A stretch of 61,215 bases of DNA from an uncultured Gammaproteobacteria bacterium (GTDB taxonomy: Bacteria; Pseudomonadota; Gammaproteobacteria; CAKMZV01). The notes under the pieces were generated by a model. The model was not told where the DNA came from and made no database searches. It saw nothing but the letters and a program-made list of their open reading frames with translations. A program made the position numbers and the translations under genes. The stretch is from the NCBI GenBank assembly GCA_929200535.1, contig CAKMZV010000010.1, positions 1 through 61,215 of the forward strand. The letters run 5' to 3'. Positions 1-61,215 of the stretch are shown here, one piece after another; position 1 is the stretch's first letter; each line of letters opens with the position of its first letter.

Positions 1-443
1 TGATTTCTTGTTTTATATAAAAGACAAAAGCCATCATCATTGCATTTTTGGATAGGGGCAATCTCTTTTCGACCAATTGTGCTATCATCTGTGTAAGTGC
101 CACTGGTATTTTTGTAATAGAATTGTAATGTTTTATAACGTGAATTCTCCACATCTTCTTTAGGGTGTTTGATAAACCAAATATCCTCAATGGGTATTTC
201 TTTGTAGCTAATATTATCACAATATATTGGGATAAGGCGATCACCAAATGCTGCTCGTGTGTCTTTGTAATAATCATTGGATCCTAAGCGTGATCTTGGT
301 CCTTTGTAGTCGGGATTTTCATACCAGTCAGTGTTATGGAAAAAGCCTCCGCCCGTTTGTCTTAGTCCATCTGGCCACGTATAACAACTTGAAAGGAGCA
401 TTGAGATCAATATGACGAAGAGATAACGAGTGATTTTTTTCAT
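1..443 (-). CDS. Small lipoprotein after TpsA, possible immunity protein (3' end outside window)
   Basis: An open frame begins with ATG at 443 and runs off the left edge after about 147 codons. Its ATG overlaps the TGA of the exoprotein gene (ATGA), so the two are probably translationally coupled. The protein starts with a lysine-containing n-region and a short hydrophobic stretch ending in the lipobox LSSC (Cys about residue 20), so it should be a lipoprotein exposed to the periplasm or outer membrane. The mature part begins YTWPDG and contains several Tyr/Trp-rich segments. I recognise no family. Position directly after a polymorphic-toxin-like C-terminus is where immunity genes normally lie, and lipoprotein immunity proteins are known for type VI lipase effectors; that role here is inference. 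Confidence 0.75.
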   Translation of the reverse strand, partial: MKKITRYLFVILISMLLSSCYTWPDGLRQTGGGFFHNTDWYENPDYKGPRSRLGSNDYYKDTRAAFGDRLIPIYCDNISYKEIPIEDIWFIKHPKEDVENSRYKTLQFYYKNTSGTYTDDSTIGRKEIAPIQKCNDDGFCLLYKTRN

Positions 444-3400
444 TGTTGTTTGTCCTTTTTGTTTTTAAAATAGTCTGAGTGCCCTGGCTGGCTCCAAGTA
501 TAGGGCTTAAATATATTAAGAGGATAGCTGACATAATCGCCATCATTACGTATTGGGAGTTCAACATTGTTTCCACCCCCAAACCGTGCTTGTATATCCT
601 CCTTACTATTCTGAAACGGTCTCCAAGGATTACCAAAGGTGTTATAGGTATGCCCTCGATTGGGGTTGTTTTTTGCTCCTTGTTCCAGAATGAGTGTACC
701 TTGGGAGTGTGCGTGAACTTTAAGGTTTTCTGTTTCACTTAGCCATTGATCGGCTTGTTTGCTATTGGCTGAGCCAATGCCGATATAGTCCACTGCGGAT
801 TCGATGACATCGTATAAAAGACCGTATGTGGGATTGTGCCAAATTTGCGGGTCTTTATTGCCTGTCATTTTTTGCGCTGCTGTTTTGGCGTCTTTATCAT
901 CGTTTAGTATCCCATTGATAAAGACATCATCACTATGTAGATTGCCTATTTTCTTTAAGGTAGGGGTTATTCCTGTGCCTTTGGCAAAAATATCGAAATC
1001 GTTTTTGATTTGCTTTTGTCCATCTTTTGAGAGTAGGCGGTTATCCACGTTTATATTGGCATCTAAGCCCCCGGTTTGCCAGTCTCGGTCGATGGTTTGG
1101 GTGTTGTTGAGGTCATTATTGCCGCCGATTAGGGTGCCTTGTTTGGTTTTGCCGATGGTGGCGAGGGTGGTGCCTTGTTTGTCTGTGCCGTTGTTGTTGG
1201 CTCCGAGGGTGAAGTTGCTTTGGCTTAGGCTGAGGTTAATGCCATTGCTGTTGCTTTTGTCGGTGTCTTTGAGGTTTTCTTCGGTGTAGGTATTGACTTG
1301 CCAGTCGAGGTTGCCTTGGTCGGTGAGGGTGCCGTCGTTATTGATGAGGGCATTGGCGATTAAGCCCCCTTTGTTGTGTAGGGTGTTGGCTTTGATGCGG
1401 GCTGAGTTGGTGCCGATCAATTGGGTTTGTTGTGCAGTCCATGTTTTGTTTGAGGAATTTTCACCTTTGCTGATGCTGAGGCTGTTTGGTGCACCACTTT
1501 CATTCAGTCCTGCATTTTGACTTTGGTTGGAGCCTTGGCTTTGTTCGGTGTTTTGCACGCTGGCGAGGGTGAGCTCATCAATATCAACGGTGAGGTTGTC
1601 GGCAATGACGTTGGCTCCTTGAATGAGCCCTGTATTGGCGGTTAGATTGATGTTGGTAGCGTTGATATTGCTCAGCGTATGTTGGGTGCCTTCGGTGCGT
1701 TGTCTGTTTTTGCTGAAGCTGAGACTACCTCCAGTTATTCCTTGGTCACTGGCAGTGATGGTTTGGCTTTTGGAATCGCTGCCGCTTTCACTGCTGTTAT
1801 GGCTGATGCCACTGAGGATATTGAGTTCATCGGTTTGGATGGATAGGGATTCGGCGTTGATGGCACTGCCGATTAGGGAGGTGCGTTCGGCGGTGCGGAT
1901 GGTGAGGTTGTTTTTAATGTTGAGGTTGCTACCTTGGTAGGTTTGGGTTTGGGTGCGTTGGTATTGGTTTTTTTCTTCGTTGGTAGCACTGCCTGAGACA
2001 TAGAATCCAGCACTACCTGTTTTGCCAGCGGCATTGGCTCCGTTTTTAGCCGCTTGTAGGGTGGCGTTTGCGAGTTGGGCCTCAGCTGCGATGAGGTTGG
2101 CTGTAAAGTCTTTGATACTATCTGGGTCTCGTTTTCCTGCATCAATTTCTTTTTTAGCTTTTTCTAAGGCTTCAGTGGCTTTGGCAACGTCTTGTGTGGC
2201 TTGGCGTACGTGGTTGGCTGATTGAAGTGTATCGACATAGGCATTTTTGATGCCAATTTCTATTTTTTGGGTGAGGGTGCGTTGTTGTTCTTCAGTGCTT
2301 TGAGTGTTATTAACTCCTTTGATAGTAAGGTTAGTGGCAAGGAGTTGGGCATCATCGGCTTCTAAATTTAGGGCTTGGAGGGTGAGGTCGTTGTCGGCAT
2401 CAATAATCAAGGAGCCCGCTTGAATGTTAGCATTTTTATGGGTGGTTTTTTGGTTGATAGTAGTTTTGCTGTTTTCTGTGCGTTCTACTCCTGCGACACG
2501 TAGGGTGGCTTTGTCTTTGTCTAATTTACTACCAAGTCCATTGATACTGGTTTGGCTTTTTTTGGTTTTGCTGAGTTGGCTTTCTTTGGCTGCAAGAATA
2601 TTCACATCGGTGGCTTTGAGGTAGGCGTTTTTATTGATGTTTAGCGTGCTTCCTTGAATCAGGATTTCATTGTTTGCCATGGCGATAAGGTTATCGGCTT
2701 TGAGGCTGGTGACGGCGGCTTGGGTTTGGCTGTTGTGTGTTTCTTCTGCTTGATCGGTGATGATGGGTCCTGTGTGTTCAAGGAGTTTTTCACCAATTAA
2801 GCCACTGCCAGCAACGAGGGTTGTTAGCCCTTCTGAAAGTTCTCGTAGCCCACCTGAGAGTCCGCTTTTGTTATAGCTATAGTTGCTGTTTTTAAGCTCT
2901 AAGGCTTGCATTTTGATATTATCAGGTCCATTCTTGGCAAATTGTATGCGTCCGAGGTTGTCTTTTTTAATGGCACCTTTGTCATCTTTTAGGACGGTGC
3001 GTTGTCCGATAATGGCTTGTTGGTTGGCACTGAGATTACCGCCGATAAGGAGAATGTCTTTTTTTGCATTGAGTTTGAGTTTGCCACCTGAGTTGAGGGT
3101 GAAGTTGGCAGCACGTTGATTGCTGGCACGGTGTCCTTTGTTGCTGTAGTCAAAGGCTCCTTCACGGCTTTTGCTATAGCTGTGGTTGCTTTGGTTTATA
3201 CCACTAATAAGGTTGAGGTTTTTGCCCGCACTGAGGTTGAGAGTGCCGGTGGTGTTGTGGATAGCGGATGCGAGGAGGTTGAGGTTGCCTGCGGTTTGGA
3301 TGGTGATGCCGTTGGCACTGTTGATGGTGCTGGCTTGGTGGGTGGCTTTGTTGTTGGTTGCAGTGTAGTCGGTGGTTTCACTTCCGTCGAGGAAACTGCC

Positions 3401-6400
3401 ACCTGAGGTTTCGGTTTTTTTGCGGCTTTCGCTTTGGGTGTTGATGACTGATTGTTGGGTGTAGTTGCCACCAACGATGAAGGTGCCTTTGTCACCAATA
3501 TCAATGTCGGTGCCTTGGAATGTGAGGTCACCTCCAGTTTGGATTTGCATAATTTTTCCAGTTTTGAGGGTGCTTACGGTGTGGTCTGTACGATTGCGTT
3601 GAACTTCCCATTTACCTTCGTTACTGAATTTGCGTTGTTCAAGGGCGAGGCTGTTAAATTGCATATTGCCGGTGAGGTTGGCGATGAGGTTTTGATCGGC
3701 TTGGATGTTTCCTGCAGTGTCGGTGAAGCTGTTGCCTTGGATGTGGAGATCACCTCTTGATTGAATGCTGGCAATGGCATCTATGCCACTGCTTTTGAAG
3801 TATTGGCTTCCTTCGGTAGCACTCCATGTGGTGCGATTGGTAAGGGTGCTGGCTTTTAGGAGGGCGTAGCCTTGGCTTTTGATTTCACTGCCGATGTTGT
3901 CGAGGCGTTTTTGAGCAATAAGGTTTAAGTTGCCGCCTGAGCGAATACCAGTTTGAGTTGCCTTATCACGGGCACCAGTGAACCAGCTGATGCTGTTGGT
4001 GGTGCTTTGGTTGAGGATGTTTTGAGCTTGGAGGGTGAGGTCGTTGCCACTTTCGATATTGCCGTCTATATTGCGAATGTCGCCTTCGACTTCTAAGTTG
4101 AGATCATTGGTGGCAACGAGGTATCCAGAGTTATTGACATCACCTGAAATGTCAAGGTCGATATTGTCTGCCATCATAATGGCACCGTCACGAATAATGA
4201 TGCGATCGCGGGTGTTTTGAGAGAGGTGGATTTTGGGGACGAGGACGTTTTTACCGTTAATGTGTTCATATTCGTACCAGATTATGTCTTTTTTTAGAGC
4301 GGCGATTTGTTCTGCAGTGAGTCTGATGCCGACTTTGAGTTGAAGATCTTCAGAGACATCGATTGCGTTGTCGTAGAGGCGTTGCATTTGCTCGTCCATG
4401 GTGTTGATGTCGTCTTCAAGGTAGGGTTTGTGGCTGAGTTGGGCGATGGTTTCAGAGAGAATTTGTTGTTCGGTGTAGGCATCGGCAAAGACGGTTACTC
4501 CAGCTTCGTATGGGTTGAAGCCGATACGCTCAAAGAAGTAGGCAGAGGCAAGGAATTTTTCATTGTCAGTAAAGCGGGTGCGTGATTCGATGAGGTAGAG
4601 GCTGTCAGGATTACGGTTGGCGGCGAGTTGGTAGGCGGCATTGAGGCGTTGGGCACTTTTTTCTCGTTGTGTTTCGTCAGTGAGGGGTTTTTTTCCGTCA
4701 ACTATTGTGTGTTTTTTGGTGATTGTTTTTGTGTTTTTTTTCTGGATGCCAGTTATGGCAGTATGGTCTGAGAAGGTATAACCATCATTATTGCCATTTG
4801 AACTAAGCAGGGAAATGGGGTCCAGTGAGCCTTGTTCTTTGGCAACGGAAGCAATGGATAGTGTGTTGGCGGTGAAGTCACCGCTACGAGCATCCACTGC
4901 ATTAACAGAGGGAGGCGTGATGCCATTTTTGATATTTTGACTGTTGCCTGTAATACCATCTGAAGCACTAATTGAGCCACCTATTTTACTATTTCGACCT
5001 CTTATTTGTATAGAAACAACGTGGTAACTAATCCAGCGCGTATGATATTTTTTCTCACATCCACACCATCCGCCATTCCATTTATAGTACCCATCTAACG
5101 CCGCTTTACTCTCTTTTAGCCAATATTGTTCTTGTAATTCTTGGGTTGTGTTTGAAATGGTATTGACGTTAGCCATAGTTAAATGCGCATTAGAACGAAT
5201 AATGCTGAATTGATTATTTACAATGTTACTATCAAGAATCATATTGCTGTTGGATATGATATTCCCTTTTTGATATGGGTTGACTCGTTCAGTCCATAGG
5301 CTTTCGGATTTATGTGTTGCATAGGGAGAATTTCTTTGCCCGTTATCGTAACCTGGATGGGCAGTGTAGTATACAGTTTTGGTTTGAGTGGTCTTTCTTA
5401 TAAAATTTCCGGTATAGGTATTGGTTAAAGTATTGGTTCTGAGAGTCATTGTTCCGGCACTTTTAATTGCCGCAGCTTGGTTGTAAATACTACTGTTACG
5501 GGAGTTGTTTTTATGAATATGTAGGTTGCCTGCACTGTAGATGGCTGCGTTTTCATAGTTGTTTAGTGCATTCACATTAAGATCCATATTACCACCAGAG
5601 TAAATATACCCGTTGGCTTGATTATTAAGAGAAGAGGTTGCGTTAATGGAAAGATTTTTTTGAGCGGCAAGGACGTGGCTATTTGTGTTAATGGTATGAG
5701 CATTTAGGGTAAGGTTGCCACGGCTGTTGAAATCTTCTGTGAGATTGAAGTTACCATTGAATGTCAGGTTGTTGGTGCCTGTGCCTCCGATTAGCTCGAG
5801 TGTGGATTGCTGAAATGCGTGGTTAAGGTTGAGTGTTAAGTTATTATCAGAGCGTATGATTCCTTGTAGGTTGTTTTTATCGGTGCTATCACTTTTCAAT
5901 GTTAGGGTTTGTTTACCGTAGATGGTGGTGTTTGATGTATTTTTAATAGTGGAGACATCGAGGTTTAATTGGTTAAAGGCAAGGTTGGCTTGGTTGTCAA
6001 TAGTATTGGCGTTGATATTGAGGGTGTTTGTGCCGTTTTGCTGTGCTTGGTTGGTGAAGGTGTCGGTGATATTGAGAGATATATCACCCTGATCTCGGAA
6101 CCAGTTTGCAGTGGTGAGGATGAGGTCGTTGGCATTTAGGGTGAGTTTGTTTTGGACATTGATGGAGCCTCCTGTTTGTAACCATTCGCCAGTTAAGGCG
6201 AGATTTTCACCAATGAGGGCTCCTGTATTCCCTTGGTTGAAGGTGCTTGTTAGGGTGATGCTGTCTGCTATGATCTTGCCGTAATTGTTGACGCGTTTAA
6301 TGGAATTATCAGCACGAATATTTTTGGCTTTGAGAGTGGCTGAGTTGGTGTTTTCTATGGTGGCTTGAGTATGTTTAAGAAGGAGAGTTTTATTAAGGTT

Positions 6401-9292
6401 TAGAGTGCCTTGGTTAGTGAGATTAGTGCCGCCAAAGGTGAGGTTATCAGCGTAGAGTTTGCCGCTGTTGTTTAGGGTGGTTACTGCTGTGGCTTGAATA
6501 TCGCCGATGGTTTGGATGGCTCCTTTGTTGATGAGGTTTTGTGTTTGAATGGTTATGTTATCTCGTGAGAGCCATTTTGCTGTTGTTGAGTTAGTGATGG
6601 TGTCATTTATATTCCAGAGAGCTGTATTAGTGATGATAAAGCCATTATTGTCGAGGCTGTTTGCTTGAATACTGGCTTGCCCTGTTGTGGTTAAGTTGCC
6701 TTGATTGTCAATGGTATTGGCTTGGATGGTTGCATTGGTGAGCTGTAATGAGCCTTCTCCTAAGTTATTAAGTTGTTGTGTATTGATTGTGTTTTGTCCA
6801 AGTGAGAGGAATGTGCCGTAGTTATTGATGGTTTGAATGTTGTTGGTTTTGAAGTGCGTTTGTGAGAAGAGTTGAGCACCACGATGATTATTTAAGTTTT
6901 GACCTGTGAAGGTGAATTGTTTTTTAATACCAAAGTTACCGTGGTTATTTAGTGTGCCAGAGAGAATGGCTGTATCATAGGCATTGATGGTGCCGTGGTT
7001 AGTGATGTTGGCTGGAGCGTTTAGTGTGCCATTAGATAGGATAATTCCTGAGGATTGATTGTTTAGAGTGGTGCTGTTAAAGTTACTATTACCTTGGGTG
7101 TAGATTGTTCCTGAGTTTGAACTGTTGGTGTGGTTTAGGGTGAGGTTTTGAGCGGTTTGTAATAGACCTTGGTTATTAAGTTCTTGCCCATTGAGTGTGA
7201 GGTTCGTATTGGCAAGGATTTTTCCAGTTTGGGTGTTTTCTAATTGATTGGCATAGATTGTTGAGGTGTTGCTGGTTTGTATGCCGTCCGAGTTAATAAG
7301 GCGAGTGGTAGTGGCGTTGAGGGTTTGGGTAAAGAGGATGCCTTGGTTATTGAGTTGGTTAAGGGTGAGTTGGCTGTGATTGCTTTGCAGATGTCCATTA
7401 TTGGTAAGGAGATTGGCATTGATTTGTTGATCCTGAGCAATCCAAGTGCCGTGGTTGGTTAAGGTGCCTTGGGTGTTATCATATTGGCTGTTGCCTTGGG
7501 TATTTAGGTAGCCTGTGTTGAGTAGGTTATTTCCTGTGAAATGGCTGGTGCCGATAAGGAGGATAGTGCCTTGATTGTTTAGGCTATTGTGGTGGGTGCT
7601 GTTACCTCGGATAATGATTGTGCCACTGGTGGCGTTGGTGGTGTGGGCTTGGTTGTTGAGGTTTCCTACGGTTTCGAGATGGGCATTGTTGTATAGGTTA
7701 GTACCGTTAAAGAAGCTATTTCCTTGGGTGTATATGGTGCCTAAGTTGGTGCTGGCAAGGCTATTTATGTAAGTATTATTGGCACTCTGAATAAGACCGG
7801 TATTAAGTAGGTTAGCACCAATTAGACTGAGATTTTGATTAGATAGGAGGCGTCCGGTATTATGGATATGCTGAGTGTTGAGTGTTAGGCTAATAGTGGA
7901 ATCAATAATGCCGTGGTTAGTGAGTTTATCGTCAATAGTAAGTTGCCATGCTCCGTTAAGATCATTGAGGGTGCCTTGTTTTTGATTGGTAAATTGCTTG
8001 GCGTTGAGCGTTAGTGTGATGATATCCCAGTCACTATTGTTGGTGAGTTGTGTGATGTTTAGGGTAGCTTTTTTTGCTTGTAAATCTTGCATTTGTATTT
8101 GCAATTCCTGTGCCTGAATATTGAGGGAGTTGCTTATTATCGATTGGTAGAGGGTGCCACTGGTCGTTTGAATATTAACGTGATCTGCTACTATGGTGTG
8201 ATTAATTTTGGTGTTGAGGGTATGGGCGTTGAGTTTGAGTTCGTTTGGGGTATATATGTCTCCTGTAATGTTTAGGTTGCCGAGTGTATTTAGGTGGATT
8301 TTTCCTTGTTTACTGTAGGTTTGGTTAGTTTGAGTAAGGCTTGTCGCATTGACGTAGATGTTTTTTTCGCTGAGGAGGTTTTTATAGGTTAGGTTGCCGT
8401 TGGCATCTATGTGGATATTGTCTTCGGTGGCGATGAGGGTGTTGTCGAGTTTTACACCAACTCCTTTTTCGGTGGCTATTAGGCGGATGTTGCCAGCGTA
8501 CATTGAGCCGATGGCTTGTATTGATAAATCGCCTGTTGCGGTGCGTTGGAGTGAGTTGATTAGGTGTTTGTCGTATTGGTATTGCCCATTACCTGCTTGG
8601 ATTTCTAAGTTTTTTCCTGCGTGTAAGTCGCCTCGGATTTTGTGGATTTGTGAAATAAGACGTAAGTAGTTTGCTCCGCGTGCATCTAAGCCAAGGTTAC
8701 TGCCTTCAGCTCCTTCAATAAGGAGTTCGCCTTGGGTGATTTGATAGAGATCAGGACGTCCATTATTTAGGATTGCCCTGCCTGTAATGAGGGAGATATC
8801 GTTGGTGTTGATAAATCCAGCTCCTTTGGCGTATATGCCATTAGGATTTGCTAGGATGAGCGCGGCGTTTTTACCAAATATTTCTGTGTAGCCGTATAGG
8901 TGGCTGATTTTATCACTGGTTACTTGGTTGAGGATGAGACTGGCTCCGTCTCCTGTATTAAAGTTAGGGTTGGCGTAGGTGGAGCCACCGAGGTGGCTGA
9001 TACCGACTTTGTCGCTGTTGTTGATAATTAAGCCACTGGGGTCAACGTCAAATTGATTGTAGTTATTGACAGATACGCCTTGATTGTTCGGGCGAGCAAT
9101 ATTGATTATCTCTACTCCGTTGGGCGCTTTATCTACCTCTGTGTTGGTGGAGCCATCGATTTGTACGGCTGCATTGACTAGCATTGTTTGAAAGAGAAAA
9201 CAGCAGGCTGTTATGGCTGTTGCAAAGCGGTGTAGTATCCCTTTTTGAGGAGTGGAGGATAGCAGAGTGAATTGAGGTGGATGTTTTTTCAT
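440..9292 (-). CDS. Two-partner secretion exoprotein (TpsA, FHA/CdiA type) with C-terminal alpha/beta-hydrolase-like domain
   Basis: This 2950-residue protein has an extended signal peptide (to about residue 41, ending VNAAVQ), then the TPS secretion domain with its hallmark NPNGI at about 150 and SLITG soon after. A very long Asn/Thr/Gln/Leu-rich region of haemagglutinin-type beta-helix repeats follows (motifs such as LNNQG, NLTLN). The last 170 residues differ in character. They hold FINGI, YNPT-like HNPTYG, a nucleophile elbow AHSQG (Ser about 2863), NDGDYV (Asp about 2917-2919) and PGHSDY (His about 2938), which together suggest a lipase or esterase fold. No VENN motif is present, so it is not a typical enterobacterial CdiA-CT junction. 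It is secreted by the TpsB gene 23 bp upstream. The secretion role is firm; the toxin role is inferred. Confidence 0.93.
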   Translation of the reverse strand: MKKHPPQFTLLSSTPQKGILHRFATAITACCFLFQTMLVNAAVQIDGSTNTEVDKAPNGVEIINIARPNNQGVSVNNYNQFDVDPSGLIINNSDKVGISHLGGSTYANPNFNTGDGASLILNQVTSDKISHLYGYTEIFGKNAALILANPNGIYAKGAGFINTNDISLITGRAILNNGRPDLYQITQGELLIEGAEGSNLGLDARGANYLRLISQIHKIRGDLHAGKNLEIQAGNGQYQYDKHLINSLQRTATGDLSIQAIGSMYAGNIRLIATEKGVGVKLDNTLIATEDNIHIDANGNLTYKNLLSEKNIYVNATSLTQTNQTYSKQGKIHLNTLGNLNITGDIYTPNELKLNAHTLNTKINHTIVADHVNIQTTSGTLYQSIISNSLNIQAQELQIQMQDLQAKKATLNITQLTNNSDWDIITLTLNAKQFTNQKQGTLNDLNGAWQLTIDDKLTNHGIIDSTISLTLNTQHIHNTGRLLSNQNLSLIGANLLNTGLIQSANNTYINSLASTNLGTIYTQGNSFFNGTNLYNNAHLETVGNLNNQAHTTNATSGTIIIRGNSTHHNSLNNQGTILLIGTSHFTGNNLLNTGYLNTQGNSQYDNTQGTLTNHGTWIAQDQQINANLLTNNGHLQSNHSQLTLNQLNNQGILFTQTLNATTTRLINSDGIQTSNTSTIYANQLENTQTGKILANTNLTLNGQELNNQGLLQTAQNLTLNHTNSSNSGTIYTQGNSNFNSTTLNNQSSGIILSNGTLNAPANITNHGTINAYDTAILSGTLNNHGNFGIKKQFTFTGQNLNNHRGAQLFSQTHFKTNNIQTINNYGTFLSLGQNTINTQQLNNLGEGSLQLTNATIQANTIDNQGNLTTTGQASIQANSLDNNGFIITNTALWNINDTITNSTTAKWLSRDNITIQTQNLINKGAIQTIGDIQATAVTTLNNSGKLYADNLTFGGTNLTNQGTLNLNKTLLLKHTQATIENTNSATLKAKNIRADNSIKRVNNYGKIIADSITLTSTFNQGNTGALIGENLALTGEWLQTGGSINVQNKLTLNANDLILTTANWFRDQGDISLNITDTFTNQAQQNGTNTLNINANTIDNQANLAFNQLNLDVSTIKNTSNTTIYGKQTLTLKSDSTDKNNLQGIIRSDNNLTLNLNHAFQQSTLELIGGTGTNNLTFNGNFNLTEDFNSRGNLTLNAHTINTNSHVLAAQKNLSINATSSLNNQANGYIYSGGNMDLNVNALNNYENAAIYSAGNLHIHKNNSRNSSIYNQAAAIKSAGTMTLRTNTLTNTYTGNFIRKTTQTKTVYYTAHPGYDNGQRNSPYATHKSESLWTERVNPYQKGNIISNSNMILDSNIVNNQFSIIRSNAHLTMANVNTISNTTQELQEQYWLKESKAALDGYYKWNGGWCGCEKKYHTRWISYHVVSIQIRGRNSKIGGSISASDGITGNSQNIKNGITPPSVNAVDARSGDFTANTLSIASVAKEQGSLDPISLLSSNGNNDGYTFSDHTAITGIQKKNTKTITKKHTIVDGKKPLTDETQREKSAQRLNAAYQLAANRNPDSLYLIESRTRFTDNEKFLASAYFFERIGFNPYEAGVTVFADAYTEQQILSETIAQLSHKPYLEDDINTMDEQMQRLYDNAIDVSEDLQLKVGIRLTAEQIAALKKDIIWYEYEHINGKNVLVPKIHLSQNTRDRIIIRDGAIMMADNIDLDISGDVNNSGYLVATNDLNLEVEGDIRNIDGNIESGNDLTLQAQNILNQSTTNSISWFTGARDKATQTGIRSGGNLNLIAQKRLDNIGSEIKSQGYALLKASTLTNRTTWSATEGSQYFKSSGIDAIASIQSRGDLHIQGNSFTDTAGNIQADQNLIANLTGNMQFNSLALEQRKFSNEGKWEVQRNRTDHTVSTLKTGKIMQIQTGGDLTFQGTDIDIGDKGTFIVGGNYTQQSVINTQSESRKKTETSGGSFLDGSETTDYTATNNKATHQASTINSANGITIQTAGNLNLLASAIHNTTGTLNLSAGKNLNLISGINQSNHSYSKSREGAFDYSNKGHRASNQRAANFTLNSGGKLKLNAKKDILLIGGNLSANQQAIIGQRTVLKDDKGAIKKDNLGRIQFAKNGPDNIKMQALELKNSNYSYNKSGLSGGLRELSEGLTTLVAGSGLIGEKLLEHTGPIITDQAEETHNSQTQAAVTSLKADNLIAMANNEILIQGSTLNINKNAYLKATDVNILAAKESQLSKTKKSQTSINGLGSKLDKDKATLRVAGVERTENSKTTINQKTTHKNANIQAGSLIIDADNDLTLQALNLEADDAQLLATNLTIKGVNNTQSTEEQQRTLTQKIEIGIKNAYVDTLQSANHVRQATQDVAKATEALEKAKKEIDAGKRDPDSIKDFTANLIAAEAQLANATLQAAKNGANAAGKTGSAGFYVSGSATNEEKNQYQRTQTQTYQGSNLNIKNNLTIRTAERTSLIGSAINAESLSIQTDELNILSGISHNSSESGSDSKSQTITASDQGITGGSLSFSKNRQRTEGTQHTLSNINATNINLTANTGLIQGANVIADNLTVDIDELTLASVQNTEQSQGSNQSQNAGLNESGAPNSLSISKGENSSNKTWTAQQTQLIGTNSARIKANTLHNKGGLIANALINNDGTLTDQGNLDWQVNTYTEENLKDTDKSNSNGINLSLSQSNFTLGANNNGTDKQGTTLATIGKTKQGTLIGGNNDLNNTQTIDRDWQTGGLDANINVDNRLLSKDGQKQIKNDFDIFAKGTGITPTLKKIGNLHSDDVFINGILNDDKDAKTAAQKMTGNKDPQIWHNPTYGLLYDVIESAVDYIGIGSANSKQADQWLSETENLKVHAHSQGTLILEQGAKNNPNRGHTYNTFGNPWRPFQNSKEDIQARFGGGNNVELPIRNDGDYVSYPLNIFKPYTWSQPGHSDYFKNKKDKQQ

Positions 9293-9315
9293 TTTAGATT
9301 TTGTCAGTTTAATGA

Positions 9316-10908
9316 TTAGTAGCTAAGGGTGAAAAGAATATTTTGACTGCTGCCGTCTTCTTCGTTTGGTGAAAGCGATTGAGCATTGTGGGTAAAACCG
9401 AGCTGCCAGTGTTTTCCCGATAGGTTGAGATTAATGGCGTGCGATGATATATCGAGTTCGTTTTTGGTGTTTGAGTTTGTTTCGTAGCGAAAGTAATCCC
9501 ATTTTGCAGTGTATGTGAAGCTGGAAAGTAATTTTTTAAGGTAGTGGGTTATATGGTTTTTAGCGGTAAAAAATTTGGCAATTTCTTTTCCTAATAACCA
9601 TTGGTATTGCGGTTTGATTAGTAGTCCAGTATCAGCACTTGAACTTGCGTAGGAGAGCCTTTCTTGATTGAGGAGTACATCTTGGGATTGTTGACCGTCA
9701 ATTTGTGCGGAAAAAACTCCTCCAATCCAACGAAGGTTGTTAACATAGCTGTAGTTAATGGAGATTTTATTAAGTTGAAACTGGCGTTTAGGGGTGAGGT
9801 TTGTTGTGACAGAGCTGTCTTTATCTGCATCAAACCAGTCTGTACCGCGGCGGTGTGTTAGTTTCCAGGTGAGGTTTTGAGGAGAAAAATAAAGGTTGTG
9901 TTCAAGCCCTATTTCAGCCGCTGAGTTTTTATGGCTGCTTACTTCAGATAATGTTTGATTTATATGCACTGTGTTAATTCGATGATCTGCTCCAGTGTGC
10001 ATATATAGGCGAGTGCGGGTATTGCGGTGGAGCGTTTTCTTAATGAGTAGAGTGCTGTGTTCGGTGTCATTTTCAATGAGGAAAGGGGTGTTGGCTGTTC
10101 CTGATTTTGATGCGGAAATTGTGCGGGAGTGATTGATTTTACTTTCAAAGGAGCGATAAGGGATGGTGAGTGAGGCTTGGTTGTTAATGCTATGGTTTTC
10201 TGCTGTATCGGGTGAGTTGATTTGACGTGAGAAAGACCAGCCATCATTTATGCCTAGTAATTGGTTAAGGTTTCCCTGAATTAATAGTGAATCGTTACTA
10301 TTTTGCAGTAGACCGTGAGTGTAGGTTTGGCTAAGTGATATTGCTTTTAATATGCCGTGTTTGGTGTGGATATTCGAGTAACCCACTCGGTCTGTTGGGA
10401 TAATATCTAAAGTTGTTTGGCGTAGTGATAGGGCTTTTAGTTTTTCAATGCGATCATCAAGTTGGTGGATTTTGAGAGGCTTGCCTTCTAAGTCCTTAAG
10501 CATCCAATATAGATGGTTGGATTTTCCTTCTGGAATAGGGTTTCCTTCTTGGTCAAAAAATAGAAATTTGTTTAAGATTCCATCTGTAACAATAATGGTA
10601 AGTAGCCCATTAGAACTAATATCTTGTGGTAGTTTTATGGTTGCTTTACTTGTGATATAACCTTCCTTGAGTAAGTAGCCGTTGAGGTAGTGGATTAATT
10701 TTAAAATCTTTTTTGTATCAATACATTGAGTATTTTCCCAGTGTTTATTTATGATCGGAATTAATTCTTCTCTTAGGGATGTGCCAACTATATCTATTGA
10801 ACTTATTTTTAGACAATTCGTGTGATAAGTTGCAAATGATTGAGGGGCTAGCATAGTGAGTGGTAAATACAATGAGAATACTCTGATGGTTATTAAGAGC
10901 TTGTTCAA
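9316..10908 (-). CDS. TpsB outer-membrane transporter (FhaC/ShlB/HecB family)
   Basis: The 530-residue protein has a signal peptide (cleavage near SFAT, about residue 27). Next come a POTRA-like region (about 35-170, with INKHW, GYITSKATIKLPQ and the GxLxIxVxDG-like LLTIIVTDG) and a C-terminal beta-barrel ending in aromatic Tyr, as expected for Omp85-superfamily proteins. It should translocate the downstream TpsA across the outer membrane. It precedes tpsA by 23 bp. One oddity: the conserved VRG(Y/F) motif of barrel loop L6 is not visible where expected, just after the ERLSY segment near residue 416, and the protein is shorter than the usual 550-580. It is either divergent or impaired. The family assignment is firm because of the POTRA features and context. 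Confidence 0.88.
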   Translation of the reverse strand: MNKLLITIRVFSLYLPLTMLAPQSFATYHTNCLKISSIDIVGTSLREELIPIINKHWENTQCIDTKKILKLIHYLNGYLLKEGYITSKATIKLPQDISSNGLLTIIVTDGILNKFLFFDQEGNPIPEGKSNHLYWMLKDLEGKPLKIHQLDDRIEKLKALSLRQTTLDIIPTDRVGYSNIHTKHGILKAISLSQTYTHGLLQNSNDSLLIQGNLNQLLGINDGWSFSRQINSPDTAENHSINNQASLTIPYRSFESKINHSRTISASKSGTANTPFLIENDTEHSTLLIKKTLHRNTRTRLYMHTGADHRINTVHINQTLSEVSSHKNSAAEIGLEHNLYFSPQNLTWKLTHRRGTDWFDADKDSSVTTNLTPKRQFQLNKISINYSYVNNLRWIGGVFSAQIDGQQSQDVLLNQERLSYASSSADTGLLIKPQYQWLLGKEIAKFFTAKNHITHYLKKLLSSFTYTAKWDYFRYETNSNTKNELDISSHAINLNLSGKHWQLGFTHNAQSLSPNEEDGSSQNILFTLSY

Positions 10909-10981
10909 AAATTTTTGATTTAAGGGTTATAAGTTTTATAAAAAATTGTATTTTTTATGTTGATTTTTTTAAGAGATTATA

Positions 10982-11908
10982 TTATTTTGTATTGCTTGTC
11001 CAATGTTTTTTCTGCCAACTCTGTGCTTTTTTTTGAGCGTTAGTAAGTTGTACTCGACTCATCTGTTGTGATAGTTGGGCAAGTTTTCTTTGGGCTTGTA
11101 CAGCTCCTTGACTGGAGGCTAAGTTGTAGAATTGATGGGCGGTGATAAGGTCCTTTTTGTTGCCAAGCCCTTCTTCATTAATTTTGGCATAGGCAATTAA
11201 TGCTGGAATAATACGTTTTTTTGAAGCGGCAAGATACCATTGTTTTGCTTTTTTAGTATCTTTTGAAACTCCAAGCCCTGAAAAATAAGAGTTTGCTAAG
11301 CTGAACTGAGCAGGTCCATAGTCAAGCAGAGCTGCTTTTTTGAATAGTTGATGGGCTTTGGATCGATTTATAGGGAAGAACTTACCATTAAAGAGTAGGT
11401 TAGCGTATAAGGTCATTGCTTCTGGGTTTTTGTCAAGGATAGCTTTTTCAAAATATTGTTGTGATTTTTTAAAATCTTGTAAAACGCCTACACCTTCGAT
11501 ATAGTTCATTGCACAGTATTGATAGGCTTTTATGTAGTTACCTATGCAAGCATTTTGATAGAGAGAGGCAATTTGTATAGGGGGTATATTGTTTGCAAAT
11601 TCAGGTGATGAATAGGCTTGAGCAAGTAAGTAATAACGCTTAGGTGTGTTTGTTAGTGAGTTGTTAGTGAGTATTGTTAGTGCTTTTTTTGTTTCGCCTT
11701 TTTTTAATAACTTTTCTGCTTTATTAAGTTGTGTTGAGGAGGTGGGATTTGCGGGGCTTCCTTGTTCGCTAAGAGGTCTATTTTCTGCATAAATATTGGT
11801 TATCAAACAGGAGAGTAAAAGTGCCGTAACACAGTGTATTCTTTGATGGGTTGTAAGCAGTTTTTTTTCTGTTTTAGTTTGAGTGCATTGGCAGTGGCTT
11901 TTAGACAT
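10982..11908 (-). CDS. Sel1-repeat (tetratricopeptide-like) secreted protein
   Basis: The 308-residue protein has a long charged N-terminus followed by a hydrophobic segment (about residues 27-42, ending YAEN), consistent with a signal peptide or anchor. Several Sel1-like repeats follow, visible as A-x-Y-x2-A/G-N-Y-I/F-x-G-x-G patterns (CAMNYIEGVGV, ANSYFSGLGV, AKINEEGLG) with intervening AxxLFxKAA helices. Sel1 repeats form alpha-solenoids for protein-protein contacts. It is the first gene of a probable operon with tpsB (73 bp downstream) and tpsA. A link to the exoprotein's secretion or regulation is suggested only by position. Confidence 0.8.
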   Translation of the reverse strand: MSKSHCQCTQTKTEKKLLTTHQRIHCVTALLLSCLITNIYAENRPLSEQGSPANPTSSTQLNKAEKLLKKGETKKALTILTNNSLTNTPKRYYLLAQAYSSPEFANNIPPIQIASLYQNACIGNYIKAYQYCAMNYIEGVGVLQDFKKSQQYFEKAILDKNPEAMTLYANLLFNGKFFPINRSKAHQLFKKAALLDYGPAQFSLANSYFSGLGVSKDTKKAKQWYLAASKKRIIPALIAYAKINEEGLGNKKDLITAHQFYNLASSQGAVQAQRKLAQLSQQMSRVQLTNAQKKAQSWQKKHWTSNTK

Positions 11909-12006
11909 AATGTATTTTTTTATTGTTTTTATTATTTTAGGGTTTAAGGAAATGCTTTATGTGTAATTTTTATCGTCCAATCGTCCAAATGTAGTTTAAT
12001 TCAATC

Positions 12007-12035
12007 ATTATACCACATAAATTTTTTGTAAAAAA
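12007..12035 (-). promoter_or_regulatory. Putative promoter of the Sel1-tpsB-tpsA operon
   Basis: Read on the minus strand, the 133-bp gap before the Sel1 gene contains TGGTATAAT (at 12015-12007), an extended -10 of the sigma-70 type with a perfect TATAAT. The -35 side is only a T-rich stretch, so activity would rest on the extended -10. No other good box is visible in this gap. Confidence 0.4.
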
Positions 12036-12041
12036 TAATTG

Positions 12042-12890
12042 TTATGCAGTCGACTCAGTGCGTTGGCGGATGCTTTCGAAGAGGGCGACTGTGGTGGCGT
12101 GGGAGACGTTTAGGCTTTGGGTTTGTCCCATCATTGGTAGGTAGGCGGTTTGATCGCAGTATTTGAGCGTTTTGGCTCTGAGTCCGCTTCCTTCTGCACC
12201 CATTACAAAGGCGGTGTGTGAGCGTAAATCGAGTGTAAATAGGTTGTGGGTTGTGGGAGGTGTAGGAGGTGTCGGCTGTTCTGTGTTTTGTTCTGTATTT
12301 TGTTCTTCGGGTGAGTCTAAGGCGATGCACCATATCCCTGCTTTTTGCAGGTGCGATATGGCTCGTGCGATATTGCTTACTTGATAAATGTTGATTAGTT
12401 CAGCGGCTCCGCTGGCAATTTTTCTGACAGTTTGATTGAGGGGGGCGCTGTGGTGATTGAGCATAATAACCCCATCACAATCACAAGATTCTGCATTGCG
12501 TAGAATGGCACCAAAGTTTTGAGGGTCTTGAATGCCGTCAAGAATAATCCATAGTTGTGGTTGTTTTGGTTGTTGTGGATTTTCGATTATTTTTTGGCAG
12601 TGTTTTTGTAGTTGTGTTTCTGTAAGAGGTTGGTTGGGTTTGGCGATGATAATAATCCCTTGGTGGACCGTTTTTTCATTTTGTTGTGTATTAGTATTAG
12701 TATTAGTAAGGTGGTTAAGACGTTTGGCGGTTTCATAGTGAGTTTGAATGCCGAGAGATTGGGCGAGGGTTTGAATTTTTTGTAGGCGTGGGTTGGTGGT
12801 GTTTTGTAGAGTGTGTAGAGCGTAAATATCTTGGGGGCGCTTTTTTATAACTGCTTCGCTGGCGTGGATGCCGTAGATAGTAATTTGCAT
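12042..12890 (-). CDS. rlmB: 23S rRNA (guanosine-2'-O-)-methyltransferase RlmB
   Basis: The 282-residue SpoU/TrmH-family enzyme has an N-terminal substrate-binding domain beginning ITIYGIHASEAV. The SPOUT motifs follow: QDPQNFGAILRNAESCDCDGV (motif 1 region), GAEGSGLR (motif 2) and SLNVSHATTVALFE (motif 3), which build the knotted S-adenosylmethionine site. It methylates the ribose of G2251 (E. coli numbering) in 23S rRNA. Its start codon directly follows the rnr stop codon, and rnr-rlmB is a common operon. The family's linker here carries an unusual low-complexity insert (EQNTEQNTEQ then a Thr/Pro run, about residues 200-216), and a TNTNT stretch sits in the N-terminal domain. Confidence 0.95.
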   Translation of the reverse strand: MQITIYGIHASEAVIKKRPQDIYALHTLQNTTNPRLQKIQTLAQSLGIQTHYETAKRLNHLTNTNTNTQQNEKTVHQGIIIIAKPNQPLTETQLQKHCQKIIENPQQPKQPQLWIILDGIQDPQNFGAILRNAESCDCDGVIMLNHHSAPLNQTVRKIASGAAELINIYQVSNIARAISHLQKAGIWCIALDSPEEQNTEQNTEQPTPPTPPTTHNLFTLDLRSHTAFVMGAEGSGLRAKTLKYCDQTAYLPMMGQTQSLNVSHATTVALFESIRQRTESTA

Positions 12891-15104
12891 TTATGTTTTT
12901 TGTTTGTTTGGGTTGTCGCTATTAGAGGTGGCTTTTTCTAAATAAATTCTTCTATCTTCAATGCTAACTCGTGAGATGCGGACGCAAATTCTTTCGCCTA
13001 CGGTGTAGGATTTTTGGCTGTTTTCGCCGATTAGGCGGTGATGAATTTCATCATAGACAAAGTATTCTTTTCCTAAGGATGAGATGTGGAGTAGTCCTTC
13101 GGTGTAGATGGTGTCTAAATCAACAAATAGCCCGAAGCTGACGACGCTACTTATGGTGCCTTCAAAGGTGTCGTTGATGTGGCGGCTGGCGTATTCACAT
13201 TTTAGTCTTTCTGCAACTTCTCGGGTGGCTTCATCGGCTCGCCTTTCGGTTTGTGAAAGGTGGTCGGCAAGTTGTTTCATTTGAGCGATTTTCCCTTCGG
13301 TGTGGTTTTCTTGTTGTGGTTTTAGGGTGTCTTTAATGGCTCGATGGACAAGGAGGTCTGGGTAGCGGCGGATGGGGGAGGTGAAGTGGGTGTAGGAGGG
13401 GTAGTTTAAGCCGAAGTGTCCGATGTTTTCTAAGCTGTATTTGGCTTGTTTAAAGGAGCGTAGGACGGCTGTTTGGATAATGTGTTTGTAGGGTTTTTTC
13501 TTGGCTTGTTTGAGTATTTTAGAGAGTTCAGTAGTGGATAGGTTGGCATTTTTGCTGAATTTTATATCGAGATCGTCGAGTAGTTCACGTAGGGCTTGTA
13601 TTTTTTCTGGTTTGGGTTGGTCGTGGATGCGGTAGAGGAATGTTTTGTTGTGTTGTTGTAAAAAACGCGCCGCACAGACGTTTGCCATTAGCATACATTC
13701 TTCAATAAGGCAGTGCGATAGTTTGCGTTTTTGTAGTTTGATTTTTTTGATTTTTCCTTTGGCTGAAATGCTAAATTCAATGTTGTTGGTTTCTATATCT
13801 ATGGCTCCGCGTGCTTGTCTTGATTTTTTTTGGATGGCATAGAGGGCGTTTAAATTAAGTAGCGATTTTTTTAATTTATTGGGGAGTTCTTGCCAATTTT
13901 TATGGTTTTTATTTTTGAGTAAGGTGTTTACTTTTTTGTAGGTTAGGCGAGCGTTTGATTTAATGATGCTGGTGTAGAAGTGGGTGCTTTTGATGTTGCC
14001 ATTTTTATCAATAATCATTTCACAGCTTAAGCAGAAGCGGCTAACTTTGGGGTTGAGGGAGCAGAGCCCGTTTGAGAGTTCTTCGGGCAGCATCGGGATG
14101 ACGGTGCCGGGGAAGTAAACGGAGTTTCCACGCTTTTGTGCTTCTTGGTCTAAGGGGTCGTTGGGTTTTATGTAGTGGGATACGTCGGCAATGGATACAA
14201 TGAGTTTCCAAGATTCATCAGCAAGGGATTCGCAATAGACTGCGTCGTCAAAGTCTTTTGCATCTTTGCCATCAATTGTGCAGAAGGGGAGGGCGCGTAA
14301 ATCTTTTCTGCCTTGTTTTATTTCATCTTGACATTCGGGTTGGGAAATTCGTTTGCGATAGGTTTTGGTGTGTTTGAGGTGGGCTTTGCTCCATTCATAG
14401 GGTAGTTGATAGGATTTTATGGCGAGGAGGACGTCGATGTTTTTTGCCTTGCTTGGGTTGATGATTTCAGAGATTTCTCCCATCGGGGCAGATTTAAGGG
14501 TCGGTTGGTGCGTTATATCTACGCAAACATAGTCACTGGTTTGCTTTTTTGGTGGGTTGATAATAACAACATCAGGTTGTTTTTTGTTAAGGGGACGTAG
14601 GAAAGTTACATTTCCTTCGGTGTAAATTTTGCCAACAACAGAGTGGGTGTTGTGTTGCAGTACTTGGTCGATAATTACTTCGGCTTTGCCCGTTTTGGAT
14701 TGTGAGACTACTTTAACGAGTACATCATCACCATGTATTACTTTGTTCATTTCACGGGCTGAACAAAATAGTTTTTCTTTTGTTTCACTGCTGATAATAA
14801 ATCCATATCCACCGGGATGTCCAACAACTTTGCCTTTGAGGGTGGGTAGGGTGTTGGCGATTTTGTATTGTTTTTTCTTAGTCTGGACTATATCACCATC
14901 ACGAAGCATCGCTTTAACTCGATTTTTAAAGCCCTCTTGATGTTTAGGCAATACGCCAATAACGTCAATAAGTTCTTTGATTTTAAGGAGTTCTTTTGAT
15001 TGAGTGATGACTTGTTTAATGTATTCTCTGCTTGGAACTGGCTCTTTATAAGAGGCTGCCTCTTGGTTTGCGTTTGGGTCGGAGGGGTAGTTGTTTTTGG
15101 TCAT
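12891..15104 (-). CDS. rnr: Exoribonuclease R
   Basis: The 737-residue RNase II-superfamily 3'-5' exoribonuclease degrades structured RNA. Cold-shock-type OB folds lie in the N-terminal third (for example GHPGGYGFI). The RNB catalytic domain shows TIDGKDAKDFDDAVY, with the metal-binding aspartates, and FTSPIRRYPDLLVHR. A C-terminal S1 domain (GTISSVVSFGLFVDL) follows. It is shorter than the 813-residue E. coli protein, mainly in the basic tail. Its ATG overlaps the TGA of the upstream ubiI-like gene (ATGA), so expression is probably coupled to the ubiquinone genes. Confidence 0.95.
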   Translation of the reverse strand: MTKNNYPSDPNANQEAASYKEPVPSREYIKQVITQSKELLKIKELIDVIGVLPKHQEGFKNRVKAMLRDGDIVQTKKKQYKIANTLPTLKGKVVGHPGGYGFIISSETKEKLFCSAREMNKVIHGDDVLVKVVSQSKTGKAEVIIDQVLQHNTHSVVGKIYTEGNVTFLRPLNKKQPDVVIINPPKKQTSDYVCVDITHQPTLKSAPMGEISEIINPSKAKNIDVLLAIKSYQLPYEWSKAHLKHTKTYRKRISQPECQDEIKQGRKDLRALPFCTIDGKDAKDFDDAVYCESLADESWKLIVSIADVSHYIKPNDPLDQEAQKRGNSVYFPGTVIPMLPEELSNGLCSLNPKVSRFCLSCEMIIDKNGNIKSTHFYTSIIKSNARLTYKKVNTLLKNKNHKNWQELPNKLKKSLLNLNALYAIQKKSRQARGAIDIETNNIEFSISAKGKIKKIKLQKRKLSHCLIEECMLMANVCAARFLQQHNKTFLYRIHDQPKPEKIQALRELLDDLDIKFSKNANLSTTELSKILKQAKKKPYKHIIQTAVLRSFKQAKYSLENIGHFGLNYPSYTHFTSPIRRYPDLLVHRAIKDTLKPQQENHTEGKIAQMKQLADHLSQTERRADEATREVAERLKCEYASRHINDTFEGTISSVVSFGLFVDLDTIYTEGLLHISSLGKEYFVYDEIHHRLIGENSQKSYTVGERICVRISRVSIEDRRIYLEKATSNSDNPNKQKT

Positions 15105-16354
15105 TGAGTAGGTATATTAATCTGTTTAATTTTATTAGGTAAATGAGTATGATAACCCATTGCAGTATCAGCAAGGAGGTTTTTTCCAAAAGAAAGTTTA
15201 TTTAAGTGTTTTAGTACGGATGGGCGAATGTCGGTAATGGCTGAATTTTGAAAGAGAAAATTGATGGTGTCCATCCCTGTTTGTAGTAGTTTGTATTCAC
15301 TGCGTTTTCGGGCATATTTTCGTAATATTAAAGGTTCGTTGATGGCGAGTTTATGGTCGTAGGCGTAGCCCATTATTTCTGTAAGCACAGAGGCATCACA
15401 TAAACCAAGATTAACTCCTTGCCCTGCCATAGGGTGAATGGTGCGTACCGCATCGCCAATAAGGAGTAGGTTTTCATTATAAAGGGTGTTTGCATCTGAG
15501 CGAATAATGGGGAATGCGTTAATTTCGTTTATCTCAGAAATTTTACCAAGCATTGCTCCAGAGGCTTGGTAAATAGTTTGTTTGTGTTGTTCGGATGTTT
15601 GTTCAAGGATTTTTGTACTTTGGTTTTCATCGACGTACCAGGCGATGGAGCAGGAGCCGTCGGCAAGTGGTAGAAAGGCAAATGCTAAGCCGTTATGATA
15701 ACGTTGCCAAGCGGTGTGTTGGTGAGGTTTTTCGGTGCGAACGTTGCCAACAATGCAGTGTTGATGATAGGGCTTTTGGGTACAGAGAATGCCACTCCAT
15801 TGGCGAATGGTGGATTTGGCTCCGTCGGCTCCAATAAGTAGTTTGCTTTGTATTTTTGTTGCTGAGGGGGAGTCGGCTGTGTTTATGGTCATTTCCATCC
15901 CTTGTTGGGCTGGTAATTTTTTAATTTTTTGCCATTCGCCAGTAATGATTTTACACGAGCTTTTGGCGAGTAGTCGCCAGCAAATATTTTGGATATGATT
16001 ATTTTCTATAATCCACGCAAGGTGTTGTTCGGGGTGTTGTTGGTTAAAGTGTAAGGAATGTTCCAGGTCTTTTTCCCATACTTGCATTGTATGTACTGGC
16101 TGAATGCGTTGCTCTAAAAGTTCTTGCCATACGCCAATTTGTTGTAAGAAATTTCTGACTACGGGAATAATGGCACTCACTCTAAGAGCATAGGGTCCAG
16201 TAGCGCCAAAGGGTTCAACGCTGGGTGGTGTTTTTTCAATTAAGGCAACCGAGAAGCCGATTTTTGCAAGCGATAGGGCAGTGGCAGCACCAATGATATT
16301 GCCACCAACAATGGTAATGTCAACGGTTTGAGTTTTGTTGTTTACGTTTGTCAT
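15101..16354 (-). CDS. ubiI: UbiI-like FAD-dependent ubiquinone hydroxylase (VisC family)
   Basis: The 417-residue FAD monooxygenase opens with a dinucleotide-binding motif (VGGNIIGAATALSLA, slightly altered from GxGxxG). It has the family pattern ALRVSAI near residue 57, LLIGADGAKSTIRQW for FAD/NADPH contacts, and GDAVRTIHPMAGQGVNLGL near the end. ALRVSAI and MQVWEKD resemble the UbiI/UbiF branch, and its place directly after ubiH matches E. coli visC/ubiI. The enzyme would hydroxylate the polyprenyl-phenol ring (C5 for UbiI). It overlaps ubiH by 4 bp. The branch within UbiI/UbiF/UbiM is not settled by sequence alone. Confidence 0.85.
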   Translation of the reverse strand: MTNVNNKTQTVDITIVGGNIIGAATALSLAKIGFSVALIEKTPPSVEPFGATGPYALRVSAIIPVVRNFLQQIGVWQELLEQRIQPVHTMQVWEKDLEHSLHFNQQHPEQHLAWIIENNHIQNICWRLLAKSSCKIITGEWQKIKKLPAQQGMEMTINTADSPSATKIQSKLLIGADGAKSTIRQWSGILCTQKPYHQHCIVGNVRTEKPHQHTAWQRYHNGLAFAFLPLADGSCSIAWYVDENQSTKILEQTSEQHKQTIYQASGAMLGKISEINEINAFPIIRSDANTLYNENLLLIGDAVRTIHPMAGQGVNLGLCDASVLTEIMGYAYDHKLAINEPLILRKYARKRSEYKLLQTGMDTINFLFQNSAITDIRPSVLKHLNKLSFGKNLLADTAMGYHTHLPNKIKQINIPTQ

Positions 16355-17667
16355 AGTGCTGATTTTTCTCGTAAAGAGTTGAGGCTTTTAAGAGTTTTCC
16401 AAAACCAAGGTGGGATTGTTTGTACGCCAGATAGGTGATGTAAAAAAGGTCGTCTTAAAGGAGTGGCTTTTTCAAAGCCAATCATCAGTAAGGTTCTTTG
16501 TAGGGTAGCCAGTTTACTGGGGGATGAAAAACGATCTAATAAATCATTCACAAAACGACGAATATTTTCAAGCGATTTTTGTTGGGTGTGAGCAAAACGC
16601 TGTAGGCTTTCTACGGTGCAGTCTGAAAGGGCAATTTGTTGTGCGATATTTTGCGCATCTTGCAAGCCTAAATTCAGCCCCTGTCCAGCGACTGGGTGCA
16701 AGCTGTGAGCTGCATTACCAATTAATAGTACGTTGTGTTTTTGCGTTTTGGTAGCAATGGTTTCTTTCATCGCATAAGTGGAGCGTGGGCTTAGGTGGAG
16801 AAATTGTCCATACTGCTTACCAAATAATTTTTCTAAGGTGGTCGTTAGTTGTTCTTCTGAAAGTTGCTCGTTTTTTAGTGTGTCGGCTTGAGTTTGTAAC
16901 CATACAGCGGAAGAGACATAGCCATTGGTTTCTTTTGTGGAAGATTTTGGGTTGCTAAGATGAGTGGGTAAAAATGCTAAGATGCCGTTGTTTAAAAAAC
17001 GCTCGTGGGCGATATTTTGGTGATGATTTTGATGAGTGATTTTGGTTAAGGTAGCTATTTGCTGATAATCTTTAACCGTAACAGGAAAATCAAAATACTG
17101 GCGAACTTGTGATTGTGTACCATCGGCAGCAATTAGGATTTTTCCTTGAAGAGAAATCGCTTCTTCATTTTTTTTCAGCGTCATACTGACCATAGAATAA
17201 TCATCAGATAATTCAATATGCTCAAAATCAATCCCATCAAATAAAGAGAAACCTTCCCCTTTTGCACATTCAGCAAATAGGCTCTCTTGCATTTTCTTGC
17301 CTAAATCAATAGAATTAACCGTGATGCCAAAATGGCTAAGATGCTCCCTTTCACTCTCCAATAAACAACTACCAAAATGCCCTTGCTGACTGACTCGAAT
17401 TGTTTTAATCGCTTGGGTGCTATCAGAAGAGGGCAAGCAATTAATAGAATTAAGCAAGCGAGAGCTCTCTAAATTCAATGCTAAAGTACGCCCATCAAAG
17501 CTGTTAGTTTGCTGGGTCGGTTTAGTGGGTTTTTCCCGTAAAGTATTTTTTTCAAGCAACGCACAACGCACCCCTTGCTGACTCAGCAACAAAGCTGCAC
17601 TAATCCCAACAGGACCTGCACCAACAATAATGGCATCAAAAAGCATTGGATTAGCTTGAGTATTCAT
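16351..17667 (-). CDS. ubiH: 2-octaprenyl-6-methoxyphenol hydroxylase UbiH
   Basis: The 438-residue FAD-dependent monooxygenase of ubiquinone biosynthesis carries GAGPVGISAALLLSQQG (Rossmann FAD site), DGRTLALNLES and the UbiH-type IRVSQQGHFG segment. It also has LIAADGTQSQVRQ and GNAAHSLHPVAGQGLNLGL. In E. coli ubiH directly follows pepP. Here about 12.6 kb of defence genes lie between the two, so this operon was opened by insertion. The gene begins 43 bp after the res stop codon in the transcription direction. Confidence 0.9.
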   Translation of the reverse strand: MNTQANPMLFDAIIVGAGPVGISAALLLSQQGVRCALLEKNTLREKPTKPTQQTNSFDGRTLALNLESSRLLNSINCLPSSDSTQAIKTIRVSQQGHFGSCLLESEREHLSHFGITVNSIDLGKKMQESLFAECAKGEGFSLFDGIDFEHIELSDDYSMVSMTLKKNEEAISLQGKILIAADGTQSQVRQYFDFPVTVKDYQQIATLTKITHQNHHQNIAHERFLNNGILAFLPTHLSNPKSSTKETNGYVSSAVWLQTQADTLKNEQLSEEQLTTTLEKLFGKQYGQFLHLSPRSTYAMKETIATKTQKHNVLLIGNAAHSLHPVAGQGLNLGLQDAQNIAQQIALSDCTVESLQRFAHTQQKSLENIRRFVNDLLDRFSSPSKLATLQRTLLMIGFEKATPLRRPFLHHLSGVQTIPPWFWKTLKSLNSLREKSAL

Positions 17668-17710
17668 TTTTTAGATTCTTAATTCTTTAAACTTTGAAGC
17701 GATAGATTGC

Positions 17711-20674
17711 TTAGTGAGTAGTAGAAGGGATTTGATCAATCAAGTTTGTATAGTTATCAGTAACGACATAGCGTGCTTCGGTTCCTAAAGCTTCAAAGTG
17801 TTTCCGACCACATTGAATTTTGGCATTTTCTACCACACGCAACTGATCTTCTAAAAGCTTTCCTTTGCTTTCAACGACAAAATAAAGTTTTTCCCTGCCA
17901 TCCATCTCTAAGAGCACTGCCCAATCTGGGTTATACGAACCAAGTGGGGTATCAATCTTAAACCAGTTTGGAAGTTTGGTGTACACTTTAATGTCTGAAT
18001 TTTTTTCAAAGGACTGCGCAAGATTAGATTCAATATCTGAATCATAGACAACATAATTATAGGTTGATTTTTGAGCCTCAAACATATTTTTATTCAAATA
18101 TCCAATCAGCTCTTCGCTTTCAAAAAGCTCTTGTGCATAAAAATGTTCATCACCGATTTTTTGATACTTGATACCATCAACAATAAAGTTTTGCATCTCA
18201 CTCTGAATCAATTGCTTAGCGCCATCAATAAATTTTTGAGGATTATTTTTAAAATCCTCAAAGCGCCCACTTTTGATTAGAATATCGACAATAGATTGCC
18301 TCTTAAGATTTGTTTCATTTTGCAGATAGCTTAAAATATCTGGAATTTGATAATCACGTGCATCGTATATATGTGTGCTTTCGTCGACTTGTTCAGCACT
18401 CACGCCACCTTTGCTAATCTCAGTTTTTGCACGGGAATACTCAAACTTAGTTTTGCCGACAATTAGATTTTCCCGAATGCTTTCCGCACATTTTTCAATA
18501 AGTTCCTCGGGATTGAAATTCACATTATAGACCGTTTTATATTTAATGCGATCCCACAGTTCTTTAAATTCAGGGTTATCAAATACCGCTTTATTTAGTT
18601 GTATCGTGCGCTTATTGTCATTATTCTTGATGTTAAGATCACCTGCCACTTTCTTGAGTGTTGCTGTGATGGCTTCTCGCTGTTTTTCAAATTGTTCTGG
18701 GAGTACAATCTTATCCTCTTTCAATGCCTTTTTAAGTTCATCAGTCACTTTACCACGTTGATCAATATATTGATTTTCTAAGAGGGCGTTCCAAATATTC
18801 TCAGAACTTTCTATACCCAAAAATACTTGTTCTCCATTATCTGTTTCAATCAAAATATTGGCAAAACTATGCTCTTCAATAACACCGAATTTAATGCCTT
18901 CCTCTTGCTCAATTTCCCGCTGTAATCCTTCAACAAAATTTTCATAGGATTCATTCGTCATAACAGTCAAGGTATTGACCTCAAAGCCATGAACACGTTC
19001 ACCACTTTGATTGACCGCTATACGCATCCCTCGTCCAATCTCTTGGCGTTTCTTGATGGTTGATTTGGTTTCATTTAGCGTACATATTTGGAAGACATTT
19101 GGATTGTCCCAGCCTTCTTTTAGGGCAGAGTGAGAAAAGATAAATTTCAACTTGGAATCAAAGCTAAGCAACTCTTCTTTTTTCTTCATAATCAGGCTGT
19201 AGGTATCCGCATCATCTACAGTTGTTCCCTTAGTATCTTTAAAATTTCCTTTTTTATCTTGTGAAAAATAACCATTATGAACATTATGAACCAGCTCTGG
19301 TAAAGTTTCACTATCTACTTCTTTGAATAAGCGATTGTATTTTGGTTTTTTGATGGCTTTGGTATATTCTTCTTCAAACATAATGGCATATTTGCCTTTT
19401 TGATTTGGTGCATCATAATCACGATAATTAGCAACTTTATCAATGAAAAACAAGCTCAAAACCTTAATCCCCATTGGTGTGAGTCTGAGTTCTTTATCCA
19501 AATGCTCCTCAATGGTTTTGCGGATTTGTAGGCGTTTATACTCATCCTCATTCACATCGCCAATAGAGTGGTGTAGGCGAATAATATCCTGTTTGCTGGT
19601 GAAATCGATATATTCGTTGCCCTCTTCGCAGTGAATATCATTCACTATATAACCATCATAAATAGTTCTACCACGAGAAAGGCTAAGAAAATCATCGCCT
19701 TGCTTAACCCATTTTTCAGTGCGTTTAACGTCATTTTTTTGCTGAATATCAAATGCTACCTTGGCACGGTGCCCGTTTCTGTTATCGACTGCGAGTAGCT
19801 TGATATACGCCTTATTATGCCCATCTTGCACTTGAATAGAGGCGACTTCAATTTGTTTTACTAATTTTTGCTCATAAGCATCAATAGAATCCAGTTTATA
19901 TAACATATTATGCTTATCGGTGTGCGTGGCAGAGTATCGGAAGGTACATAGCGGATTAAGGGACTGGAGTGCCACGGCTGCTTTAGGCGTAGTATCCACA
20001 CTTTGTGGCTCATCGATAATGACAATAGGATTGGTCTGTTTGATAAAATCAATTGGCACTCCATTCATTTTATCATTATGACGATGAATAATATTGGCAT
20101 TGGTTTCTTTGGATGAATCGGCAAAGCTTTTGCGGAACGCATCAATATTGATTACCATAATTTGGATAGAATCATTGGTGGCAAAACTGCGCACTTGCTC
20201 TAATCGCCCAGAGTTGTAGACAAAATAATCATACGGCACATTGTCATAGTGCTCCCGGAAGTGCTTTTCTGTCATTTGTAGCGATTTTAAAACGCCCTCT
20301 TTAATCGCAATACTTGGCACAACAATGATAAACTTAGTCAAGCCATATTTTTTATGCATCTCAAAAATTGAACGTAGATAAACATAAGTTTTTCCAGTTC
20401 CCGTTTCCATCTCAATCGTGAAGTCTCGGTTTTTCAGCTCTTTCGTTTGCTTTAAGCCATTATTGAGCTGAATTTTACGGACGTTTTCCTGTATTTCATC
20501 ATCAACAAGCTTGAGCTTATTGCCTGTACCATATTCATTAGCAAAATTTGATAAACTATAGCGTGTAGGCATCGTAAAAGTCGATTTATTCAACTCCTGT
20601 CCCTCAAATACTCTTACGGCAGATTCCCATGCACGGCGTTGGTGAGGTTGGTTTGGATCAAATTTAATCTTCAT
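17711..20674 (-). CDS. Type III restriction enzyme, Res subunit
   Basis: The 987-residue protein combines a superfamily 2 helicase core with a C-terminal nuclease. The Walker A motif METGTGKTYVYL lies near residue 92, and motif II reads IDEPQ (Res proteins often have DEPH). FSHSALKEGWDNPNVF and KKRQEIGRGMRIAVN (motifs V-VI) follow near residues 510-560. At the C-terminus, NPDWAVLLE and VVESKGK form a PD-(D/E)XK endonuclease site. With Mod it would cleave DNA after ATP-dependent translocation between unmethylated sites. Its ATG overlaps the stop of a 52-codon ORF that in turn overlaps mod, so all three are coupled. The gene appears intact. Confidence 0.95.
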   Translation of the reverse strand: MKIKFDPNQPHQRRAWESAVRVFEGQELNKSTFTMPTRYSLSNFANEYGTGNKLKLVDDEIQENVRKIQLNNGLKQTKELKNRDFTIEMETGTGKTYVYLRSIFEMHKKYGLTKFIIVVPSIAIKEGVLKSLQMTEKHFREHYDNVPYDYFVYNSGRLEQVRSFATNDSIQIMVINIDAFRKSFADSSKETNANIIHRHNDKMNGVPIDFIKQTNPIVIIDEPQSVDTTPKAAVALQSLNPLCTFRYSATHTDKHNMLYKLDSIDAYEQKLVKQIEVASIQVQDGHNKAYIKLLAVDNRNGHRAKVAFDIQQKNDVKRTEKWVKQGDDFLSLSRGRTIYDGYIVNDIHCEEGNEYIDFTSKQDIIRLHHSIGDVNEDEYKRLQIRKTIEEHLDKELRLTPMGIKVLSLFFIDKVANYRDYDAPNQKGKYAIMFEEEYTKAIKKPKYNRLFKEVDSETLPELVHNVHNGYFSQDKKGNFKDTKGTTVDDADTYSLIMKKKEELLSFDSKLKFIFSHSALKEGWDNPNVFQICTLNETKSTIKKRQEIGRGMRIAVNQSGERVHGFEVNTLTVMTNESYENFVEGLQREIEQEEGIKFGVIEEHSFANILIETDNGEQVFLGIESSENIWNALLENQYIDQRGKVTDELKKALKEDKIVLPEQFEKQREAITATLKKVAGDLNIKNNDNKRTIQLNKAVFDNPEFKELWDRIKYKTVYNVNFNPEELIEKCAESIRENLIVGKTKFEYSRAKTEISKGGVSAEQVDESTHIYDARDYQIPDILSYLQNETNLKRQSIVDILIKSGRFEDFKNNPQKFIDGAKQLIQSEMQNFIVDGIKYQKIGDEHFYAQELFESEELIGYLNKNMFEAQKSTYNYVVYDSDIESNLAQSFEKNSDIKVYTKLPNWFKIDTPLGSYNPDWAVLLEMDGREKLYFVVESKGKLLEDQLRVVENAKIQCGRKHFEALGTEARYVVTDNYTNLIDQIPSTTH

Positions 20675-20829
20675 ACTTCATCTCCTTTTTTACAACCGCG
20701 AAAGTCGCTAAAATCACGAAATTTTCCCATGGTTTTACAAACCTCAAAAGCCCCTTGAATGGCGTAGCATTCTTCCTTAAAAAGAATTTTTTCTACCTTT
20801 TCGTGCTTTTCGTGTATTTCGCGGTTCAT
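20671..20829 (-). CDS. 52-codon ORF linking mod and res, GxxExxxY-like remnant
   Basis: A small open frame begins at ATG 20829, which overlaps the mod stop (ATGA), and ends at TGA 20673-20671, which overlaps the res start (ATGA). Both junctions are therefore classic translational-coupling sites. The product begins MNREIHEKHEKVEK, continues with LFKEECYAIQGAFEVCKTMG and ends GCKKGDEV. The middle resembles the N-terminus of GxxExxxY-family proteins, but the GxxExxxY motif itself is gone, so the piece is probably a truncated remnant that stays open as a coupling peptide. The ends carry a short inverted repeat (ACCGCGAAA / TTTCGCGGT). Function unknown. Confidence 0.55.
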   Translation of the reverse strand: MNREIHEKHEKVEKILFKEECYAIQGAFEVCKTMGKFRDFSDFRGCKKGDEV

Positions 20830-22802
20830 CACAAGCTTTTGATATCTTCAATGCCGAGGCGTTTGAGGGTTTGTAGAGCATTGGTTTTGACGACATCATC
20901 CTTGAAACCATCATCCTTAAATACAACATGCATAATTTCAGGTTGTAATTCTTCTTTTAATGCACCGATACCATTGACAAGTTCCATCGTAATGCTTTGC
21001 TCTAAGCAAACAACTAAAGCTCCCAAGCCGATAGAGTAAACTGTTTTTTCAGCAATGGTGCGTGCCTCAATTGGCAAGGTGAGATCAAGGCCGTATTTTA
21101 AGAGTAATTCATATAGTACATCTTCGCTGGATCGATCCTGCTTGATATAATCAACAGCATTGAGAAGATCTTGCTCAAGCGTATCAAAACTAGGATCCCA
21201 GTGTTTGATGTTGGAGCTGTCGAGTTTGAAAACCTTAAAGCCAAGATCTCCTTTGTAGTCCGGTTTTTCTTTGGAAACTTCATTTGCAGATAAACGCATT
21301 CTTTCTTTTGATAATTCAGAAATATTTGAAAAACCTGCTTTGTAAGCCTCTGATTTAGGGTCGCAAATCTCAGGGATTTGCACCATTATATATTTAATAT
21401 TTCTTTGATACTCTGAATTGACTTTCATAACAGCATGGGCTGTGCTAGCTGAGCCACAGAAAAAATCCATTACTATAAAATCATTTTCTTCAAAAAGTGT
21501 TATTAAGGTTGATAGCAATCCCGTATTTTTTGGGGCTGGAAAAACAGCATCTTTAGTTCCAAATAATTCTTTTATGTGGGTACCTGCCGAGGTTGTTTTG
21601 ACATCCAGTTTAAAGTTAACTTTTTGGCCATTTATTACTGCCTCGTAATCTTTGTTTGTAAGAATGCTTTTGATACGGATTGAGCTGCTAAAGTTTTTCT
21701 CAAAAATTTTGTCTGACTTGAATTCTAAAGCTCGATCTTCAAATAATTCTAGGAGCTTATTTTTAGTATATGTATTCTCAATAAAAGAACCGTCTCGAGA
21801 AGAAATATAACGCACATATCCTTTTGAGATTAGATCTTGATTAAGGCTGTCAATGCTAGATTCTTGTTCCAATAGTATATGTTCTTTTTCAGCATTATAG
21901 TATGTGGAGTAATGCTTATCGGATGAAAAGTTAGTGACGTTTTTATTAAAACTATTCTCTCCAACTAGAACGCGCTTTCCACTATTGTGAACGAAGTTAC
22001 CATCCTCATCTTCTTTCATATCAGAGGCACTTTTAGGAATGTTCTCTACAAAAGAGCTGATTTCTTTATTTTTTGCGTAAATCAAGCAGTAATCATTACT
22101 AACTGAGATGAATCTAGAGTTCTTACGCCCTTTAGGGTTATTTTCAACAGATAATAAACCAACGTAATTCTCTTCTCCGAACACGTCATCAGAGAGTTTG
22201 ATAAGATTACCTAATTCATTATCATCAATCGAAATAAAAATCACCCCATCATCACGCAAAAGATTTCTAGCAAGCTTCAACCGTGGGTACATCATATTGA
22301 GCCAGTTGGTGTGGTAGCGTCCGGCGGTGTTGGCGTTGGTTCCCATTTTCTTGCCTTCGCTATCAAGCTGACCCGTTATTTCAAGGTAGTTTTGCACGCC
22401 GTCTTTGAAGTCGTCTTCGTAAATAAAGTCATTCCCTGTATTGTATGGTGGGTCAATATAGATCATCTTCACTTGGCGGTGGTAGGATTTTTGTAGCAGT
22501 TTGAGGACTTCAAGGTTATCGCCTTCAATAAATAAATTTTGCGTGGTGTCCCAATCAACACTTTCTTCTTTGCATGGACAGAGCGTTCCCGTGCTTGGTG
22601 TTTGTGCCAATCTTCCAGCCGCCCGTTTGCCATGCCAAGTGAAGTTGTAGTGTTCTTCATCGTCCACCACATAATTGCCAAGTAGTTCTTGCAATTGGTC
22701 AAAGTTGATTTTTCCCTCTGCAAAGATTTCAGGAAAGAGTTGTTTGAGCTGTTCAATATTTTGTTCGACAATATTGGCACTCTTGCCGTTTAGTTTTTCC
22801 AT
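20829..22802 (-). CDS. Type III DNA adenine methyltransferase, Mod subunit
   Basis: The 657-residue beta-class N6-adenine methyltransferase has DPPYNTGNDF (motif IV, about residue 117) ahead of DFFCGSASTAHAV (motif I, S-adenosylmethionine binding, about residue 445), the order expected of type III Mods. The region between them would contain the target-recognition domain and sets specificity. The N-terminus includes the Mod-type segment NFTWHGKRAAGR. It protects host DNA and provides recognition for Res. I see no tandem repeat in the gene that would make it phase-variable. It lies 11 bp after the DUF4917 gene. Confidence 0.95.
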   Translation of the reverse strand: MEKLNGKSANIVEQNIEQLKQLFPEIFAEGKINFDQLQELLGNYVVDDEEHYNFTWHGKRAAGRLAQTPSTGTLCPCKEESVDWDTTQNLFIEGDNLEVLKLLQKSYHRQVKMIYIDPPYNTGNDFIYEDDFKDGVQNYLEITGQLDSEGKKMGTNANTAGRYHTNWLNMMYPRLKLARNLLRDDGVIFISIDDNELGNLIKLSDDVFGEENYVGLLSVENNPKGRKNSRFISVSNDYCLIYAKNKEISSFVENIPKSASDMKEDEDGNFVHNSGKRVLVGENSFNKNVTNFSSDKHYSTYYNAEKEHILLEQESSIDSLNQDLISKGYVRYISSRDGSFIENTYTKNKLLELFEDRALEFKSDKIFEKNFSSSIRIKSILTNKDYEAVINGQKVNFKLDVKTTSAGTHIKELFGTKDAVFPAPKNTGLLSTLITLFEENDFIVMDFFCGSASTAHAVMKVNSEYQRNIKYIMVQIPEICDPKSEAYKAGFSNISELSKERMRLSANEVSKEKPDYKGDLGFKVFKLDSSNIKHWDPSFDTLEQDLLNAVDYIKQDRSSEDVLYELLLKYGLDLTLPIEARTIAEKTVYSIGLGALVVCLEQSITMELVNGIGALKEELQPEIMHVVFKDDGFKDDVVKTNALQTLKRLGIEDIKSL

Positions 22803-22813
22803 TGTTCCATTTT

Positions 22814-23923
22814 TTATTTATTAATTGAACCGCTATCAAAGAGGGTAATAAGATTCTTCTTTTTTGGTAGCCTCTGCTTTGCGTTAGCCATCTTTAAATC
22901 AGAATTTCCATTACCATTGGAAGAGACAGATACATAGACTTGAGTTATTTTACCATTATCATTGATAGCATCCCAAATATGGTTATCATTTTCAGATAAA
23001 GATACGCCATAAAGATAAATATTTCCTGTGATTTTTTTAAGTTGCTCTAATGCACTTTTCATATATTGATTGTTATTAATATCCTTTATCTTGTCTGTGC
23101 TTTTAAAAATAATATCCAAAGGTTTGCTTTCATCAATACGTTCAATAATACGTGATTTTAGAGTGTCTAATCTACCAACAGAGATTTTTTTAATTTCGCT
23201 CGTATCTTGATAGATATGTAATGCTCCATGAAGATAAAATAAGTTTTGATTTATATCTTCTTGCCATAAAAAATCTTTACGCTTTTTTAATGAAAAACCA
23301 TCGTTCATTTTCCAACCTGTTGTTTGAGATGTTCCTTTTTGTGATAGATAAGTCATCGCTTCTTTAATAAAAGCAGTTTTTTTACCTTTTGCGCTTAGAC
23401 AGGCAGCGTATAAAGTAGCTTTCTCTGTTTTATTTAAATCATCAAATAAACAATCGTTTGGAAGTAAAATATCATCAAACTCCTGTTCATGACCACTAAT
23501 CAATTGTCCAAATTCAGATGTTATTTGCTTATTTTTTTTTGCTAAATAGAGAGCGATCTTGTACAGAAATGGGTCGTAATTTAATGTAAATATGTTATTA
23601 AACTTACTTATAAAATTCCCCGCTTCTTCTTTACTATCCTCTGCATTTTGAACGATTCTCATCAAGGCTTTGATAAAATCAGTTGTGATTGCTTTTTTTG
23701 CTAATGGTTCTTTATACTTGTCTAATAATTTCTCTAAATCATAATCTACTTTTTGCAAGTTACGTAGTTGATAATTATTTGGGTCATTACTTTCCATAGC
23801 CTCAAATAAATTGCGATAGCCAGAATCATAACCAAAATTTAGGTTAAATCCGTTTCCAGTTAGAAGGGTATTAGTTTGTTCAGCTTTATAAATCTCTGAA
23901 AAATTTTTAATGGTATCATTCAT
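22814..23923 (-). CDS. DUF4917 (SIR2-like) protein in the restriction island
   Basis: The 369-residue protein opens with LLTGNGFNLNFGY (about residues 20-32), resembling the glycine-rich nucleotide site of SIR2-like folds. FTLNYDPFLY follows near residue 113, NLFYLHGALHIY near residue 227 and IYLYGVSLSENDNHIW near residue 301. These match the pattern of the DUF4917 family, often found beside phage-defence genes. SIR2-like domains in defence commonly degrade NAD+, but whether this one is catalytic cannot be judged here. It sits between the RhuM fragment and mod, all on one strand with short gaps. Confidence 0.75.
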   Translation of the reverse strand: MNDTIKNFSEIYKAEQTNTLLTGNGFNLNFGYDSGYRNLFEAMESNDPNNYQLRNLQKVDYDLEKLLDKYKEPLAKKAITTDFIKALMRIVQNAEDSKEEAGNFISKFNNIFTLNYDPFLYKIALYLAKKNKQITSEFGQLISGHEQEFDDILLPNDCLFDDLNKTEKATLYAACLSAKGKKTAFIKEAMTYLSQKGTSQTTGWKMNDGFSLKKRKDFLWQEDINQNLFYLHGALHIYQDTSEIKKISVGRLDTLKSRIIERIDESKPLDIIFKSTDKIKDINNNQYMKSALEQLKKITGNIYLYGVSLSENDNHIWDAINDNGKITQVYVSVSSNGNGNSDLKMANAKQRLPKKKNLITLFDSGSINK

Positions 23924-23951
23924 AATAGTTCCTCAATTATTTCTGGTTGTT

Positions 23952-24191
23952 TTAGAAGGCTGTCATTTTGCCATCTTTGGCAGTTGTCAAGAAATCCTTG
24001 ACAACTGAATTTTCCGATAATTCATTGTCTTCAAAAATATTTTTCAGGTGAAGGCTAATATTCTGTTTTGTTGTATTGAACAATTCAGCCATCTCTCCTT
24101 GTGTTAGCCAAACAGTGCCGTCAATCGCTTGCAGGCTAATTTCAGATAGTCCGTCTTCCGTTTGATAAATAATGATTTCACCGTTATTCAT
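23952..24191 (-). pseudogene. RhuM-family protein, N-terminal fragment
   Basis: The 79-codon frame holds the RhuM N-terminus: EIIIYQTEDG, TVWLTQGEMAELF and TTKQNISLHLKNIFEDNEL, then VVKDFLTTAKDGK. Full-length RhuM proteins continue for another 200-250 residues after this point, but here the frame ends with MTAF and a stop. It is therefore a truncated remnant. The preserved part resembles a small DNA-binding module, so residual activity cannot be excluded. RhuM genes are frequent passengers of restriction-modification loci. Confidence 0.75.
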
Positions 24192-24203
24192 AGTATTTCC
24201 TTC

Positions 24204-24959
24204 CTATAAGCTCTGCTCTAATTGTTTAATGGCATCTTGCCGTTCTTTAATTGAAATATTCAGGCTTAGTTTTTTGTTAAATTGCGTTTCTTTTTTTAAG
24301 GTGGTTCGCAGTTCAGCAATCTCTCTTTCTAATTTTATTATCTGGGTTAGGTTTTGTTGGCGCTCTTGTGTTTTTTCTGATGAGACAATTTGGTAATTAC
24401 CATTTCGGGTGGCACTATTCAGTGCAATCACACGATTTTTAATATCAGTGTAAAAGGAGTAGAAGTTGACGAAAGATAAGTTCTTTATGCCCATATCTTG
24501 CATAAATTGTTGCTGTGCTTCATTGGGCATATCGGGGTTAAACCATTTGGTCATCCAAGCGTCTTCCACCACCCATTTGGATTTATCAGCTTGATTGATA
24601 CGTTTGTCTGCTACGCTGATTGCAATGGTGTTGGAGAGGTTGAAAATAAGAATAATCGGGTAGGGAATGGCTTTATTGATAAAGTTTGCTATGCGTTGAG
24701 CACGGTTGACATTGGATAGGTTAATTTGGATGATGGCAATTTCATCATATTCACGTATAGTATCCCGATAGGGGGGGATATTGATTGTAGAGGTTTTTAG
24801 CGTATAGATCCAGTGGATTTTTTCAATATCATCCTTTAGGGCTTTTTTATCTGTGGTATCAAGTTCGGTATGTTCTTGAAATAGTTTTTTGAATAACGGC
24901 TTATTCAGCAGGCATTTTTCAGGGATTTCCATATAGTCATAGAAGGTTTGCATTGGCAT
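24204..24959 (-). CDS. DUF4391 protein
   Basis: The 251-residue protein matches the DUF4391 pattern: an N-terminal region with KIHWIYTLKTSTINIP, then EYDEIAIIQI, PYPIILIFN and WVVEDAWMTKWFN. A C-terminal coiled coil (about residues 195-250) is rich in Glu/Lys/Gln. DUF4391 genes are typically found between a large helicase and type III-like mod/res genes, as here. It overlaps the helicase gene by 23 bp, so the two are coupled. Biochemical function is unknown. Confidence 0.75.
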   Translation of the reverse strand: MPMQTFYDYMEIPEKCLLNKPLFKKLFQEHTELDTTDKKALKDDIEKIHWIYTLKTSTINIPPYRDTIREYDEIAIIQINLSNVNRAQRIANFINKAIPYPIILIFNLSNTIAISVADKRINQADKSKWVVEDAWMTKWFNPDMPNEAQQQFMQDMGIKNLSFVNFYSFYTDIKNRVIALNSATRNGNYQIVSSEKTQERQQNLTQIIKLEREIAELRTTLKKETQFNKKLSLNISIKERQDAIKQLEQSL

Positions 24960-27900
24960 TCACCTCCTTGATAATTAGATAGCTTATCACTTCAAAGTCT
25001 TCAAGGGCAGAGAAGTTATCTTGTGTTAGTGAAGTGCCGCCACGGCTGAATAGGCTTTCAATGCCTTTTTCTTCTGTTTTGCCAATAATGGATTGAATGG
25101 TTGCTTCTAACATATATTGATAGGTGCTCATATTTTTGCCGTTTTGGGTGGTTTTATTTAAATTGGCAACGGCTTGAGTATCAATTGTCTTGTTTATCGA
25201 GCAGAGTTTTTTAAAAATGTCGAGGCTTTTTTTGCTTTGTAGGTGGTTGTAGATAATGGTTCCATCTTCAGCTACATACACGATGTAGTAAGGTGAAAGT
25301 GCATAGTGTGGGTCAAGTTCAACTTTGCCGTGAATGTCTTTTAGGCAGAATATGGCTCCTGGCGTTATGTCCTCTATGTTCGTGCCGTTTTGACTAATAG
25401 TAGCATAGAATCCAGAGGGAGTGCTTTCAAGCTGTTCCATATTGTCTTTCATAAAACCTGATAGGTCCATACGGAAGTCATTTAGGGTCATATCCGTGAT
25501 TGAGACGTTGCCGTCCATATCCTCTAGGTCTAATACAGAATCTTGAAGTTGTTCCATTTGGTGGCGTCGATATTCCAGATCGTTCATCTGTTTTTTTTCA
25601 TCATAATCAATGAGGTTTTCTTCACCCGTGGCAGAAATATCAAGAAGTACCATACGCCCACTGACACGTGCTTCAAGGTTGATGTATTCATCTAATTCTA
25701 TATTTGGCCAGAAGTTGGCAAGCTGAATCTTGGCATTGTGAGAACCAAGGCGATCAACACGTCCAAAACGTTGGATAATACGCACTGGGTTCCAGTGGAT
25801 GTCGTAATTGATAAGCATATCACAGTCTTGCAGGTTTTGCCCTTCAGAAATGCAGTCAGTGGCAATGAGAATATCAATCTCTGTGGTGGCGTCGGGGGTG
25901 GTTTTATTCCGTTCTTTGGAAAGGGGGGAGAAGTGGGTAAGGAGGTTGTTAAAGTCTTTATCAATTTTTTGTATCGTGCATTGACGGCTTTGTCCTGTAA
26001 TCAGTGCAGATTCTAAACCTAATTTGTCCTTTAACCATGGGGATAATTCTTTATAGAGGTATTCAGCAGTATCGGCAAAAGCAGTAAAAATAATGGCTTT
26101 GTTGTTTCCAGTGTTGATAGGTGTTTGAGTTTTTTTCTCTAAAAATTCTTTTAGTTTTAAGAGTTTTGCATCTTTTGAGGGGGTGATTTTTTCAGCTTGT
26201 TCCCAAAGTGTATCTAAGATTTTTCTATCTTCTTGTAAGTCTTCTTTCCAGCGGATTAAATCCATATCTTGGATTAAGACTTTTGTTTTATTGCCAATGA
26301 GATGATCTTCTAAGTATGGGTCGTCAATTTGAATATCTTCAATGCGCAGGTCTTCAAAATTAATGTCTTTATGTTCTTCAATTTTGGTGAGGAGGTTGTG
26401 GTTGATGTCGCTGAGTTTCATCAGGGATATTCCAAAAGAGTCAATGGAGCTTTCTAATCGTTTTAAAAGATTGACGCGCATTAGGTGGATTAAATTTTGT
26501 TCTCGGTCGGTTTGGCGAAAGGTGGATTTTCCGTCTTTAATTTTTTGGTCGTATCGGCGATTATATTCTTCTTTTTTATCCATACGGACGTACTTAAGGG
26601 GTGTGTAGGCGGCAAGGTTGAGTTTTTTAATGGCTATATTGACTTCGTTTAGTGGCGGGAATTGAGCGTTGGTGTCAATGTCCGCTTTGATATTGATGGG
26701 TTTTAAACGTTCGGGAAATTTGCCAATTTCAGCGACATCATAGTATTTTTCAATGTGCTTACGTGAACGGGCAATAGTCAGTAAGTCGAGTAGTTTGAAA
26801 TAATCAAAATTTATATTCTCTAATAAAACGTAGGTTTTACGCTGATTTTCGGATAATTTAAGCCATTGATTGAAGTTCGTTTGTGCTTTTTTTAGGGTGT
26901 TGTGAATACTGGTAATGCCTTGTTCTTTATAGGCAGTGTCATTTCCTTCTGTGATAAAAGCAATTTGATTTTTTAAATCGTTCATTCGATTGTTTACAGG
27001 TGTTGCTGAAAGCATTAGGACTTTTGTTTTAACACCTGATTTAATAATTTTGTCCATCAGTTTTTTATAACGTGTAACGCCTTCTGCTTTGGTGCCACTG
27101 TTGCGAAAGTTGTGGGATTCATCAACTACCAAAAGATCATAATTTCCCCAGTTCAATGTTTCTAAATTAATTTCACCTGATTTGCCTTTTTGGCGTGATA
27201 AGTCAGTGTGGTTTAATATATCATAATTAAATCGGTCTGAGGCAAGAAGGTTGCGGTTATCGTTGATGGTGTAAACACTCCAGTTTTCACGCAATTTTTT
27301 AGGGCATAGTACCAGCACTCGATCATTGCGAAGTTCATAGTATTTGATAATGGCAAGGGCTTCAAAGGTTTTTCCCAAGCCCACACTATCAGCAATAATA
27401 CAGCCATTGTATTTTTCTAATTTGTCAATCGCTCCAATAACGCCATCGCGCTGGAATTTATAGAGTTTATTCCAAACAAGAGTATTTTTAATTCCAGTCT
27501 TTGAGCGGATAAGGTTTTCTTCATCAATATCTGCTAAATAATTTTTAAAAATGTTATAGAGGGTAATGAAGTAGATTAAGTTTGCAGGTTTGTCTTGAGC
27601 AAGATAATCTAAGTGCGTGAGAAGTTCATTTTGAATTTCCTGAGTGGCAGTATTGTCGTTCCAAAGGGTATTAAACCATTGAAGAAGTTGGTTGGTTGTA
27701 TCGGTGTCATAGATGCCCATATTAATTTCAAGCATATCTGATTTGATTTCCCCTAAACCGCTTGCGGTAAAATGCGAGCCGCCTTGGATAACAAATGATT
27801 CATTATTATTTTGGAGATGAAACATGTTTTGTGGTGGAAATTCCATCTTTTCTTTTATTGCACGCGCATTTACATTTTTTTTAATCCACGTTGCACATTC

Positions 27901-28155
27901 TTTTGCTATATGGCTTTGAGTTAGTTTGTTTTTGAGTTGTGTTTCTTGGATTGTTCCCGAAAGGGTATGTAATGATTGTTTATCCCAACGTGAGTACATT
28001 AATCGAATGGTATCGAGTGCTGAGAGTTCTTTGCGTAAGGAGTGAAATCCGTAAATAGAAAAAAGCCCAGTAAGAATAGCAAGTTTAGAGTTTGCTTTTA
28101 TGTTTTTTTTTAATTCAGAAATGACCGTTCCGTGTGCTCTATTATCCAGTAGCAT
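24937..28155 (-). CDS. SNF2-type helicase with N-terminal PLD-like domain
   Basis: The 1072-residue protein begins with a phospholipase-D-like domain: residues 1-150 include GGSHFTASGLG at about 125-135. The HxK half is replaced by HLQ at 113-115, so the PLD site is probably inactive. The SNF2/SWI2 ATPase follows, with ADSVGLGKTFEAL (Walker A, 255-267), VVDESHNFRN (motif II), LSATPVNNR (motif III) and IQRFGRVDRLGS (motif VI). Such proteins move on DNA in restriction-linked systems. It is the upstream gene of the run helicase, DUF4391, RhuM fragment, DUF4917, mod, res and is preceded by three direct repeats. Confidence 0.88.
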   Translation of the reverse strand: MLLDNRAHGTVISELKKNIKANSKLAILTGLFSIYGFHSLRKELSALDTIRLMYSRWDKQSLHTLSGTIQETQLKNKLTQSHIAKECATWIKKNVNARAIKEKMEFPPQNMFHLQNNNESFVIQGGSHFTASGLGEIKSDMLEINMGIYDTDTTNQLLQWFNTLWNDNTATQEIQNELLTHLDYLAQDKPANLIYFITLYNIFKNYLADIDEENLIRSKTGIKNTLVWNKLYKFQRDGVIGAIDKLEKYNGCIIADSVGLGKTFEALAIIKYYELRNDRVLVLCPKKLRENWSVYTINDNRNLLASDRFNYDILNHTDLSRQKGKSGEINLETLNWGNYDLLVVDESHNFRNSGTKAEGVTRYKKLMDKIIKSGVKTKVLMLSATPVNNRMNDLKNQIAFITEGNDTAYKEQGITSIHNTLKKAQTNFNQWLKLSENQRKTYVLLENINFDYFKLLDLLTIARSRKHIEKYYDVAEIGKFPERLKPINIKADIDTNAQFPPLNEVNIAIKKLNLAAYTPLKYVRMDKKEEYNRRYDQKIKDGKSTFRQTDREQNLIHLMRVNLLKRLESSIDSFGISLMKLSDINHNLLTKIEEHKDINFEDLRIEDIQIDDPYLEDHLIGNKTKVLIQDMDLIRWKEDLQEDRKILDTLWEQAEKITPSKDAKLLKLKEFLEKKTQTPINTGNNKAIIFTAFADTAEYLYKELSPWLKDKLGLESALITGQSRQCTIQKIDKDFNNLLTHFSPLSKERNKTTPDATTEIDILIATDCISEGQNLQDCDMLINYDIHWNPVRIIQRFGRVDRLGSHNAKIQLANFWPNIELDEYINLEARVSGRMVLLDISATGEENLIDYDEKKQMNDLEYRRHQMEQLQDSVLDLEDMDGNVSITDMTLNDFRMDLSGFMKDNMEQLESTPSGFYATISQNGTNIEDITPGAIFCLKDIHGKVELDPHYALSPYYIVYVAEDGTIIYNHLQSKKSLDIFKKLCSINKTIDTQAVANLNKTTQNGKNMSTYQYMLEATIQSIIGKTEEKGIESLFSRGGTSLTQDNFSALEDFEVISYLIIKEVNANANLL

Positions 28156-28168
28156 ATTTAATCAATTT

Positions 28169-28262
28169 AAGATTTGTTTGTATCGCTTAGGTAAATCATC
28201 AGGAGTCATAAAATTATTTGTGTTGCATAAGTGAGTCACAAAATTGTTTGTGTCGCATAAGT
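28169..28262. repeat. Three direct repeats upstream of the helicase gene
   Basis: The 157-bp gap between the helicase start and the DUF4276 stop holds two adjacent 30-bp units (28203-28232 and 28233-28262) that differ at three positions. A third, more diverged 24-bp copy lies at 28169-28192. The shared core reads TTTGTGT(C/T)GCATAAGT (TTTGTATCGCTTAGGT in the diverged copy). They lie 14-107 bp before the helicase ATG, where operator sites would be expected. They are too few and too closely spaced to be a CRISPR array. Confidence 0.8.
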
Positions 28263-28312
28263 CAAATTGTATTTTCACGTTTAGTTAATGGATTGTTTTG
28301 AATGATGAATTG

Positions 28313-28942
28313 TTAGGTGATATCAATTCTGAGACTTTTTAAGGTTTTTAATAAATGATCAAAGCTTTTAGATTTATTTCTATCTGAATTTAAATTGAGA
28401 TGTTTTCCAATAAGCCTTGAGCCTTTTATTTTTTGATACTTATTTTTCGTGATTTTTTGCAACTCTTCATTAGCGTTTTTCAGCTTATTATCAGGGTTTC
28501 GATAGTTTTTATTTTGTTGTGAGGGGAGTTTACACTCAAGGGCTTTTTCAACTGCTTTGAGATCGCCCAGATAAAAACTTTCTAATTCATGACAGGCAAT
28601 ACGGACGATGGTTTGATCTGCTTTTCCTGCCTCTTGAGCTTTTTGTAATAATTGTTGTTTCAGTTCCCTACAATCCGATGAATCTTGATCTCTGAGGATG
28701 ATAAATTTCGCATTAGGGTTAGAGTATCCTTTGAGTCTTTTACCTACTTGCTTATCTAAATCTTGTTTCCCTTCAAAAACAATGTAACGAGTTGAGATAT
28801 TGTGAAGAGATAAATTTTCAAGCACTTGCTCAAGCATTGCTTTGGCGCTATTTTCTTCTAATAGAAAAACGACTTCTGTTGTTCTCTGAACTTGATTCAC
28901 TTGAATTATGGGGCGATTTTTCCAAAAAACCCTTGTTTCCAC
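28313..28942 (-). CDS. DUF4276 protein, partner of an AAA ATPase
   Basis: The 209-residue protein contains VVFLLEENSAKAML, FEGKQDLDKQV, FIILRDQDSSDCREL and RIACHELESFYLGDL, the acidic conserved segments of DUF4276. This family has been linked to TOPRIM-type nucleases paired with ABC/AAA ATPases in phage defence. The ATG at 942 lies 37 bp inside the ATPase gene. Homologues start close to the VVFLLEE segment, so a later non-ATG start is possible. It probably acts as the effector of the two-gene system; the activity is inferred. Confidence 0.8.
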   Translation of the reverse strand: METRVFWKNRPIIQVNQVQRTTEVVFLLEENSAKAMLEQVLENLSLHNISTRYIVFEGKQDLDKQVGKRLKGYSNPNAKFIILRDQDSSDCRELKQQLLQKAQEAGKADQTIVRIACHELESFYLGDLKAVEKALECKLPSQQNKNYRNPDNKLKNANEELQKITKNKYQKIKGSRLIGKHLNLNSDRNKSKSFDHLLKTLKSLRIDIT

Positions 28943-30114
28943 AAATAGCCCATTTTATCTCCATTTTTCATATATTCAGCAATTTGTGAATCTTCACTTG
29001 CTTTTACAATGGAGGTATAACCCTCTTTTTTTTCTAACCAAAAAACCTCATCTAAATTAACAGCATTAAGAAAATCAGGGGAGTGAGTGGAAACAAATAC
29101 TTGTTCTCCACGATTAGCGTATTCTCTAAACTCTTCTGCAAGTTCTTCTAATAAAGAATGGTAAAGTTGATTCTCAGGCTCTTCAATGCAGAGCAATGGG
29201 TGTGGTTTGGGATCGTGCAGTAGCACTAAATATGCTAGCATTTTTATCGTCCCGTCCGAAACATTTCTTGCTAAAAAAGGATCTTCAAATGCACCATCTT
29301 GAAATTTTAACAACACCCTTCCTTCCTCGGTAACTTTTGATTCAATTTGACTCAAGCCAGGTATGCGATCTTTTAACGTGTCAATAATTTTATTAAAATT
29401 GGGACGGTAATTTTTATATAAGTATTGAATAACAATAGAAAGATTATCGCCCTCTTGCGATAAATGCTCTGCATAGGAGACTTCTTTTTCAGGGCGTGCT
29501 TTATCAATGTGTAAATCAGAAATGTGCCATTTTTCAATCAAAGCCCCTAAGGCAACGACTGCCGGAAATTTTTCAAATTGAGCTAACCCTTTGATGGCTA
29601 AAATATCGTCTGATTTCAATTTTTGTGTTTCACGTACAAGTTCTGTATCATCGTTGACTTGTTCTAATTCATTGGTAACTGCATTTCCTGAGCCCTTAGA
29701 AAAATCTAAAAATTTCCATGGTTGCCCTTTTCTTCCACGACGATATTGTAAGGTTTCTTGCTTAATAAAAGCCTGCCCTGTTGTTGGTCTTTCATCTATT
29801 TCCAAAATATAAGTAATCAAGGGGTTGCTACCACTCTTATTTTTAACTTTAGGGCTTCTAAACTTGATGGTTATTTTGATAGGGTCCTCGGAGCCTCTAC
29901 TACGCACATCTTGAAAACCTCTTAAGCCACCGAGTTGATTAAGTGCGGTAGAGACATCCCCTATCATTGCTTCATGTAAAAAGCTAAAGACAGAAAAAAT
30001 AGTGCTTTTCCCTGTTCCATTTGCACCGACAATTACGCAAAAACGACTAATATTATCCATTTTCGCATTTTTAAATGCCTTGAAGTTATTTAATTCTAAT
30101 GATTCTATTTTCAT
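28906..30114 (-). CDS. AAA (ABC/OLD-like) ATPase of a two-gene defence pair
   Basis: The 402-residue protein has Walker A GANGTGKST at about residues 33-41 in an N-terminal KIESLELNNFKAFKN context. Near the C-terminus are an ABC-like signature (RNVSDGTIKML), Walker B LLCIEEPENQLY and the switch VSTHSPDFL. These features place it in the AAA_21/AAA_15 group of SMC-like ATPases, as in OLD, PARIS and related anti-phage systems. It overlaps the DUF4276 gene by 37 bp. Its 3' neighbour partner and location in a restriction island argue for phage defence. The trigger and target are unknown. Confidence 0.88.
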   Translation of the reverse strand: MKIESLELNNFKAFKNAKMDNISRFCVIVGANGTGKSTIFSVFSFLHEAMIGDVSTALNQLGGLRGFQDVRSRGSEDPIKITIKFRSPKVKNKSGSNPLITYILEIDERPTTGQAFIKQETLQYRRGRKGQPWKFLDFSKGSGNAVTNELEQVNDDTELVRETQKLKSDDILAIKGLAQFEKFPAVVALGALIEKWHISDLHIDKARPEKEVSYAEHLSQEGDNLSIVIQYLYKNYRPNFNKIIDTLKDRIPGLSQIESKVTEEGRVLLKFQDGAFEDPFLARNVSDGTIKMLAYLVLLHDPKPHPLLCIEEPENQLYHSLLEELAEEFREYANRGEQVFVSTHSPDFLNAVNLDEVFWLEKKEGYTSIVKASEDSQIAEYMKNGDKMGYLWKQGFFGKIAP

Positions 30115-30155
30115 TTTTTTTCCATCATCTCATATTTTAATAGAGGTAGCGTAAA

Positions 30156-30251
30156 GATTACACAGATTATTATCCGCAGATTACACAGATTTTCGCAGAT
30201 TTTTTTTGTGTTTTTAATATTTTTATCTGCGCTCATCTGTGTAATCTGTGG
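30156..30251. repeat. Dispersed TCTGTGTAATCTGTGG repeat forming a long hairpin
   Basis: The gap between pepP and the ATPase gene contains an imperfect inverted repeat with arms 30174-30200 and 30225-30251. About 24 of 27 bases pair around a T-rich loop. The core unit, AATCTGTGTAATCTGTGG on one strand, also occurs at about 61118-61150 near the right end of the window. The hairpin sits exactly at the edge of the defence island and could act as a terminator or be an insertion hot spot. Confidence 0.75.
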
Positions 30252-30269
30252 ATTATTTTTATCTGTGGA

Positions 30270-31595
30270 TTAGTTTGTGTTGAGGTACGTTTCAATCTCT
30301 TCAATTGTACGTGGTAAGCCAGCGGTTAGGTTTTCGTAGTCGTTTTTGGTGATGAGGATGGTGTCTTCTATACGTACGCCGATGTTCCACCATTTTTTAT
30401 CGACGTTTTCATTGGGAAGAATATAAATGCCGGGTTCAATGGTGAGTGCCATTCCTGCTTCAAGGGGTTGCCAGATTTCTCCTTCGCGATAACTGCCGAC
30501 ATCGTGTACATCACGCCCGATCCAATGCCCAATGCGGTGCATATAGTAGGGTAAGTAGCTTTTTTCTTCGAGGAGTTTTTCAATGTCGCCTTGTAAAATA
30601 TCAAGATTAACTAATTGTTCGCAAATGTGGTGGCATGAAAGTTGGTGTAGGGTATCGAAGTTTTGTCCCACTTTGCATTGGGATAAAACGGCTTGATGGG
30701 TGGTTAATACGGCTTGGTAAATGGCTTTTTGTGCGTCATTAAATTTGCCTCCGGTGGGGAAGGTGGTGGTAATATCGGAGGCGTAGCCTTGGTATTCTGT
30801 GCCAGCGTCGATAAGCATTAGGCTATTGTCATCATAGGGTTGATTGTTGGCTCGATAGTGGAGCGTACAGGCATTTGCTCCGCTGGCGACGATTGAGCCG
30901 AAGGCACAGCGTTCTCCCCCTTCTTGACGCATTGTGTATTCTAATTTGGCGGCAATTTGTGCTTCGTTATTTTGCGTTTGTGCATAGAGCATCGCTTTTT
31001 TATGGGCGATAACGCTGATACGTCCCGCTTCTCGCATTAGTGCTTGTTCTTGGTCATCTTTGTAGAGCCGCATTGCACTGACGAGAGGGTTTAAAAAGTG
31101 TAGTGATTGGGGTGCTTGTTTGCCTATTCGGCTTTGTTTTTTAATTTGTTTAATCCAGTTAAAAATCTGTTGGTCGAAGGGACTGTCATCACCAAAGTCA
31201 AAGTAAATTTGTTTGCAGTCAGTGAGTAAGTTTGGCATTTTTTCATCAAGCTCTTTTAACTCGTAGGCTTCATCCATTTGATATTCGGCACACATTGCTT
31301 TAGTGCCTATTCTGGCACCTTCCCATACTTCTATTTTCGGGTCTTTGGTTTGGCAGAAAATTATCGAGCGAGTTTCACCGCTTATATTACTAATAATAAG
31401 AATGGCTTCCGCTTCATTGATGCCAGTAAGGTAGTCAAAAGTGGAGTCTTGTCGCCATTCGTTTTCTACATCAGCATTGCGAAAAGTGTAGTGTGCGGCT
31501 CGTGCAATCGCAATGCTTTGAGGTGCTAAAGCTTGCGATAAATGTTTTCTTCTTTTAATGTATTGGTTTGTTTTTTTCATAAGACCAAATTTCAC
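30270..31595 (-). CDS. pepP: Xaa-Pro aminopeptidase (aminopeptidase P)
   Basis: The 441-residue M24B metallopeptidase removes N-terminal residues preceding proline. The metal ligands are visible: two Asp in DAGTEYQGYASDITT, His in HRIGHWIGRDVHDVG, Glu in LTIEPGIYI and Glu in GVRIEDTILIT. The N-terminal domain has the family's DSTFDYLTGINEAEAIL. The first ATG lies inside ygfB; the ATG at 31580 (MKKTNQY) fits homologues better and still overlaps ygfB. In E. coli the order is ygfB-pepP-ubiH, but here the defence island follows. Confidence 0.95.
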   Translation of the reverse strand: MKFGLMKKTNQYIKRRKHLSQALAPQSIAIARAAHYTFRNADVENEWRQDSTFDYLTGINEAEAILIISNISGETRSIIFCQTKDPKIEVWEGARIGTKAMCAEYQMDEAYELKELDEKMPNLLTDCKQIYFDFGDDSPFDQQIFNWIKQIKKQSRIGKQAPQSLHFLNPLVSAMRLYKDDQEQALMREAGRISVIAHKKAMLYAQTQNNEAQIAAKLEYTMRQEGGERCAFGSIVASGANACTLHYRANNQPYDDNSLMLIDAGTEYQGYASDITTTFPTGGKFNDAQKAIYQAVLTTHQAVLSQCKVGQNFDTLHQLSCHHICEQLVNLDILQGDIEKLLEEKSYLPYYMHRIGHWIGRDVHDVGSYREGEIWQPLEAGMALTIEPGIYILPNENVDKKWWNIGVRIEDTILITKNDYENLTAGLPRTIEEIETYLNTN

Positions 31596-32115
31596 GACAT
31601 AAATAAATGCAAGTACGCATAAATTCTGTGACTTCCATTAAATCTAAGTCAAATTGTTCAATGTTGAGTTGTTTTTCTCTTTTCTCATCAGTGCTCCCAA
31701 GATAGCGGTGCAGTTGTCGTTGAGTTTTTTGTAGGATGTTTATCCATTCTTCAATTTCAGCATTTTTAGCAGCTGCTTGGATGGCGTTACTGATAGCGTA
31801 GCAATAGGTATAGCCATCAATCCATTGTGCGATTGATTGGATTTTTTCAATAGTGTCCTCACTTTCAAAGGAGTTTGGCATTTTTAAAGCAAGGTCATTA
31901 TTTTGCAGTTGTTGATCAATTTTTTTAGCGTATTCAATGAGTGCTTTTTGTTCTTTTTTAGATAAACCATCGGTCATTGATTGTATTTGTTCTAACCAAT
32001 GGTTGTTTTCCATTTCTAAGGGATGGCATAGGAGAGCACAGAGTGAACCATGTAGCATACTTTCACTTGCTAACGTTGGCGAGTGGTTAAAGAGGAGCTG
32101 TAATTCTTGAGTCAT
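31555..32115 (-). CDS. ygfB: UPF0149 family protein (YgfB/YecA type)
   Basis: The 186-residue all-helical protein shows the UPF0149 pattern: SMLHGSLCALLCHP near the N-terminus, then IAQWIDGYTYCYAISNA in the middle, and FDLDLMEVTEFMRTCIYL at the C-terminus. YgfB has been connected with regulation in Pseudomonas but its general role is unclear. It overlaps pepP by up to 41 bp and follows metG by 1 bp. The ygfB-pepP neighbourhood is a Gammaproteobacterial marker. Confidence 0.9.
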   Translation of the reverse strand: MTQELQLLFNHSPTLASESMLHGSLCALLCHPLEMENNHWLEQIQSMTDGLSKKEQKALIEYAKKIDQQLQNNDLALKMPNSFESEDTIEKIQSIAQWIDGYTYCYAISNAIQAAAKNAEIEEWINILQKTQRQLHRYLGSTDEKREKQLNIEQFDLDLMEVTEFMRTCIYLCREIWSYEKNKPIH

Positions 32116-32116
32116 A

Positions 32117-33802
32117 TTATGATTTTTCAGCTTCGATCATTGTATTGATGTCCTCTTTTTTTAAGCGTTCAGTAAGGGGGGAAAAGAGATTAAGTTGATG
32201 ATCCGTTGGTAGTATTGGGGATTGTAAGTTGTCCCAACTGATATTTTTAATATTGAGATAATTTTGACTTGTTTTAGTGAGGTTGGGCAAAATCGGTTGA
32301 AGGTAGATAATTAGGCTATAAAAGCTATGAATACAGGCACTTAAAATCGCTTGTAAGGTTGCCAGTTTGGGATCATTTTTGCTTTCAATTTGTTTGGCGA
32401 TTTTCCAAGGTTGATAGTGATTAACGTATTGATTGACTTGATCGGCAATGTTCATAATCTCACGTACTGCCATCGCATATTCTTTGTTTTCGTAATGGTT
32501 GGCAATGGTATCTTGTATAGATAGGCAGGTGGTAAGTAATTGTTCACCTTGCTCATCTAAGGCACATAATTTATTATCAAAAAAACGTTGTAAAAAACCA
32601 CTGCAACGGCTGGCTATATTGACAACTTTACCAACTACATCGCCATTAAATTTCTGCTCAAATTCCTCTAAATCTAAATCAAGATCTTCGACACGTGCAT
32701 TTAAGCGTGAGGCAAAGGTGTAGCGTAATGGTTCTGGATCAAGGTGCTCTAACCACGTTTTTGCACGAATAAAGGTGCCTTTGGATTTTGACATTTTTTG
32801 CCCATTGACGGTAAGAAAACCATGGGCGTGAATTTGTGTTGGCAGACGGAAATTAGCCGCTTTAAGCATTGCTGGCCAAAAAAGTGAATGGAAATAAATA
32901 ATGTCTTTGCCAATAAAATGGTGCATTTCAGTGTCCGAATCGGCATTTATCCATTGTTCAAAATCAATGTTGAGATTGGGGTTGTTTTGGCAATAATTTT
33001 TAAATGAGGCAAAATATCCAATGGGTGCATCGACCCAGACATAGAAATATTTTTGATTATCAGTATCAGGAATTGCAAAACCAAAATAGGGTGCATCACG
33101 GCTAATGTCCCATTGCTGTAAGCCTGTAGAAAACCACTCTTCTAATTTATTGCGAATTTCTTTTTGCAAGAGTTTGGGTTGCTTAGTCCATTCTTTAAGA
33201 AAGTCCTCATAGGCAGGGAGGTCGAAAAAATAATGTTCGGATTCTTTAAGAATAGGGGTACTATCTGAAAGTGTAGAGCGTGGCTCAATTAACTCCGTTG
33301 GAGCGTATGTTGAGCCACAGTTTTCACAGTTATCCCCATATTGATCTTCTGCCTTGCATTTAGGGCAAATGCCACGAATCATACGATCCGGGAGAAACAT
33401 TTTTTTAACATCGTCAAATGCCTGCTTGATGGTTCTTTTTTCAATATTGTCATTCTCTTTGGCACGATTATAAATTGTTTCAGAGAGTTCTTTATTCTCT
33501 GGTGAATGCGTACTGTAATAATTATCAAAGCTAATATAGAAACGCTGAAAATCACTTTGGTGTTCTGTGTTTATCTGTGCAATTAGTTGCTCGGGAGTGA
33601 TATTTTCACTTTCTGCCTTTATCATAATTGGCGTGCCGTGTGCATCATCGGCACCGATATAAATCACTTGATGACCACGCAAACGTTGAAAACGCACCCA
33701 AATATCGGTTTGAATATATTCCACAAGATGCCCAATATGAATAGGTCCGTTGGCATAAGGCAAGGCACTGGTAACTAAGATTTTTCGTTTTTTTTCTGAC
33801 AC
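32117..33802 (-). CDS. metG: Methionyl-tRNA synthetase
   Basis: The 561-residue class I aminoacyl-tRNA synthetase has PIHIGHLVE (HIGH motif, about residue 20), the zinc-binding knuckle with CPKC and CENC (about 140-160) and GQKMSKSKG (KMSKS motif). The anticodon-binding helical domain is present, but the C-terminal dimerising/tRNA-binding (EMAP-like) domain of the 677-residue E. coli enzyme is absent. That domain is dispensable in several bacteria. The 144-bp upstream region contains a possible -10 (TATAAT at 33882-33877 on the minus strand). Confidence 0.96.
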   Translation of the reverse strand: MSEKKRKILVTSALPYANGPIHIGHLVEYIQTDIWVRFQRLRGHQVIYIGADDAHGTPIMIKAESENITPEQLIAQINTEHQSDFQRFYISFDNYYSTHSPENKELSETIYNRAKENDNIEKRTIKQAFDDVKKMFLPDRMIRGICPKCKAEDQYGDNCENCGSTYAPTELIEPRSTLSDSTPILKESEHYFFDLPAYEDFLKEWTKQPKLLQKEIRNKLEEWFSTGLQQWDISRDAPYFGFAIPDTDNQKYFYVWVDAPIGYFASFKNYCQNNPNLNIDFEQWINADSDTEMHHFIGKDIIYFHSLFWPAMLKAANFRLPTQIHAHGFLTVNGQKMSKSKGTFIRAKTWLEHLDPEPLRYTFASRLNARVEDLDLDLEEFEQKFNGDVVGKVVNIASRCSGFLQRFFDNKLCALDEQGEQLLTTCLSIQDTIANHYENKEYAMAVREIMNIADQVNQYVNHYQPWKIAKQIESKNDPKLATLQAILSACIHSFYSLIIYLQPILPNLTKTSQNYLNIKNISWDNLQSPILPTDHQLNLFSPLTERLKKEDINTMIEAEKS

Positions 33803-34030
33803 GTTAAATATGTTGGAAATTTTGGTTAACTGAGATAAGCGGGGAGCAGATGAAAATTAAAATTCTGCAAGTATTAATTATAACCATCAGCATCATTCCA
33901 AGGGGGTTGGGGTGATTTATGGAACGGTCTTTTAAATGGAGTAACATTGACAACATCTATAAAGCTGTATATAATGCCATATATAAGTATGTTAATTTAC
34001 TACTGGTTAATTTTTATTATAAGCAAAATT

Positions 34031-34318
34031 ATGGAACTAACATTTGACAAAAAAACCTTTAACCTCAACAGAGAATATAGCGATTTAATGAAAGCCATTA
34101 TTCCCAGCAGAAAACAAACAGAGTTTGTCAATAGAGCTATCAAAAAGGAGCTTGAACGGGAACAAGAGAAATTAGAAAGGCAAAAAATTCTTAAAAATCT
34201 TGAAACACTGAGAAAGAAAAGAGAAACTATGCCAAAATCAACGCTGAAAAGTGAAGAGGTCATCAGAGAACTTCGCGAGGGCTCAATTAGCGAGAAGTAT
34301 AAAATAGCTACCAGTTAG
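34031..34318 (+). CDS. Antitoxin-like ribbon-helix-helix protein (VapB-like)
   Basis: The start at 34031 gives a 95-residue product beginning MELTFDKKTFNLN. An upstream in-frame ATG at 33947 would add a hydrophobic tail that does not fit. Residues 3-40 look like a ribbon-helix-helix DNA-binding fold (a strand, then a segment with RKQTEFVNRAIKKEL), followed by a charged helix. It ends 4 bp before a PIN-domain toxin gene, the usual antitoxin-first order, and would neutralise it and repress the operon. Confidence 0.65.
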   Translation: MELTFDKKTFNLNREYSDLMKAIIPSRKQTEFVNRAIKKELEREQEKLERQKILKNLETLRKKRETMPKSTLKSEEVIRELREGSISEKYKIATS

Positions 34319-34322
34319 GCAA

Positions 34323-34766
34323 ATGATAAGTAGCAACTGTGTTTTAGATTCTTCTGTCTATGTAAAACTCCTTATTCCTGAGGAGGACTCAATACAAGCT
34401 GAAGCCCTGTTTGCTAAGATAGTGAGTGAAGGAGGCTATATTTTTGTTCCTGCTATTTTTTTATATGAAGTCATAGGCGTGTTTAGAAAATATGGCTACG
34501 AGCAAGAAATAATAGAAGAGTTTATCAATAGCTATTGCTATAATCCCTGTATTAAAGTTTGTGCTCTAACAGCAGAAATTATCAGCGAAAGTCTCAAGAT
34601 AAGCGGTTCAGGATCAAAGCAATCAGGCTTTCCTTCTTTCTACGATGCAAGCTATCACGCCCTCGCGATACTCAATAATTGTGACTTCATCACAGCTGAC
34701 AAAAAACACTATGAAAAAACTAAAAAATTAGGCAATATCAAGCTGCTATCGCAAATAGCTATCTAA
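34323..34766 (+). CDS. PIN-domain toxin (VapC-like ribonuclease)
   Basis: The 147-residue protein has the PIN-domain acidic residues: Asp in VLDSSVYVKLLIPEED (residue about 7), Glu near YEVIGVF, Asp in FYDASYHALAI and Asp in DFITADKKHYE. PIN toxins of this size cleave RNA, often tRNA, when freed from their antitoxin. It is intact and preceded by the antitoxin-like gene. A truncated MITE copy begins immediately after its stop codon. Confidence 0.8.
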   Translation: MISSNCVLDSSVYVKLLIPEEDSIQAEALFAKIVSEGGYIFVPAIFLYEVIGVFRKYGYEQEIIEEFINSYCYNPCIKVCALTAEIISESLKISGSGSKQSGFPSFYDASYHALAILNNCDFITADKKHYEKTKKLGNIKLLSQIAI

Positions 34767-34767
34767 G

Positions 34768-34903
34768 GAGACCTTTGCACAAAAGATATGACAAGTAAAA
34801 AAGTAACAAATCGCCCTGATTTTCTTTGTGAAACTTGCGAAGACGGACGTATTAGTACTGAACTTGCTTCAGTATTCCACGCCTCAATCAGAACGATTTT
34901 TTG
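34768..34903. mobile_element. Truncated MITE-like palindromic element, copy 1
   Basis: This copy starts with GAGACCTTTGCACAAAAG two bases after the vapC-like stop and shares the palindromic body of the other two copies (CCTGATTTT ... GCCTCAATCAG), but lacks the right terminal part. In place of the usual loop it has a small perfect hairpin, TACTGAA-CTTGC-TTCAGTA, at 34855-34873. The right end is fused to the ORF at 34828-35121. Confidence 0.8.
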
Positions 34904-35121
34904 AGTTATTGGTGCTTTTCCCCAAGATATGGGGTAAAGAATTACTGGCTTTTACAGCTGTTTTGTTAGATCAACTAAAATTGATTTGGTTGCTTTTGAT
35001 GGCAGTATTATTATATTTGGGACTTTATTTGGTTTATATTTATGGTGAACATTGTAAAAAGAAAGAAGTGCCTTTTGTAAAGAAAGATTATACTATTGCT
35101 TATTGGAGGTGGGTTTTTTAA
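34828..35121 (+). pseudogene. Chimeric ORF before aroE: repeat-derived start on an unrecognised membrane-protein tail
   Basis: The frame opens at a GTG inside the MITE-like repeat, so roughly the first 25 residues are repeat-encoded. The remainder contains one clear hydrophobic helix (LIWLLLMAVLLYLGLYLVYIY, about residues 52-72) and a Lys-rich tail ending YWRWVF. I do not recognise the family. The upstream part of the original gene seems to have been replaced by the repeat. Its stop overlaps the aroE start region, so it may have been translationally coupled to aroE. It may instead be a real small membrane protein with a native start further in. Confidence 0.4.
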
Positions 35122-36008
35122 TGGGAAAAATTAACGAAAATCGATTGTCTTTGGTTTCTCTTGCGGTGCTTGGCAAGCCAGTTAGCCATAGTTTATCGCC
35201 AGTGATTCATCAGCATTTTGCTGAGCAGTTTGGGCGTGCTATTGATTATCAGAAAATTGAGATAGCGTCTAAAGAGGCGTTTATTGAATTTATTGCTAAG
35301 TCCGCAGATCGCTATTGTGGTTTTAATGTGACGGTGCCTTATAAACAGACGTTATTTGATTATGCACTTGAGAAGTGCGAGCAGTTTTCTGTAACCGCTA
35401 TTGCCGAGCAGGCTAAGGCAGCCAATACGGTTGTTTATTCTGCTTCTGAGGGAAAACCGCATTTTGTGGCGAATACCGATGGTGAGGGTTTTTTAAAACA
35501 TCTTGCGAAACTTGCGGTGCCAGTGCATCAGCAAAAAATTTTAATCTTGGGTGCAGGAGGGGCTACGATGGGTTTATTGGCTCAATTTTCTGTGCTTGCA
35601 AGGAGTGCTGATTTCCAAGGTGAAATATATTTGTGTAATCGCACGGCAGAAAAGGCGAAGAGCATTGCCGAGCATTATAATATTCATTATTGGGGTTTGG
35701 CAGAAGATGAAGGTGTCGATGTGCAGTTTGATCTTGTGATAAATGCCACGGCTCAGGGTTTGGATGGGAGTGCTTATCAAAATAATCATTTTACAAAGGA
35801 GCATATTCATCCTAAAACGTATTTTTACGATCTTTTTTATCAAAAGCAAGAAAATACATCATTTCTAAATTATGTGCGTAAAAATTATCCACAGCATCCG
35901 TATAGCGATGGCTTAGGAATGTTAATTGAACAAGCTGCATTAAGTTATCAATTATGGTTTGGTGATGAACCAACGACAGATTTGCTATATGCACAGTTGC
36001 GTTTGTAA
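35121..36008 (+). CDS. aroE: Shikimate dehydrogenase
   Basis: The 295-residue enzyme starting MGKINENRL reduces 3-dehydroshikimate with NADPH in the aromatic amino acid pathway. Substrate-site residues SHSLSP and the catalytic Lys in NVTVPYKQ are visible, then the NADP-binding GAGGATMGLLA and NRTAEKA. C-terminal YSDGLGMLIEQAA completes the pattern. The ATG at 35121 was chosen because GGAGGTGGG lies 8-16 bp upstream; an in-frame ATG at 35103 would add six residues. Confidence 0.93.
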   Translation: MGKINENRLSLVSLAVLGKPVSHSLSPVIHQHFAEQFGRAIDYQKIEIASKEAFIEFIAKSADRYCGFNVTVPYKQTLFDYALEKCEQFSVTAIAEQAKAANTVVYSASEGKPHFVANTDGEGFLKHLAKLAVPVHQQKILILGAGGATMGLLAQFSVLARSADFQGEIYLCNRTAEKAKSIAEHYNIHYWGLAEDEGVDVQFDLVINATAQGLDGSAYQNNHFTKEHIHPKTYFYDLFYQKQENTSFLNYVRKNYPQHPYSDGLGMLIEQAALSYQLWFGDEPTTDLLYAQLRL

Positions 36009-36013
36009 AAAAA

Positions 36014-36838
36014 ATGAATAGCGAATTTATCCAAATAATCAATAACTCGCCTGTTTTTGAAATTGTGCTTAATAAGCCTCCGGCGAATGCGATTGACCAT
36101 GGGCTTAGCTATGATTTGTATAATGCGTTTAAGCAATTTAATGAGGACGATAGTTTACGGGTTGCGATATTGCGTGCCGAACCTAATCCAAAAAATATTT
36201 TTTGTGCTGGATGGGATTTAAAGGCTTTTGCTCAGGGTGAGGGGCAAGGCGATAAGGGAGGGTATGATCTTGGACCTGGAGGGATTGGCGGTTTGCCAGA
36301 GTTTTGGGATTTGTATAAACCGGTTATTGCGGCGGTTAATGGGGTAACTGCTGGTGGTGGATTTGAGATGGTGCTGGGGGCGGATTTAATTGTGGCAACA
36401 GAGAATACGGAGTTTTTTCTTCCTGAAGCCTATCTTGGTTATCTTGCTGATGGTGGAGGCATTCAAAAATTACCTCGGCGATTACCTCATTATGTGGCAA
36501 TGGATATGTTACTTACTGGGCGAAGAATGAATGCTTTGGAAGCTAAGCAGTGGGGATTGGTGCGTGAGGTGGTCAGTGATGAGGCAGCTTTACTGATTAA
36601 TGTACGTGCTTTAGCCGAGGAGCTTGCAACAGCGGCTCCTTTGGCACATAAGGCAATTAAGGAGTTTATTCGTTTTAATGGGCATAAATCGGTTGAACAG
36701 GCTCATCAGGCAAGCCATGAGGCTTGGAACGGGCAAGGGGAGCTATCCGTTTATAAGCAAATGCTAACTTCTGATGATTTTGATGAGGGGGCGAAATCTT
36801 TTACCGAAAAACGCCCGCCTAAATTTACTGGAAAATAA
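36014..36838 (+). CDS. Crotonase, carnitinyl-CoA dehydratase (CaiD)-like
   Basis: The 274-residue enoyl-CoA hydratase/isomerase family protein follows CaiD closely in pattern: LNKPPANAID, FCAGWDLKAFAQGEG, LGPGGIGGLPEFWDLYKPVIAAVNG, GGGFEMVLGADLI and LPEAYLGYLADGGG, then LTGRRMNALEAKQWGLV. Oxyanion-hole glycines are in AGWDLKAF and TAGGGFEM, and the Glu in LPEA is in the catalytic position. It begins 5 bp after aroE and is followed by an acyl-CoA synthetase. A CoA-thioester hydration step is likely; whether carnitine is the substrate is uncertain because no caiA/caiB is in view. Confidence 0.8.
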   Translation: MNSEFIQIINNSPVFEIVLNKPPANAIDHGLSYDLYNAFKQFNEDDSLRVAILRAEPNPKNIFCAGWDLKAFAQGEGQGDKGGYDLGPGGIGGLPEFWDLYKPVIAAVNGVTAGGGFEMVLGADLIVATENTEFFLPEAYLGYLADGGGIQKLPRRLPHYVAMDMLLTGRRMNALEAKQWGLVREVVSDEAALLINVRALAEELATAAPLAHKAIKEFIRFNGHKSVEQAHQASHEAWNGQGELSVYKQMLTSDDFDEGAKSFTEKRPPKFTGK

Positions 36839-36859
36839 GATTAAAGGCTATAGTCCACA

Positions 36860-38968
36860 ATGGAGGATTATAAAAATCACCGCTTAAATGCTATGTTTGA
36901 GGCAAATTCCATTGCCTTGGTTGGTGCATCCGCTCGTCCTAATTCTTTTGGGCTTAGGTTGGTAGAAAGTGTTCGGGTGTTAGGATTTGATGGCTTGGTA
37001 AGTTATGTTAATCCAAGTTACGATAAAATTTTTGATACCCCTTGTTTCCCCTCCATTAAAGAGATAGATAATCCGCCAGATCTTGCTCTTTTAGGGGTTG
37101 GACCAAGGCATCTTGAGCAGGCTTTGATGGAGGCAATTGAGGCAGGGGTTAAATCGGCAGTGATTTATGATTCTTGCTATGGTGTGGCAAGTGATGGAAA
37201 AACTGCACTGTTATCACGTTTGCGTGCTCTTGCGAGAGAGAGCGGTATTGCGGTATGTGGTGGCAATGGTATGGGTTTTTTAAATGTGCCTGGCAAGAGA
37301 ATGGGTTGTTATTATTCAATTCCTGCTCTGAAGCCAGGTGGGATCAGCCTTATTGCTCAGTCTGGTTCGGTTTTCTCGGTGTTAGCATTTAATGATTTAC
37401 GGTATCGTTTTGATATTGTGGTTTCTCCCGGTCAGGAAATTAGTATTGGTATTGAGGAGTACATAGAGTATGCTTTAATGCGTCCGACAACCAAGGTGAT
37501 TGCTTTATTTATGGAGGGATGCCACAACCCACAACGGTTGATGCAAGTGTTGGCACAGGCTCAACAACAGGGGATTCCGATTGTGGTTTGTAAGGTGGGT
37601 AAAACCGAAGAGAGCAAAAAAATGGCTCAATCTCATACCGGAGCTTTGGCAGGTTCAGAAGTGGCTTATCAAGCGATTTTTGATTATTATGGAGTGATTA
37701 GTGTCGATTCAGTGGATCAGCTAATGAATGTTGCATTACTATGTTCACAAGGGCGTGATTTTCCTGAGGGTGGGGTTGCGATGCTGACTGATTCTGGAGG
37801 CTTGCGTGAGTTAATTATTGATCGTGCCGAAGTTTTGGATGTGCCGTTAGCAAAGATGACTGCAAAACTTAGCCAACAAATTAAGGCGGTTTTACCGCCT
37901 TCGCTTACGCCCTCTAATCCTTTAGATTGCTTGGATTCATTGGACGCTGAATATCATATGATTTATGAAAATGCGTATCGGCGATTTAGTGATTCCGATG
38001 AGGTGGCTATGTTGGGTTTAGAGGCTGATTTGCGTGATGATTATAGTTATGTGCCAGAGCTTTTTGAGCTTAGCTGTCGCTTGTCTAAAATAAGTTCAAA
38101 GCCTTGTTTTTTCTATTCAAGTTTCTCACAAGCGAATAATAAAAAACTTGCACAGGAATTAGCACAAGTGAATGTCCCAGTGATTAACGGTACTGAGGAT
38201 ATGCTCCATACGGTTAAGTATGTATTGAATTGGCGAGATAGCAAAAAAGCGTTTGCCCAATATCAACAAGAATGCTATTATTGTCCAGAGGCTCAAGTGG
38301 TACAGAAATGGCAACAAAAATTATCCCAATCCTCAACAATAAATGAGGCAAGTAGTTTGCAAATGTTAAGTGATTTTGCCATTCCCACAATTGAACATTC
38401 TATTTGTGAGAATTGGCAGGAGGTGCAAAAGAGTGCAGCCCAGCTTAGTTATCCTTTGGTATTGAAAACAGCTATGCCAGAAATCAATCATAAGAGTGAT
38501 TTGGGCGGTGTTATTTTAAATATCCAAAATGAGAATGAATTGGAAGCGGCCTACCAAAATTTACAAAAAAATCTTGGTAATCGGGTGATTCTTCAGCCGA
38601 TGTTGGGTGTACAAAAAAATTCAGTTGAGTTAGCTTTTGGGTGCGTGATGGATAAGGATTTTGGTGCTATTGTGATGCTGGCTGCTGGTGGGATTTTGAT
38701 AGAGGCTTTGCAAGATCGTCAGTTTGCTTTAGCTCCTTTTGGGATTGCAAAAGCCAATCAGATGATTGAAAAACTCACAATAAATAAATTGCTTAGTGGT
38801 TATAGAGGTAAGCTTGCCATTGATAAACAGGCTCTATCAAATGCACTTTCTAATTTTTCAGTGATGTGCGATAGCTTAAAAAATCACTGTGAGGAAATTG
38901 ATGCCAACCCAATCATCGCCAGCGAAACTGGGGTGAGGGCAATCGATGCGTTGGTAATACTCAGTTAA
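36860..38968 (+). CDS. Acyl-CoA synthetase (NDP-forming), acetate-CoA ligase family
   Basis: The 702-residue protein has the fused domain order of NDP-forming acyl-CoA ligases. A CoA-binding Rossmann domain (ALVGASARPNSFGLRL near residue 18) comes first. A succinyl-CoA-ligase-like domain with SHTGALAGSEVA (about residue 255) and a C-terminal ATP-grasp domain (YPLVLKT, HKSDLGGVI, ELAFGCVMD) follow. It would activate a carboxylic acid to its CoA ester, feeding the CaiD-like crotonase encoded 21 bp upstream. The stop is 5 bp from the convergent gabD stop. Confidence 0.85.
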   Translation: MEDYKNHRLNAMFEANSIALVGASARPNSFGLRLVESVRVLGFDGLVSYVNPSYDKIFDTPCFPSIKEIDNPPDLALLGVGPRHLEQALMEAIEAGVKSAVIYDSCYGVASDGKTALLSRLRALARESGIAVCGGNGMGFLNVPGKRMGCYYSIPALKPGGISLIAQSGSVFSVLAFNDLRYRFDIVVSPGQEISIGIEEYIEYALMRPTTKVIALFMEGCHNPQRLMQVLAQAQQQGIPIVVCKVGKTEESKKMAQSHTGALAGSEVAYQAIFDYYGVISVDSVDQLMNVALLCSQGRDFPEGGVAMLTDSGGLRELIIDRAEVLDVPLAKMTAKLSQQIKAVLPPSLTPSNPLDCLDSLDAEYHMIYENAYRRFSDSDEVAMLGLEADLRDDYSYVPELFELSCRLSKISSKPCFFYSSFSQANNKKLAQELAQVNVPVINGTEDMLHTVKYVLNWRDSKKAFAQYQQECYYCPEAQVVQKWQQKLSQSSTINEASSLQMLSDFAIPTIEHSICENWQEVQKSAAQLSYPLVLKTAMPEINHKSDLGGVILNIQNENELEAAYQNLQKNLGNRVILQPMLGVQKNSVELAFGCVMDKDFGAIVMLAAGGILIEALQDRQFALAPFGIAKANQMIEKLTINKLLSGYRGKLAIDKQALSNALSNFSVMCDSLKNHCEEIDANPIIASETGVRAIDALVILS

Positions 38969-38973
38969 ACAGC

Positions 38974-40440
38974 TTATTGAAATGAGAGTAGTGAGTATTT
39001 AATATCGAGATATTCTTCGATACCCAGTTCTGATCCTTCACGTCCGATGCCTGATTCTTTTACGCCACCAAATGGTCCAAACTCGTTGGAGAAAATTCCG
39101 GTGTTAATACCAATCATCCCAGAACGTAGGGCTTGATTGACGCGGTTTATTTGGCGGTAGTCTTGGCTACAAAAGTAGGCGGCTAAGCCGTGTACTGTAT
39201 CATTAGCAATGGCAATGCCTTGTTCTTCTGTATCAAATTTAATCAGTGGGGCAACCGGACCAAAAATTTCTTCACAGTTATAAGGTGAGTCTTGAGGTAC
39301 ATTACTTAGGATAGTGGGTTGGAAAAAGGTAAATCCAAGCTCGTGAGGTTTGCCTCCGAGTAAGCATTCCGCACCTTTTGATAGGGTATTTTGGACAAAG
39401 GTATCCACTTTTTCAAGCGCTTGCTTATTGATTAATGGTCCTATAGTAACCCCCTCTTCAAGTCCATTACCAACTTTGAGTTGTTGAGTTTTTTTAATGA
39501 AACTATCAACAAATTCATCGTATATTTTGCTTTGTACAAGAATCCGATTGGCACAGACGCACGTTTGCCCAGCATTACGGAATTTACTTGCCATTAGTGC
39601 TTCAATGGTGGTATTAATATCGGCACTATCAAAAACAATAAAAGGGGCATTTCCGCCGAGTTCCATTGAGGTACGTTTTACTGTATCGGCACTTTGTTTC
39701 ATTAAAATTTTTCCGACTCTTGTTGAGCCCGTGAAGCTGATTTTTCTGACTGTGGCTGAGGCGGTTAGAGCATTGCCAACGCTTGCCGCATCATCCGTTG
39801 GGATAATATTGATTAAGCCTTTGGGCATTCCTGCTTGCTGTGCTAATTCTGCTAAAGCAAAGGCACTAAGAGGAGTGAGTTCAGAGGGTTTGACGACCAC
39901 GCTACACCCAGCGGCAATAGCTGGTGCTACCTTGCGTGTAATCATTGTGAGAGGGAAATTCCAAGGGGTAACAATGCCGACGACGCCAACCGGTTCTTTG
40001 GTGTATTTTAATTCAGCGTTGGGGGAGAATGCAGATTTGACAACGCCGTTCATCCGCTTGCCTTGTTCGGCAAACCATTGAACAAAGGTGGCAGCATAGA
40101 TAACTTCTCCAGCAGCTTCAGCATAGGGCTTTCCTTGCTCAACGACCATTAATGTTGCCAAGTCTTTTTGGTTATCCATAATCAATTGATACCATTTCAT
40201 TAAAAGGCTATAGCGTTCTTTAATAGGGCTTAATTTCCATTGTTGGAATGCGATTTCAGCAGCTTCAATGGCTTGGTTGGTTTCTTGTGCTCCCATATTA
40301 GCAACCTCGGCAATGGGTACATCATTGGCTGGATTGGTAACGATAAAGGTTTTTTTGCTTTGCGCATCTACCCATTCACCGTTGATAAACCCTTGGGTTT
40401 GGAAGAGTGATTTATTTTGAAGTTCAATGTTTTTTGTCAT
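38974..40440 (-). CDS. gabD: NAD(P)-dependent succinate-semialdehyde dehydrogenase
   Basis: The 488-residue aldehyde dehydrogenase has the SSADH pattern TPWNFPLTMITRKVAPAIAAG, FTGSTRVGK, MELGGNAPFIVF with the general-base Glu, and NAGQTCVCANRI with the catalytic Cys. A C-terminal IGREGSELGIEEYLDIKY closes the family pattern. It oxidises succinate semialdehyde to succinate, for example in GABA or related amine catabolism. It is convergent with the CaiD/acyl-CoA synthetase genes, suggesting a small catabolic neighbourhood. Substrate specificity beyond the family is inferred. Confidence 0.88.
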   Translation of the reverse strand: MTKNIELQNKSLFQTQGFINGEWVDAQSKKTFIVTNPANDVPIAEVANMGAQETNQAIEAAEIAFQQWKLSPIKERYSLLMKWYQLIMDNQKDLATLMVVEQGKPYAEAAGEVIYAATFVQWFAEQGKRMNGVVKSAFSPNAELKYTKEPVGVVGIVTPWNFPLTMITRKVAPAIAAGCSVVVKPSELTPLSAFALAELAQQAGMPKGLINIIPTDDAASVGNALTASATVRKISFTGSTRVGKILMKQSADTVKRTSMELGGNAPFIVFDSADINTTIEALMASKFRNAGQTCVCANRILVQSKIYDEFVDSFIKKTQQLKVGNGLEEGVTIGPLINKQALEKVDTFVQNTLSKGAECLLGGKPHELGFTFFQPTILSNVPQDSPYNCEEIFGPVAPLIKFDTEEQGIAIANDTVHGLAAYFCSQDYRQINRVNQALRSGMIGINTGIFSNEFGPFGGVKESGIGREGSELGIEEYLDIKYSLLSFQ

Positions 40441-40490
40441 AGTTTTTTATTGTATGGTTTTTTAATTGAAATGAATATCGATATTGGGTT

Positions 40491-41732
40491 TTAGAGTTTG
40501 GCAGCCTGTACTTGAAAATCTTCCCACCACCTTGCAGCCTCTTTATGTTGGGGGGCTTCATCGCTTTCTACCCTTAAACATAAAAAATCATAAGCAGCAC
40601 GAAATTTAGGACGATTAAAAAGTCGTTCTGCTTGTCTATGATCATCAACTTTGGAAAAATGTTGAATAAGTTTATCGTGTAAAAGCCAAATATCAATGAT
40701 TTGTTGTATCCAAAATTTAGATAGTCGGATAATTTGTTTTTGTTGAAAGCAAATGCTTTGTAAGGAGAGATATACTTCGTTAGGTTTTTTATTTTTCGTT
40801 TTTTGTGATTGTTTATACTGCACATCCGCCCACAGAAAAAAAGCAAACAGAAATGGAATACTAACAGGTTTTCCTTCATTAACACGTTTGTCTGTATTAA
40901 TAAGAGCACATTCAATAAACCTATTGTAAGTTTTTTCAAATTCTGGATTATTTTTTAATCGCTTATCAATGCTTGGAAATAGAGTATAGAATAAATTATA
41001 TTTACGTAAGTTTCGATAGTTTTCAAGAGAATGCCCTTGAAGGAATAATTTGCGGCTTTCATCCAGCATTCTTGCTGGTGGTATTGTCGATAGTCGATGG
41101 CTCGATTCATTAATGCTTTTAACGTCTTCTGGACTAATGGTTAATCCAGTTTTAGAATGTAGGCGGATAGCACGAACCATTCGTAGAGGGTCTTCCGCAA
41201 AGCGTTTTTTAGGATTACCAATGCTCCGTAAAATGCCTTTTTCAATATCTTCTATTCCAGAAGTGTAGTCAATACATTTATCTTTAATGGGATGATAATA
41301 AATAGCATTGATTGTGAAGTCACGTCGCTGAGCGTCTTCTTTTATTGATGTACCAAAAATGTTATCTTTTTCAATTCTTCCTTGACGGTTGATAATACGT
41401 CCTTCATTGCTCGTTTTTGTTGAGCTCATTGCTCGCAAGGTGGAAACTTCTATGGGCTCTTTTGAATTCATATAAACATGTGTAATTTGAAATCTCCGAC
41501 CAATAATAAGGCACTTGCGTTTAAAAATTTTCTTTATTTCTAAGGGCGTTGCTACGGTCGTAATATCATAATCTTTGGGCTCGCAATCTAATAAAAGATC
41601 GCGGATACAACCACCGACTAACCAAGCATCAAAACCGTGTTTATACAGTATCTCGCATATTTTTATACTATCTTGATTGAGTAGTTTTATATTAAAGGTG
41701 CGTTTTTGATAATTATCTTGGTGGTTTAGCAT
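40491..41732 (-). CDS. pcnB: Poly(A) polymerase I
   Basis: The 413-residue class II nucleotidyltransferase has AWLVGGCIRDLLLDCEPKDYD (substrate GG and the catalytic DxD in DYD), RRFQITHVY, EDAQRRDFTINAIYY and FAEDPLRMVRAIR. The last is diagnostic of the PcnB/CCA-adding superfamily, and length and the C-terminal basic region favour PcnB. It adds poly(A) tails that target RNA for decay. folK, which often follows pcnB, is not present here. No promoter stands out in the 112-bp region between it and gabD or the upstream lipoprotein gene. Confidence 0.9.
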   Translation of the reverse strand: MLNHQDNYQKRTFNIKLLNQDSIKICEILYKHGFDAWLVGGCIRDLLLDCEPKDYDITTVATPLEIKKIFKRKCLIIGRRFQITHVYMNSKEPIEVSTLRAMSSTKTSNEGRIINRQGRIEKDNIFGTSIKEDAQRRDFTINAIYYHPIKDKCIDYTSGIEDIEKGILRSIGNPKKRFAEDPLRMVRAIRLHSKTGLTISPEDVKSINESSHRLSTIPPARMLDESRKLFLQGHSLENYRNLRKYNLFYTLFPSIDKRLKNNPEFEKTYNRFIECALINTDKRVNEGKPVSIPFLFAFFLWADVQYKQSQKTKNKKPNEVYLSLQSICFQQKQIIRLSKFWIQQIIDIWLLHDKLIQHFSKVDDHRQAERLFNRPKFRAAYDFLCLRVESDEAPQHKEAARWWEDFQVQAAKL

Positions 41733-41756
41733 TGAAAAAATTAAAGGGTTTTCTGG

Positions 41757-42644
41757 TTAGTCGTTAATTAAATCGACAAATTCATCTCGGTAAGAGTCTA
41801 ACTCTTCAATCAAATATTCTTTTTGTTCAGGAGTGATTATTTGTATTGAAGAAAGATTTGCATATTGAATGATTTGGTGATTTTTAGCCGCTGCAATGAG
41901 ATAGTCACTGGATTTTTTAACAGTAAGACGCATCATTTTTTTCTTAAATTCTGGCAGGGGAAGTGTATGATTTTTGCCACCTTTTAAACGACTTTTAAGT
42001 AATGTTATCCACTGTTCTTGTTTATTCTTTCGATGTGCCAACAAGGGCTTCCTTAAATCAGATAGCTTGGCGACTTGTTTGTTAATAATTTTATATTGTT
42101 GTTTCGTAAGGTCATCAATCCATTTTTCAAGATTTTCTGCTGTAATCTCTGCCACCTCTTCAAAATATTCTTTTTTATTAACTTTAAAATTTTTTTCACT
42201 TTTTTTATTGAGGGTGTTAAAATGTGCTTGCAACTCTTTAATTTGCTTAGGCGTTATCTCAGTAGAAAGATGGGCAAATTCATCAATCACTTTGTTGAGG
42301 ACAAGCCTCAATTCATTATCAAATATTGATTTTACCCAAATCATATCTGGCATTTTTAAACCTTTATTCAAGCGTTTTTTATATTCATCAATCCATTTAA
42401 TATATTGAGGCAAGCGTTCTTTACGATGCCATAAAAGGATATTTTCAAAGATGGGTTCTACTTTATCCTCTTGCTCATCTGATAGGGTGATAATATCAGT
42501 GAGCTCGCTCATTGCGAAGTGTGTCAAATTATTGTAAAAAATGGAAAAAGCAGAGCACCCAGTGAGCGTGGTAATAAGCACGAATACTAAGGCTAATCTT
42601 TTAATGTAAAAGATTAGCTTGAGATTTTTTAAAATGTGCGCCAT
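41757..42644 (-). CDS. DUF6279 family lipoprotein
   Basis: The 295-residue protein has a signal peptide with lipobox LTGC (Cys about residue 30), so it is probably lipid-anchored. The mature part begins SAFSIFYNNLTHF and is almost entirely charged amphipathic helix, with ITLSDEQEDKVEPI, LEKWIDDLTKQQYK and LITPEQKEYL-like segments typical of DUF6279. Its function is unknown. It is followed by pcnB at 24 bp. A divergent livG gene begins 137 bp away. Confidence 0.8.
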   Translation of the reverse strand: MAHILKNLKLIFYIKRLALVFVLITTLTGCSAFSIFYNNLTHFAMSELTDIITLSDEQEDKVEPIFENILLWHRKERLPQYIKWIDEYKKRLNKGLKMPDMIWVKSIFDNELRLVLNKVIDEFAHLSTEITPKQIKELQAHFNTLNKKSEKNFKVNKKEYFEEVAEITAENLEKWIDDLTKQQYKIINKQVAKLSDLRKPLLAHRKNKQEQWITLLKSRLKGGKNHTLPLPEFKKKMMRLTVKKSSDYLIAAAKNHQIIQYANLSSIQIITPEQKEYLIEELDSYRDEFVDLIND

Positions 42645-42780
42645 GGAAAAGTAAATATAAAAGACTAATGAACTAAAATTATAAGCTATAGTTGCTTTTC
42701 TCTTATGTGTAGAACCTCTATTGTGCAGTAAAATTATCCAAGAACTTGAGATTTTTTTAATTATTTAACCCTAAATTTTT

Positions 42781-43545
42781 ATGAATGTACTTCGCACGGA
42801 GAATTTATCTGTTAATTTTGATGGTTTTCGTGCTGTAGATAATTGCTCAATCGCTATTGAAGAAAATAAAATAACAGCCCTGATAGGTCCTAATGGTGCA
42901 GGAAAGACGACGTTGTTTAATTTACTTGCAGGTACTTTCCCTTCCACCGAAGGAGCAATATTTTTTCAAGAAAAAGAGATTACCAAAAAATCTCCGAGAG
43001 AACGATTTCAATTAGGAATGGCTCGTACATTTCAAATCCCGCATGAATTTCACCGTCTAACTGTATTAGAAAATTTAATGGTCGTGCCTCTTGAGCAACA
43101 AGGTGAATCTTTATGGGCTAATTGGTTTATCCCTCTATCGGTAAAAAATAAAGAAAAGAAAGTGCAACAGCAAGCCTGGGAAACCTTAGAGTTTTTAGAG
43201 CTCACTTCTGTTGCTAATGAACTTGCTGGCAAGCTTTCAGGTGGACAAAAAAAATTATTAGAATTAGGACGTGCAATGATGAGTGGTGCGAAATTTATGT
43301 TATTAGATGAAATTGCTGCTGGGGTTAATCGCACCTTACTGCGTAAATTAGAGCAAAAAATTATCGAACTTAATGAGCAACGTGGCTATACTTTTTTGCT
43401 GATTGAGCACGATACTGAAATGGTGCAAAAATTAAGCAATAAAGTGATTTGTATGGTCGCTGGGAGCATTCTTGCCGAGGGCTCATTTGTTGAAATTTGC
43501 AACCATCCGACTGTGCTTGAGGCATATCTTGGTGAAGCAGTTTAA
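42781..43545 (+). CDS. livG: Branched-chain amino acid-type ABC transporter ATPase LivG
   Basis: The 254-residue ATPase has Walker A GPNGAGKTT, the LivG-type FQLGMARTFQIPHEF, signature KLSGGQKKLLELGRAM and Walker B MLLDEIAAG. The usual Pro of DEPAAG is replaced (DEIAAG). The switch His lies in LIEHDTEM. It would power uptake through LivH/LivM. The gene starts a plus-strand liv cluster in the order G-F-(RM)-H-M, not the usual K-H-M-G-F. No periplasmic binding protein is encoded anywhere in the window. Confidence 0.9.
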   Translation: MNVLRTENLSVNFDGFRAVDNCSIAIEENKITALIGPNGAGKTTLFNLLAGTFPSTEGAIFFQEKEITKKSPRERFQLGMARTFQIPHEFHRLTVLENLMVVPLEQQGESLWANWFIPLSVKNKEKKVQQQAWETLEFLELTSVANELAGKLSGGQKKLLELGRAMMSGAKFMLLDEIAAGVNRTLLRKLEQKIIELNEQRGYTFLLIEHDTEMVQKLSNKVICMVAGSILAEGSFVEICNHPTVLEAYLGEAV

Positions 43546-43551
43546 TAAAGT

Positions 43552-43710
43552 GAGACCTTGGAAACAAAGATATGACAAGTGAAAAAGAAAAAAATTGCCC
43601 TGATTTTTGTTGTGAAATTTGCCAAGACGGACGTATTAGCTGCATTTCACGCCTCAATCAGCACAATTTTTTCTTTTTTTCCTTTTGCCATACTTTATTA
43701 CAAAGATCTC
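43552..43710. mobile_element. MITE-like palindromic element, copy 2, between livG and livF
   Basis: The element is 159 bp with ends GAGACCTTG and AAGATCTC and the same internal palindrome as copies 1 and 3 (CCTGATTTT on the left, GCCTCAATCAG on the right). It falls 6 bp after the livG stop and 13 bp before the livF start, so the two genes probably remain co-transcribed. The folded transcript may affect their relative expression. No transposase is encoded. Confidence 0.85.
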
Positions 43711-43723
43711 AAAGCACAATAAA

Positions 43724-44431
43724 ATGGCATTATTAGAAGTTCAAAATATCCACGGTGGCTATGGTGATAACACTATTTTAAATGGTGTTAATATTGAAGT
43801 TATGGAGAATGAAATGGTGGCTATTATCGGTCCTAATGGGGCAGGTAAATCGACCGTAATGCGAGCCGTTATGGGAATGCTGAATATTCATTCTGGAAAA
43901 ATAGTTTATGCTGGAGAAGATATTACCAACCTTCCCACAAGTGAAATTGTCAAACAGGATATATCCTATGTGCCTCAAGTGGCAAATATATTTACCGATA
44001 TGAGCATTTATGACAATTTACTGATGGGAGGCTTTTTAAATTCCGAGAGTGCTAACAAAAAAGCCTTACAACGGGTATTTGATTTTTTCCCCGATCTTGC
44101 ACAAAAATCCAAAACTCTGGCAGGCAATCTTTCTGGTGGTCAGCGTCAAATGTTAGCCATAGGGCGAGCCTTGATGCTTACCCCTAAGCTAATCTTACTG
44201 GACGAACCGACAGCAGGCTTATCTCCCAAATATATGAAGCAAATTTTCACCATACTCGACACGATAAAAAAACAAAAAATCGCGGTATTATTAGTGGAGC
44301 AACACGCCAAACAAGCTCTTGGTTATGCCGACCGAGGATACATTCTCACCCTTGGCAAAAATCGCCATGAAGGCGACAGTGATTATCTACTCAACGATCC
44401 AGAAATTCTAAAGGTTTTTCTTGGTGGATAG
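43724..44431 (+). CDS. livF: Branched-chain amino acid-type ABC transporter ATPase LivF
   Basis: The product from ATG 43724 (MALLEVQNIHGGYG) has 235 residues. An upstream ATG at 43685 would put a start inside the repeat and is rejected. Walker A GPNGAGKST, the LivF-type SYVPQVANIF and LYDNL-like IYDNLLMGGF are visible. Signature NLSGGQRQMLAIGRAL, Walker B LILLDEPTAGLSP and the switch LVEQHAKQAL follow. It pairs with LivG. The next gene downstream belongs to a restriction-modification system. Confidence 0.92.
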   Translation: MALLEVQNIHGGYGDNTILNGVNIEVMENEMVAIIGPNGAGKSTVMRAVMGMLNIHSGKIVYAGEDITNLPTSEIVKQDISYVPQVANIFTDMSIYDNLLMGGFLNSESANKKALQRVFDFFPDLAQKSKTLAGNLSGGQRQMLAIGRALMLTPKLILLDEPTAGLSPKYMKQIFTILDTIKKQKIAVLLVEQHAKQALGYADRGYILTLGKNRHEGDSDYLLNDPEILKVFLGG

Positions 44432-44454
44432 GGTCTATTTTAGGAAAAATAATT

Positions 44455-45238
44455 ATGCCAATTTTTAATGATTTAAATTTGGATAAATGGAAAGAGTCAG
44501 AGATTTGGACGGATAGTCTTTGGATAATTCCTGAAAGAGATAAGACTGGAAAGCACAGTGCTTTTTATCACGGCAATTTTGTCCCGCAAATTCCTCGTCA
44601 GTTGATTTTAAGATATACCAAGAGGAATGAAGTTGTTTTTGATCCCTTTTTAGGAAGTGGAACAACAGCTTACGAAGCAGAAAGTTTAAGTAGAAATTTA
44701 ATCGGAGTAGAAATTCAGAAAAATCTTGTTGAACAGGTAAATGTAAATCTTGAGCCAACAAACAATTTTTCAGAGTTGATTGTTGGTGATAGTACAAAAA
44801 AGGAAACTTTTGAAAAAGTAAAAGATAGGTTAAACTGTTACAAAAAGAAAAATGTTCAATTGGCAATTTTACATCCGCCTTATGCAGATATTGTAAAATT
44901 CAGTGATTTAAAAGATGATTTATCAAATGCAAAGTCATTGAAGGATTTTTTGGGTAGATTTGCAGAGGTTCTAAAAAACACAATCGATATTTTGGAAAAA
45001 AAACAGGTATTTAACAATCGTTATTGGTGATAAATATTTTGCTAAACAGTGGATACCTTTAGGATTCTATTGTATGAGCGAGGCACAAAAATTAGGATTA
45101 ACCTTGAAGAGTGTTGTCGTTAAAAATATGGCAGGTAATAGAGCCAAGCAAAATAGGGAAGGTATTTGGCGATATAGGGCACTTTCAAGCGATTATTATA
45201 TTTTTAAACACGAATATATTTTAATTTTCAAAAAATAA
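44455..45238 (+). pseudogene. Site-specific DNA methyltransferase (first MTase), frameshifted at an A8 tract
   Basis: The frame from 44455 encodes 191 residues with DPFLGSGTTAYEAE (S-adenosylmethionine motif I) and ILHPPYADI (motif IV), then ends early at NNRYW. The missing end is found in the next frame up to TAA at 45236: GDKYFAKQWIP, KSVVVKNMAG and WRYRALSSDYYIFKHEYIL. The break coincides with eight A residues at 44996-45003; removing one A restores a continuous reading frame of about 260 residues. It may be a disabled gene, a slippage-regulated gene or a sequencing error. The order of motifs and the next two genes mark a type II system. Confidence 0.8.
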
Positions 45239-45239
45239 T

Positions 45240-46409
45240 ATGACAACCCATGTTTTTATTGTAGATGTAACGATATTCAGTGTCCATTTGGAATACCTTT
45301 TTGCGGGCACTGGTGCAAAAGATATGAATGTTGATTTTAATAATTCAGAAAATACAATACTTCATCATACAAATGAAAATCTACTTGCCAACATGATGGC
45401 AGATGCAAGTCGAATACGGGCAGGTGATCAAATAATTTTTTATCTACAACAAAATTTTTCTAAAAAAATATTTGAGGGGAAATTTTATGGGATATTTAAA
45501 GCACAAACAGATTGGTCTTTTTTAGATCATAATGATGGCGAGCAATATTTGACTAAAGAATTAAAAAAATCTCTGACTTTTAGGCTCTTAATTCAACCGT
45601 ATAAGGTTTATTCCGAAGGCGTAACAGAATGGGAGGCGTTAGACGAAATTAAAAATATTCAATCTCCGAACCAAATGCTTTGGAGTTTAATCTATCGTAA
45701 ATTAAAAGGTAATCGTGGCAACACAATGATAACCATTTATGAAACCGAGAGGCTGTGCCAGTTAATAAGAGATAAAAATTCAAGACAAGAAATTAATGTT
45801 GGTAAAAATAAGTTATCTTTTGACCAATGTAGCCAACAGATAACTTTAACAACTGAAAATTCAAATATTTATGCCGGCAGAAAAGAATCGATTAACCTCC
45901 TTCCGAGATTAGTTGCTAAATATCAAGATAACAAATCGTTTGAGGTACATTTACAGGCTTATATTGTAAAAAATATTGGTAAAAAGATAAACAATTCTCT
46001 TGATAATAATATTTTGGGAGAGAAGTTTGATTTTGAATGGTTGGGTAATGAGGTCTCCTGTGGTGTTGGTATGCAAAGAATTGATGTAATGTTGTCAGTA
46101 AAGGAAAATTCTCAAAGAATTTTAATTCCAATTGAACTTAAGGCAGTTGAAGCGAGTATTATAAATGTTAAACAAATTCAAAGATATATTGATTGGATAG
46201 AGCAATACTATACTCCAAACAGACAAAGTGATATTAGACCTGTTTTAGTTTCTAAAAAAATAAAAAACAAAGAATCAGAAAGGTATCGAGAAATCATTGC
46301 CGCCTTTAATGAATTTAATTCTGTAAATTCCAGAAGGTGTGAGAACTTAAAATACATAGAATATTATTTGGATAATAATGATTTCGTTTTTGACTCTATA
46401 ACTTATTAA
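45240..46409 (+). CDS. Restriction endonuclease with EVE-like N-terminus and PD-(D/E)XK nuclease
   Basis: The 389-residue protein has an N-terminal PUA/EVE-like half (about 1-150, with IRAGDQIIFYL, FEGKFYGIFKAQ and EGVTEWEALDE). In the C-terminal half, RIDVMLSV and ILIPIELKAVEA (about 280-305) form a D...ExK nuclease core, followed by IQRYIDWIEQYY. The latter resembles NucS/DUF91-type nucleases. Placed between two methyltransferases, it is probably the cleaving component of a type II system. The N-terminal domain might read a modified or flipped base; specificity cannot be inferred. Confidence 0.75.
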   Translation: MTTHVFIVDVTIFSVHLEYLFAGTGAKDMNVDFNNSENTILHHTNENLLANMMADASRIRAGDQIIFYLQQNFSKKIFEGKFYGIFKAQTDWSFLDHNDGEQYLTKELKKSLTFRLLIQPYKVYSEGVTEWEALDEIKNIQSPNQMLWSLIYRKLKGNRGNTMITIYETERLCQLIRDKNSRQEINVGKNKLSFDQCSQQITLTTENSNIYAGRKESINLLPRLVAKYQDNKSFEVHLQAYIVKNIGKKINNSLDNNILGEKFDFEWLGNEVSCGVGMQRIDVMLSVKENSQRILIPIELKAVEASIINVKQIQRYIDWIEQYYTPNRQSDIRPVLVSKKIKNKESERYREIIAAFNEFNSVNSRRCENLKYIEYYLDNNDFVFDSITY

Positions 46410-46411
46410 TT

Positions 46412-47485
46412 ATGAATTATATCGGTAGCAAATTATCCTTATTGGAGTTTTTAGAAGACGCAATAAAGCAAGTAGTTGATGAGAATTGCAATATTTTTTG
46501 TGATTTATTTGCAGGAACAGGAATTGTTGGGAGTCATTTTAAGAAAAAAGGTTATAGGATTAGAGCAAATGATATTCAATATTATAGCTATGTTCTAAAT
46601 AGGCATTACATTGGTAATCATAGAGAACTTGTTTTTGAAAAATTAACAAATGAAATTTCAGAGTTAAAGGATATTAGCATTGAAAAAAGAAAAAATTTTG
46701 TTTGCACGTATCTTTCAAATATAGAAGGCTCTAAAGGTTTTATTTATAACAATTATTGTCTTGGAGGCACAAAAGATAAAAAAGAGTCAAGACAGTATTT
46801 TTCCGATGAAAATGGAATGCGTTGTGATGCTATTCGTCAAAAAATTGAAAGCTGGAAAGAGCAACGTTTAGTTTCTGATGATGAGTATTATTTTTTGCTA
46901 AGCTCTTTGATAGAGTGTATAGATAAGCATGCAAACACGGCTTCCGTTTATGGGGCTTTCTTGAAAAAACTAAAAAGGAGTGCTCAAAATAGCTTAGTTC
47001 TTAAACCAGCTGAATTGATTGTAAACGATCAAGAACATGAGGTTTTTAACGATGACATAAATGAGATTGCTGGCAAAATTAATGGTGATATTTTATATTT
47101 GGATCCGCCTTATAATCATCGTCAGTATGCAACAAACTATCATTTGTTGGAAACAATTGCCAAGTATGATAATCCCAAAATTTATGGGAAAACGGGGTTA
47201 CGTAATTATGATAATCAAAAATCTCTTTATTGTTCAAGATTGCAAGTTAAAAAAGCATTTAGAGATTTGATTTTGAAAGCAAAAACAAAATATATTTTTT
47301 TGAGTTATAACAACGAGGGGCTAATGACTCTAAGTGATATTAAGGAGGTGTTGAGTTTGCGTGGTGAATATGGCTTTTTTACGAGAGAATATAACCGATT
47401 TAAGGCTGATAAAACAGAAAATAGGCAGCATAAAGCCAGCAAAACTGTTGAGTATTTACATTATGTGGTTTGTGAGGAGTATTAA
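46412..47485 (+). CDS. D12-class N6-adenine DNA methyltransferase
   Basis: The 357-residue protein begins MNYIGSKLSLLEFL, the typical D12 start. FCDLFAGTGIVGSHF (motif I) and ILYLDPPYNHRQYATNYHLLETIA (motif IV with catalytic DPPY) follow. The family is Dam-like and modifies adenine in a specific site. It begins 2 bp after the endonuclease stop codon. Two methyltransferases with one nuclease are typical of systems with asymmetric sites. If the first MTase is off, this one may still methylate one strand. Confidence 0.9.
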   Translation: MNYIGSKLSLLEFLEDAIKQVVDENCNIFCDLFAGTGIVGSHFKKKGYRIRANDIQYYSYVLNRHYIGNHRELVFEKLTNEISELKDISIEKRKNFVCTYLSNIEGSKGFIYNNYCLGGTKDKKESRQYFSDENGMRCDAIRQKIESWKEQRLVSDDEYYFLLSSLIECIDKHANTASVYGAFLKKLKRSAQNSLVLKPAELIVNDQEHEVFNDDINEIAGKINGDILYLDPPYNHRQYATNYHLLETIAKYDNPKIYGKTGLRNYDNQKSLYCSRLQVKKAFRDLILKAKTKYIFLSYNNEGLMTLSDIKEVLSLRGEYGFFTREYNRFKADKTENRQHKASKTVEYLHYVVCEEY

Positions 47486-47553
47486 CGCTCTAATGTTTTT
47501 TATTTTTCCATTACTCTTTGTTTTGTGTAAAGGTTTTAATGTTTAAATAACGT

Positions 47554-48423
47554 ATGGATTTTTTAACATTTATTAATTTTTTTATTATCCCAGGTCTTAT
47601 TGTTGGGGCTATTTATGCCAGTGGGGCAATTGCCATTAATTTGCTTTTTGGGGTATTGAGATTTGCTAATTTAGCGATTGGCGATATGATTACTTTGGGC
47701 GCATATTGGGCGTTGATGGCTAAGGTGTTGGGAGCTCCATTGTGGTTGGCGTTAATCTGCTCTATTGTGTTATCGGCAATGTGTGCTCTTTTGCTTGATA
47801 AGTTATTTTATGCGTATTTACGACCTAAGCCACGTATTATGATGGTGATGGCATCACTCGGGGTTGCCTTTATGATTCGTGCGGTGGTACAGGTTATTTG
47901 GGGGGTTGATCCGCTTTCGTATAGTACAGGAATTAGCCGTCCAGAGCGTTATGCTGGCTTGTTGTTGAAGGATAGGGAGTTATGGACTCTTGCGGTTATT
48001 GTGTCCGTGTTTGTCGGGTTGTTTTCTTATCTTAAATTTAGCAAATGGGGAAAGGCATTATTAGCTTATGCCAATAATCCTGAGTTGGTGAGTTTATGTG
48101 GGGTTAGCGTGACACGTTTGATTTTTATTACGTGGCTTATTGTGGGTACTTTGGTGGCTATTTGTGGATTTTTTATGGGGCTTAATACTGAATTAAAATC
48201 AATGATGGGGTGGCATTTATTACTTCCTATGTTTGCGGCAGCTATTTTAGGGGGAGTGGGACGTATTGAGGGGGCTATTATTGGTGGTTTTATTATTGGG
48301 TTATTGGAAGAGATGTCTGTTTTAGTGTTCCCTGCTGAGTATAAATCTGCAGTGGCGTTTGTGGTGTTAATTGCTATTTTATTATTACGACCGACTGGGT
48401 TGCTTAAAGGAAAAGTTTTGTAG
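47554..48423 (+). CDS. livH: Branched-chain amino acid-type ABC transporter permease LivH
   Basis: The 289-residue multi-spanning inner-membrane permease begins with FFIIPGLIVGAIYASGAIAINLLFGVLRFANLAIGDM. The LFGVLRFANLAIGDM stretch is the hallmark of LivH-type permeases. GALLAYANNPE-like GKALLAYANNPELVSL and AAAILGGVGRIEGAIIGG follow, then a hydrophobic end. It would form the membrane channel with LivM. It lies downstream of the RM genes and separate from livG/livF, though on the same strand. Confidence 0.92.
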   Translation: MDFLTFINFFIIPGLIVGAIYASGAIAINLLFGVLRFANLAIGDMITLGAYWALMAKVLGAPLWLALICSIVLSAMCALLLDKLFYAYLRPKPRIMMVMASLGVAFMIRAVVQVIWGVDPLSYSTGISRPERYAGLLLKDRELWTLAVIVSVFVGLFSYLKFSKWGKALLAYANNPELVSLCGVSVTRLIFITWLIVGTLVAICGFFMGLNTELKSMMGWHLLLPMFAAAILGGVGRIEGAIIGGFIIGLLEEMSVLVFPAEYKSAVAFVVLIAILLLRPTGLLKGKVL

Positions 48424-48426
48424 GAT

Positions 48427-49368
48427 ATGGAACTTATTGGAATTTTAAATTACGCTTTATTTATCGGCATTCTCGCAGGGATTTATGCCTTGCTATCATT
48501 GGGTTTAAATATGCAGTGGGGTCTGGCTGGACTTTTTAATATTGGTATTGTTGGTTTTTTTGCGATTGGGGCATACTCGTTTGGCATCATTAGTGGTAAG
48601 GTGAGTAATTATCATATCGGCGGCTGGGAAATGCCGATGGTCTTGGGGGCTATTGGTGCAATGTTGATAGCAGCTTTTTTTGCGTGGATAATCGGTAAAT
48701 TGTGCTTGCGTTTGCGCTCAGATTATCTTGCTATTGCAACTATTGGTTTGGCAGAAACCATTCGCCTTGTGCTTAAAAGTGAAACTTGGCTAAGCGGTGG
48801 ACCTCGTGGAATCACTGGTATTCCAAGACCTTTTAGTGATTTGGCTTATACCGAATCACAAATGGCATTTTTTGCACTTGTAGTTGGTTTGGTTTTCCTC
48901 ACCTATCTTTTACTACAACGGCAATTAAAAGCCCCGTGGGGGCGAATGATGAGGGCTATTCGGGATAATGAAATATCGGCACGTTCTATCGGTAAAGAGA
49001 TTGAGAAAAAACGCTTGCATGCCTTTATTTTGGGCTGTGTATTGATGGCATTGGGTGGAGTGCTGTTTGCTATGTTCAATCGCTCTATTACCCCTGAGGC
49101 GATGGACCCTATTCATATGACCTTCTTAATTTGGGTAATGCTTATTCTTGGTGGGTCTGGCAATAATAAAGGAGCAATTCTTGGGGCATTGATTGTAACG
49201 ACTGTGTGGTCTGTTAGTGAAATTATCACCGATCAACTACCTCATGAAATTGCGGTTCAGGCAAAATATGCCCGTGTTTTCCTTGTTGGTTTAGTGCTGC
49301 AATTGATTTTGCGTTTTCGTCCGGAAGGCTTACTTCCAGAATTTAGATTACAGGCTAATTCTAAGTAG
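48427..49368 (+). CDS. livM: Branched-chain amino acid-type ABC transporter permease LivM
   Basis: The 313-residue permease shows LNMQWGLAGLFNIGIVGFFAIGAY, the LivM-type motif. LRLRSDYLAIATIGLAETIR, AIRDNEISARSIGKE and LILGGSGNNKGAILGALIV also match. It starts 3 bp after livH, so the two are translationally linked. With LivG/F/H it makes a complete membrane-ATPase set, but the solute receptor must be encoded elsewhere. Substrate is unknown; the neighbouring crotonase/acyl-CoA synthetase hints at a carboxylate or amino acid. Confidence 0.92.
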   Translation: MELIGILNYALFIGILAGIYALLSLGLNMQWGLAGLFNIGIVGFFAIGAYSFGIISGKVSNYHIGGWEMPMVLGAIGAMLIAAFFAWIIGKLCLRLRSDYLAIATIGLAETIRLVLKSETWLSGGPRGITGIPRPFSDLAYTESQMAFFALVVGLVFLTYLLLQRQLKAPWGRMMRAIRDNEISARSIGKEIEKKRLHAFILGCVLMALGGVLFAMFNRSITPEAMDPIHMTFLIWVMLILGGSGNNKGAILGALIVTTVWSVSEIITDQLPHEIAVQAKYARVFLVGLVLQLILRFRPEGLLPEFRLQANSK

Positions 49369-49414
49369 CCTATAATCTAAACAGGAGTTATAAATCGAAT
49401 CTTTATATAAAAAA

Positions 49415-50695
49415 ATGCGAATCGCTATTATTGGTGGAGAGGTTGTTAATCCTGTTGAAAATACCATTAAACCCTTAAATATTTATATTAAGGGCAAAAA
49501 AATTGTTGCTGTGGATAGCCAACCACCGCCAAATTTTCAAGCAGAACAAACAATTGATGCCACTAATCGATATATTTTTCCGGGTCTAATTGATTTACAA
49601 GTTCGCTGTCGCGAACCCGGTTTTGAGCATATTAGCACCATACAATCAGAAACCTATGCTGCTTTAAGCAGCGGCATTACCACCTCAATTTGTCCGCCTG
49701 ATACCAACCCAATTATTGATAATAAAGCTGCTGCTGAGTTAATTATTAAGCGAGCACAAGAAGCGAATGTGGGCAGAGTTTTGCCAGTTGGGGCAATGAC
49801 TAAAAAATTGCGCGGAAAAAAACTTTCTGAAATGGCAGCCCTTAAAGAGGCTGGTTGTGTTGCGGTCTCTAATGCGGATGTTCCAATTAAGAATTTGGGT
49901 GTATTATTAAAGGCATTCCTGTATGCTAAAACTATCGATTTACCGGTGATATTACGCCCCTTTGAGGCTTCTTTGCAGCATCGTGGTGGCGTCAACGACA
50001 GTGCTGTGTCAGCGCTGACAGGTTTACCTGCCATACCAAGAGAATCCGAGCTGATTGCCTTACAAAAATATCTTTATCTTATCAAGAAATCTAAAGTACG
50101 TGCCCATATTTCCCTGCTCTCTTGTGCCGAATCGGTAGAGCTTATTCGCCATGCAAAAGAGCAAGGAGTTGAAGTGACTGCCGATGTTGCTATTCATCAG
50201 CTCTTTTTTACTGATGAGAAAACCAAAGACTTTAATTCATTATTTCATCTTAACCCTCCGTTGAGAGAAGAACGGGATATTACTGCTCTGCGTAAGGGAT
50301 TGAAAGATGGTGTGATTGATGCGATTTGTTCAGACCATCGCCCGTGGAATGATGAAAATAAAAATCTTCCCTTTGGAGAATCAGAAATCGGCTTGTCTGG
50401 AGTAGATACTCTGCTTTATTTATCGCTATTGTTACAGCAAGAAGAGGGTTGGGAATTAAGTGAAATAATTTCTCTTTTAAGCGATAAAGCAGCTCGATGT
50501 TTGGGTTTAGAAGCAGGTACTTTGAATGCAGGCGATCGTGCGGATCTTAGCATTTTTGATGCTAATAAAAAGCGTGAAATTCAAAAACAAGATATTCGTA
50601 GTAAAGGAAAGAATAATGCCTTTATAGGATATTCGGTAAGTGGTGAGATAACGCACACCTTTAAATCAGGAGAGTTGGTTTACTTAACCACCTAA
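49415..50695 (+). CDS. Dihydroorotase-like pseudoenzyme (PyrC'-type)
   Basis: The 426-residue protein follows type I dihydroorotase in overall pattern: YIFPGLIDLQVRCREPGFE (about 49-70), TTSICPPDTNPIIDN and a C-terminal KAARCLGLEAGTLNAGDRADLSIFD. The metal-binding HxH after the first strand is missing: LDLHVHLREPG is replaced by IDLQVRCREPG, and the usual DHAPH is DHRPW. The enzyme should therefore be inactive. Pseudomonas and relatives have such PyrC' proteins, which form a complex with aspartate transcarbamoylase. No pyrB lies in this window. A non-pyrimidine role cannot be excluded. Confidence 0.85.
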   Translation: MRIAIIGGEVVNPVENTIKPLNIYIKGKKIVAVDSQPPPNFQAEQTIDATNRYIFPGLIDLQVRCREPGFEHISTIQSETYAALSSGITTSICPPDTNPIIDNKAAAELIIKRAQEANVGRVLPVGAMTKKLRGKKLSEMAALKEAGCVAVSNADVPIKNLGVLLKAFLYAKTIDLPVILRPFEASLQHRGGVNDSAVSALTGLPAIPRESELIALQKYLYLIKKSKVRAHISLLSCAESVELIRHAKEQGVEVTADVAIHQLFFTDEKTKDFNSLFHLNPPLREERDITALRKGLKDGVIDAICSDHRPWNDENKNLPFGESEIGLSGVDTLLYLSLLLQQEEGWELSEIISLLSDKAARCLGLEAGTLNAGDRADLSIFDANKKREIQKQDIRSKGKNNAFIGYSVSGEITHTFKSGELVYLTT

Positions 50696-50736
50696 ACTCT
50701 CCTTCAAATTAATCAATAACAATAATAGGTGAATAT

Positions 50737-52008
50737 ATGAAATTAGAAACAGTAGCTTTACATCAAGGATATAAGTCAGAGACCACAACTAAGGCAGCAG
50801 CGGTACCTATTTATCAAACGGTGGCATACACTTTTGATGATACGCAACACGGGGCAGACTTATTTAATTTAGCGGTACCCGGGAATATTTATACTCGTAT
50901 TATGAACCCCACGACCGATGTATTAGAGCAACGCATTGCCACTATGGAAGGAGGCATTGGGGCATTAGCGGTGGCATCTGGAATGTCGGCAATTACCTAT
51001 GCTATTCAATGTATTTGTGGTGCAGGGGATAATATCGTTAGTACATCGCAACTGTATGGCGGAACCTATAACCTTTTTATGCACACATTTCCTAAACAAG
51101 GCATTGAAACTCGTATGTGCTCATACGATGATTTTGAGGGTTTTGAAAAAGCGATTGATGACAAAACCAAAGCGATTTTTTGTGAGTCGATAGGAAACCC
51201 AGCAGGAAATATTGTTGATTTAGAAAAATTATCTAAAATCGCACATAAGCATGGCGTACCGCTTATTGTTGATAATACAGTTGCCACCCCATTTTTATGC
51301 CGTCCTTTTGAGTTTGGAGCAGATATTGTGATTCATTCCTTAACTAAATATATTGGTGGACACGGTACCTCTATCGGTGGAGCGATTATTGATTCTGGCA
51401 AATTTGATTGGGTTGCCAATAAGGCACGCTTCCCTGTATTAAATGAACCTGACCCCTCCTATCATGGTGTAGTTTATACGGAAGCTCTGGGCGAGGCAGC
51501 TTATATTGGTCGTTGTCGTGTTGTTCCTTTGAGAAATACCGGTGCAGCTCTTTCACCAATGAATGCTTTTCAAATAATGCAAGGCTTAGAAACCTTAGGT
51601 CTGCGGATGGAGCGTCATTGTGAAAATGCTGAAAAATTAGCCCACTATTTACAACAGCATAAAAAAGTAAATTGGGTCAATTATGCGACACTATCGGATA
51701 GCCCATATCAAAATAATTGCCAAAAATACACCAAAGGAAAAGCCTCTGGAATTTTAAGTTTTGGTATTCAAGGTGGCTTAGAAGCAGGCACTAAATTTAT
51801 TGATGCACTTGAGATGATACTACGCCTTGTGAATATAGGCGATGCAAAATCCTTAGCCTGTCATCCAGCCTCTACAACCCATCGCCAACTTAATGAAACG
51901 GAATTAGCGACCGCTGGCGTCAGTGAAGATTTAATCAGAATATCAGCCGGAATTGAACATATTGATGATATTATTGCCGATGTTAGTCAAGCCTTGAATA
52001 AAGCATAA
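50737..52008 (+). CDS. metY: O-acetylhomoserine sulfhydrylase (MetY)
   Basis: The 423-residue PLP enzyme of the Cys/Met metabolism family has ALHQGYKSETTTKAAAVPIYQTVAYTF, the MetY-type start. SGMSAITYAI, GGTYNLF and VDNTVATPFLCRPFEFGADIV follow, with the PLP Lys in HSLTKYIGGHG. ISAGIEHIDDIIAD closes the pattern. It makes homocysteine directly from O-acetylhomoserine and sulfide. It begins 41 bp after the pseudo-dihydroorotase and is followed by unrelated small genes. Confidence 0.93.
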   Translation: MKLETVALHQGYKSETTTKAAAVPIYQTVAYTFDDTQHGADLFNLAVPGNIYTRIMNPTTDVLEQRIATMEGGIGALAVASGMSAITYAIQCICGAGDNIVSTSQLYGGTYNLFMHTFPKQGIETRMCSYDDFEGFEKAIDDKTKAIFCESIGNPAGNIVDLEKLSKIAHKHGVPLIVDNTVATPFLCRPFEFGADIVIHSLTKYIGGHGTSIGGAIIDSGKFDWVANKARFPVLNEPDPSYHGVVYTEALGEAAYIGRCRVVPLRNTGAALSPMNAFQIMQGLETLGLRMERHCENAEKLAHYLQQHKKVNWVNYATLSDSPYQNNCQKYTKGKASGILSFGIQGGLEAGTKFIDALEMILRLVNIGDAKSLACHPASTTHRQLNETELATAGVSEDLIRISAGIEHIDDIIADVSQALNKA

Positions 52009-52059
52009 ATAATACTGTTGGTTGTTAAGGATAAGAAGTTATAGGACGAAACAATAAAG

Positions 52060-52365
52060 ATGCCCAAAATATATGAATACCTTGGGATTTTAATTATTTT
52101 TTACAGCAATGAACATGAACCCATCCATGTGCATGGGAAATATCAAGGGCAAGAATCAAAGGCAGAGTTTACAATTGTTAATGGTAGGGTGATAGAAATC
52201 ACCATTAAAAATGTAAAGGGACGCAAGCCACTACCACCAAGTAGCTTAAAGCATTTTAGCCACTTCGTTAATGTGTATTCTGATCAAATAGTCAAAAAAT
52301 GGATTGACTATTTTGTTTTGCATAAACAACTTAAATGTGAAAAAGTAGAGAGGCAACTCAAATGA
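52060..52365 (+). CDS. DUF4160 protein
   Basis: The 101-residue protein matches DUF4160: MPKIYEYLGILIIFYSNEH then EPIHVHGKYQGQ, and a Lys-rich tail. HxHV-type histidines are conserved in the family. DUF4160 is regularly encoded just ahead of DUF2442 as here (4-bp overlap), a pairing that resembles a toxin-antitoxin module, but no activity has been established. It is an accessory gene downstream of metY. Confidence 0.8.
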   Translation: MPKIYEYLGILIIFYSNEHEPIHVHGKYQGQESKAEFTIVNGRVIEITIKNVKGRKPLPPSSLKHFSHFVNVYSDQIVKKWIDYFVLHKQLKCEKVERQLK

Positions 52366-52625
52366 TTGATGAAAGCAAAGTTATAAATATAGAAAAAGTA
52401 AGATACCTCAATGAATATAAACTTGAACTTTTTTTTAATGATGGGGTAGAGCAAGTGATTGATTTTGGTCCATTTTTGTCAAATTCACTTAACCCTCTTA
52501 TTAACAAATACCTTGACTTAAAAGAATTCAGGAAATATGAGTTGGATAGTGGTGATTTGATTTGGAATGACTATGATCTCTGCTTTCCTATTGCTGATTT
52601 ATACGAAAATAAGCTCAAGTCATAA
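52362..52625 (+). CDS. DUF2442 protein
   Basis: The 87-residue protein shows the DUF2442 pattern: RYLNEYKLELFFNDGVEQVIDFGPFL, then KYELDSGDLIWNDYDLCFPIADLY. It overlaps the DUF4160 gene by 4 bp, so the two are co-translated. DUF2442 folds have been proposed to be antitoxins or DNA-binding regulators. Function is unproven. Confidence 0.8.
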   Translation: MIDESKVINIEKVRYLNEYKLELFFNDGVEQVIDFGPFLSNSLNPLINKYLDLKEFRKYELDSGDLIWNDYDLCFPIADLYENKLKS

Positions 52626-52651
52626 AAAAATCAATAATAGTCTTGAGTGTT

Positions 52652-52792
52652 GCACCATTCAAGCGACGTTCCAATGGCACTCCTTATCTTGAAGTATACC
52701 ATATTAAGCGACTTGCCGATGGTGGTGAGGATACAGTGGAAAATGCCGTGGCTCTTTGTCCCAATTGCCATCGTAGAGAACACTATGCTTAA
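52652..52792 (+). pseudogene. HNH endonuclease C-terminal remnant
   Basis: Reading in frame to TAA at 52790-52792, the translation runs APFKRRSNGTPYLEVYHIKR, followed by LADGGEDTVENAVALCPNCH and RREHYA. This is the core of an HNH nuclease (HI, the DG linker, CPNCH), but no start codon or N-terminal part of the domain is present. It is a decayed fragment of a larger gene, probably a former passenger of the accessory region around DUF4160/DUF2442. Confidence 0.75.
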
Positions 52793-52854
52793 TAAAGCAC
52801 TGCACTCCAGCGGATAGTCTCTTATTGTAAATTATTAATTTAACTGAGGTATTT

Positions 52855-53415
52855 ATGAAACTTTTAATTGGTGGTCTTTTTATTTGGTCTTTTGTTCATC
52901 TTATTCCGTCTGTAGGTCTTTCAGTTAAGAAATCTTTTATAAATCGTTTTGGTGATACGATTTATTCGATAGTCTTTTCCTTGCTTATTGTATTATCAAT
53001 AATTTGTATGGTTTTTGGTTGGCGTAGTGCATCCTCCGTGTATCTATATACCCTACCTGCAATAACCGAACCCATAGCATCGATTTTAATTATTGTCGCA
53101 TTTTTGCTTTTTGGGGCATCTATGTATCCAACAAGAATTAAAAGATTTATCCGTCATCCGCAATTGGCGAGTATTGTTGTCTGGTCTTCAGCACATCTAC
53201 TATTAAATGGCGATTCTCGCTCTTTAATCCTTTTTGGATGGTTAGGTTGTTGGGCTATATTAGAAATAATCTTAATCAACAAGCGTGAGGGTTTATGGAC
53301 GAAGCCAGAAGTGCCAAGCTGGAAACGAGAAATAAGGGGTAGCCTTATTAGCATAGCAATATTTATAGCTATTCTTTTTCTCCACCCGTATATCGCAGGA
53401 GTTCCAGCGATATAA
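52855..53415 (+). CDS. NnrU family membrane protein
   Basis: The 186-residue protein has five to six hydrophobic segments and the family's FVHLIPSVGLSVK, VFGWRSASS, RFIRHPQLASIVVWSSAHLLLNGD and ILINKREG. The NnrU family was named from denitrification clusters and is similar to the isoprenylcysteine methyltransferase-like NnrU/MddA superfamily. Its role is uncertain. It converges on mutM, whose stop lies 52 bp away. No terminator is evident between them. Confidence 0.8.
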   Translation: MKLLIGGLFIWSFVHLIPSVGLSVKKSFINRFGDTIYSIVFSLLIVLSIICMVFGWRSASSVYLYTLPAITEPIASILIIVAFLLFGASMYPTRIKRFIRHPQLASIVVWSSAHLLLNGDSRSLILFGWLGCWAILEIILINKREGLWTKPEVPSWKREIRGSLISIAIFIAILFLHPYIAGVPAI

Positions 53416-53466
53416 GACATATAATTATTTCAAATTGATAGACAGTAACTGAGCTGATTTTGAACC

Positions 53467-54294
53467 TTATTTTTGGCAAGTAGGGCAATAAAAAGTAGCT
53501 CGTTGTGCTTGAATAATTTTTTGGATGGATTGCTGGCATTTGTGGCAGGGTTCTTTTTCTCGACCATACACATTTAGAGAAAGCTGAAAATAACCGGTTT
53601 TATTATTTGGATTGATAAAATCTTTTAGCGTTGTTCCGCCTGCCTTAACGGCTTGATTTAAGACACAAATAATTGCCTCGACTAATTTTTCTAATTTTGC
53701 TTTGCTAATGCGATGTGCTAATTTTTTTGGATTGATTCCTGCGAGAAACAAAGCTTCATTCGCATAAATATTTCCCACCCCAACAATAATTTTTTGGTTC
53801 ATTAGTGTTGGCTTAATGGGTGTTTTTCGGTTTTTTAATGCTTTTTTTAAAAAATCTATATCAAAGTCATAAGGGAAATTAGGGTTTTCAATGGGCTCTA
53901 TTCCAAGATGAGAAAAACCTGTATGGTTAGTGGCTTGTCCCTCAATCCATTGAAAGCTCCCAAAGCGTCTGCTATCGTTATATCGTAGGCAAAAATCATC
54001 AAAATCAATTTGTAGGTGATCATGCTTTAAACGCTCGGCAGATTTATCGGTCAGTTTCCAATGCCCACTCATCCCAAGATGAGAAAGCAAAAAGCCATTT
54101 GAGGCTTGAAAAATCAGATATTTAGCACGTCTTTGTACATCGCAAATAGTTTGCTGATATGCCTGCTTAATCACAGTACCATCAACTTTCCAACGTAAGT
54201 TAGGATTGTATAGATTGATATTGGTAATTTTTTGCCCTAAGATATGGGGCAATAACGCCCTACGTGTTGTTTCAACTTCAGGCAGTTCAGGCAC
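53467..54294 (-). CDS. mutM: Formamidopyrimidine-DNA glycosylase
   Basis: The 275-residue base-excision repair enzyme removes 8-oxoguanine. It begins PELPEVETTRR, the catalytic Pro2/Glu3 start that requires removal of the initiator Met. VGNIYANEALFLAGI is the helix-two-turn-helix, and the C-terminal zinc finger is visible as CHKC and CPTC. All catalytic features are present and the length is normal. Confidence 0.96.
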   Translation of the reverse strand: MPELPEVETTRRALLPHILGQKITNINLYNPNLRWKVDGTVIKQAYQQTICDVQRRAKYLIFQASNGFLLSHLGMSGHWKLTDKSAERLKHDHLQIDFDDFCLRYNDSRRFGSFQWIEGQATNHTGFSHLGIEPIENPNFPYDFDIDFLKKALKNRKTPIKPTLMNQKIIVGVGNIYANEALFLAGINPKKLAHRISKAKLEKLVEAIICVLNQAVKAGGTTLKDFINPNNKTGYFQLSLNVYGREKEPCHKCQQSIQKIIQAQRATFYCPTCQK

Positions 54295-54327
54295 AGGGTG
54301 AGTTAAACTAACGAGTAGAAAAAAGAA

Positions 54328-54789
54328 CTAAGCGGCTAATAGATGGTAGCCTGTTTCGTCATATTTAATATTAATTGAAGTAGTTTCTGCCACTTTAGAA
54401 TATGTGGAAGGGATTTGGCTATTCTGTTTCCAGCACGGTAAATTTTGATTTTCTTGTTGATATTTGTGTTTAAAAAATTGTCGAAAAGTAAAATCTAATT
54501 GATCGCTAACACAATCTGTTTTTTGCCACTGTAATAAGGTGGTGGAATCAACCGATAATTGCTCAGCAATTGCTTCTATACTCATACCCAATTCAGCACG
54601 GAGAAAATAAAATTCTTTTCCAGTAAGATTTCTTTCCTCTTCAAGTAAAGATTTTGCGATTAGACAGTGCAACTCCCCTATAGCAGGAATATGTATGTAG
54701 CTATGTCCGCCATCATCTTCAATTTTAAGACCTTGAACGTAGATATTCTCTAATCCACATTCGGTATATTGATGCAATTCAGTATTCAT
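54328..54789 (-). CDS. HTH-like protein next to DUF4258 (antitoxin-like)
   Basis: The 153-residue protein has a central helix-turn-helix pattern, RAELGMSIEAIAEQLSVDST (about residues 64-83), as in MqsA-type and XRE antitoxins. The N-terminal part holds VQGLKIEDDGGHSYI, and LTGKEFYFL precedes the HTH. It follows the DUF4258 gene by 16 bp. The order toxin-like then HTH antitoxin resembles mqsRA-type modules. It is unlike any enzyme; the antitoxin function is inferred from domain and context. Confidence 0.6.
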   Translation of the reverse strand: MNTELHQYTECGLENIYVQGLKIEDDGGHSYIHIPAIGELHCLIAKSLLEEERNLTGKEFYFLRAELGMSIEAIAEQLSVDSTTLLQWQKTDCVSDQLDFTFRQFFKHKYQQENQNLPCWKQNSQIPSTYSKVAETTSINIKYDETGYHLLAA

Positions 54790-54805
54790 AGTTACATTAT
54801 ATTAT

Positions 54806-55144
54806 TTAATTTTTACTGTAAAAAGCTGTAATAATTTTATATCCTTTTTTTCCTGGGATAATAACAATTTCAATTTTTTTGTTATCAAAATCGTTTCCTA
54901 TAACACGAAATTTGAAACAATTTAGGCGAGTAGAGCGTTGTATGTGTTTTAAGTTGAATTTGTTCCTAAGAATATATTGTATTTGCCCAGTTTTGATGCT
55001 TCGTTCAATGTATTTTTCTTCTGCATGCTTAGAAGGTGTTATCACCAAGTCAGTTCCTAGATTTGTTGATAACTCAATTAAATGGCTCTGCCATTCAGTA
55101 AACAAAATAGTTGTTTTTTTGCTAAGTGCAGAAAAATTTGCCAT
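54806..55144 (-). CDS. DUF4258 protein (toxin-like)
   Basis: The 112-residue protein has the DUF4258 pattern: TPSKHAEEKYIERSIKTGQIQYIL, then FRVIGNDFDNKKIEIVIIP and the end GYKIITAFY. His/Arg-rich segments around residues 35-55 recall RelE/MqsR-like RNase toxins. It precedes the HTH gene by 16 bp, so the pair forms a compact two-gene unit between rpmG and mutM. Toxic activity is not shown. Confidence 0.6.
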   Translation of the reverse strand: MANFSALSKKTTILFTEWQSHLIELSTNLGTDLVITPSKHAEEKYIERSIKTGQIQYILRNKFNLKHIQRSTRLNCFKFRVIGNDFDNKKIEIVIIPGKKGYKIITAFYSKN

Positions 55145-55202
55145 AACTTTGAGTTAGATAACACAAACTTATGAAAGCAACCTTTGCTGCTTTGCACTCA
55201 GG

Positions 55203-55358
55203 TTATTTAATTTTGCTTTCTTTGTAGATAGTATGTTTGCGAACAACGGGATCAAATTTTTTAATTTGAATCTTATCTGGGGTATTTTTTTTATTTTTAA
55301 TTGTGGTGTAAAAATGCCCAGTTCCTTCGCTTGAAACTAATTTGATTTTTTCTCTCAT
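55203..55358 (-). CDS. rpmG: 50S ribosomal protein L33 (bL33)
   Basis: A 51-codon frame from ATG 55358 to TAA 55205-55203 encodes [20 protein letters not shown], continuing through NKKNTP and [19 protein letters not shown]. This is the bL33 family pattern, basic and without the zinc-binding Cys pairs (the Cys-minus form). It starts 6 bp after the rpmB stop, giving the usual rpmB-rpmG operon. Confidence 0.93.
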
Positions 55359-55364
55359 AATTTA

Positions 55365-55601
55365 CTAAACTTTAACGCCGTTAGAACGAACTTGTTTTAA
55401 TACCTCGTCAATGCCATTTTTATCGATTAGGCGCAAACCTTTTGAAGACACAGTGAGTTTAACCCATTTATTTTCACTTTCGACCCAAAAGCGGTGAGAG
55501 TGTAAATTAGGTAAAAATCGACGTTTTGTACGACGATGTGAATGGGATACATTGTTCCCAACCATCGGCTTTACGCCAGTAACCTGACAAATTTTAGACA
55601 T
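55365..55601 (-). CDS. rpmB: 50S ribosomal protein L28 (bL28)
   Basis: The 78-residue protein begins [20 protein letters not shown], followed by [19 protein letters not shown], the classic bL28 pattern. It is co-transcribed with rpmG immediately downstream. Its upstream region (55602-55929) contains a candidate promoter. Confidence 0.96.
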
Positions 55602-55929
55602 TTTTTAAGACCTCATAAACATTTGTAAATTTCAAAAATTAAGGCTATCTCTATTTAGATTAAGAAGTGGAAAAAGCAAATAATAACGCCGACAGAGCCC
55701 CGTTTTTTTATGCACTTCATAACTAAGAGATGTAACCCCAATCAATAAATTATCCTATAAACTCCTTATTATTGCAATCCATTTAGGGTATGCAACGGAT
55801 AAAATTTCGCTTTATTAGAGAAATAGACAGGGCTATTTTTTCAGAGTTATTTTTATTTTTTTAGAAGTTTGTAATAGTAAAAATTTATTCGATAGCATTG
55901 AAAAAAATGATTACTAACTATTAAAAGGG
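55602..55929. other. Gene-free stretch between corC and rpmB
   Basis: This 328-bp interval has no convincing ORF, repeat or RNA gene. It holds a candidate rpmB promoter (described separately) and several T-rich tracts. No clear hairpin terminator for the corC transcript is seen. Confidence 0.6.
55767..55795 (-). promoter_or_regulatory. Putative rpmB-rpmG promoter
   Basis: On the minus strand TTGCAT (55795-55790) and ATAATA (55772-55767) are separated by exactly 17 bp, a plausible sigma-70 promoter about 165 bp before the rpmB start codon. The -10 matches the consensus imperfectly, so confidence is low. Confidence 0.3.
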
Positions 55930-56847
55930 CTACTCGTTTTCGTTTTCTTGCTCAAAACCCTTATTGCGTTTTTTCACGCTGACAAGATAAATTCTGCGAC
56001 TATCGGCTTTGAGGATTTTAAACATCATATGTTCAATGGGGATTTTTTCCCCTTGATTAGGCACTCTTTCATAATGCGATAAGATAAGCCCGGCAACCGT
56101 CTCCCCTTGAGATGGGGAGAAGCTGCAATTAAAATGTTCATTGAATTTTTCTAATGGGGTTAATCCTTTGACTGTCGATTGGTGTTCATGATCTAAAATC
56201 CACATTATTTCATCATCATCATATTCATCACGAATTTCTCCCACAATTTGCTCAAGCACGTCCTCAATCGTAATTAAACCTGTGAGTTGTTGGTGTTCAT
56301 CGACAACGAGGGCGAGATGATTTTTACCATTACGAAATTGATTGAGAAGTACGGATAGACGTGTTGATTCAGGGACGGTCTCATATTGTCTGGTCAGCTC
56401 TATGAGATTGAAATCTGCCCAAGGGTCTATTCCTTCAAGGGTATTTTGTAAGAAGTTATTTTGTCTTTTAAGCAGGAATTGCACTAAATCTTTAACATAC
56501 AGCAACCCTTGAGGAACGCCAGAATCATCAACCACAGGATAGCGAGAATGTAAGCTATTTGAGATATGTTGTTGCACTTCAAGAGCGTTAGCAGATAGCT
56601 CTATTGTTTGCATAGAGGGTAATGGGATCATTATATTGCGTACTCGTAAATCATCAATGGCGAGCACGCTTTCGAGCATTGTTAGAGTTTCACTGCCGAT
56701 AACTCCTAATTCTTGCGACTCTTGCAGATGAGTTTTGAGAGTATCAAGATCTTCAATTTTAATATCGAGAAGATGGATAATTTTTTGTCGTAGCCAAGCG
56801 AGCAAACTTCTCGAAGACGGAGGTTCGGCTTTTTCTTTTTTTGTCAT
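55930..56847 (-). CDS. corC: CorC/HlyC-family CBS-domain protein
   Basis: The 305-residue protein has two CBS domains (VRNIMIPLPSM to PVVDDSGVPQGLLYVKDL, and HLALVVDEHQQLTGLITIEDVLEQIVGEI) followed by a CorC_HlyC transporter-associated domain (GETVAGLILSH, RIYLVSVKKRN). E. coli CorC takes part in magnesium/cobalt efflux. It lies 6 bp after ybeY. In E. coli lnt follows corC; here rpmB lies beyond a 328-bp gap. Confidence 0.92.
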   Translation of the reverse strand: MTKKEKAEPPSSRSLLAWLRQKIIHLLDIKIEDLDTLKTHLQESQELGVIGSETLTMLESVLAIDDLRVRNIMIPLPSMQTIELSANALEVQQHISNSLHSRYPVVDDSGVPQGLLYVKDLVQFLLKRQNNFLQNTLEGIDPWADFNLIELTRQYETVPESTRLSVLLNQFRNGKNHLALVVDEHQQLTGLITIEDVLEQIVGEIRDEYDDDEIMWILDHEHQSTVKGLTPLEKFNEHFNCSFSPSQGETVAGLILSHYERVPNQGEKIPIEHMMFKILKADSRRIYLVSVKKRNKGFEQENENE

Positions 56848-56853
56848 TTCAGT

Positions 56854-57315
56854 TTATTTATTAATCTCCCAAGGGTCATTGAATTTAAGGTCTTGCATAA
56901 TTTTACTCTCTAATTGCTCCATTTCTTGTTGATCTTCAGGTAATTGATGATCATAACCGAGCAAATGTAGAACACTATGAATAACAATATGTGCCCAATG
57001 ATCTTGTAATTCACAGTCTAATTTTTTAGCATCTTCTTGTAGAACGTCAGGACAGATAGCAATATCACCAAGGTAAGGTAAGCTTGGATTGATTTCTTGT
57101 TGATAATCATCATGGTAAGGAAATGAGAGCACATCGGTTGCTTGTTTTTTTTGCCGATATTGAGAGTTTAACTCAATCATTTGTTCCTTGCTGATAATTT
57201 TTATAGTCAGTTGTGCATCTTGTCCACCTAAGGTAGTGGCTACCCATAAATCAAAGAGTTCTTTATGTGGTATATCGGTAGAGTCAATGCTATTATCAAG
57301 TTCTAACCAGTGCAT
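56854..57315 (-). CDS. ybeY: Endoribonuclease YbeY
   Basis: The 153-residue UPF0054 protein has the zinc-binding H-x3-H-x5-H motif in HIVIHSVLHLLGYDH (about residues 110-125) and RQKKQATDVLSFPY earlier. It acts in 16S rRNA 3' maturation and ribosome quality control. It is followed by corC. The upstream phoH is separated by a 159-bp MITE-like repeat, whereas phoH-ybeY are usually adjacent or overlapping. Confidence 0.94.
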   Translation of the reverse strand: MHWLELDNSIDSTDIPHKELFDLWVATTLGGQDAQLTIKIISKEQMIELNSQYRQKKQATDVLSFPYHDDYQQEINPSLPYLGDIAICPDVLQEDAKKLDCELQDHWAHIVIHSVLHLLGYDHQLPEDQQEMEQLESKIMQDLKFNDPWEINK

Positions 57316-57334
57316 AGTTTATTTTTTAGGGTTT

Positions 57335-57493
57335 GAGGCCTTTGCACAAAAGATATGACAAGTAAAAAAGTAAAAAAACGTCCTGATTTTCGTTGTGAAA
57401 CTTGCGAAGACCGACGTATTAGCTACGTTTCACGCCTCAATCAGAACGATTTTTTATCTTTTTTCTTTTGCCATACTTTTATGCAAAGGTCTC
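57335..57493. mobile_element. MITE-like palindromic element, copy 3, between phoH and ybeY
   Basis: The most complete copy, 159 bp, has near-perfect terminal inverted repeats (AGGCCTTTGCA / TGCAAAGGTCT). The whole element folds into an imperfect hairpin: ACGTCCTGATT with AATCAGAACG, and GTGAAAC with GTTTCAC around a short tip. It contains no transposase and would be mobilised in trans. It starts 19 bp before ybeY's start side and ends 5 bp from the phoH stop. The transcript through it could form a strong secondary structure between the two coding regions. Confidence 0.88.
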
Positions 57494-57498
57494 TTAGT

Positions 57499-58479
57499 TT
57501 ATTGCTTAGCGTGCCCTTCATAGGCTTGGGTAATCAATTGAACAATTTTATGTCTTCTTACATCTTGGGGTTGAAGATGGATAAAATCAATACCTTCAAT
57601 GTTTTTTAAGATAGACTGGGCAGAATTTAAGCCAGATTTTTCTGCTGGTATATCAAGTTGAGTGCTATCTCCAGTAATAGCAACCTTAGAATCATAACCC
57701 ACCCGAGTAAGGAACATCTTCATTTGCTCATTAGTCGTATTTTGTGCCTCATCAAGGATGATAAAACTTTCACTCAACGTACGCCCACGCATAAAAGCCA
57801 AAGGGACAATTTCAATAATATTATTTTCAATCATCTTATGCACCTCTTGTTTATTAATGATTTGATACATTGCATCATAAAGTGGCTGTAAATAAGGAAA
57901 GGTTTTTTCAATCAAATCACCGGGAAGAAAACCGAGCTGCTCACCAGCCTCAACCACTGGGCGTGTCAGAATAATACGCTTATATTTCTCTTCTTTAAGC
58001 ATTTTTAGTGCCATCACAATAGCAAGAAAGGTTTTTCCTGTGCCAGCTGGTCCAATAGCAAACGTAATGGTATTATTTTTATTTTGTAACGCCTTGAGAT
58101 AAGCAATCTGGTTTGGGGTAGTAATTTTAATGGGTTTTTTATTCACTTCAATCGTAATGCCTTTGTGAATATCTGATTTTGCAGAATGATTATCGGCAGA
58201 TTGCGTAGCACCATTGCTATTATCTAACATTGTAAGATGAATTTGTTTACGATTAAAAGGGGTGCTTTTAGCATTTTTATAGAGGGCTTTAAGTGTTTGT
58301 GTTGCTTGCTCTACTTGCGGTTTTTCCCCCTGAATTTTAAAATTAAAACCTCGATGATTGATCTGTACGGAAAAATGATGCTCTATGGTAGTAATATACT
58401 CATTATGATAACCGCATAGATTTTGCAATAGCGTATTATCTTCGGGTTGTAGATGGAGCGTTTGTTGATGCATCCTCAA
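57499..58479 (-). CDS. phoH: PhoH-like ATPase (YbeZ)
   Basis: The 326-residue protein has an N-terminal KH-like region, Walker [16 protein letters not shown] (about residue 144) and Walker [12 protein letters not shown], with [11 protein letters not shown] and [18 protein letters not shown] downstream. YbeZ is an ATP-binding partner of YbeY. Its ATG overlaps the miaB stop by 4 bp, so miaB-phoH are coupled. Confidence 0.94.
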
Positions 58480-59894
58480 AGCAAAACTCCCCTAAAAGAA
58501 TTTGTTAATCGTTCGGTGATTTTCACCTCAACAAACTGCCCGATTAAATCGGTATCAGCAGAAAAATTAACCACCACATTATTATCCGCTCTACCAGCGA
58601 CTTGATTATCACTCTTTCTTGATAACCGCTCTATTAAAACGGCTTGCGTTGTCCCAACGAGTTGATTTTCAATCTCTTCGGTTTGCTGAGCTAACAATTC
58701 TTGAAGACGATAAAGCCGTTGTTTTTTGGTTTCTAAAGGGACATCATCGGGCAATGCAGAAGCAGGTGTGCCGGGGCGTGCGCTATAAATAAAACTAAAA
58801 GAACGACTAAATTTAACTTCCTCCACGAGGCGATAAGTTTGCATAAAATCCTCCTCCGTCTCTCCTGGAAAGCCCACGATAAAATCAGAAGAAAGATGAA
58901 TATCTGGCTTGATTTCACGCAAACGGCGAATAATATTTTTATACTCCAAAGCCGTATAACCTCTCTTCATTCTATTTAAAATACTATCTGATCCTGACTG
59001 CACAGGCAAATGGAGTTGATTTGCCAATTGAGGAATAGATTGAAAACATTGGATAATATCATTTGTCATCTCCATAGGATGAGAAGTTGTAAAACGTAAG
59101 CGATCGATATGTTCAATCGTTGCCACCTCCGTGAGCAACGTTGAAAAATCACAAGGCGAGCCATCCTCAAATTCGGCAATATAAGCATTAACATTTTGCC
59201 CAAGCAAAGTAACTTCACGTACCCCTTGTCTTGAAAGCTCACGTACCTCCTCCATTACCGAAAGATAAGGGCGGCTAAATTCTTCCCCACGAGTATAAGG
59301 GACCACACAAAAAGAACAATATTTGCTACACCCCTCCATAATTGAAACAAAAGCACTCACCCCATTTGCCACTGGAATAGGCAAACGATCGAATTTTTCA
59401 ACCTCTGGAAAGGAAATATCCATACTCAATGGAATTTTCAAATGGCTCTGCTTACCCTTAATCGTTTGCTCTAATAACTGTGGCAGACGATGCAAGGTTT
59501 GTGGTCCAAAAACAATATCCACAAAAGGAGCTCTGCGGCGAATAAGCTCACCCTCTTGCGAAGCGACACACCCCCCAACACAAATAATTCTGCCTGCTTT
59601 TTTTTCCTTCCATTTTTTCCAACGCCCAAGCAATGTAAACACCTTCTCTTGGGCCTTCTCACGCACAGAGCAAGTATTCACAATAGCCACCTCAGCGGAC
59701 TCTGTATCATCCACAAGATTTAGCCCATGGCTTTGTTGCAACAACTCACCAATTTTTTGTGAATCATATTCATTCATCTGGCACCCATAAGTTTGCACAA
59801 AAAGCCCCTTATTTTGATAATCCTTATTGGTAATTAAAGCGGAGCCACCCCCTTTTTCTGAAATAGGGGCAAGCGAAATTGTTTGAATACTCAT
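58476..59894 (-). CDS. miaB: tRNA-2-methylthio-N6-dimethylallyladenosine synthase MiaB
   Basis: The 472-residue radical-SAM methylthiotransferase has an N-terminal UPF0004 domain with its three cluster-binding Cys ([20 protein letters not shown] and VGGCVAS). The radical-SAM motif is [16 protein letters not shown] (CxxxCxxC), and the C-terminus is a TRAM domain. It methylthiolates i6A37 of tRNAs. It starts directly after the SURF1 stop, leading the miaB-phoH-ybeY-corC run. Confidence 0.96.
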
Positions 59895-60656
59895 CTATAA
59901 AGTTGGTCGAAGATTCAATTTAATAAAAAGAAAAATCAAAATTAACGCAAATATAAACCACTGTAAAGCATAAGCATAATGCTTATCTGGCGAACCATAA
60001 ACAGGCTCCCAAAGAGTGCTTAATGACGAGCTTGGTGATTGCTTAACAAGACGAAACTGCAATGGCACAAGCGGATGATTAATTTCTTTAGCGATGCGTT
60101 GATGAAACACCTCTTGCACTACTTTAGGAAAACTCTGCGGATAAGGTGTATCGCTAAGGGTAAAACGTCTCGTAGGCAAAACCCAAACCCCCTCAAAAGT
60201 TTGTACTTCATTACTATCTACAAGAACCTTTTTAGATGAATAATGCCGCTTACTTATCCACCCTCGATTGACTAAAAAGACCGTTCCGTCCATTGCTTGA
60301 AAAGGCGTCAGCACCTCAAAACCTGCAACCCCATCATACGTAATATTATCTTGCAAATAATGATACTGTGCTACCCACTTTCCTTTAACTACATTTCGAC
60401 TATAAACAACCTCCTGCCACTGCTCTTCATCGCGATTTTCAAATAAACGGCTTGGATCAATCAATTTTGCAGGCTGCAAGGCTTTTTTTTCGGCAAGGGC
60501 AACAATTATCTTTTTTTCATCGGCACGTGATAACTGCCAACTGCACAAAGCCAGAAAGACACACAAAATTAGCACAAACAAAAACAACATAACATAACTT
60601 GTTTGCCATGTTTTAGAACCAAAGTTTAGAGAAATAATCGGAGAAATAAGCAACAA
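59895..60656 (-). CDS. SURF1 family cytochrome c oxidase assembly protein
   Basis: The 253-residue protein has transmembrane segments near both ends (VMLFLFVLILCVFLALCSW at 22-40 and YALQWFIFALILIFLFI at 229-245) and the family patterns LFLCSWQLSRADEKK-like, FLVNRGWISKRHY and GVWVLPTRRF. SURF1 assists assembly of heme-copper oxidase. An aa3-type oxidase is therefore likely in this organism, though its structural genes are not in the window. A divergent DUF2909 gene lies 65 bp away. Confidence 0.88.
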   Translation of the reverse strand: MLLISPIISLNFGSKTWQTSYVMLFLFVLILCVFLALCSWQLSRADEKKIIVALAEKKALQPAKLIDPSRLFENRDEEQWQEVVYSRNVVKGKWVAQYHYLQDNITYDGVAGFEVLTPFQAMDGTVFLVNRGWISKRHYSSKKVLVDSNEVQTFEGVWVLPTRRFTLSDTPYPQSFPKVVQEVFHQRIAKEINHPLVPLQFRLVKQSPSSSLSTLWEPVYGSPDKHYAYALQWFIFALILIFLFIKLNLRPTL

Positions 60657-60721
60657 TTAAGTGATTACAAAGTGGAAAGAGTAGAATTATAATTTAATCT
60701 TAAAAAATTTTAATTTATCTA

Positions 60722-60922
60722 ATGAAACTTGTAGTAATTATAATACTGTTGGTGATTATTGTCAGTTTATTTTCAGCGGCTTTCTACCTTATCAAAGGAG
60801 ATAATCCAGATAAATTAGTTCGTGCCCTTATATGGCGTGTTGGACTATCTATCTTTTTAATGACTACTCTTGCAATAGGCTACTATATGGGTCTAATCGT
60901 CCCCAACAACCCCCCGTTTTAA
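60722..60922 (+). CDS. DUF2909 twin-transmembrane protein
   Basis: The 66-residue protein has two transmembrane helices (VVIIILLVIIVSLFSAAFYL and WRVGLSIFLMTTLAIGYYMG) flanking a DNPDKLVRALIWRV loop, the DUF2909 pattern. These genes usually sit beside SURF1 and cytochrome oxidase genes, as here. It is divergent from SURF1, and the repeats at 60941-61166 follow it. Confidence 0.88.
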   Translation: MKLVVIIILLVIIVSLFSAAFYLIKGDNPDKLVRALIWRVGLSIFLMTTLAIGYYMGLIVPNNPPF

Positions 60923-60940
60923 TCGAATTATTAATAATTG

Positions 60941-61111
60941 TCAATGGTCAATTGTTAATGGTCAATTGTTAATTGTTAATGGTTAATTGTTAATTGTTAA
61001 TGGTCAATTGTTAATGGGGGACTCTGGCTCCCTCTCCCTGAGGGAGAGGGCTGGGGTGAGGGGGGGTTATTAATTGTTAATGGTTAATGGTTAATGGTCA
61101 ATGGTTAATTG
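60941..61111. repeat. Heptamer tandem repeats in two blocks
   Basis: Eleven head-to-tail heptamers (60941-61017) and six more (61070-61111) have the form T(T/C)AAT(T/G)G, varying only at two positions. They are interrupted by a GC-rich palindrome at 61030-61050. The pure 7-bp periodicity suggests slippage-prone DNA. No ORF crosses it. Confidence 0.9.
61030..61050. repeat. GC-rich perfect palindrome (CCCTCTCCCT-G-AGGGAGAGGG)
   Basis: Arms of 10 bp are perfectly complementary around a single G. The core, followed by GGGGTGAGGG, resembles short REP-like sequences reported from many bacteria. It stands out from the AT-rich surroundings and splits the heptamer repeat. Whether it works as a terminator is unclear because no T-run follows. 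Confidence 0.65.
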
Positions 61112-61117
61112 TTAAAA

Positions 61118-61166
61118 AAATCTGTGTAATCTGTGGATAATAATCTGTGAAGTCTGCGGATTTTTA
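61118..61166. repeat. Second copy of the TCTGTGTAATCTGTGG dispersed repeat
   Basis: The core here reads AATCTGTGTAATCTGTGG followed by ATAATAATCTGTGAAG and TCTGCGGATTTTT. It is nearly the reverse complement of 30157-30196. Two copies 31 kb apart, one at a defence-island border, indicate a family of small intergenic repeats. Confidence 0.75.
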
Positions 61167-61172
61167 CTTATT

Positions 61173-61201
61173 TTACTTAAATAAATAATTTGTGCTATAA
61201 T
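61173..61201 (+). promoter_or_regulatory. Putative promoter reading out of the right edge
   Basis: TGCTATAAT at 61193-61201 is an extended -10 with perfect TATAAT. A weak -35 (TTACTT, 61173-61178) is at 17-bp spacing. It would transcribe rightwards into sequence outside the window. Confidence 0.4.
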
Positions 61202-61215
61202 GATTTACATCACGT

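What the first reader, a model, noticed from the sequence alone, without database searches (positions are those of the whole stretch)
1..9292. Candidate contact-dependent lipase toxin with a lipoprotein immunity partner
The TpsA C-terminus differs from its repeat region and carries AHSQG (Ser about 2863), NDGDYV (Asp about 2917-2919) and PGHSDY (His about 2938), spaced like an alpha/beta-hydrolase triad. The next gene overlaps by ATGA and has a lipobox (LSSC). Type VI lipase effectors use lipoprotein immunity proteins; a two-partner-secretion equivalent would be new or little described. Seen: motifs, overlap, lipobox. Inferred: toxicity and immunity.
Basis: partly seen in the sequence, partly recalled or inferred. 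Interest (0 to 1): 0.85.

Follow-up and report, generated by a model that had tools for sequence, protein, structure and literature searches.

The report
Contact-delivered lipase-like toxin, lipoprotein antidote
A giant bacterial surface protein ends in what is very probably a lipase-like toxin for neighbouring cells, and the overlapping next gene encodes a membrane-anchored lipoprotein that is probably its antidote; the same pairing recurs in other bacteria, but no activity has been shown.

Summary
The motifs, the ATGA overlap and the lipobox are in the sequence as described. The window is a whole contig, so the lipoprotein gene is cut off at base 3. The TpsA C-terminus (about 2788-2950) is homologous to hydrolase C-termini of other TpsA proteins (hhalign 96%, E 2.5e-9, covering the first half and the nucleophile elbow). 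Asp2919 and His2938 fit the relatives' D-x-V and HS[NDT]Y motifs (shuffle p 3.5e-5). The window domain's own AF2 model failed (pLDDT 41). A relative's weak model matches cutinases and lipases.

The decisive test was comparative. All 11 hydrolase-bearing TpsA loci found, window included, have a lipobox protein as the immediate next gene. None of 8 relatives in one genus with the same FHA-2 region but other C-termini do. The reading therefore holds as a candidate: a TPS/CDI-type alpha/beta-hydrolase toxin with a lipoprotein immunity protein. Enzyme activity, lipid substrate, toxicity and immunity are untested.

It is not wholly new. Zhang et al. 2012 predicted this toxin family (Tox-ABhydrolase-2; type V, FilH) without a known substrate and with SUKH immunity. 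The consistent lipoprotein partner in TPS loci appears undescribed in the papers I could search.

The parts
440..9292 (-). TpsA/CdiA-like exoprotein, 2950 aa
   Evidence: Pfam TPS and Fil_haemagg_2
8390..9166 (-). TPS secretion domain, residues 43-301; the only PF05860 match in the genome
   Evidence: (E 5.2e-43)
1520..1972 (-). FHA-2-type haemagglutinin repeats (Fil_haemagg_2), best stretch residues 2441-2591
   Evidence: E 1.4e-23
998..1033 (-). Presumed junction LSKDGQKQIKND (2754-2765) between FHA-2 and the toxin cassette; no VENN motif
   Evidence: sequence; role inferred by position
443..931 (-). C-terminal alpha/beta-hydrolase domain, residues 2788-2950
821..835 (-). NPTYG (2820-2824), conserved family motif [YH]NP[TE]xG
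698..712 (-). Nucleophile elbow AHSQG, Ser2863
   Evidence: HSQG invariant
536..538 (-). Candidate catalytic Asp2919 (D-x-V motif)
479..481 (-). Candidate catalytic His2938 (HSDY; HS[ND]Y or HSTY in the TpsA relatives)
440..443 (-). ATGA overlap of tpsA stop and lipoprotein start
3..443 (-). Candidate lipoprotein immunity gene, truncated by the contig end; lipobox LSSC at residues 17-20
   Evidence: no Pfam/NCBIfam family above cut-off
9316..10908 (-). TpsB/CdiB-like transporter (POTRA_2 and ShlB), 23 bp upstream of tpsA

Best explanation
The locus is a tpsB-tpsA-immunity operon of the contact-dependent growth inhibition type. TpsB exports the TpsA stick. On contact, the C-terminal cassette (about 160-200 aa after the FHA-2 region) enters the target periplasm and acts as a serine alpha/beta-hydrolase (Ser2863, Asp2919, His2938), most likely an esterase or phospholipase damaging envelope lipids from the periplasmic side. 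The overlapping gene makes a lipoprotein anchored on the periplasmic face of the producer's envelope, where it binds and blocks hydrolase arriving from sister cells. Shown: gene order, domain homology, conserved triad motifs, and strict co-occurrence of hydrolase and lipoprotein across loci. Inferred: delivery on contact, lipid substrate, periplasmic action, toxicity and immunity.
For: Homology of the window domain to hydrolase C-termini of TpsA proteins: hhalign 96.2%, E 2.5e-9; BLASTP 37% over 89 aa with Thiotrichaceae L029; profile hits at E 8e-5 or better. The family model (L025, pTM 0.52) matches solved cutinases and lipases, top E 3.9e-4, and the family profile's best PDB sequence hits are cutinases (E 0.0055). 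D-x-V and HS[NDT]Y motifs. Next gene is a lipobox protein starting within 4 nt of the stop in all 11 hydrolase TpsA loci with a readable next gene: window, L005, L020/L037, L022, L025-L029, L031, L042. Zero of 8 non-hydrolase TpsA relatives in one genus have one (Fisher 1.3e-5). Orphan toxin fragment plus lipoprotein beside a transposase-like ORF, L015. Toxin and lipoprotein identities diverge in step across 7 loci, r = 0.98.
Against: AF2 of the window domain failed (pLDDT 41, no hydrolase hit). Its second half is shorter than in the other TpsA hydrolases and aligns only by motif. The window lipoprotein shares only its signal region with the other lipoproteins and is truncated, so it is a partner by position and lipobox alone. 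The r = 0.98 partly reflects shared ancestry, and the 11 loci are not fully independent. No activity data. Zhang et al. could not link this hydrolase family to lipases.
Confidence: 0.7

Rival explanations
1. It is a TPS-delivered alpha/beta-hydrolase toxin with a lipoprotein immunity protein, but the substrate is not a membrane lipid (for example a peptidoglycan ester or amide, lipoprotein acyl chains, or a thioester).
For: The fold covers many activities. Zhang et al. 2012 state that Tox-ABhydrolase-2 showed no specific relationship to characterised lipases. Substrate cannot be read from these sequences.
Against: Nearest solved structures of the relative's model are cutinases and lipases, though at low model confidence; lipoprotein immunity proteins are known for phospholipase effectors.
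Confidence: 0.25
2. The lipoprotein is a folding or activating partner (like a lipase-specific foldase, or the dual-role Tli of Enterobacter cloacae) rather than, or as well as, an immunity protein.
For: Lipase foldases are encoded next to their lipases (own knowledge); E. cloacae Tli both activates and neutralises its phospholipase, depending on location (PMC10294624).
Against: No Pfam match to a lipase chaperone in the tested lipoproteins. The orphan toxin-lipoprotein cassette and the exchange together with the toxin are typical of immunity genes, although an obligate foldase would also travel with its enzyme.
Confidence: 0.12
3. TpsA is an adhesin or secreted enzyme acting on a host or on extracellular lipid, and the lipoprotein is an accessory such as BcpO.
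For: Many TpsA proteins are adhesins; BcpO is an accessory lipoprotein of Burkholderia CDI (PMC9086364).
Against: BcpO lies after the immunity gene in bcpAIOB, whereas here the lipoprotein directly overlaps tpsA. The same domain caps Rhs proteins and free effectors with overlapping partner genes. Relatives exchange C-termini and next genes.
Confidence: 0.1
4. The C-terminus is a degenerate, inactive remnant of a hydrolase cassette.
For: Second half shortened and divergent; window model not confident.
Against: ORF intact over 2950 aa; all three triad motifs kept in order; partner gene overlap kept.
Confidence: 0.1

Closest known systems
Tox-ABhydrolase-2 (Zhang et al. 2012, PMC3482391)
   Same: alpha/beta-hydrolase toxin domain with NG, [DE], HSxG, D and H signature, C-terminal to FilH or Rhs repeats, T5SS/T6SS delivery, substrate unknown
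   Different: Only Imm-SUKH is listed as partner there and Imm65 (with Tox-JAB-1) is the only lipoprotein immunity in that collection; here the partners are lipoproteins. Membership judged from the published signature, not from their alignment
CDI systems (cdiBAI), including Pseudomonas class III LYVT pre-toxin motif (Mercy et al. 2016, PMC4725963)
   Same: TpsB, TPS domain, FHA repeats, exchangeable C-terminus, overlapping downstream gene; the Pseudomonas relatives carry DLYVT/DLYAS-type junctions
   Different: No VENN motif in the window; hydrolase instead of nuclease or ionophore; lipoprotein instead of a cytosolic or inner-membrane immunity protein
T6SS phospholipase effectors Tle with Tli immunity, e.g. 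Tle3/Tli3 and E. cloacae Tle/Tli (PMC9860674, PMC10294624)
   Same: Serine hydrolase toxin acting in the target periplasm with a lipoprotein immunity protein (literature); same logic proposed here
   Different: Fused to a TpsA rather than T6SS-delivered; no Tle family match for the window domain
BcpAIOB (Burkholderia)
   Same: A CDI locus with a lipoprotein gene
   Different: BcpO is an accessory placed after the immunity gene and before bcpB; here the order is B-A-lipoprotein

Membership tests
CDI (CdiBAI) | TpsB transporter adjacent to TpsA with TPS domain | tested here: met
   POTRA_2 and ShlB at 9316-10908; TPS E 5.2e-43
CDI (CdiBAI) | FHA-2 repeats before the C-terminus | tested here: met
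   Fil_haemagg_2 E 1.4e-23
CDI (CdiBAI) | VENN pre-toxin motif (E. coli type) | tested here: not met
   VENN absent. Other motifs are used in Pseudomonas, so this excludes only the E. coli type
CDI (CdiBAI) | C-terminus and next gene exchange as a unit behind a conserved stick | tested here: inconclusive
   met in relatives of one genus; the window's own TpsA has no close relative among 369 class genomes, so it could not be tested for this protein itself
CDI (CdiBAI) | Contact-dependent growth inhibition and specific immunity | not testable with these tools
   needs experiment
Tox-ABhydrolase-2 | NG, [DE], HSxG, D, H signature | tested here: met
   NG 2793-2794, D2828/E2831, HSQG 2862-2865, D2919, H2938
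Tox-ABhydrolase-2 | conserved [KR] | tested here: inconclusive
   no invariant basic residue between the acidic motif and HSQG; position not given in the paper text
Tox-ABhydrolase-2 | alpha/beta-hydrolase fold | tested here: inconclusive
   relative L025 matches cutinases (pTM 0.52); window domain's own model failed
T6SS Tle/Tli | delivery by T6SS and match to a Tle family | tested here: not met
   domain is fused to TpsA; no Tle or DUF2235 match
BcpAIOB | order A-I-O-B | tested here: not met
   order is B-A-lipoprotein; genes beyond the contig end not seen
Lipase foldase (Lif) | Lif family match | tested here: not met
   no Pfam hit for the tested lipoproteins

The most novel reading that the evidence does not exclude
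A class of contact-dependent inhibition that attacks the envelope from the periplasm: the TpsA hydrolase cassette needs no inner-membrane entry step, and is paired with lipoproteins of several unrelated families recruited independently (L025/L005 type, L022 type, window type), some perhaps also acting as activators as Tli does.
Probability: 0.4. Interest if true: 0.7.

Novelty: new variant of a known kind. Interest (0 to 1): 0.52.

Why it matters
The CDI effectors covered in the papers read here are delivered to the cytosol or act as ionophores (PMC9086364, PMC11630599). A periplasm-acting lipase-like CDI toxin with a lipoprotein antidote would show that the TPS route also delivers enzymes against the envelope, as type VI secretion does. 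It would give the 2012 Tox-ABhydrolase-2 prediction a site of action and an immunity partner, and it would make the inner-membrane entry step testable as optional.

Tried and rejected
AF2 on the window domain (181 aa, 8 sequences) gave pLDDT 41.5 and meaningless Foldseek hits. Whole-protein Pfam, NCBIfam, PADLOC and PDB sequence searches found nothing for the C-terminus. Plasmid, phage and viral-contig searches found no relatives (the single hits are chance). The lipoprotein had no relative in 340 class genomes, and profile comparison with the other lipoproteins matched only signal peptides. Pairwise global alignment of the second half was mostly not significant, so Asp and His are claimed from motifs only. 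PT-VENN as a control family found nothing anywhere, so it says nothing; replaced by the within-genus test. Weaker hits L010, L012, L014 and L023 were set aside as separate proteins or chance, without a partner gene of this kind. L033 (Parachlamydiales) and L030 (cut off) were not counted.

Full report
Observation. The window is the whole of contig C10 of a 1.97 Mb draft genome; no genome of the same genus or family was among the relatives searched, only of the same class. TpsA runs 440-9292 on the minus strand without a stop. It has a TPS domain (43-301) and FHA-2 repeats (best stretch 2441-2591), and a TpsB gene lies 23 bp upstream. It is the only TPS-domain protein in the genome. The motifs are at 2861 (AHSQG), 2916 (NDGDYV) and 2936 (PGHSDY); the stop and the next start overlap as ATGA; the next ORF has a lipobox ending at Cys20. 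That ORF runs off the contig, and no other contig repeats the end, so its length is unknown.

What the C-terminus is. Pfam, NCBIfam and PDB sequence searches find nothing. A search of 274 genomes gave one relative, L005, the end of another TpsA. Profiles then found the domain at the end of further TpsA proteins (L020, L022), of an Rhs protein (L008) and in free proteins of about 400 aa (L009, L011, L013, L019). A genome-collection scan added six more TpsA loci with a readable next gene: Pseudomonas, Halopseudomonas, Thiotrichaceae and an unnamed gammaproteobacterium. Against a profile of those six alone, the window domain scores 96.2%, E 2.5e-9, over 85 columns from the NGI strand to the AHSQG elbow; a separate profile of the Rhs and free forms gives 96.1%.

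Catalytic triad. The half after the elbow is shorter in the window than in other TpsA hydrolases, and pairwise alignment there is mostly not significant. All 11 relatives examined have D-x-V followed by H[ST] near the end, and the TpsA forms have HS[NDT]Y. The window has DYV (Asp2919) and HSDY (His2938); shuffling its second half gives that combination in 3.5e-5 of trials. HSDY is identical in L015. The window domain's own AF2 model is unusable. A model of relative L025 is weak (pLDDT 48, pTM 0.52), yet the Foldseek matches listed for it are nearly all cutinases, lipases and other serine hydrolases.

The partner gene. Of 11 hydrolase-bearing TpsA loci with a readable next gene, 11 have a lipobox protein starting within 4 nt of the stop. 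As a control I took TpsA proteins of one genus sharing the FHA-2 to junction region (59-74% identity) with L020. Their sequences diverge after a DLYVT/DLYAS-type junction, resembling the class III motif of Mercy et al.. Apart from L020 itself, one has the hydrolase and again a lipoprotein; eight with other C-termini and a readable next gene have no lipobox there. Fisher's exact test gives 1.3e-5, a guide only, as loci are related. In G126 a second, truncated hydrolase with its own lipoprotein lies beside a transposase-like ORF (L015), like the orphan toxin-immunity modules of CDI loci. Toxin and lipoprotein identities fall together over 21 pairs (r 0.98), the lipoprotein faster.

The lipoproteins are not one family. 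The Pseudomonas and L005/L029 types align with each other. The L022 and window lipoproteins match them only in the signal peptide. For the window the immunity assignment therefore rests on position, overlap and lipobox.

Mechanism and known systems. The simplest account is a CDI-type toxin released into the periplasm and blocked there by a lipoprotein; a cytoplasmic toxin would not need a lipoprotein antidote. Zhang et al. 2012 described Tox-ABhydrolase-2 with NG, [DE], [KR], HSxG, D, H in FilH and Rhs proteins of type V and VI systems. They listed SUKH immunity, named Imm65 (with Tox-JAB-1) as the only lipoprotein immunity in their set, and left its substrate open. T6SS lipases with lipoprotein immunity are well described. 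The 2022 review of CDI effectors contains neither 'lipase' nor 'hydrolase', and literature searches found no TPS lipase with a lipoprotein partner; subscription papers were not covered.

Verdict. It is a new variant of a known kind.

Noticed in passing
L005 and L015 (genome G126): One genome carries a full TpsA-hydrolase-lipoprotein locus and a second truncated hydrolase with its own lipoprotein beside a transposase-like ORF, as in orphan CDI modules.
   Followed up: partly
L043 and L047 (genome G750, contig C1): Two TpsA C-terminal modules about 2.5 kb apart share the FHA-2 region and junction but have different toxins and next genes: a tandem cassette array.
   Followed up: no
L020:2226-3403: The lipoprotein reading frame breaks after about 200 aa, with sequence similar to the rest of the relatives' protein in another frame: a possible frameshift in the immunity gene.
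   Followed up: no
window 10982-11908: Sel1-repeat protein encoded just upstream of tpsB on the same strand; possible operon member.
   Followed up: no
window 17711-20674: Type III restriction enzyme Res subunit (ResIII plus RE_endonuc domains).
   Followed up: no
L008, L009, L011, L013, L032: Rhs-linked and free forms of the hydrolase are followed by overlapping or adjacent genes that look, by eye, like Sec-exported non-lipoproteins: the same periplasmic logic with another anchor.
   Followed up: partly

Follow-up and report, generated by a model that had tools for sequence, protein, structure and literature searches.

A conserved four-gene Type III restriction-modification locus with a probable nuclease-dead second motor and a replaceable SIR2-like cargo gene

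A helicase-like DNA motor (HEL), a DUF4391 protein, and the Type III methyltransferase (Mod) and restriction (Res) subunits constitute a conserved four-gene system, one copy of which lies in the window, the whole 61,215-nucleotide stretch of uncultured Gammaproteobacteria DNA analyzed here. On balance, we lean towards regarding this system as an extended form of Type III restriction-modification (R-M) that combines a nuclease-dead second motor, an adaptor, and a swappable backup effector. The coupling of toxins to R-M is a known idea; no description of a HEL-DUF4391-Mod-Res core was found in the literature searched. All five genes named in the original prediction (HEL, DUF4391, DUF4917, mod, and res) are real and were found on the minus strand with the families assigned to them, and the 23-bp overlap between HEL and DUF4391 is evident from their coordinates. 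The range then given, 20671-28155, covers just the first 4 bases of res (17711-20674, minus strand). The genes do form one run, but its gaps are not uniformly short, as 280 bp separate DUF4391 from DUF4917 and hold a truncated RhuM gene that had been overlooked.

The four core genes are all present, ordered, and co-oriented in 84 of 109 loci, and 22 of the 25 incomplete loci are interrupted by contig ends. Complete loci span 17 named phyla, and the core is also carried by an archaeal plasmid. HEL and DUF4391 are adjacent in 95 loci, with a 4-nt overlap in 41 and a spacing of at most 60 nt in 89. Across 398 genomes, HEL occurs in 21, DUF4391 in 23, and both in 20 (Fisher p 1.5e-29). Their association with mod and res is non-random, as the original prediction had anticipated. 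Because each of the two proteins almost always accompanies the other as well as Mod-Res, they are regarded as part of the restriction machine. The 80 loci retrieved by the helicase rank highest among 586 stretches that were confirmed and hence are no random sample, and the remaining loci were retrieved by DUF4391. Two duplicates (L087 and L088) were taken out, near-duplicates with HELs at least 90% identical were kept (L054/L057, L069/L071, L080/L084, L083/L114, and L109/L122), and L033 and L051 come from the same genome. Type III loci without HEL-DUF4391 also exist, and the label with or without this pair switches 8 times in a Res tree of 91 rows. Of 17 such loci initially chosen as controls, 14 were used; L144 and L154 were excluded because HEL lies on another contig of their genomes, and L146 because no Mod is visible and its genome holds DUF4391. 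If the proposed reading is true, a widespread four-gene Type III form with a nuclease-dead second motor would change the annotation of loci usually treated as two-gene enzymes.

Mod (20829-22802, minus strand) is a Type III N6-adenine DNA methyltransferase with target recognition that aligns with EcoP15I Mod (PDB 4zcf_A, E 3e-59), and its DPPY motif is kept in 81/81 rows. Res, which aligns with EcoP15I Res (PDB 4zcf_C, E 3e-66), contains the Pfam RE_endonuc domain and combines an SF2 ATPase with a C-terminal PD-(D/E)XK nuclease, the PD and ExK motifs of which are kept in 77/77 rows. Judged by sequence, the two proteins thus qualify as a Type III R-M pair. With EcoP15I-type systems they share Mod/Res homology and, in every row inspected, the DPPY, Walker, PD, and ExK motifs; however, textbook Type III R-M consists of two genes, whereas here HEL and DUF4391 are conserved in addition and the locus offers slots for effectors.

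HEL (24937-28155, minus strand) joins a PLD-like domain at its N-terminus to a DNA motor of the SNF2/DrmD-like kind. It contains the Pfam SNF2 and Helicase_C domains, and the motor motifs are intact in 99/99 family members. PADLOC profile C3a139 ('HKD+Snf2') matches residues 65-1060 with 441 bits and ranks first for this protein, as it does for all 7 further PLD-SNF2 HELs that were scanned. A defense catalog thus already lists the helicase family, but the HKD site in the name of the profile is lost in Mod-Res-linked HELs. The second-best family is DrmD of class 1 DISARM (145 bits in PADLOC; 171 bits in NCBIfam, below the cut-off of 610). Class 1 DISARM encodes DrmD together with DrmMI and DrmA/B/C, and like the present locus places a motor beside an adenine methyltransferase; unlike it, the present locus carries a Type III methyltransferase and the Res nuclease. 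Neither DrmB nor DrmC is among the PADLOC matches listed for seven proteins of the island, and DrmA appears only as a helicase cross-match of HEL.

The PLD site of HEL was judged intact where HxK stands in register with the G-S-x-N element that comes after it. This test was adopted because the pattern HxK(x4)D, matched by 0/99 HELs, is failed by most live-site relatives as well. The in-register motif is missing in 98/99 HELs, including that of the window, which has no HxK at the aligned columns either; the PLD site described earlier as inactive-looking therefore lacks its catalytic motif, and HEL was rejected as the nuclease of the window locus. Where Mod or Res is visible in the locus, 0/89 HELs have the in-register motif, versus 7/7 relatives without Mod-Res. 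A bare HxK occurs within the first 300 residues of 17/99 HELs, misplaced in 16 (L077 being the closest) and in register in L090, the sole HEL of the 99 with a live site, where the contig ends and hides the neighboring genes. In the HEL tree, which is weakened by long branches, L090 falls within the dead-site group. Pfam at E 0.1 detects no PLD domain in the window HEL, although it does so in relatives with an intact site, and hhalign of the HEL N-terminus against three PLD-type cargo proteins gave a probability of 3.8%; for this reason, the PLD origin of the domain rests on the PADLOC label, the alignment with intact-site relatives, and L090. The loss of the motif in HELs joined to Mod-Res would fit a handover of the nuclease function.

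The DUF4391 protein (24204-24959, minus strand) matches PF14335 with 226 bits, above the cut-off, and its predicted structure (pLDDT 96.9) consists of an alpha/beta domain followed by a C-terminal helical hairpin. Comparisons of this protein with the PDB and with BFVD yielded no match at E ≤0.001. A second PDB comparison aligned chiefly the hairpin (residues 190-251) and barely covered the alpha/beta domain, and a profile search of PDB sequences gave weak matches only. The protein has no match in PADLOC, and none was found in phage records. In one locus (L188), a DUF4391-like domain and an Eco57I-type methyltransferase share a single ORF, and both this locus and L155 combine HEL and a DUF4391-like part with an Eco57I-type methyltransferase in the absence of Res. 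DUF4391 is thus a probable adaptor that joins the motor to the methyltransferase, a role that, if true, would be gained by an uncharacterized family.

Cargo genes occupy defined slots between the core genes. Sense-strand ORFs of at least 100 aa are found there in 42 of the 84 complete loci and are lacking in the other 42; the HEL-DUF4391, DUF4391-Mod, and Mod-Res slots are filled in 4, 20, and 33 loci, respectively. Of the 82 cargo ORFs, 50 were run against Pfam, and 35 of these have a family at E ≤0.001, a few of them under the family cut-off; many belong to toxin- or defense-like families in the Pfam listing, and the slots of other loci contain RhuM, zeta toxin, and GmrSD genes. Cargo was rejected as a hallmark of the extended form, as control Type III loci carry it too (a Mod-Res gene of at least 100 aa in 4/14 versus 33/84 extended loci, Fisher p 0.56).

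In the window, the truncated RhuM gene (79-aa ORF, 23952-24191, minus strand) is the leftover of an earlier cargo. It is 57% identical over 72 aa to the RhuM cargo of L082 (E 3e-26) and 40-57% identical to four RhuM cargo proteins, in each case to the N-terminal part alone. No further RhuM pieces were detected in the window at E 0.1, and the remnant by itself has no Pfam match at E 0.01. Its position beside DUF4917 shows that one cargo has been replaced by another, and together with the slots it makes the turnover of backup effectors traceable in one fixed setting. Earlier work reports RhuM and Doc genes adjoining R-M genes (PMC3710099) and proposes displacement involving Sir2 and toxins at R-M loci of Types I and III (PMC3506569), and PrrC-PrrI serves as a precedent for an R-M-coupled effector (PMC3710099, PMC3506569). 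The window shares with PrrC-PrrI and other R-M-embedded toxins an effector gene within the R-M gene run; unlike them, it has a defined four-gene core, recurrent slots, the remnant of one exchange, and DUF4917 as the effector.

DUF4917 (22814-23923, minus strand; PADLOC PDC-S21) is the current, replaceable cargo of the DUF4391-Mod slot. It scores 56 bits, above the Pfam cut-off, and in a search with a profile built from the window protein it was found in this slot in 1/84 complete loci, that of the window only. The family is present in 14/398 genomes, 12 of which have no DUF4391; the two with both are the genome of the window and G241, the latter having them on separate contigs. DUF4917 was accordingly dismissed as a core component, and the co-occurrence with mod and res once expected of it does not hold. 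The three extra genes do not form one added layer, as originally suggested, but comprise two core genes, HEL and DUF4391, and one swappable cargo.

According to its structural model, which has a low mean confidence (pLDDT 61, pTM 0.66), DUF4917 is a SIR2-fold protein. Foldseek matched the model to a SIR2-type protein (E 3.6e-4, prob 1.00), and VIA-align gave SIR2-type matches with Z scores as high as 12.7 (rmsd 5.5 over 259 residues), the top one titled HerA; the first 22 Foldseek matches and the VIA-align matches listed are SIR2-type proteins or SIR2-bearing systems. The window sequence alone gave weak matches only to PDB sequences, and no relatives were found in viral contigs. The motifs GNG, NYD, HG, and DxH occur in 10/10 aligned rows, as do N115, D117, and H232, and the N and H presumably belong to the NADase site, by likeness to other SIR2 NADases. 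DUF4917 thus shares a predicted SIR2 fold and the N and H motifs with SIR2-HerA, ThsA, DSR2, and KomC, but it is encoded among the genes of a Type III R-M locus and its NADase activity is predicted. The model and the conserved motifs agree with the earlier suggestion of a SIR2-like protein and make a role as an NAD-depleting backup effector plausible.

In the proposed mechanism, Mod would methylate host sites, and Mod together with Res would recognize unmethylated sites on invading DNA. HEL, as a DNA-translocating SNF2 motor without a PLD nuclease of its own, would be tied by DUF4391 to the methyltransferase complex and may supply the processive translocation or roadblock clearance absent from the Type III enzyme, the cut itself being made by Res. 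The DUF4391-Mod slot would hold a backup effector; here the SIR2-like DUF4917, successor of the RhuM gene, would most likely hydrolyze NAD once restriction fails, and the loss of NAD could lead to growth arrest or cell death and stop phage growth. Counting against this reading are the Type III loci without HEL-DUF4391, the equal frequency of cargo in controls, the live site of L090, and the low-confidence DUF4917 model. A broader reading can be advanced only tentatively: HEL-DUF4391 would be a portable, methyltransferase-docked motor that keeps its own PLD nuclease beside Eco57I-type enzymes and gave it up, at least once, on joining Mod-Res, which would yield a two-motor, one-nuclease machine with an effector docking bay. 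If true, live-PLD motors without Res and dead-PLD motors with Res form a natural pair for studies of nuclease exchange.

The presence of HEL without Res in L155 and L188 counts against a motor that serves Res, so HEL may not do so. With the Eco57I-type methyltransferase pairing in these loci and the occurrence of HEL-free Type III loci, it would agree with two arms sharing one methyltransferase: Res would cut alone, and HEL-DUF4391 would form an independent arm, similar to DISARM or Type IIG, that affects unmethylated DNA solely through translocation, e.g., by protein stripping or replication block. We consider this unlikely, as the absence of the nuclease motif from all 89 HELs with Mod or Res fits dependence on Res. 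It has a still lower probability that the pair is a control module, in which the dead PLD domain and the motor remodel DNA-bound Mod-Res to limit self-damage, or sense anti-restriction by phages and free the cargo effector. Retention of the dead domain across the HEL family, the fusion of a DUF4391-like part to a methyltransferase in L188, and DUF4391-Mod cargo in 20/84 complete loci are consistent with such control, but the invariant motor motifs suggest work on DNA, and 42/84 complete loci are cargo-free, so cargo release is not a general role of HEL-DUF4391.

A separate question, compatible with any reading of the core, is whether the cargo genes, including DUF4917, are defense-island hitchhikers with no functional tie to it. 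The cargo-free half of the complete loci, the 12/14 DUF4917 genomes without DUF4391, and the equally common cargo of control loci (4/14) point that way; however, the cargo genes counted share the strand of the operon and are unevenly distributed among the slots, many of their families are toxin- or defense-like, and PrrC (PMC3710099) offers a precedent for a functional tie, so that hitchhiking appears somewhat improbable. Scarcely credible is a plain Type III mod-res pair with chance neighbors: defense genes generally cluster, but co-occurrence and fixed order across many phyla contradict it.

Scans for promoters and terminators gave signals no better than shuffled sequence, and the window ORF at 31555-32115 has no blastp match to E. 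coli ygfB. Adjoining the locus on the minus strand is a HEC-01 pair of defense genes, comprising a DUF4276 protein (28313-28942; PADLOC and Pfam) and an AAA_21/AAA_15 ATPase (28906-30114; PADLOC HEC-01B 622 bits, Pfam AAA_21). In another locus (L121), a HEC-01-type pair is inserted between Mod and Res and is thus itself cargo.

The window carries, on its minus strand and in order of transcription, genes for an AAA_21 ATPase (28906-30114) and a DUF4276 protein (28313-28942), which form a HEC-01 pair (Pfam, PADLOC) upstream of HEL, an SNF2/DrmD-like helicase with an N-terminal PLD-like domain (24937-28155; PADLOC C3a139 'HKD+Snf2', 441 bits). These are followed by DUF4391 (24204-24959; 226 bits), a 79-aa ORF with partial homology to RhuM cargo (23952-24191), DUF4917 (22814-23923; 56 bits; PADLOC PDC-S21), and the Type III methyltransferase Mod (20829-22802) and restriction enzyme Res (17711-20674), both recognized by Pfam and PADLOC and matching EcoP15I. 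The original prediction of a five-gene run at 20671-28155 was correct in gene content, all five genes being present, but its range omits nearly all of Res. The island (17711-30114) shares its orientation with the flanking gene run (window 15101-17667 and 30270-31595), which has pepP on one side and ubiH-like and ubiI-like genes on the other; the pepP product shares 36% identity with E. coli PepP, and the ubiH-like and ubiI-like genes show 29% and 33% identity. In E. coli K-12, ubiH and ubiI adjoin pepP.

HEL, DUF4391, Mod and Res very probably constitute one system. In a sample of 398 genomes across phyla, with the window's own counted, DUF4391 occurs in 23 and a strong HEL match (E < 1e-200) in 21 (25 at a looser E of 1e-20), and 20 genomes contain both (Fisher p 1.5e-29). 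In the three DUF4391 genomes without HEL (G110, G114, G345), DUF4391 lies close to a contig edge, where G110 also shows part of a HEL gene; G160 is the sole HEL genome of this sample without a Pfam match to DUF4391. A separate search detected DUF4391 in 2 of 94 genomes, one being the window's. After two duplicates were dropped, 109 loci were compared (the window, 24 genome stretches, 6 plasmid records and 78 loci from a genome-contig scan), the helicase-drawn loci being the best 80 of 586 confirmed stretches. The order HEL-DUF4391-Mod-Res on one strand is found in 84 of the 109, whereas DUF4917, sought with a profile of the window protein, was seen in the window alone, so that the predicted link of the extra genes to mod/res stands for HEL and DUF4391 and falls for DUF4917. 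Contig ends cut 22 of the 25 incomplete loci: either no more than 1.6 kb is left past the final core gene, or the absent gene would lie beyond the edge. The remaining three are aberrant or uncertain: in L035, DUF4391 is followed by 9.6 kb with neither Mod nor Res, in the archaeal L112 Mod is broken and the following 4 kb contain no Res, and L100 retains an N-terminal DUF4391 piece in the 1.4 kb left of its contig. The 84 complete loci come from 17 named phyla, leaving aside 24 loci with no recorded phylum, and include an archaeal plasmid; two (L028, L068) have split ORFs. HEL adjoins DUF4391 in 95 loci, and because the genes overlap by 4 nt in 41 and lie within 60 nt in 89, their spacing points to translational coupling. 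A tandem pair of DUF4391 genes is present at L086:13256-14679. On an Acinetobacter plasmid (L052:2993-19533) the system lies downstream of genes for TnsA, a Mu-type transposase, TniB and TniQ, an arrangement resembling cargo of a Tn7-like transposon.

No description of this four-gene core was found in the open-access literature searched; an earlier one is possible. PADLOC already catalogues the helicase family as 'HKD+Snf2', and HKD-helicase fusions are known from BREX-related and CxC-ATPase systems (PMC12839542, PMC10853773). In a host-range study, DUF4391 is an entry in an enrichment table.

All 99 HEL sequences carry the motor motifs GLGKT, DESH and QR-GR--R unchanged, and PD and ExK are kept in 77 of 77 Res and DPPY in 81 of 81 Mod proteins. 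The PLD site bears out its predicted inactive appearance: HxK in register with the downstream G-S-x-N element is found in 1 of 99 HELs, in none of the 89 whose locus contains Mod or Res, and in all seven distant relatives (L155, L188, L176, L177, L178, L179, L193). In the stretches read around these live-site relatives, no Mod or Res was seen. An Eco57I-type methyltransferase lies directly 3' of the helicase in L176-L179, is weakly matched two genes upstream in L193, and is accompanied by a DUF4391-like part in L155 and L188, where it stands with the live-PLD helicase in place of Mod-Res (L155:6954-14237, L188:6458-13350). The search that yielded L188 also gave L189-L192, which carry Mod-Res and lack HxK in the first 300 residues (L192 is split). 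The single HEL of the 99 with an intact site, L090 (3-3170), resembles Mod-Res-linked HELs and occupies a 3.3-kb contig without a visible partner. In a FastTree phylogeny with the five remotest live-site sequences as root, L155 and L188 adjoin the group holding the 99 HELs (support 97), and L090 falls within that group at low support (40 and 10). The PLD site thus needs two changes, reflecting either two losses or misplacement of L090; the root is unsure because of long branches. Linkage of the motor to Res was presumably accompanied by loss of its PLD nuclease. A different SNF2 helicase, with no PLD domain detected, lies directly 5' of Mod-Res without DUF4391 in L143 (7112-9961) and L148 (6568-9498); that of L143 scores 705 bits against PADLOC DrmD.

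The DUF4391 model (mean pLDDT 96.9, pTM 0.91) predicts an alpha/beta domain with a C-terminal helical hairpin; it had no match at E 0.001 among PDB and viral structures, and VIA-align coverage was mainly of the hairpin. The ORF 3' of HEL in L155 is a weak relative (Pfam 17 bits, below cut-off; hhalign 92% probability, E 7e-7, 110 columns). In L188, the corresponding segment (43% identity over 289 residues) heads a 1213-aa ORF in frame with the Eco57I-type methyltransferase; the corresponding ORFs of L155 overlap in different frames and may therefore be one frameshifted gene. These one or two fusions, a thin basis, suggest that DUF4391 functions with a methyltransferase, and direct contact between them is somewhat favored. 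In the most likely scheme, Mod would mark host DNA and Mod-Res would find unmethylated sites; DUF4391 would connect the methyltransferase complex with the HEL motor, which would translocate or clear DNA, Res would cut, and cargo, the exchangeable ORFs between core genes, would act upon failure of restriction. That HEL serves Res cleavage is about an even bet.

DUF4917 was proposed to be SIR2-like, and its model, though of low confidence (mean pLDDT 61), agrees: the top Foldseek match is SIR2-HerA (E 3.6e-4, probability 1.00), and the VIA-align matches listed, the first titled HerA, are SIR2-type proteins or SIR2-carrying systems (Z 12.7 to 9.4). Its profile retrieves two SIR2-like domains as best PDB sequences, weakly (E 0.099 and 0.71), and GNG, NYD, HG and DxH are kept in 10 of 10 aligned family members; the protein is probably an NADase. 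No mention of PDC-S21 was found in the open-access literature searched. The 79-aa ORF begins 12 bp past DUF4391, and over residues 4-75 it shares 57% identity with the RhuM cargo of L082 (E 3e-26); its identity to three other RhuM cargo proteins is 40-44%. Homology ends there, with no further RhuM pieces in the window at E 0.1, and DUF4917, starting 28 bp past this ORF and ending 11 bp before Mod, fills the slot; a swap of one cargo for another is thus most likely preserved in the window.

Sense ORFs of at least 100 aa separate core genes in 42 of the 84 complete loci (HEL-DUF4391 4, DUF4391-Mod 20, Mod-Res 33). Of the 82 such ORFs across all loci, 50 were run against Pfam and 35 received a family: RhuM, Fic, zeta toxin, DarT with a macro-domain protein, HipA, SMODS nucleotidyltransferase with an S_4TM effector, Schlafen AlbA_2, GmrSD, DUF1016/YhcG nuclease, PLD nuclease, ATPase with PDDEXK_9, UvrD helicases and AAA_13 are included. 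The AAA_21-DUF4276 pair just upstream of HEL in the window is cargo elsewhere, and DUF4917 is cargo in the window only (window-protein profile; Pfam on the 50 ORFs). Cargo might be taken as a mark of the extended form alone, a reading ruled out by 14 Type III Mod-Res control loci from genomes in which no HEL was found: 4 of them (L138, L140, L141, L143) have a gene of at least 100 aa between Mod and Res, Fic among them, a frequency not distinguishable from the 33 of 84 complete loci (Fisher p 0.56). Mod-Res cargo thus belongs to such Type III loci, extended or not. HEL-DUF4391 itself has been repeatedly gained or lost, since HEL presence needs 8 changes on a Res tree of 91 rows (10 among 94 with three doubtful rows kept, versus 15.9 in shuffles). 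Published work already describes toxin coupling to restriction-modification loci, with PrrC-PrrI as model, and RhuM and Doc beside such genes, and proposes toxin displacement, Sir2 included, in Type I and III loci (PMC3710099, PMC3506569). That cargo is a coupled backup is the modestly preferred reading. In the Methanobrevibacter locus L112 (14102-16465), a 787-aa AAA_13 protein occupies the DUF4391-Mod slot; this family presumably includes PrrC-like proteins.

Outside the island, a small ORF and the 147-aa ORF after it (window 33947-34766) resemble by eye a candidate PIN-domain (VapC-like) toxin pair. The 157-bp gap 5' of HEL in the window is too small for a controller gene. A 78-aa hypothetical gene lies 5 to 325 bp 5' of HEL on four plasmids (L054, L055, L056, L057), and a 65-aa helix-turn-helix gene precedes it in L053; these small genes are possible controllers.
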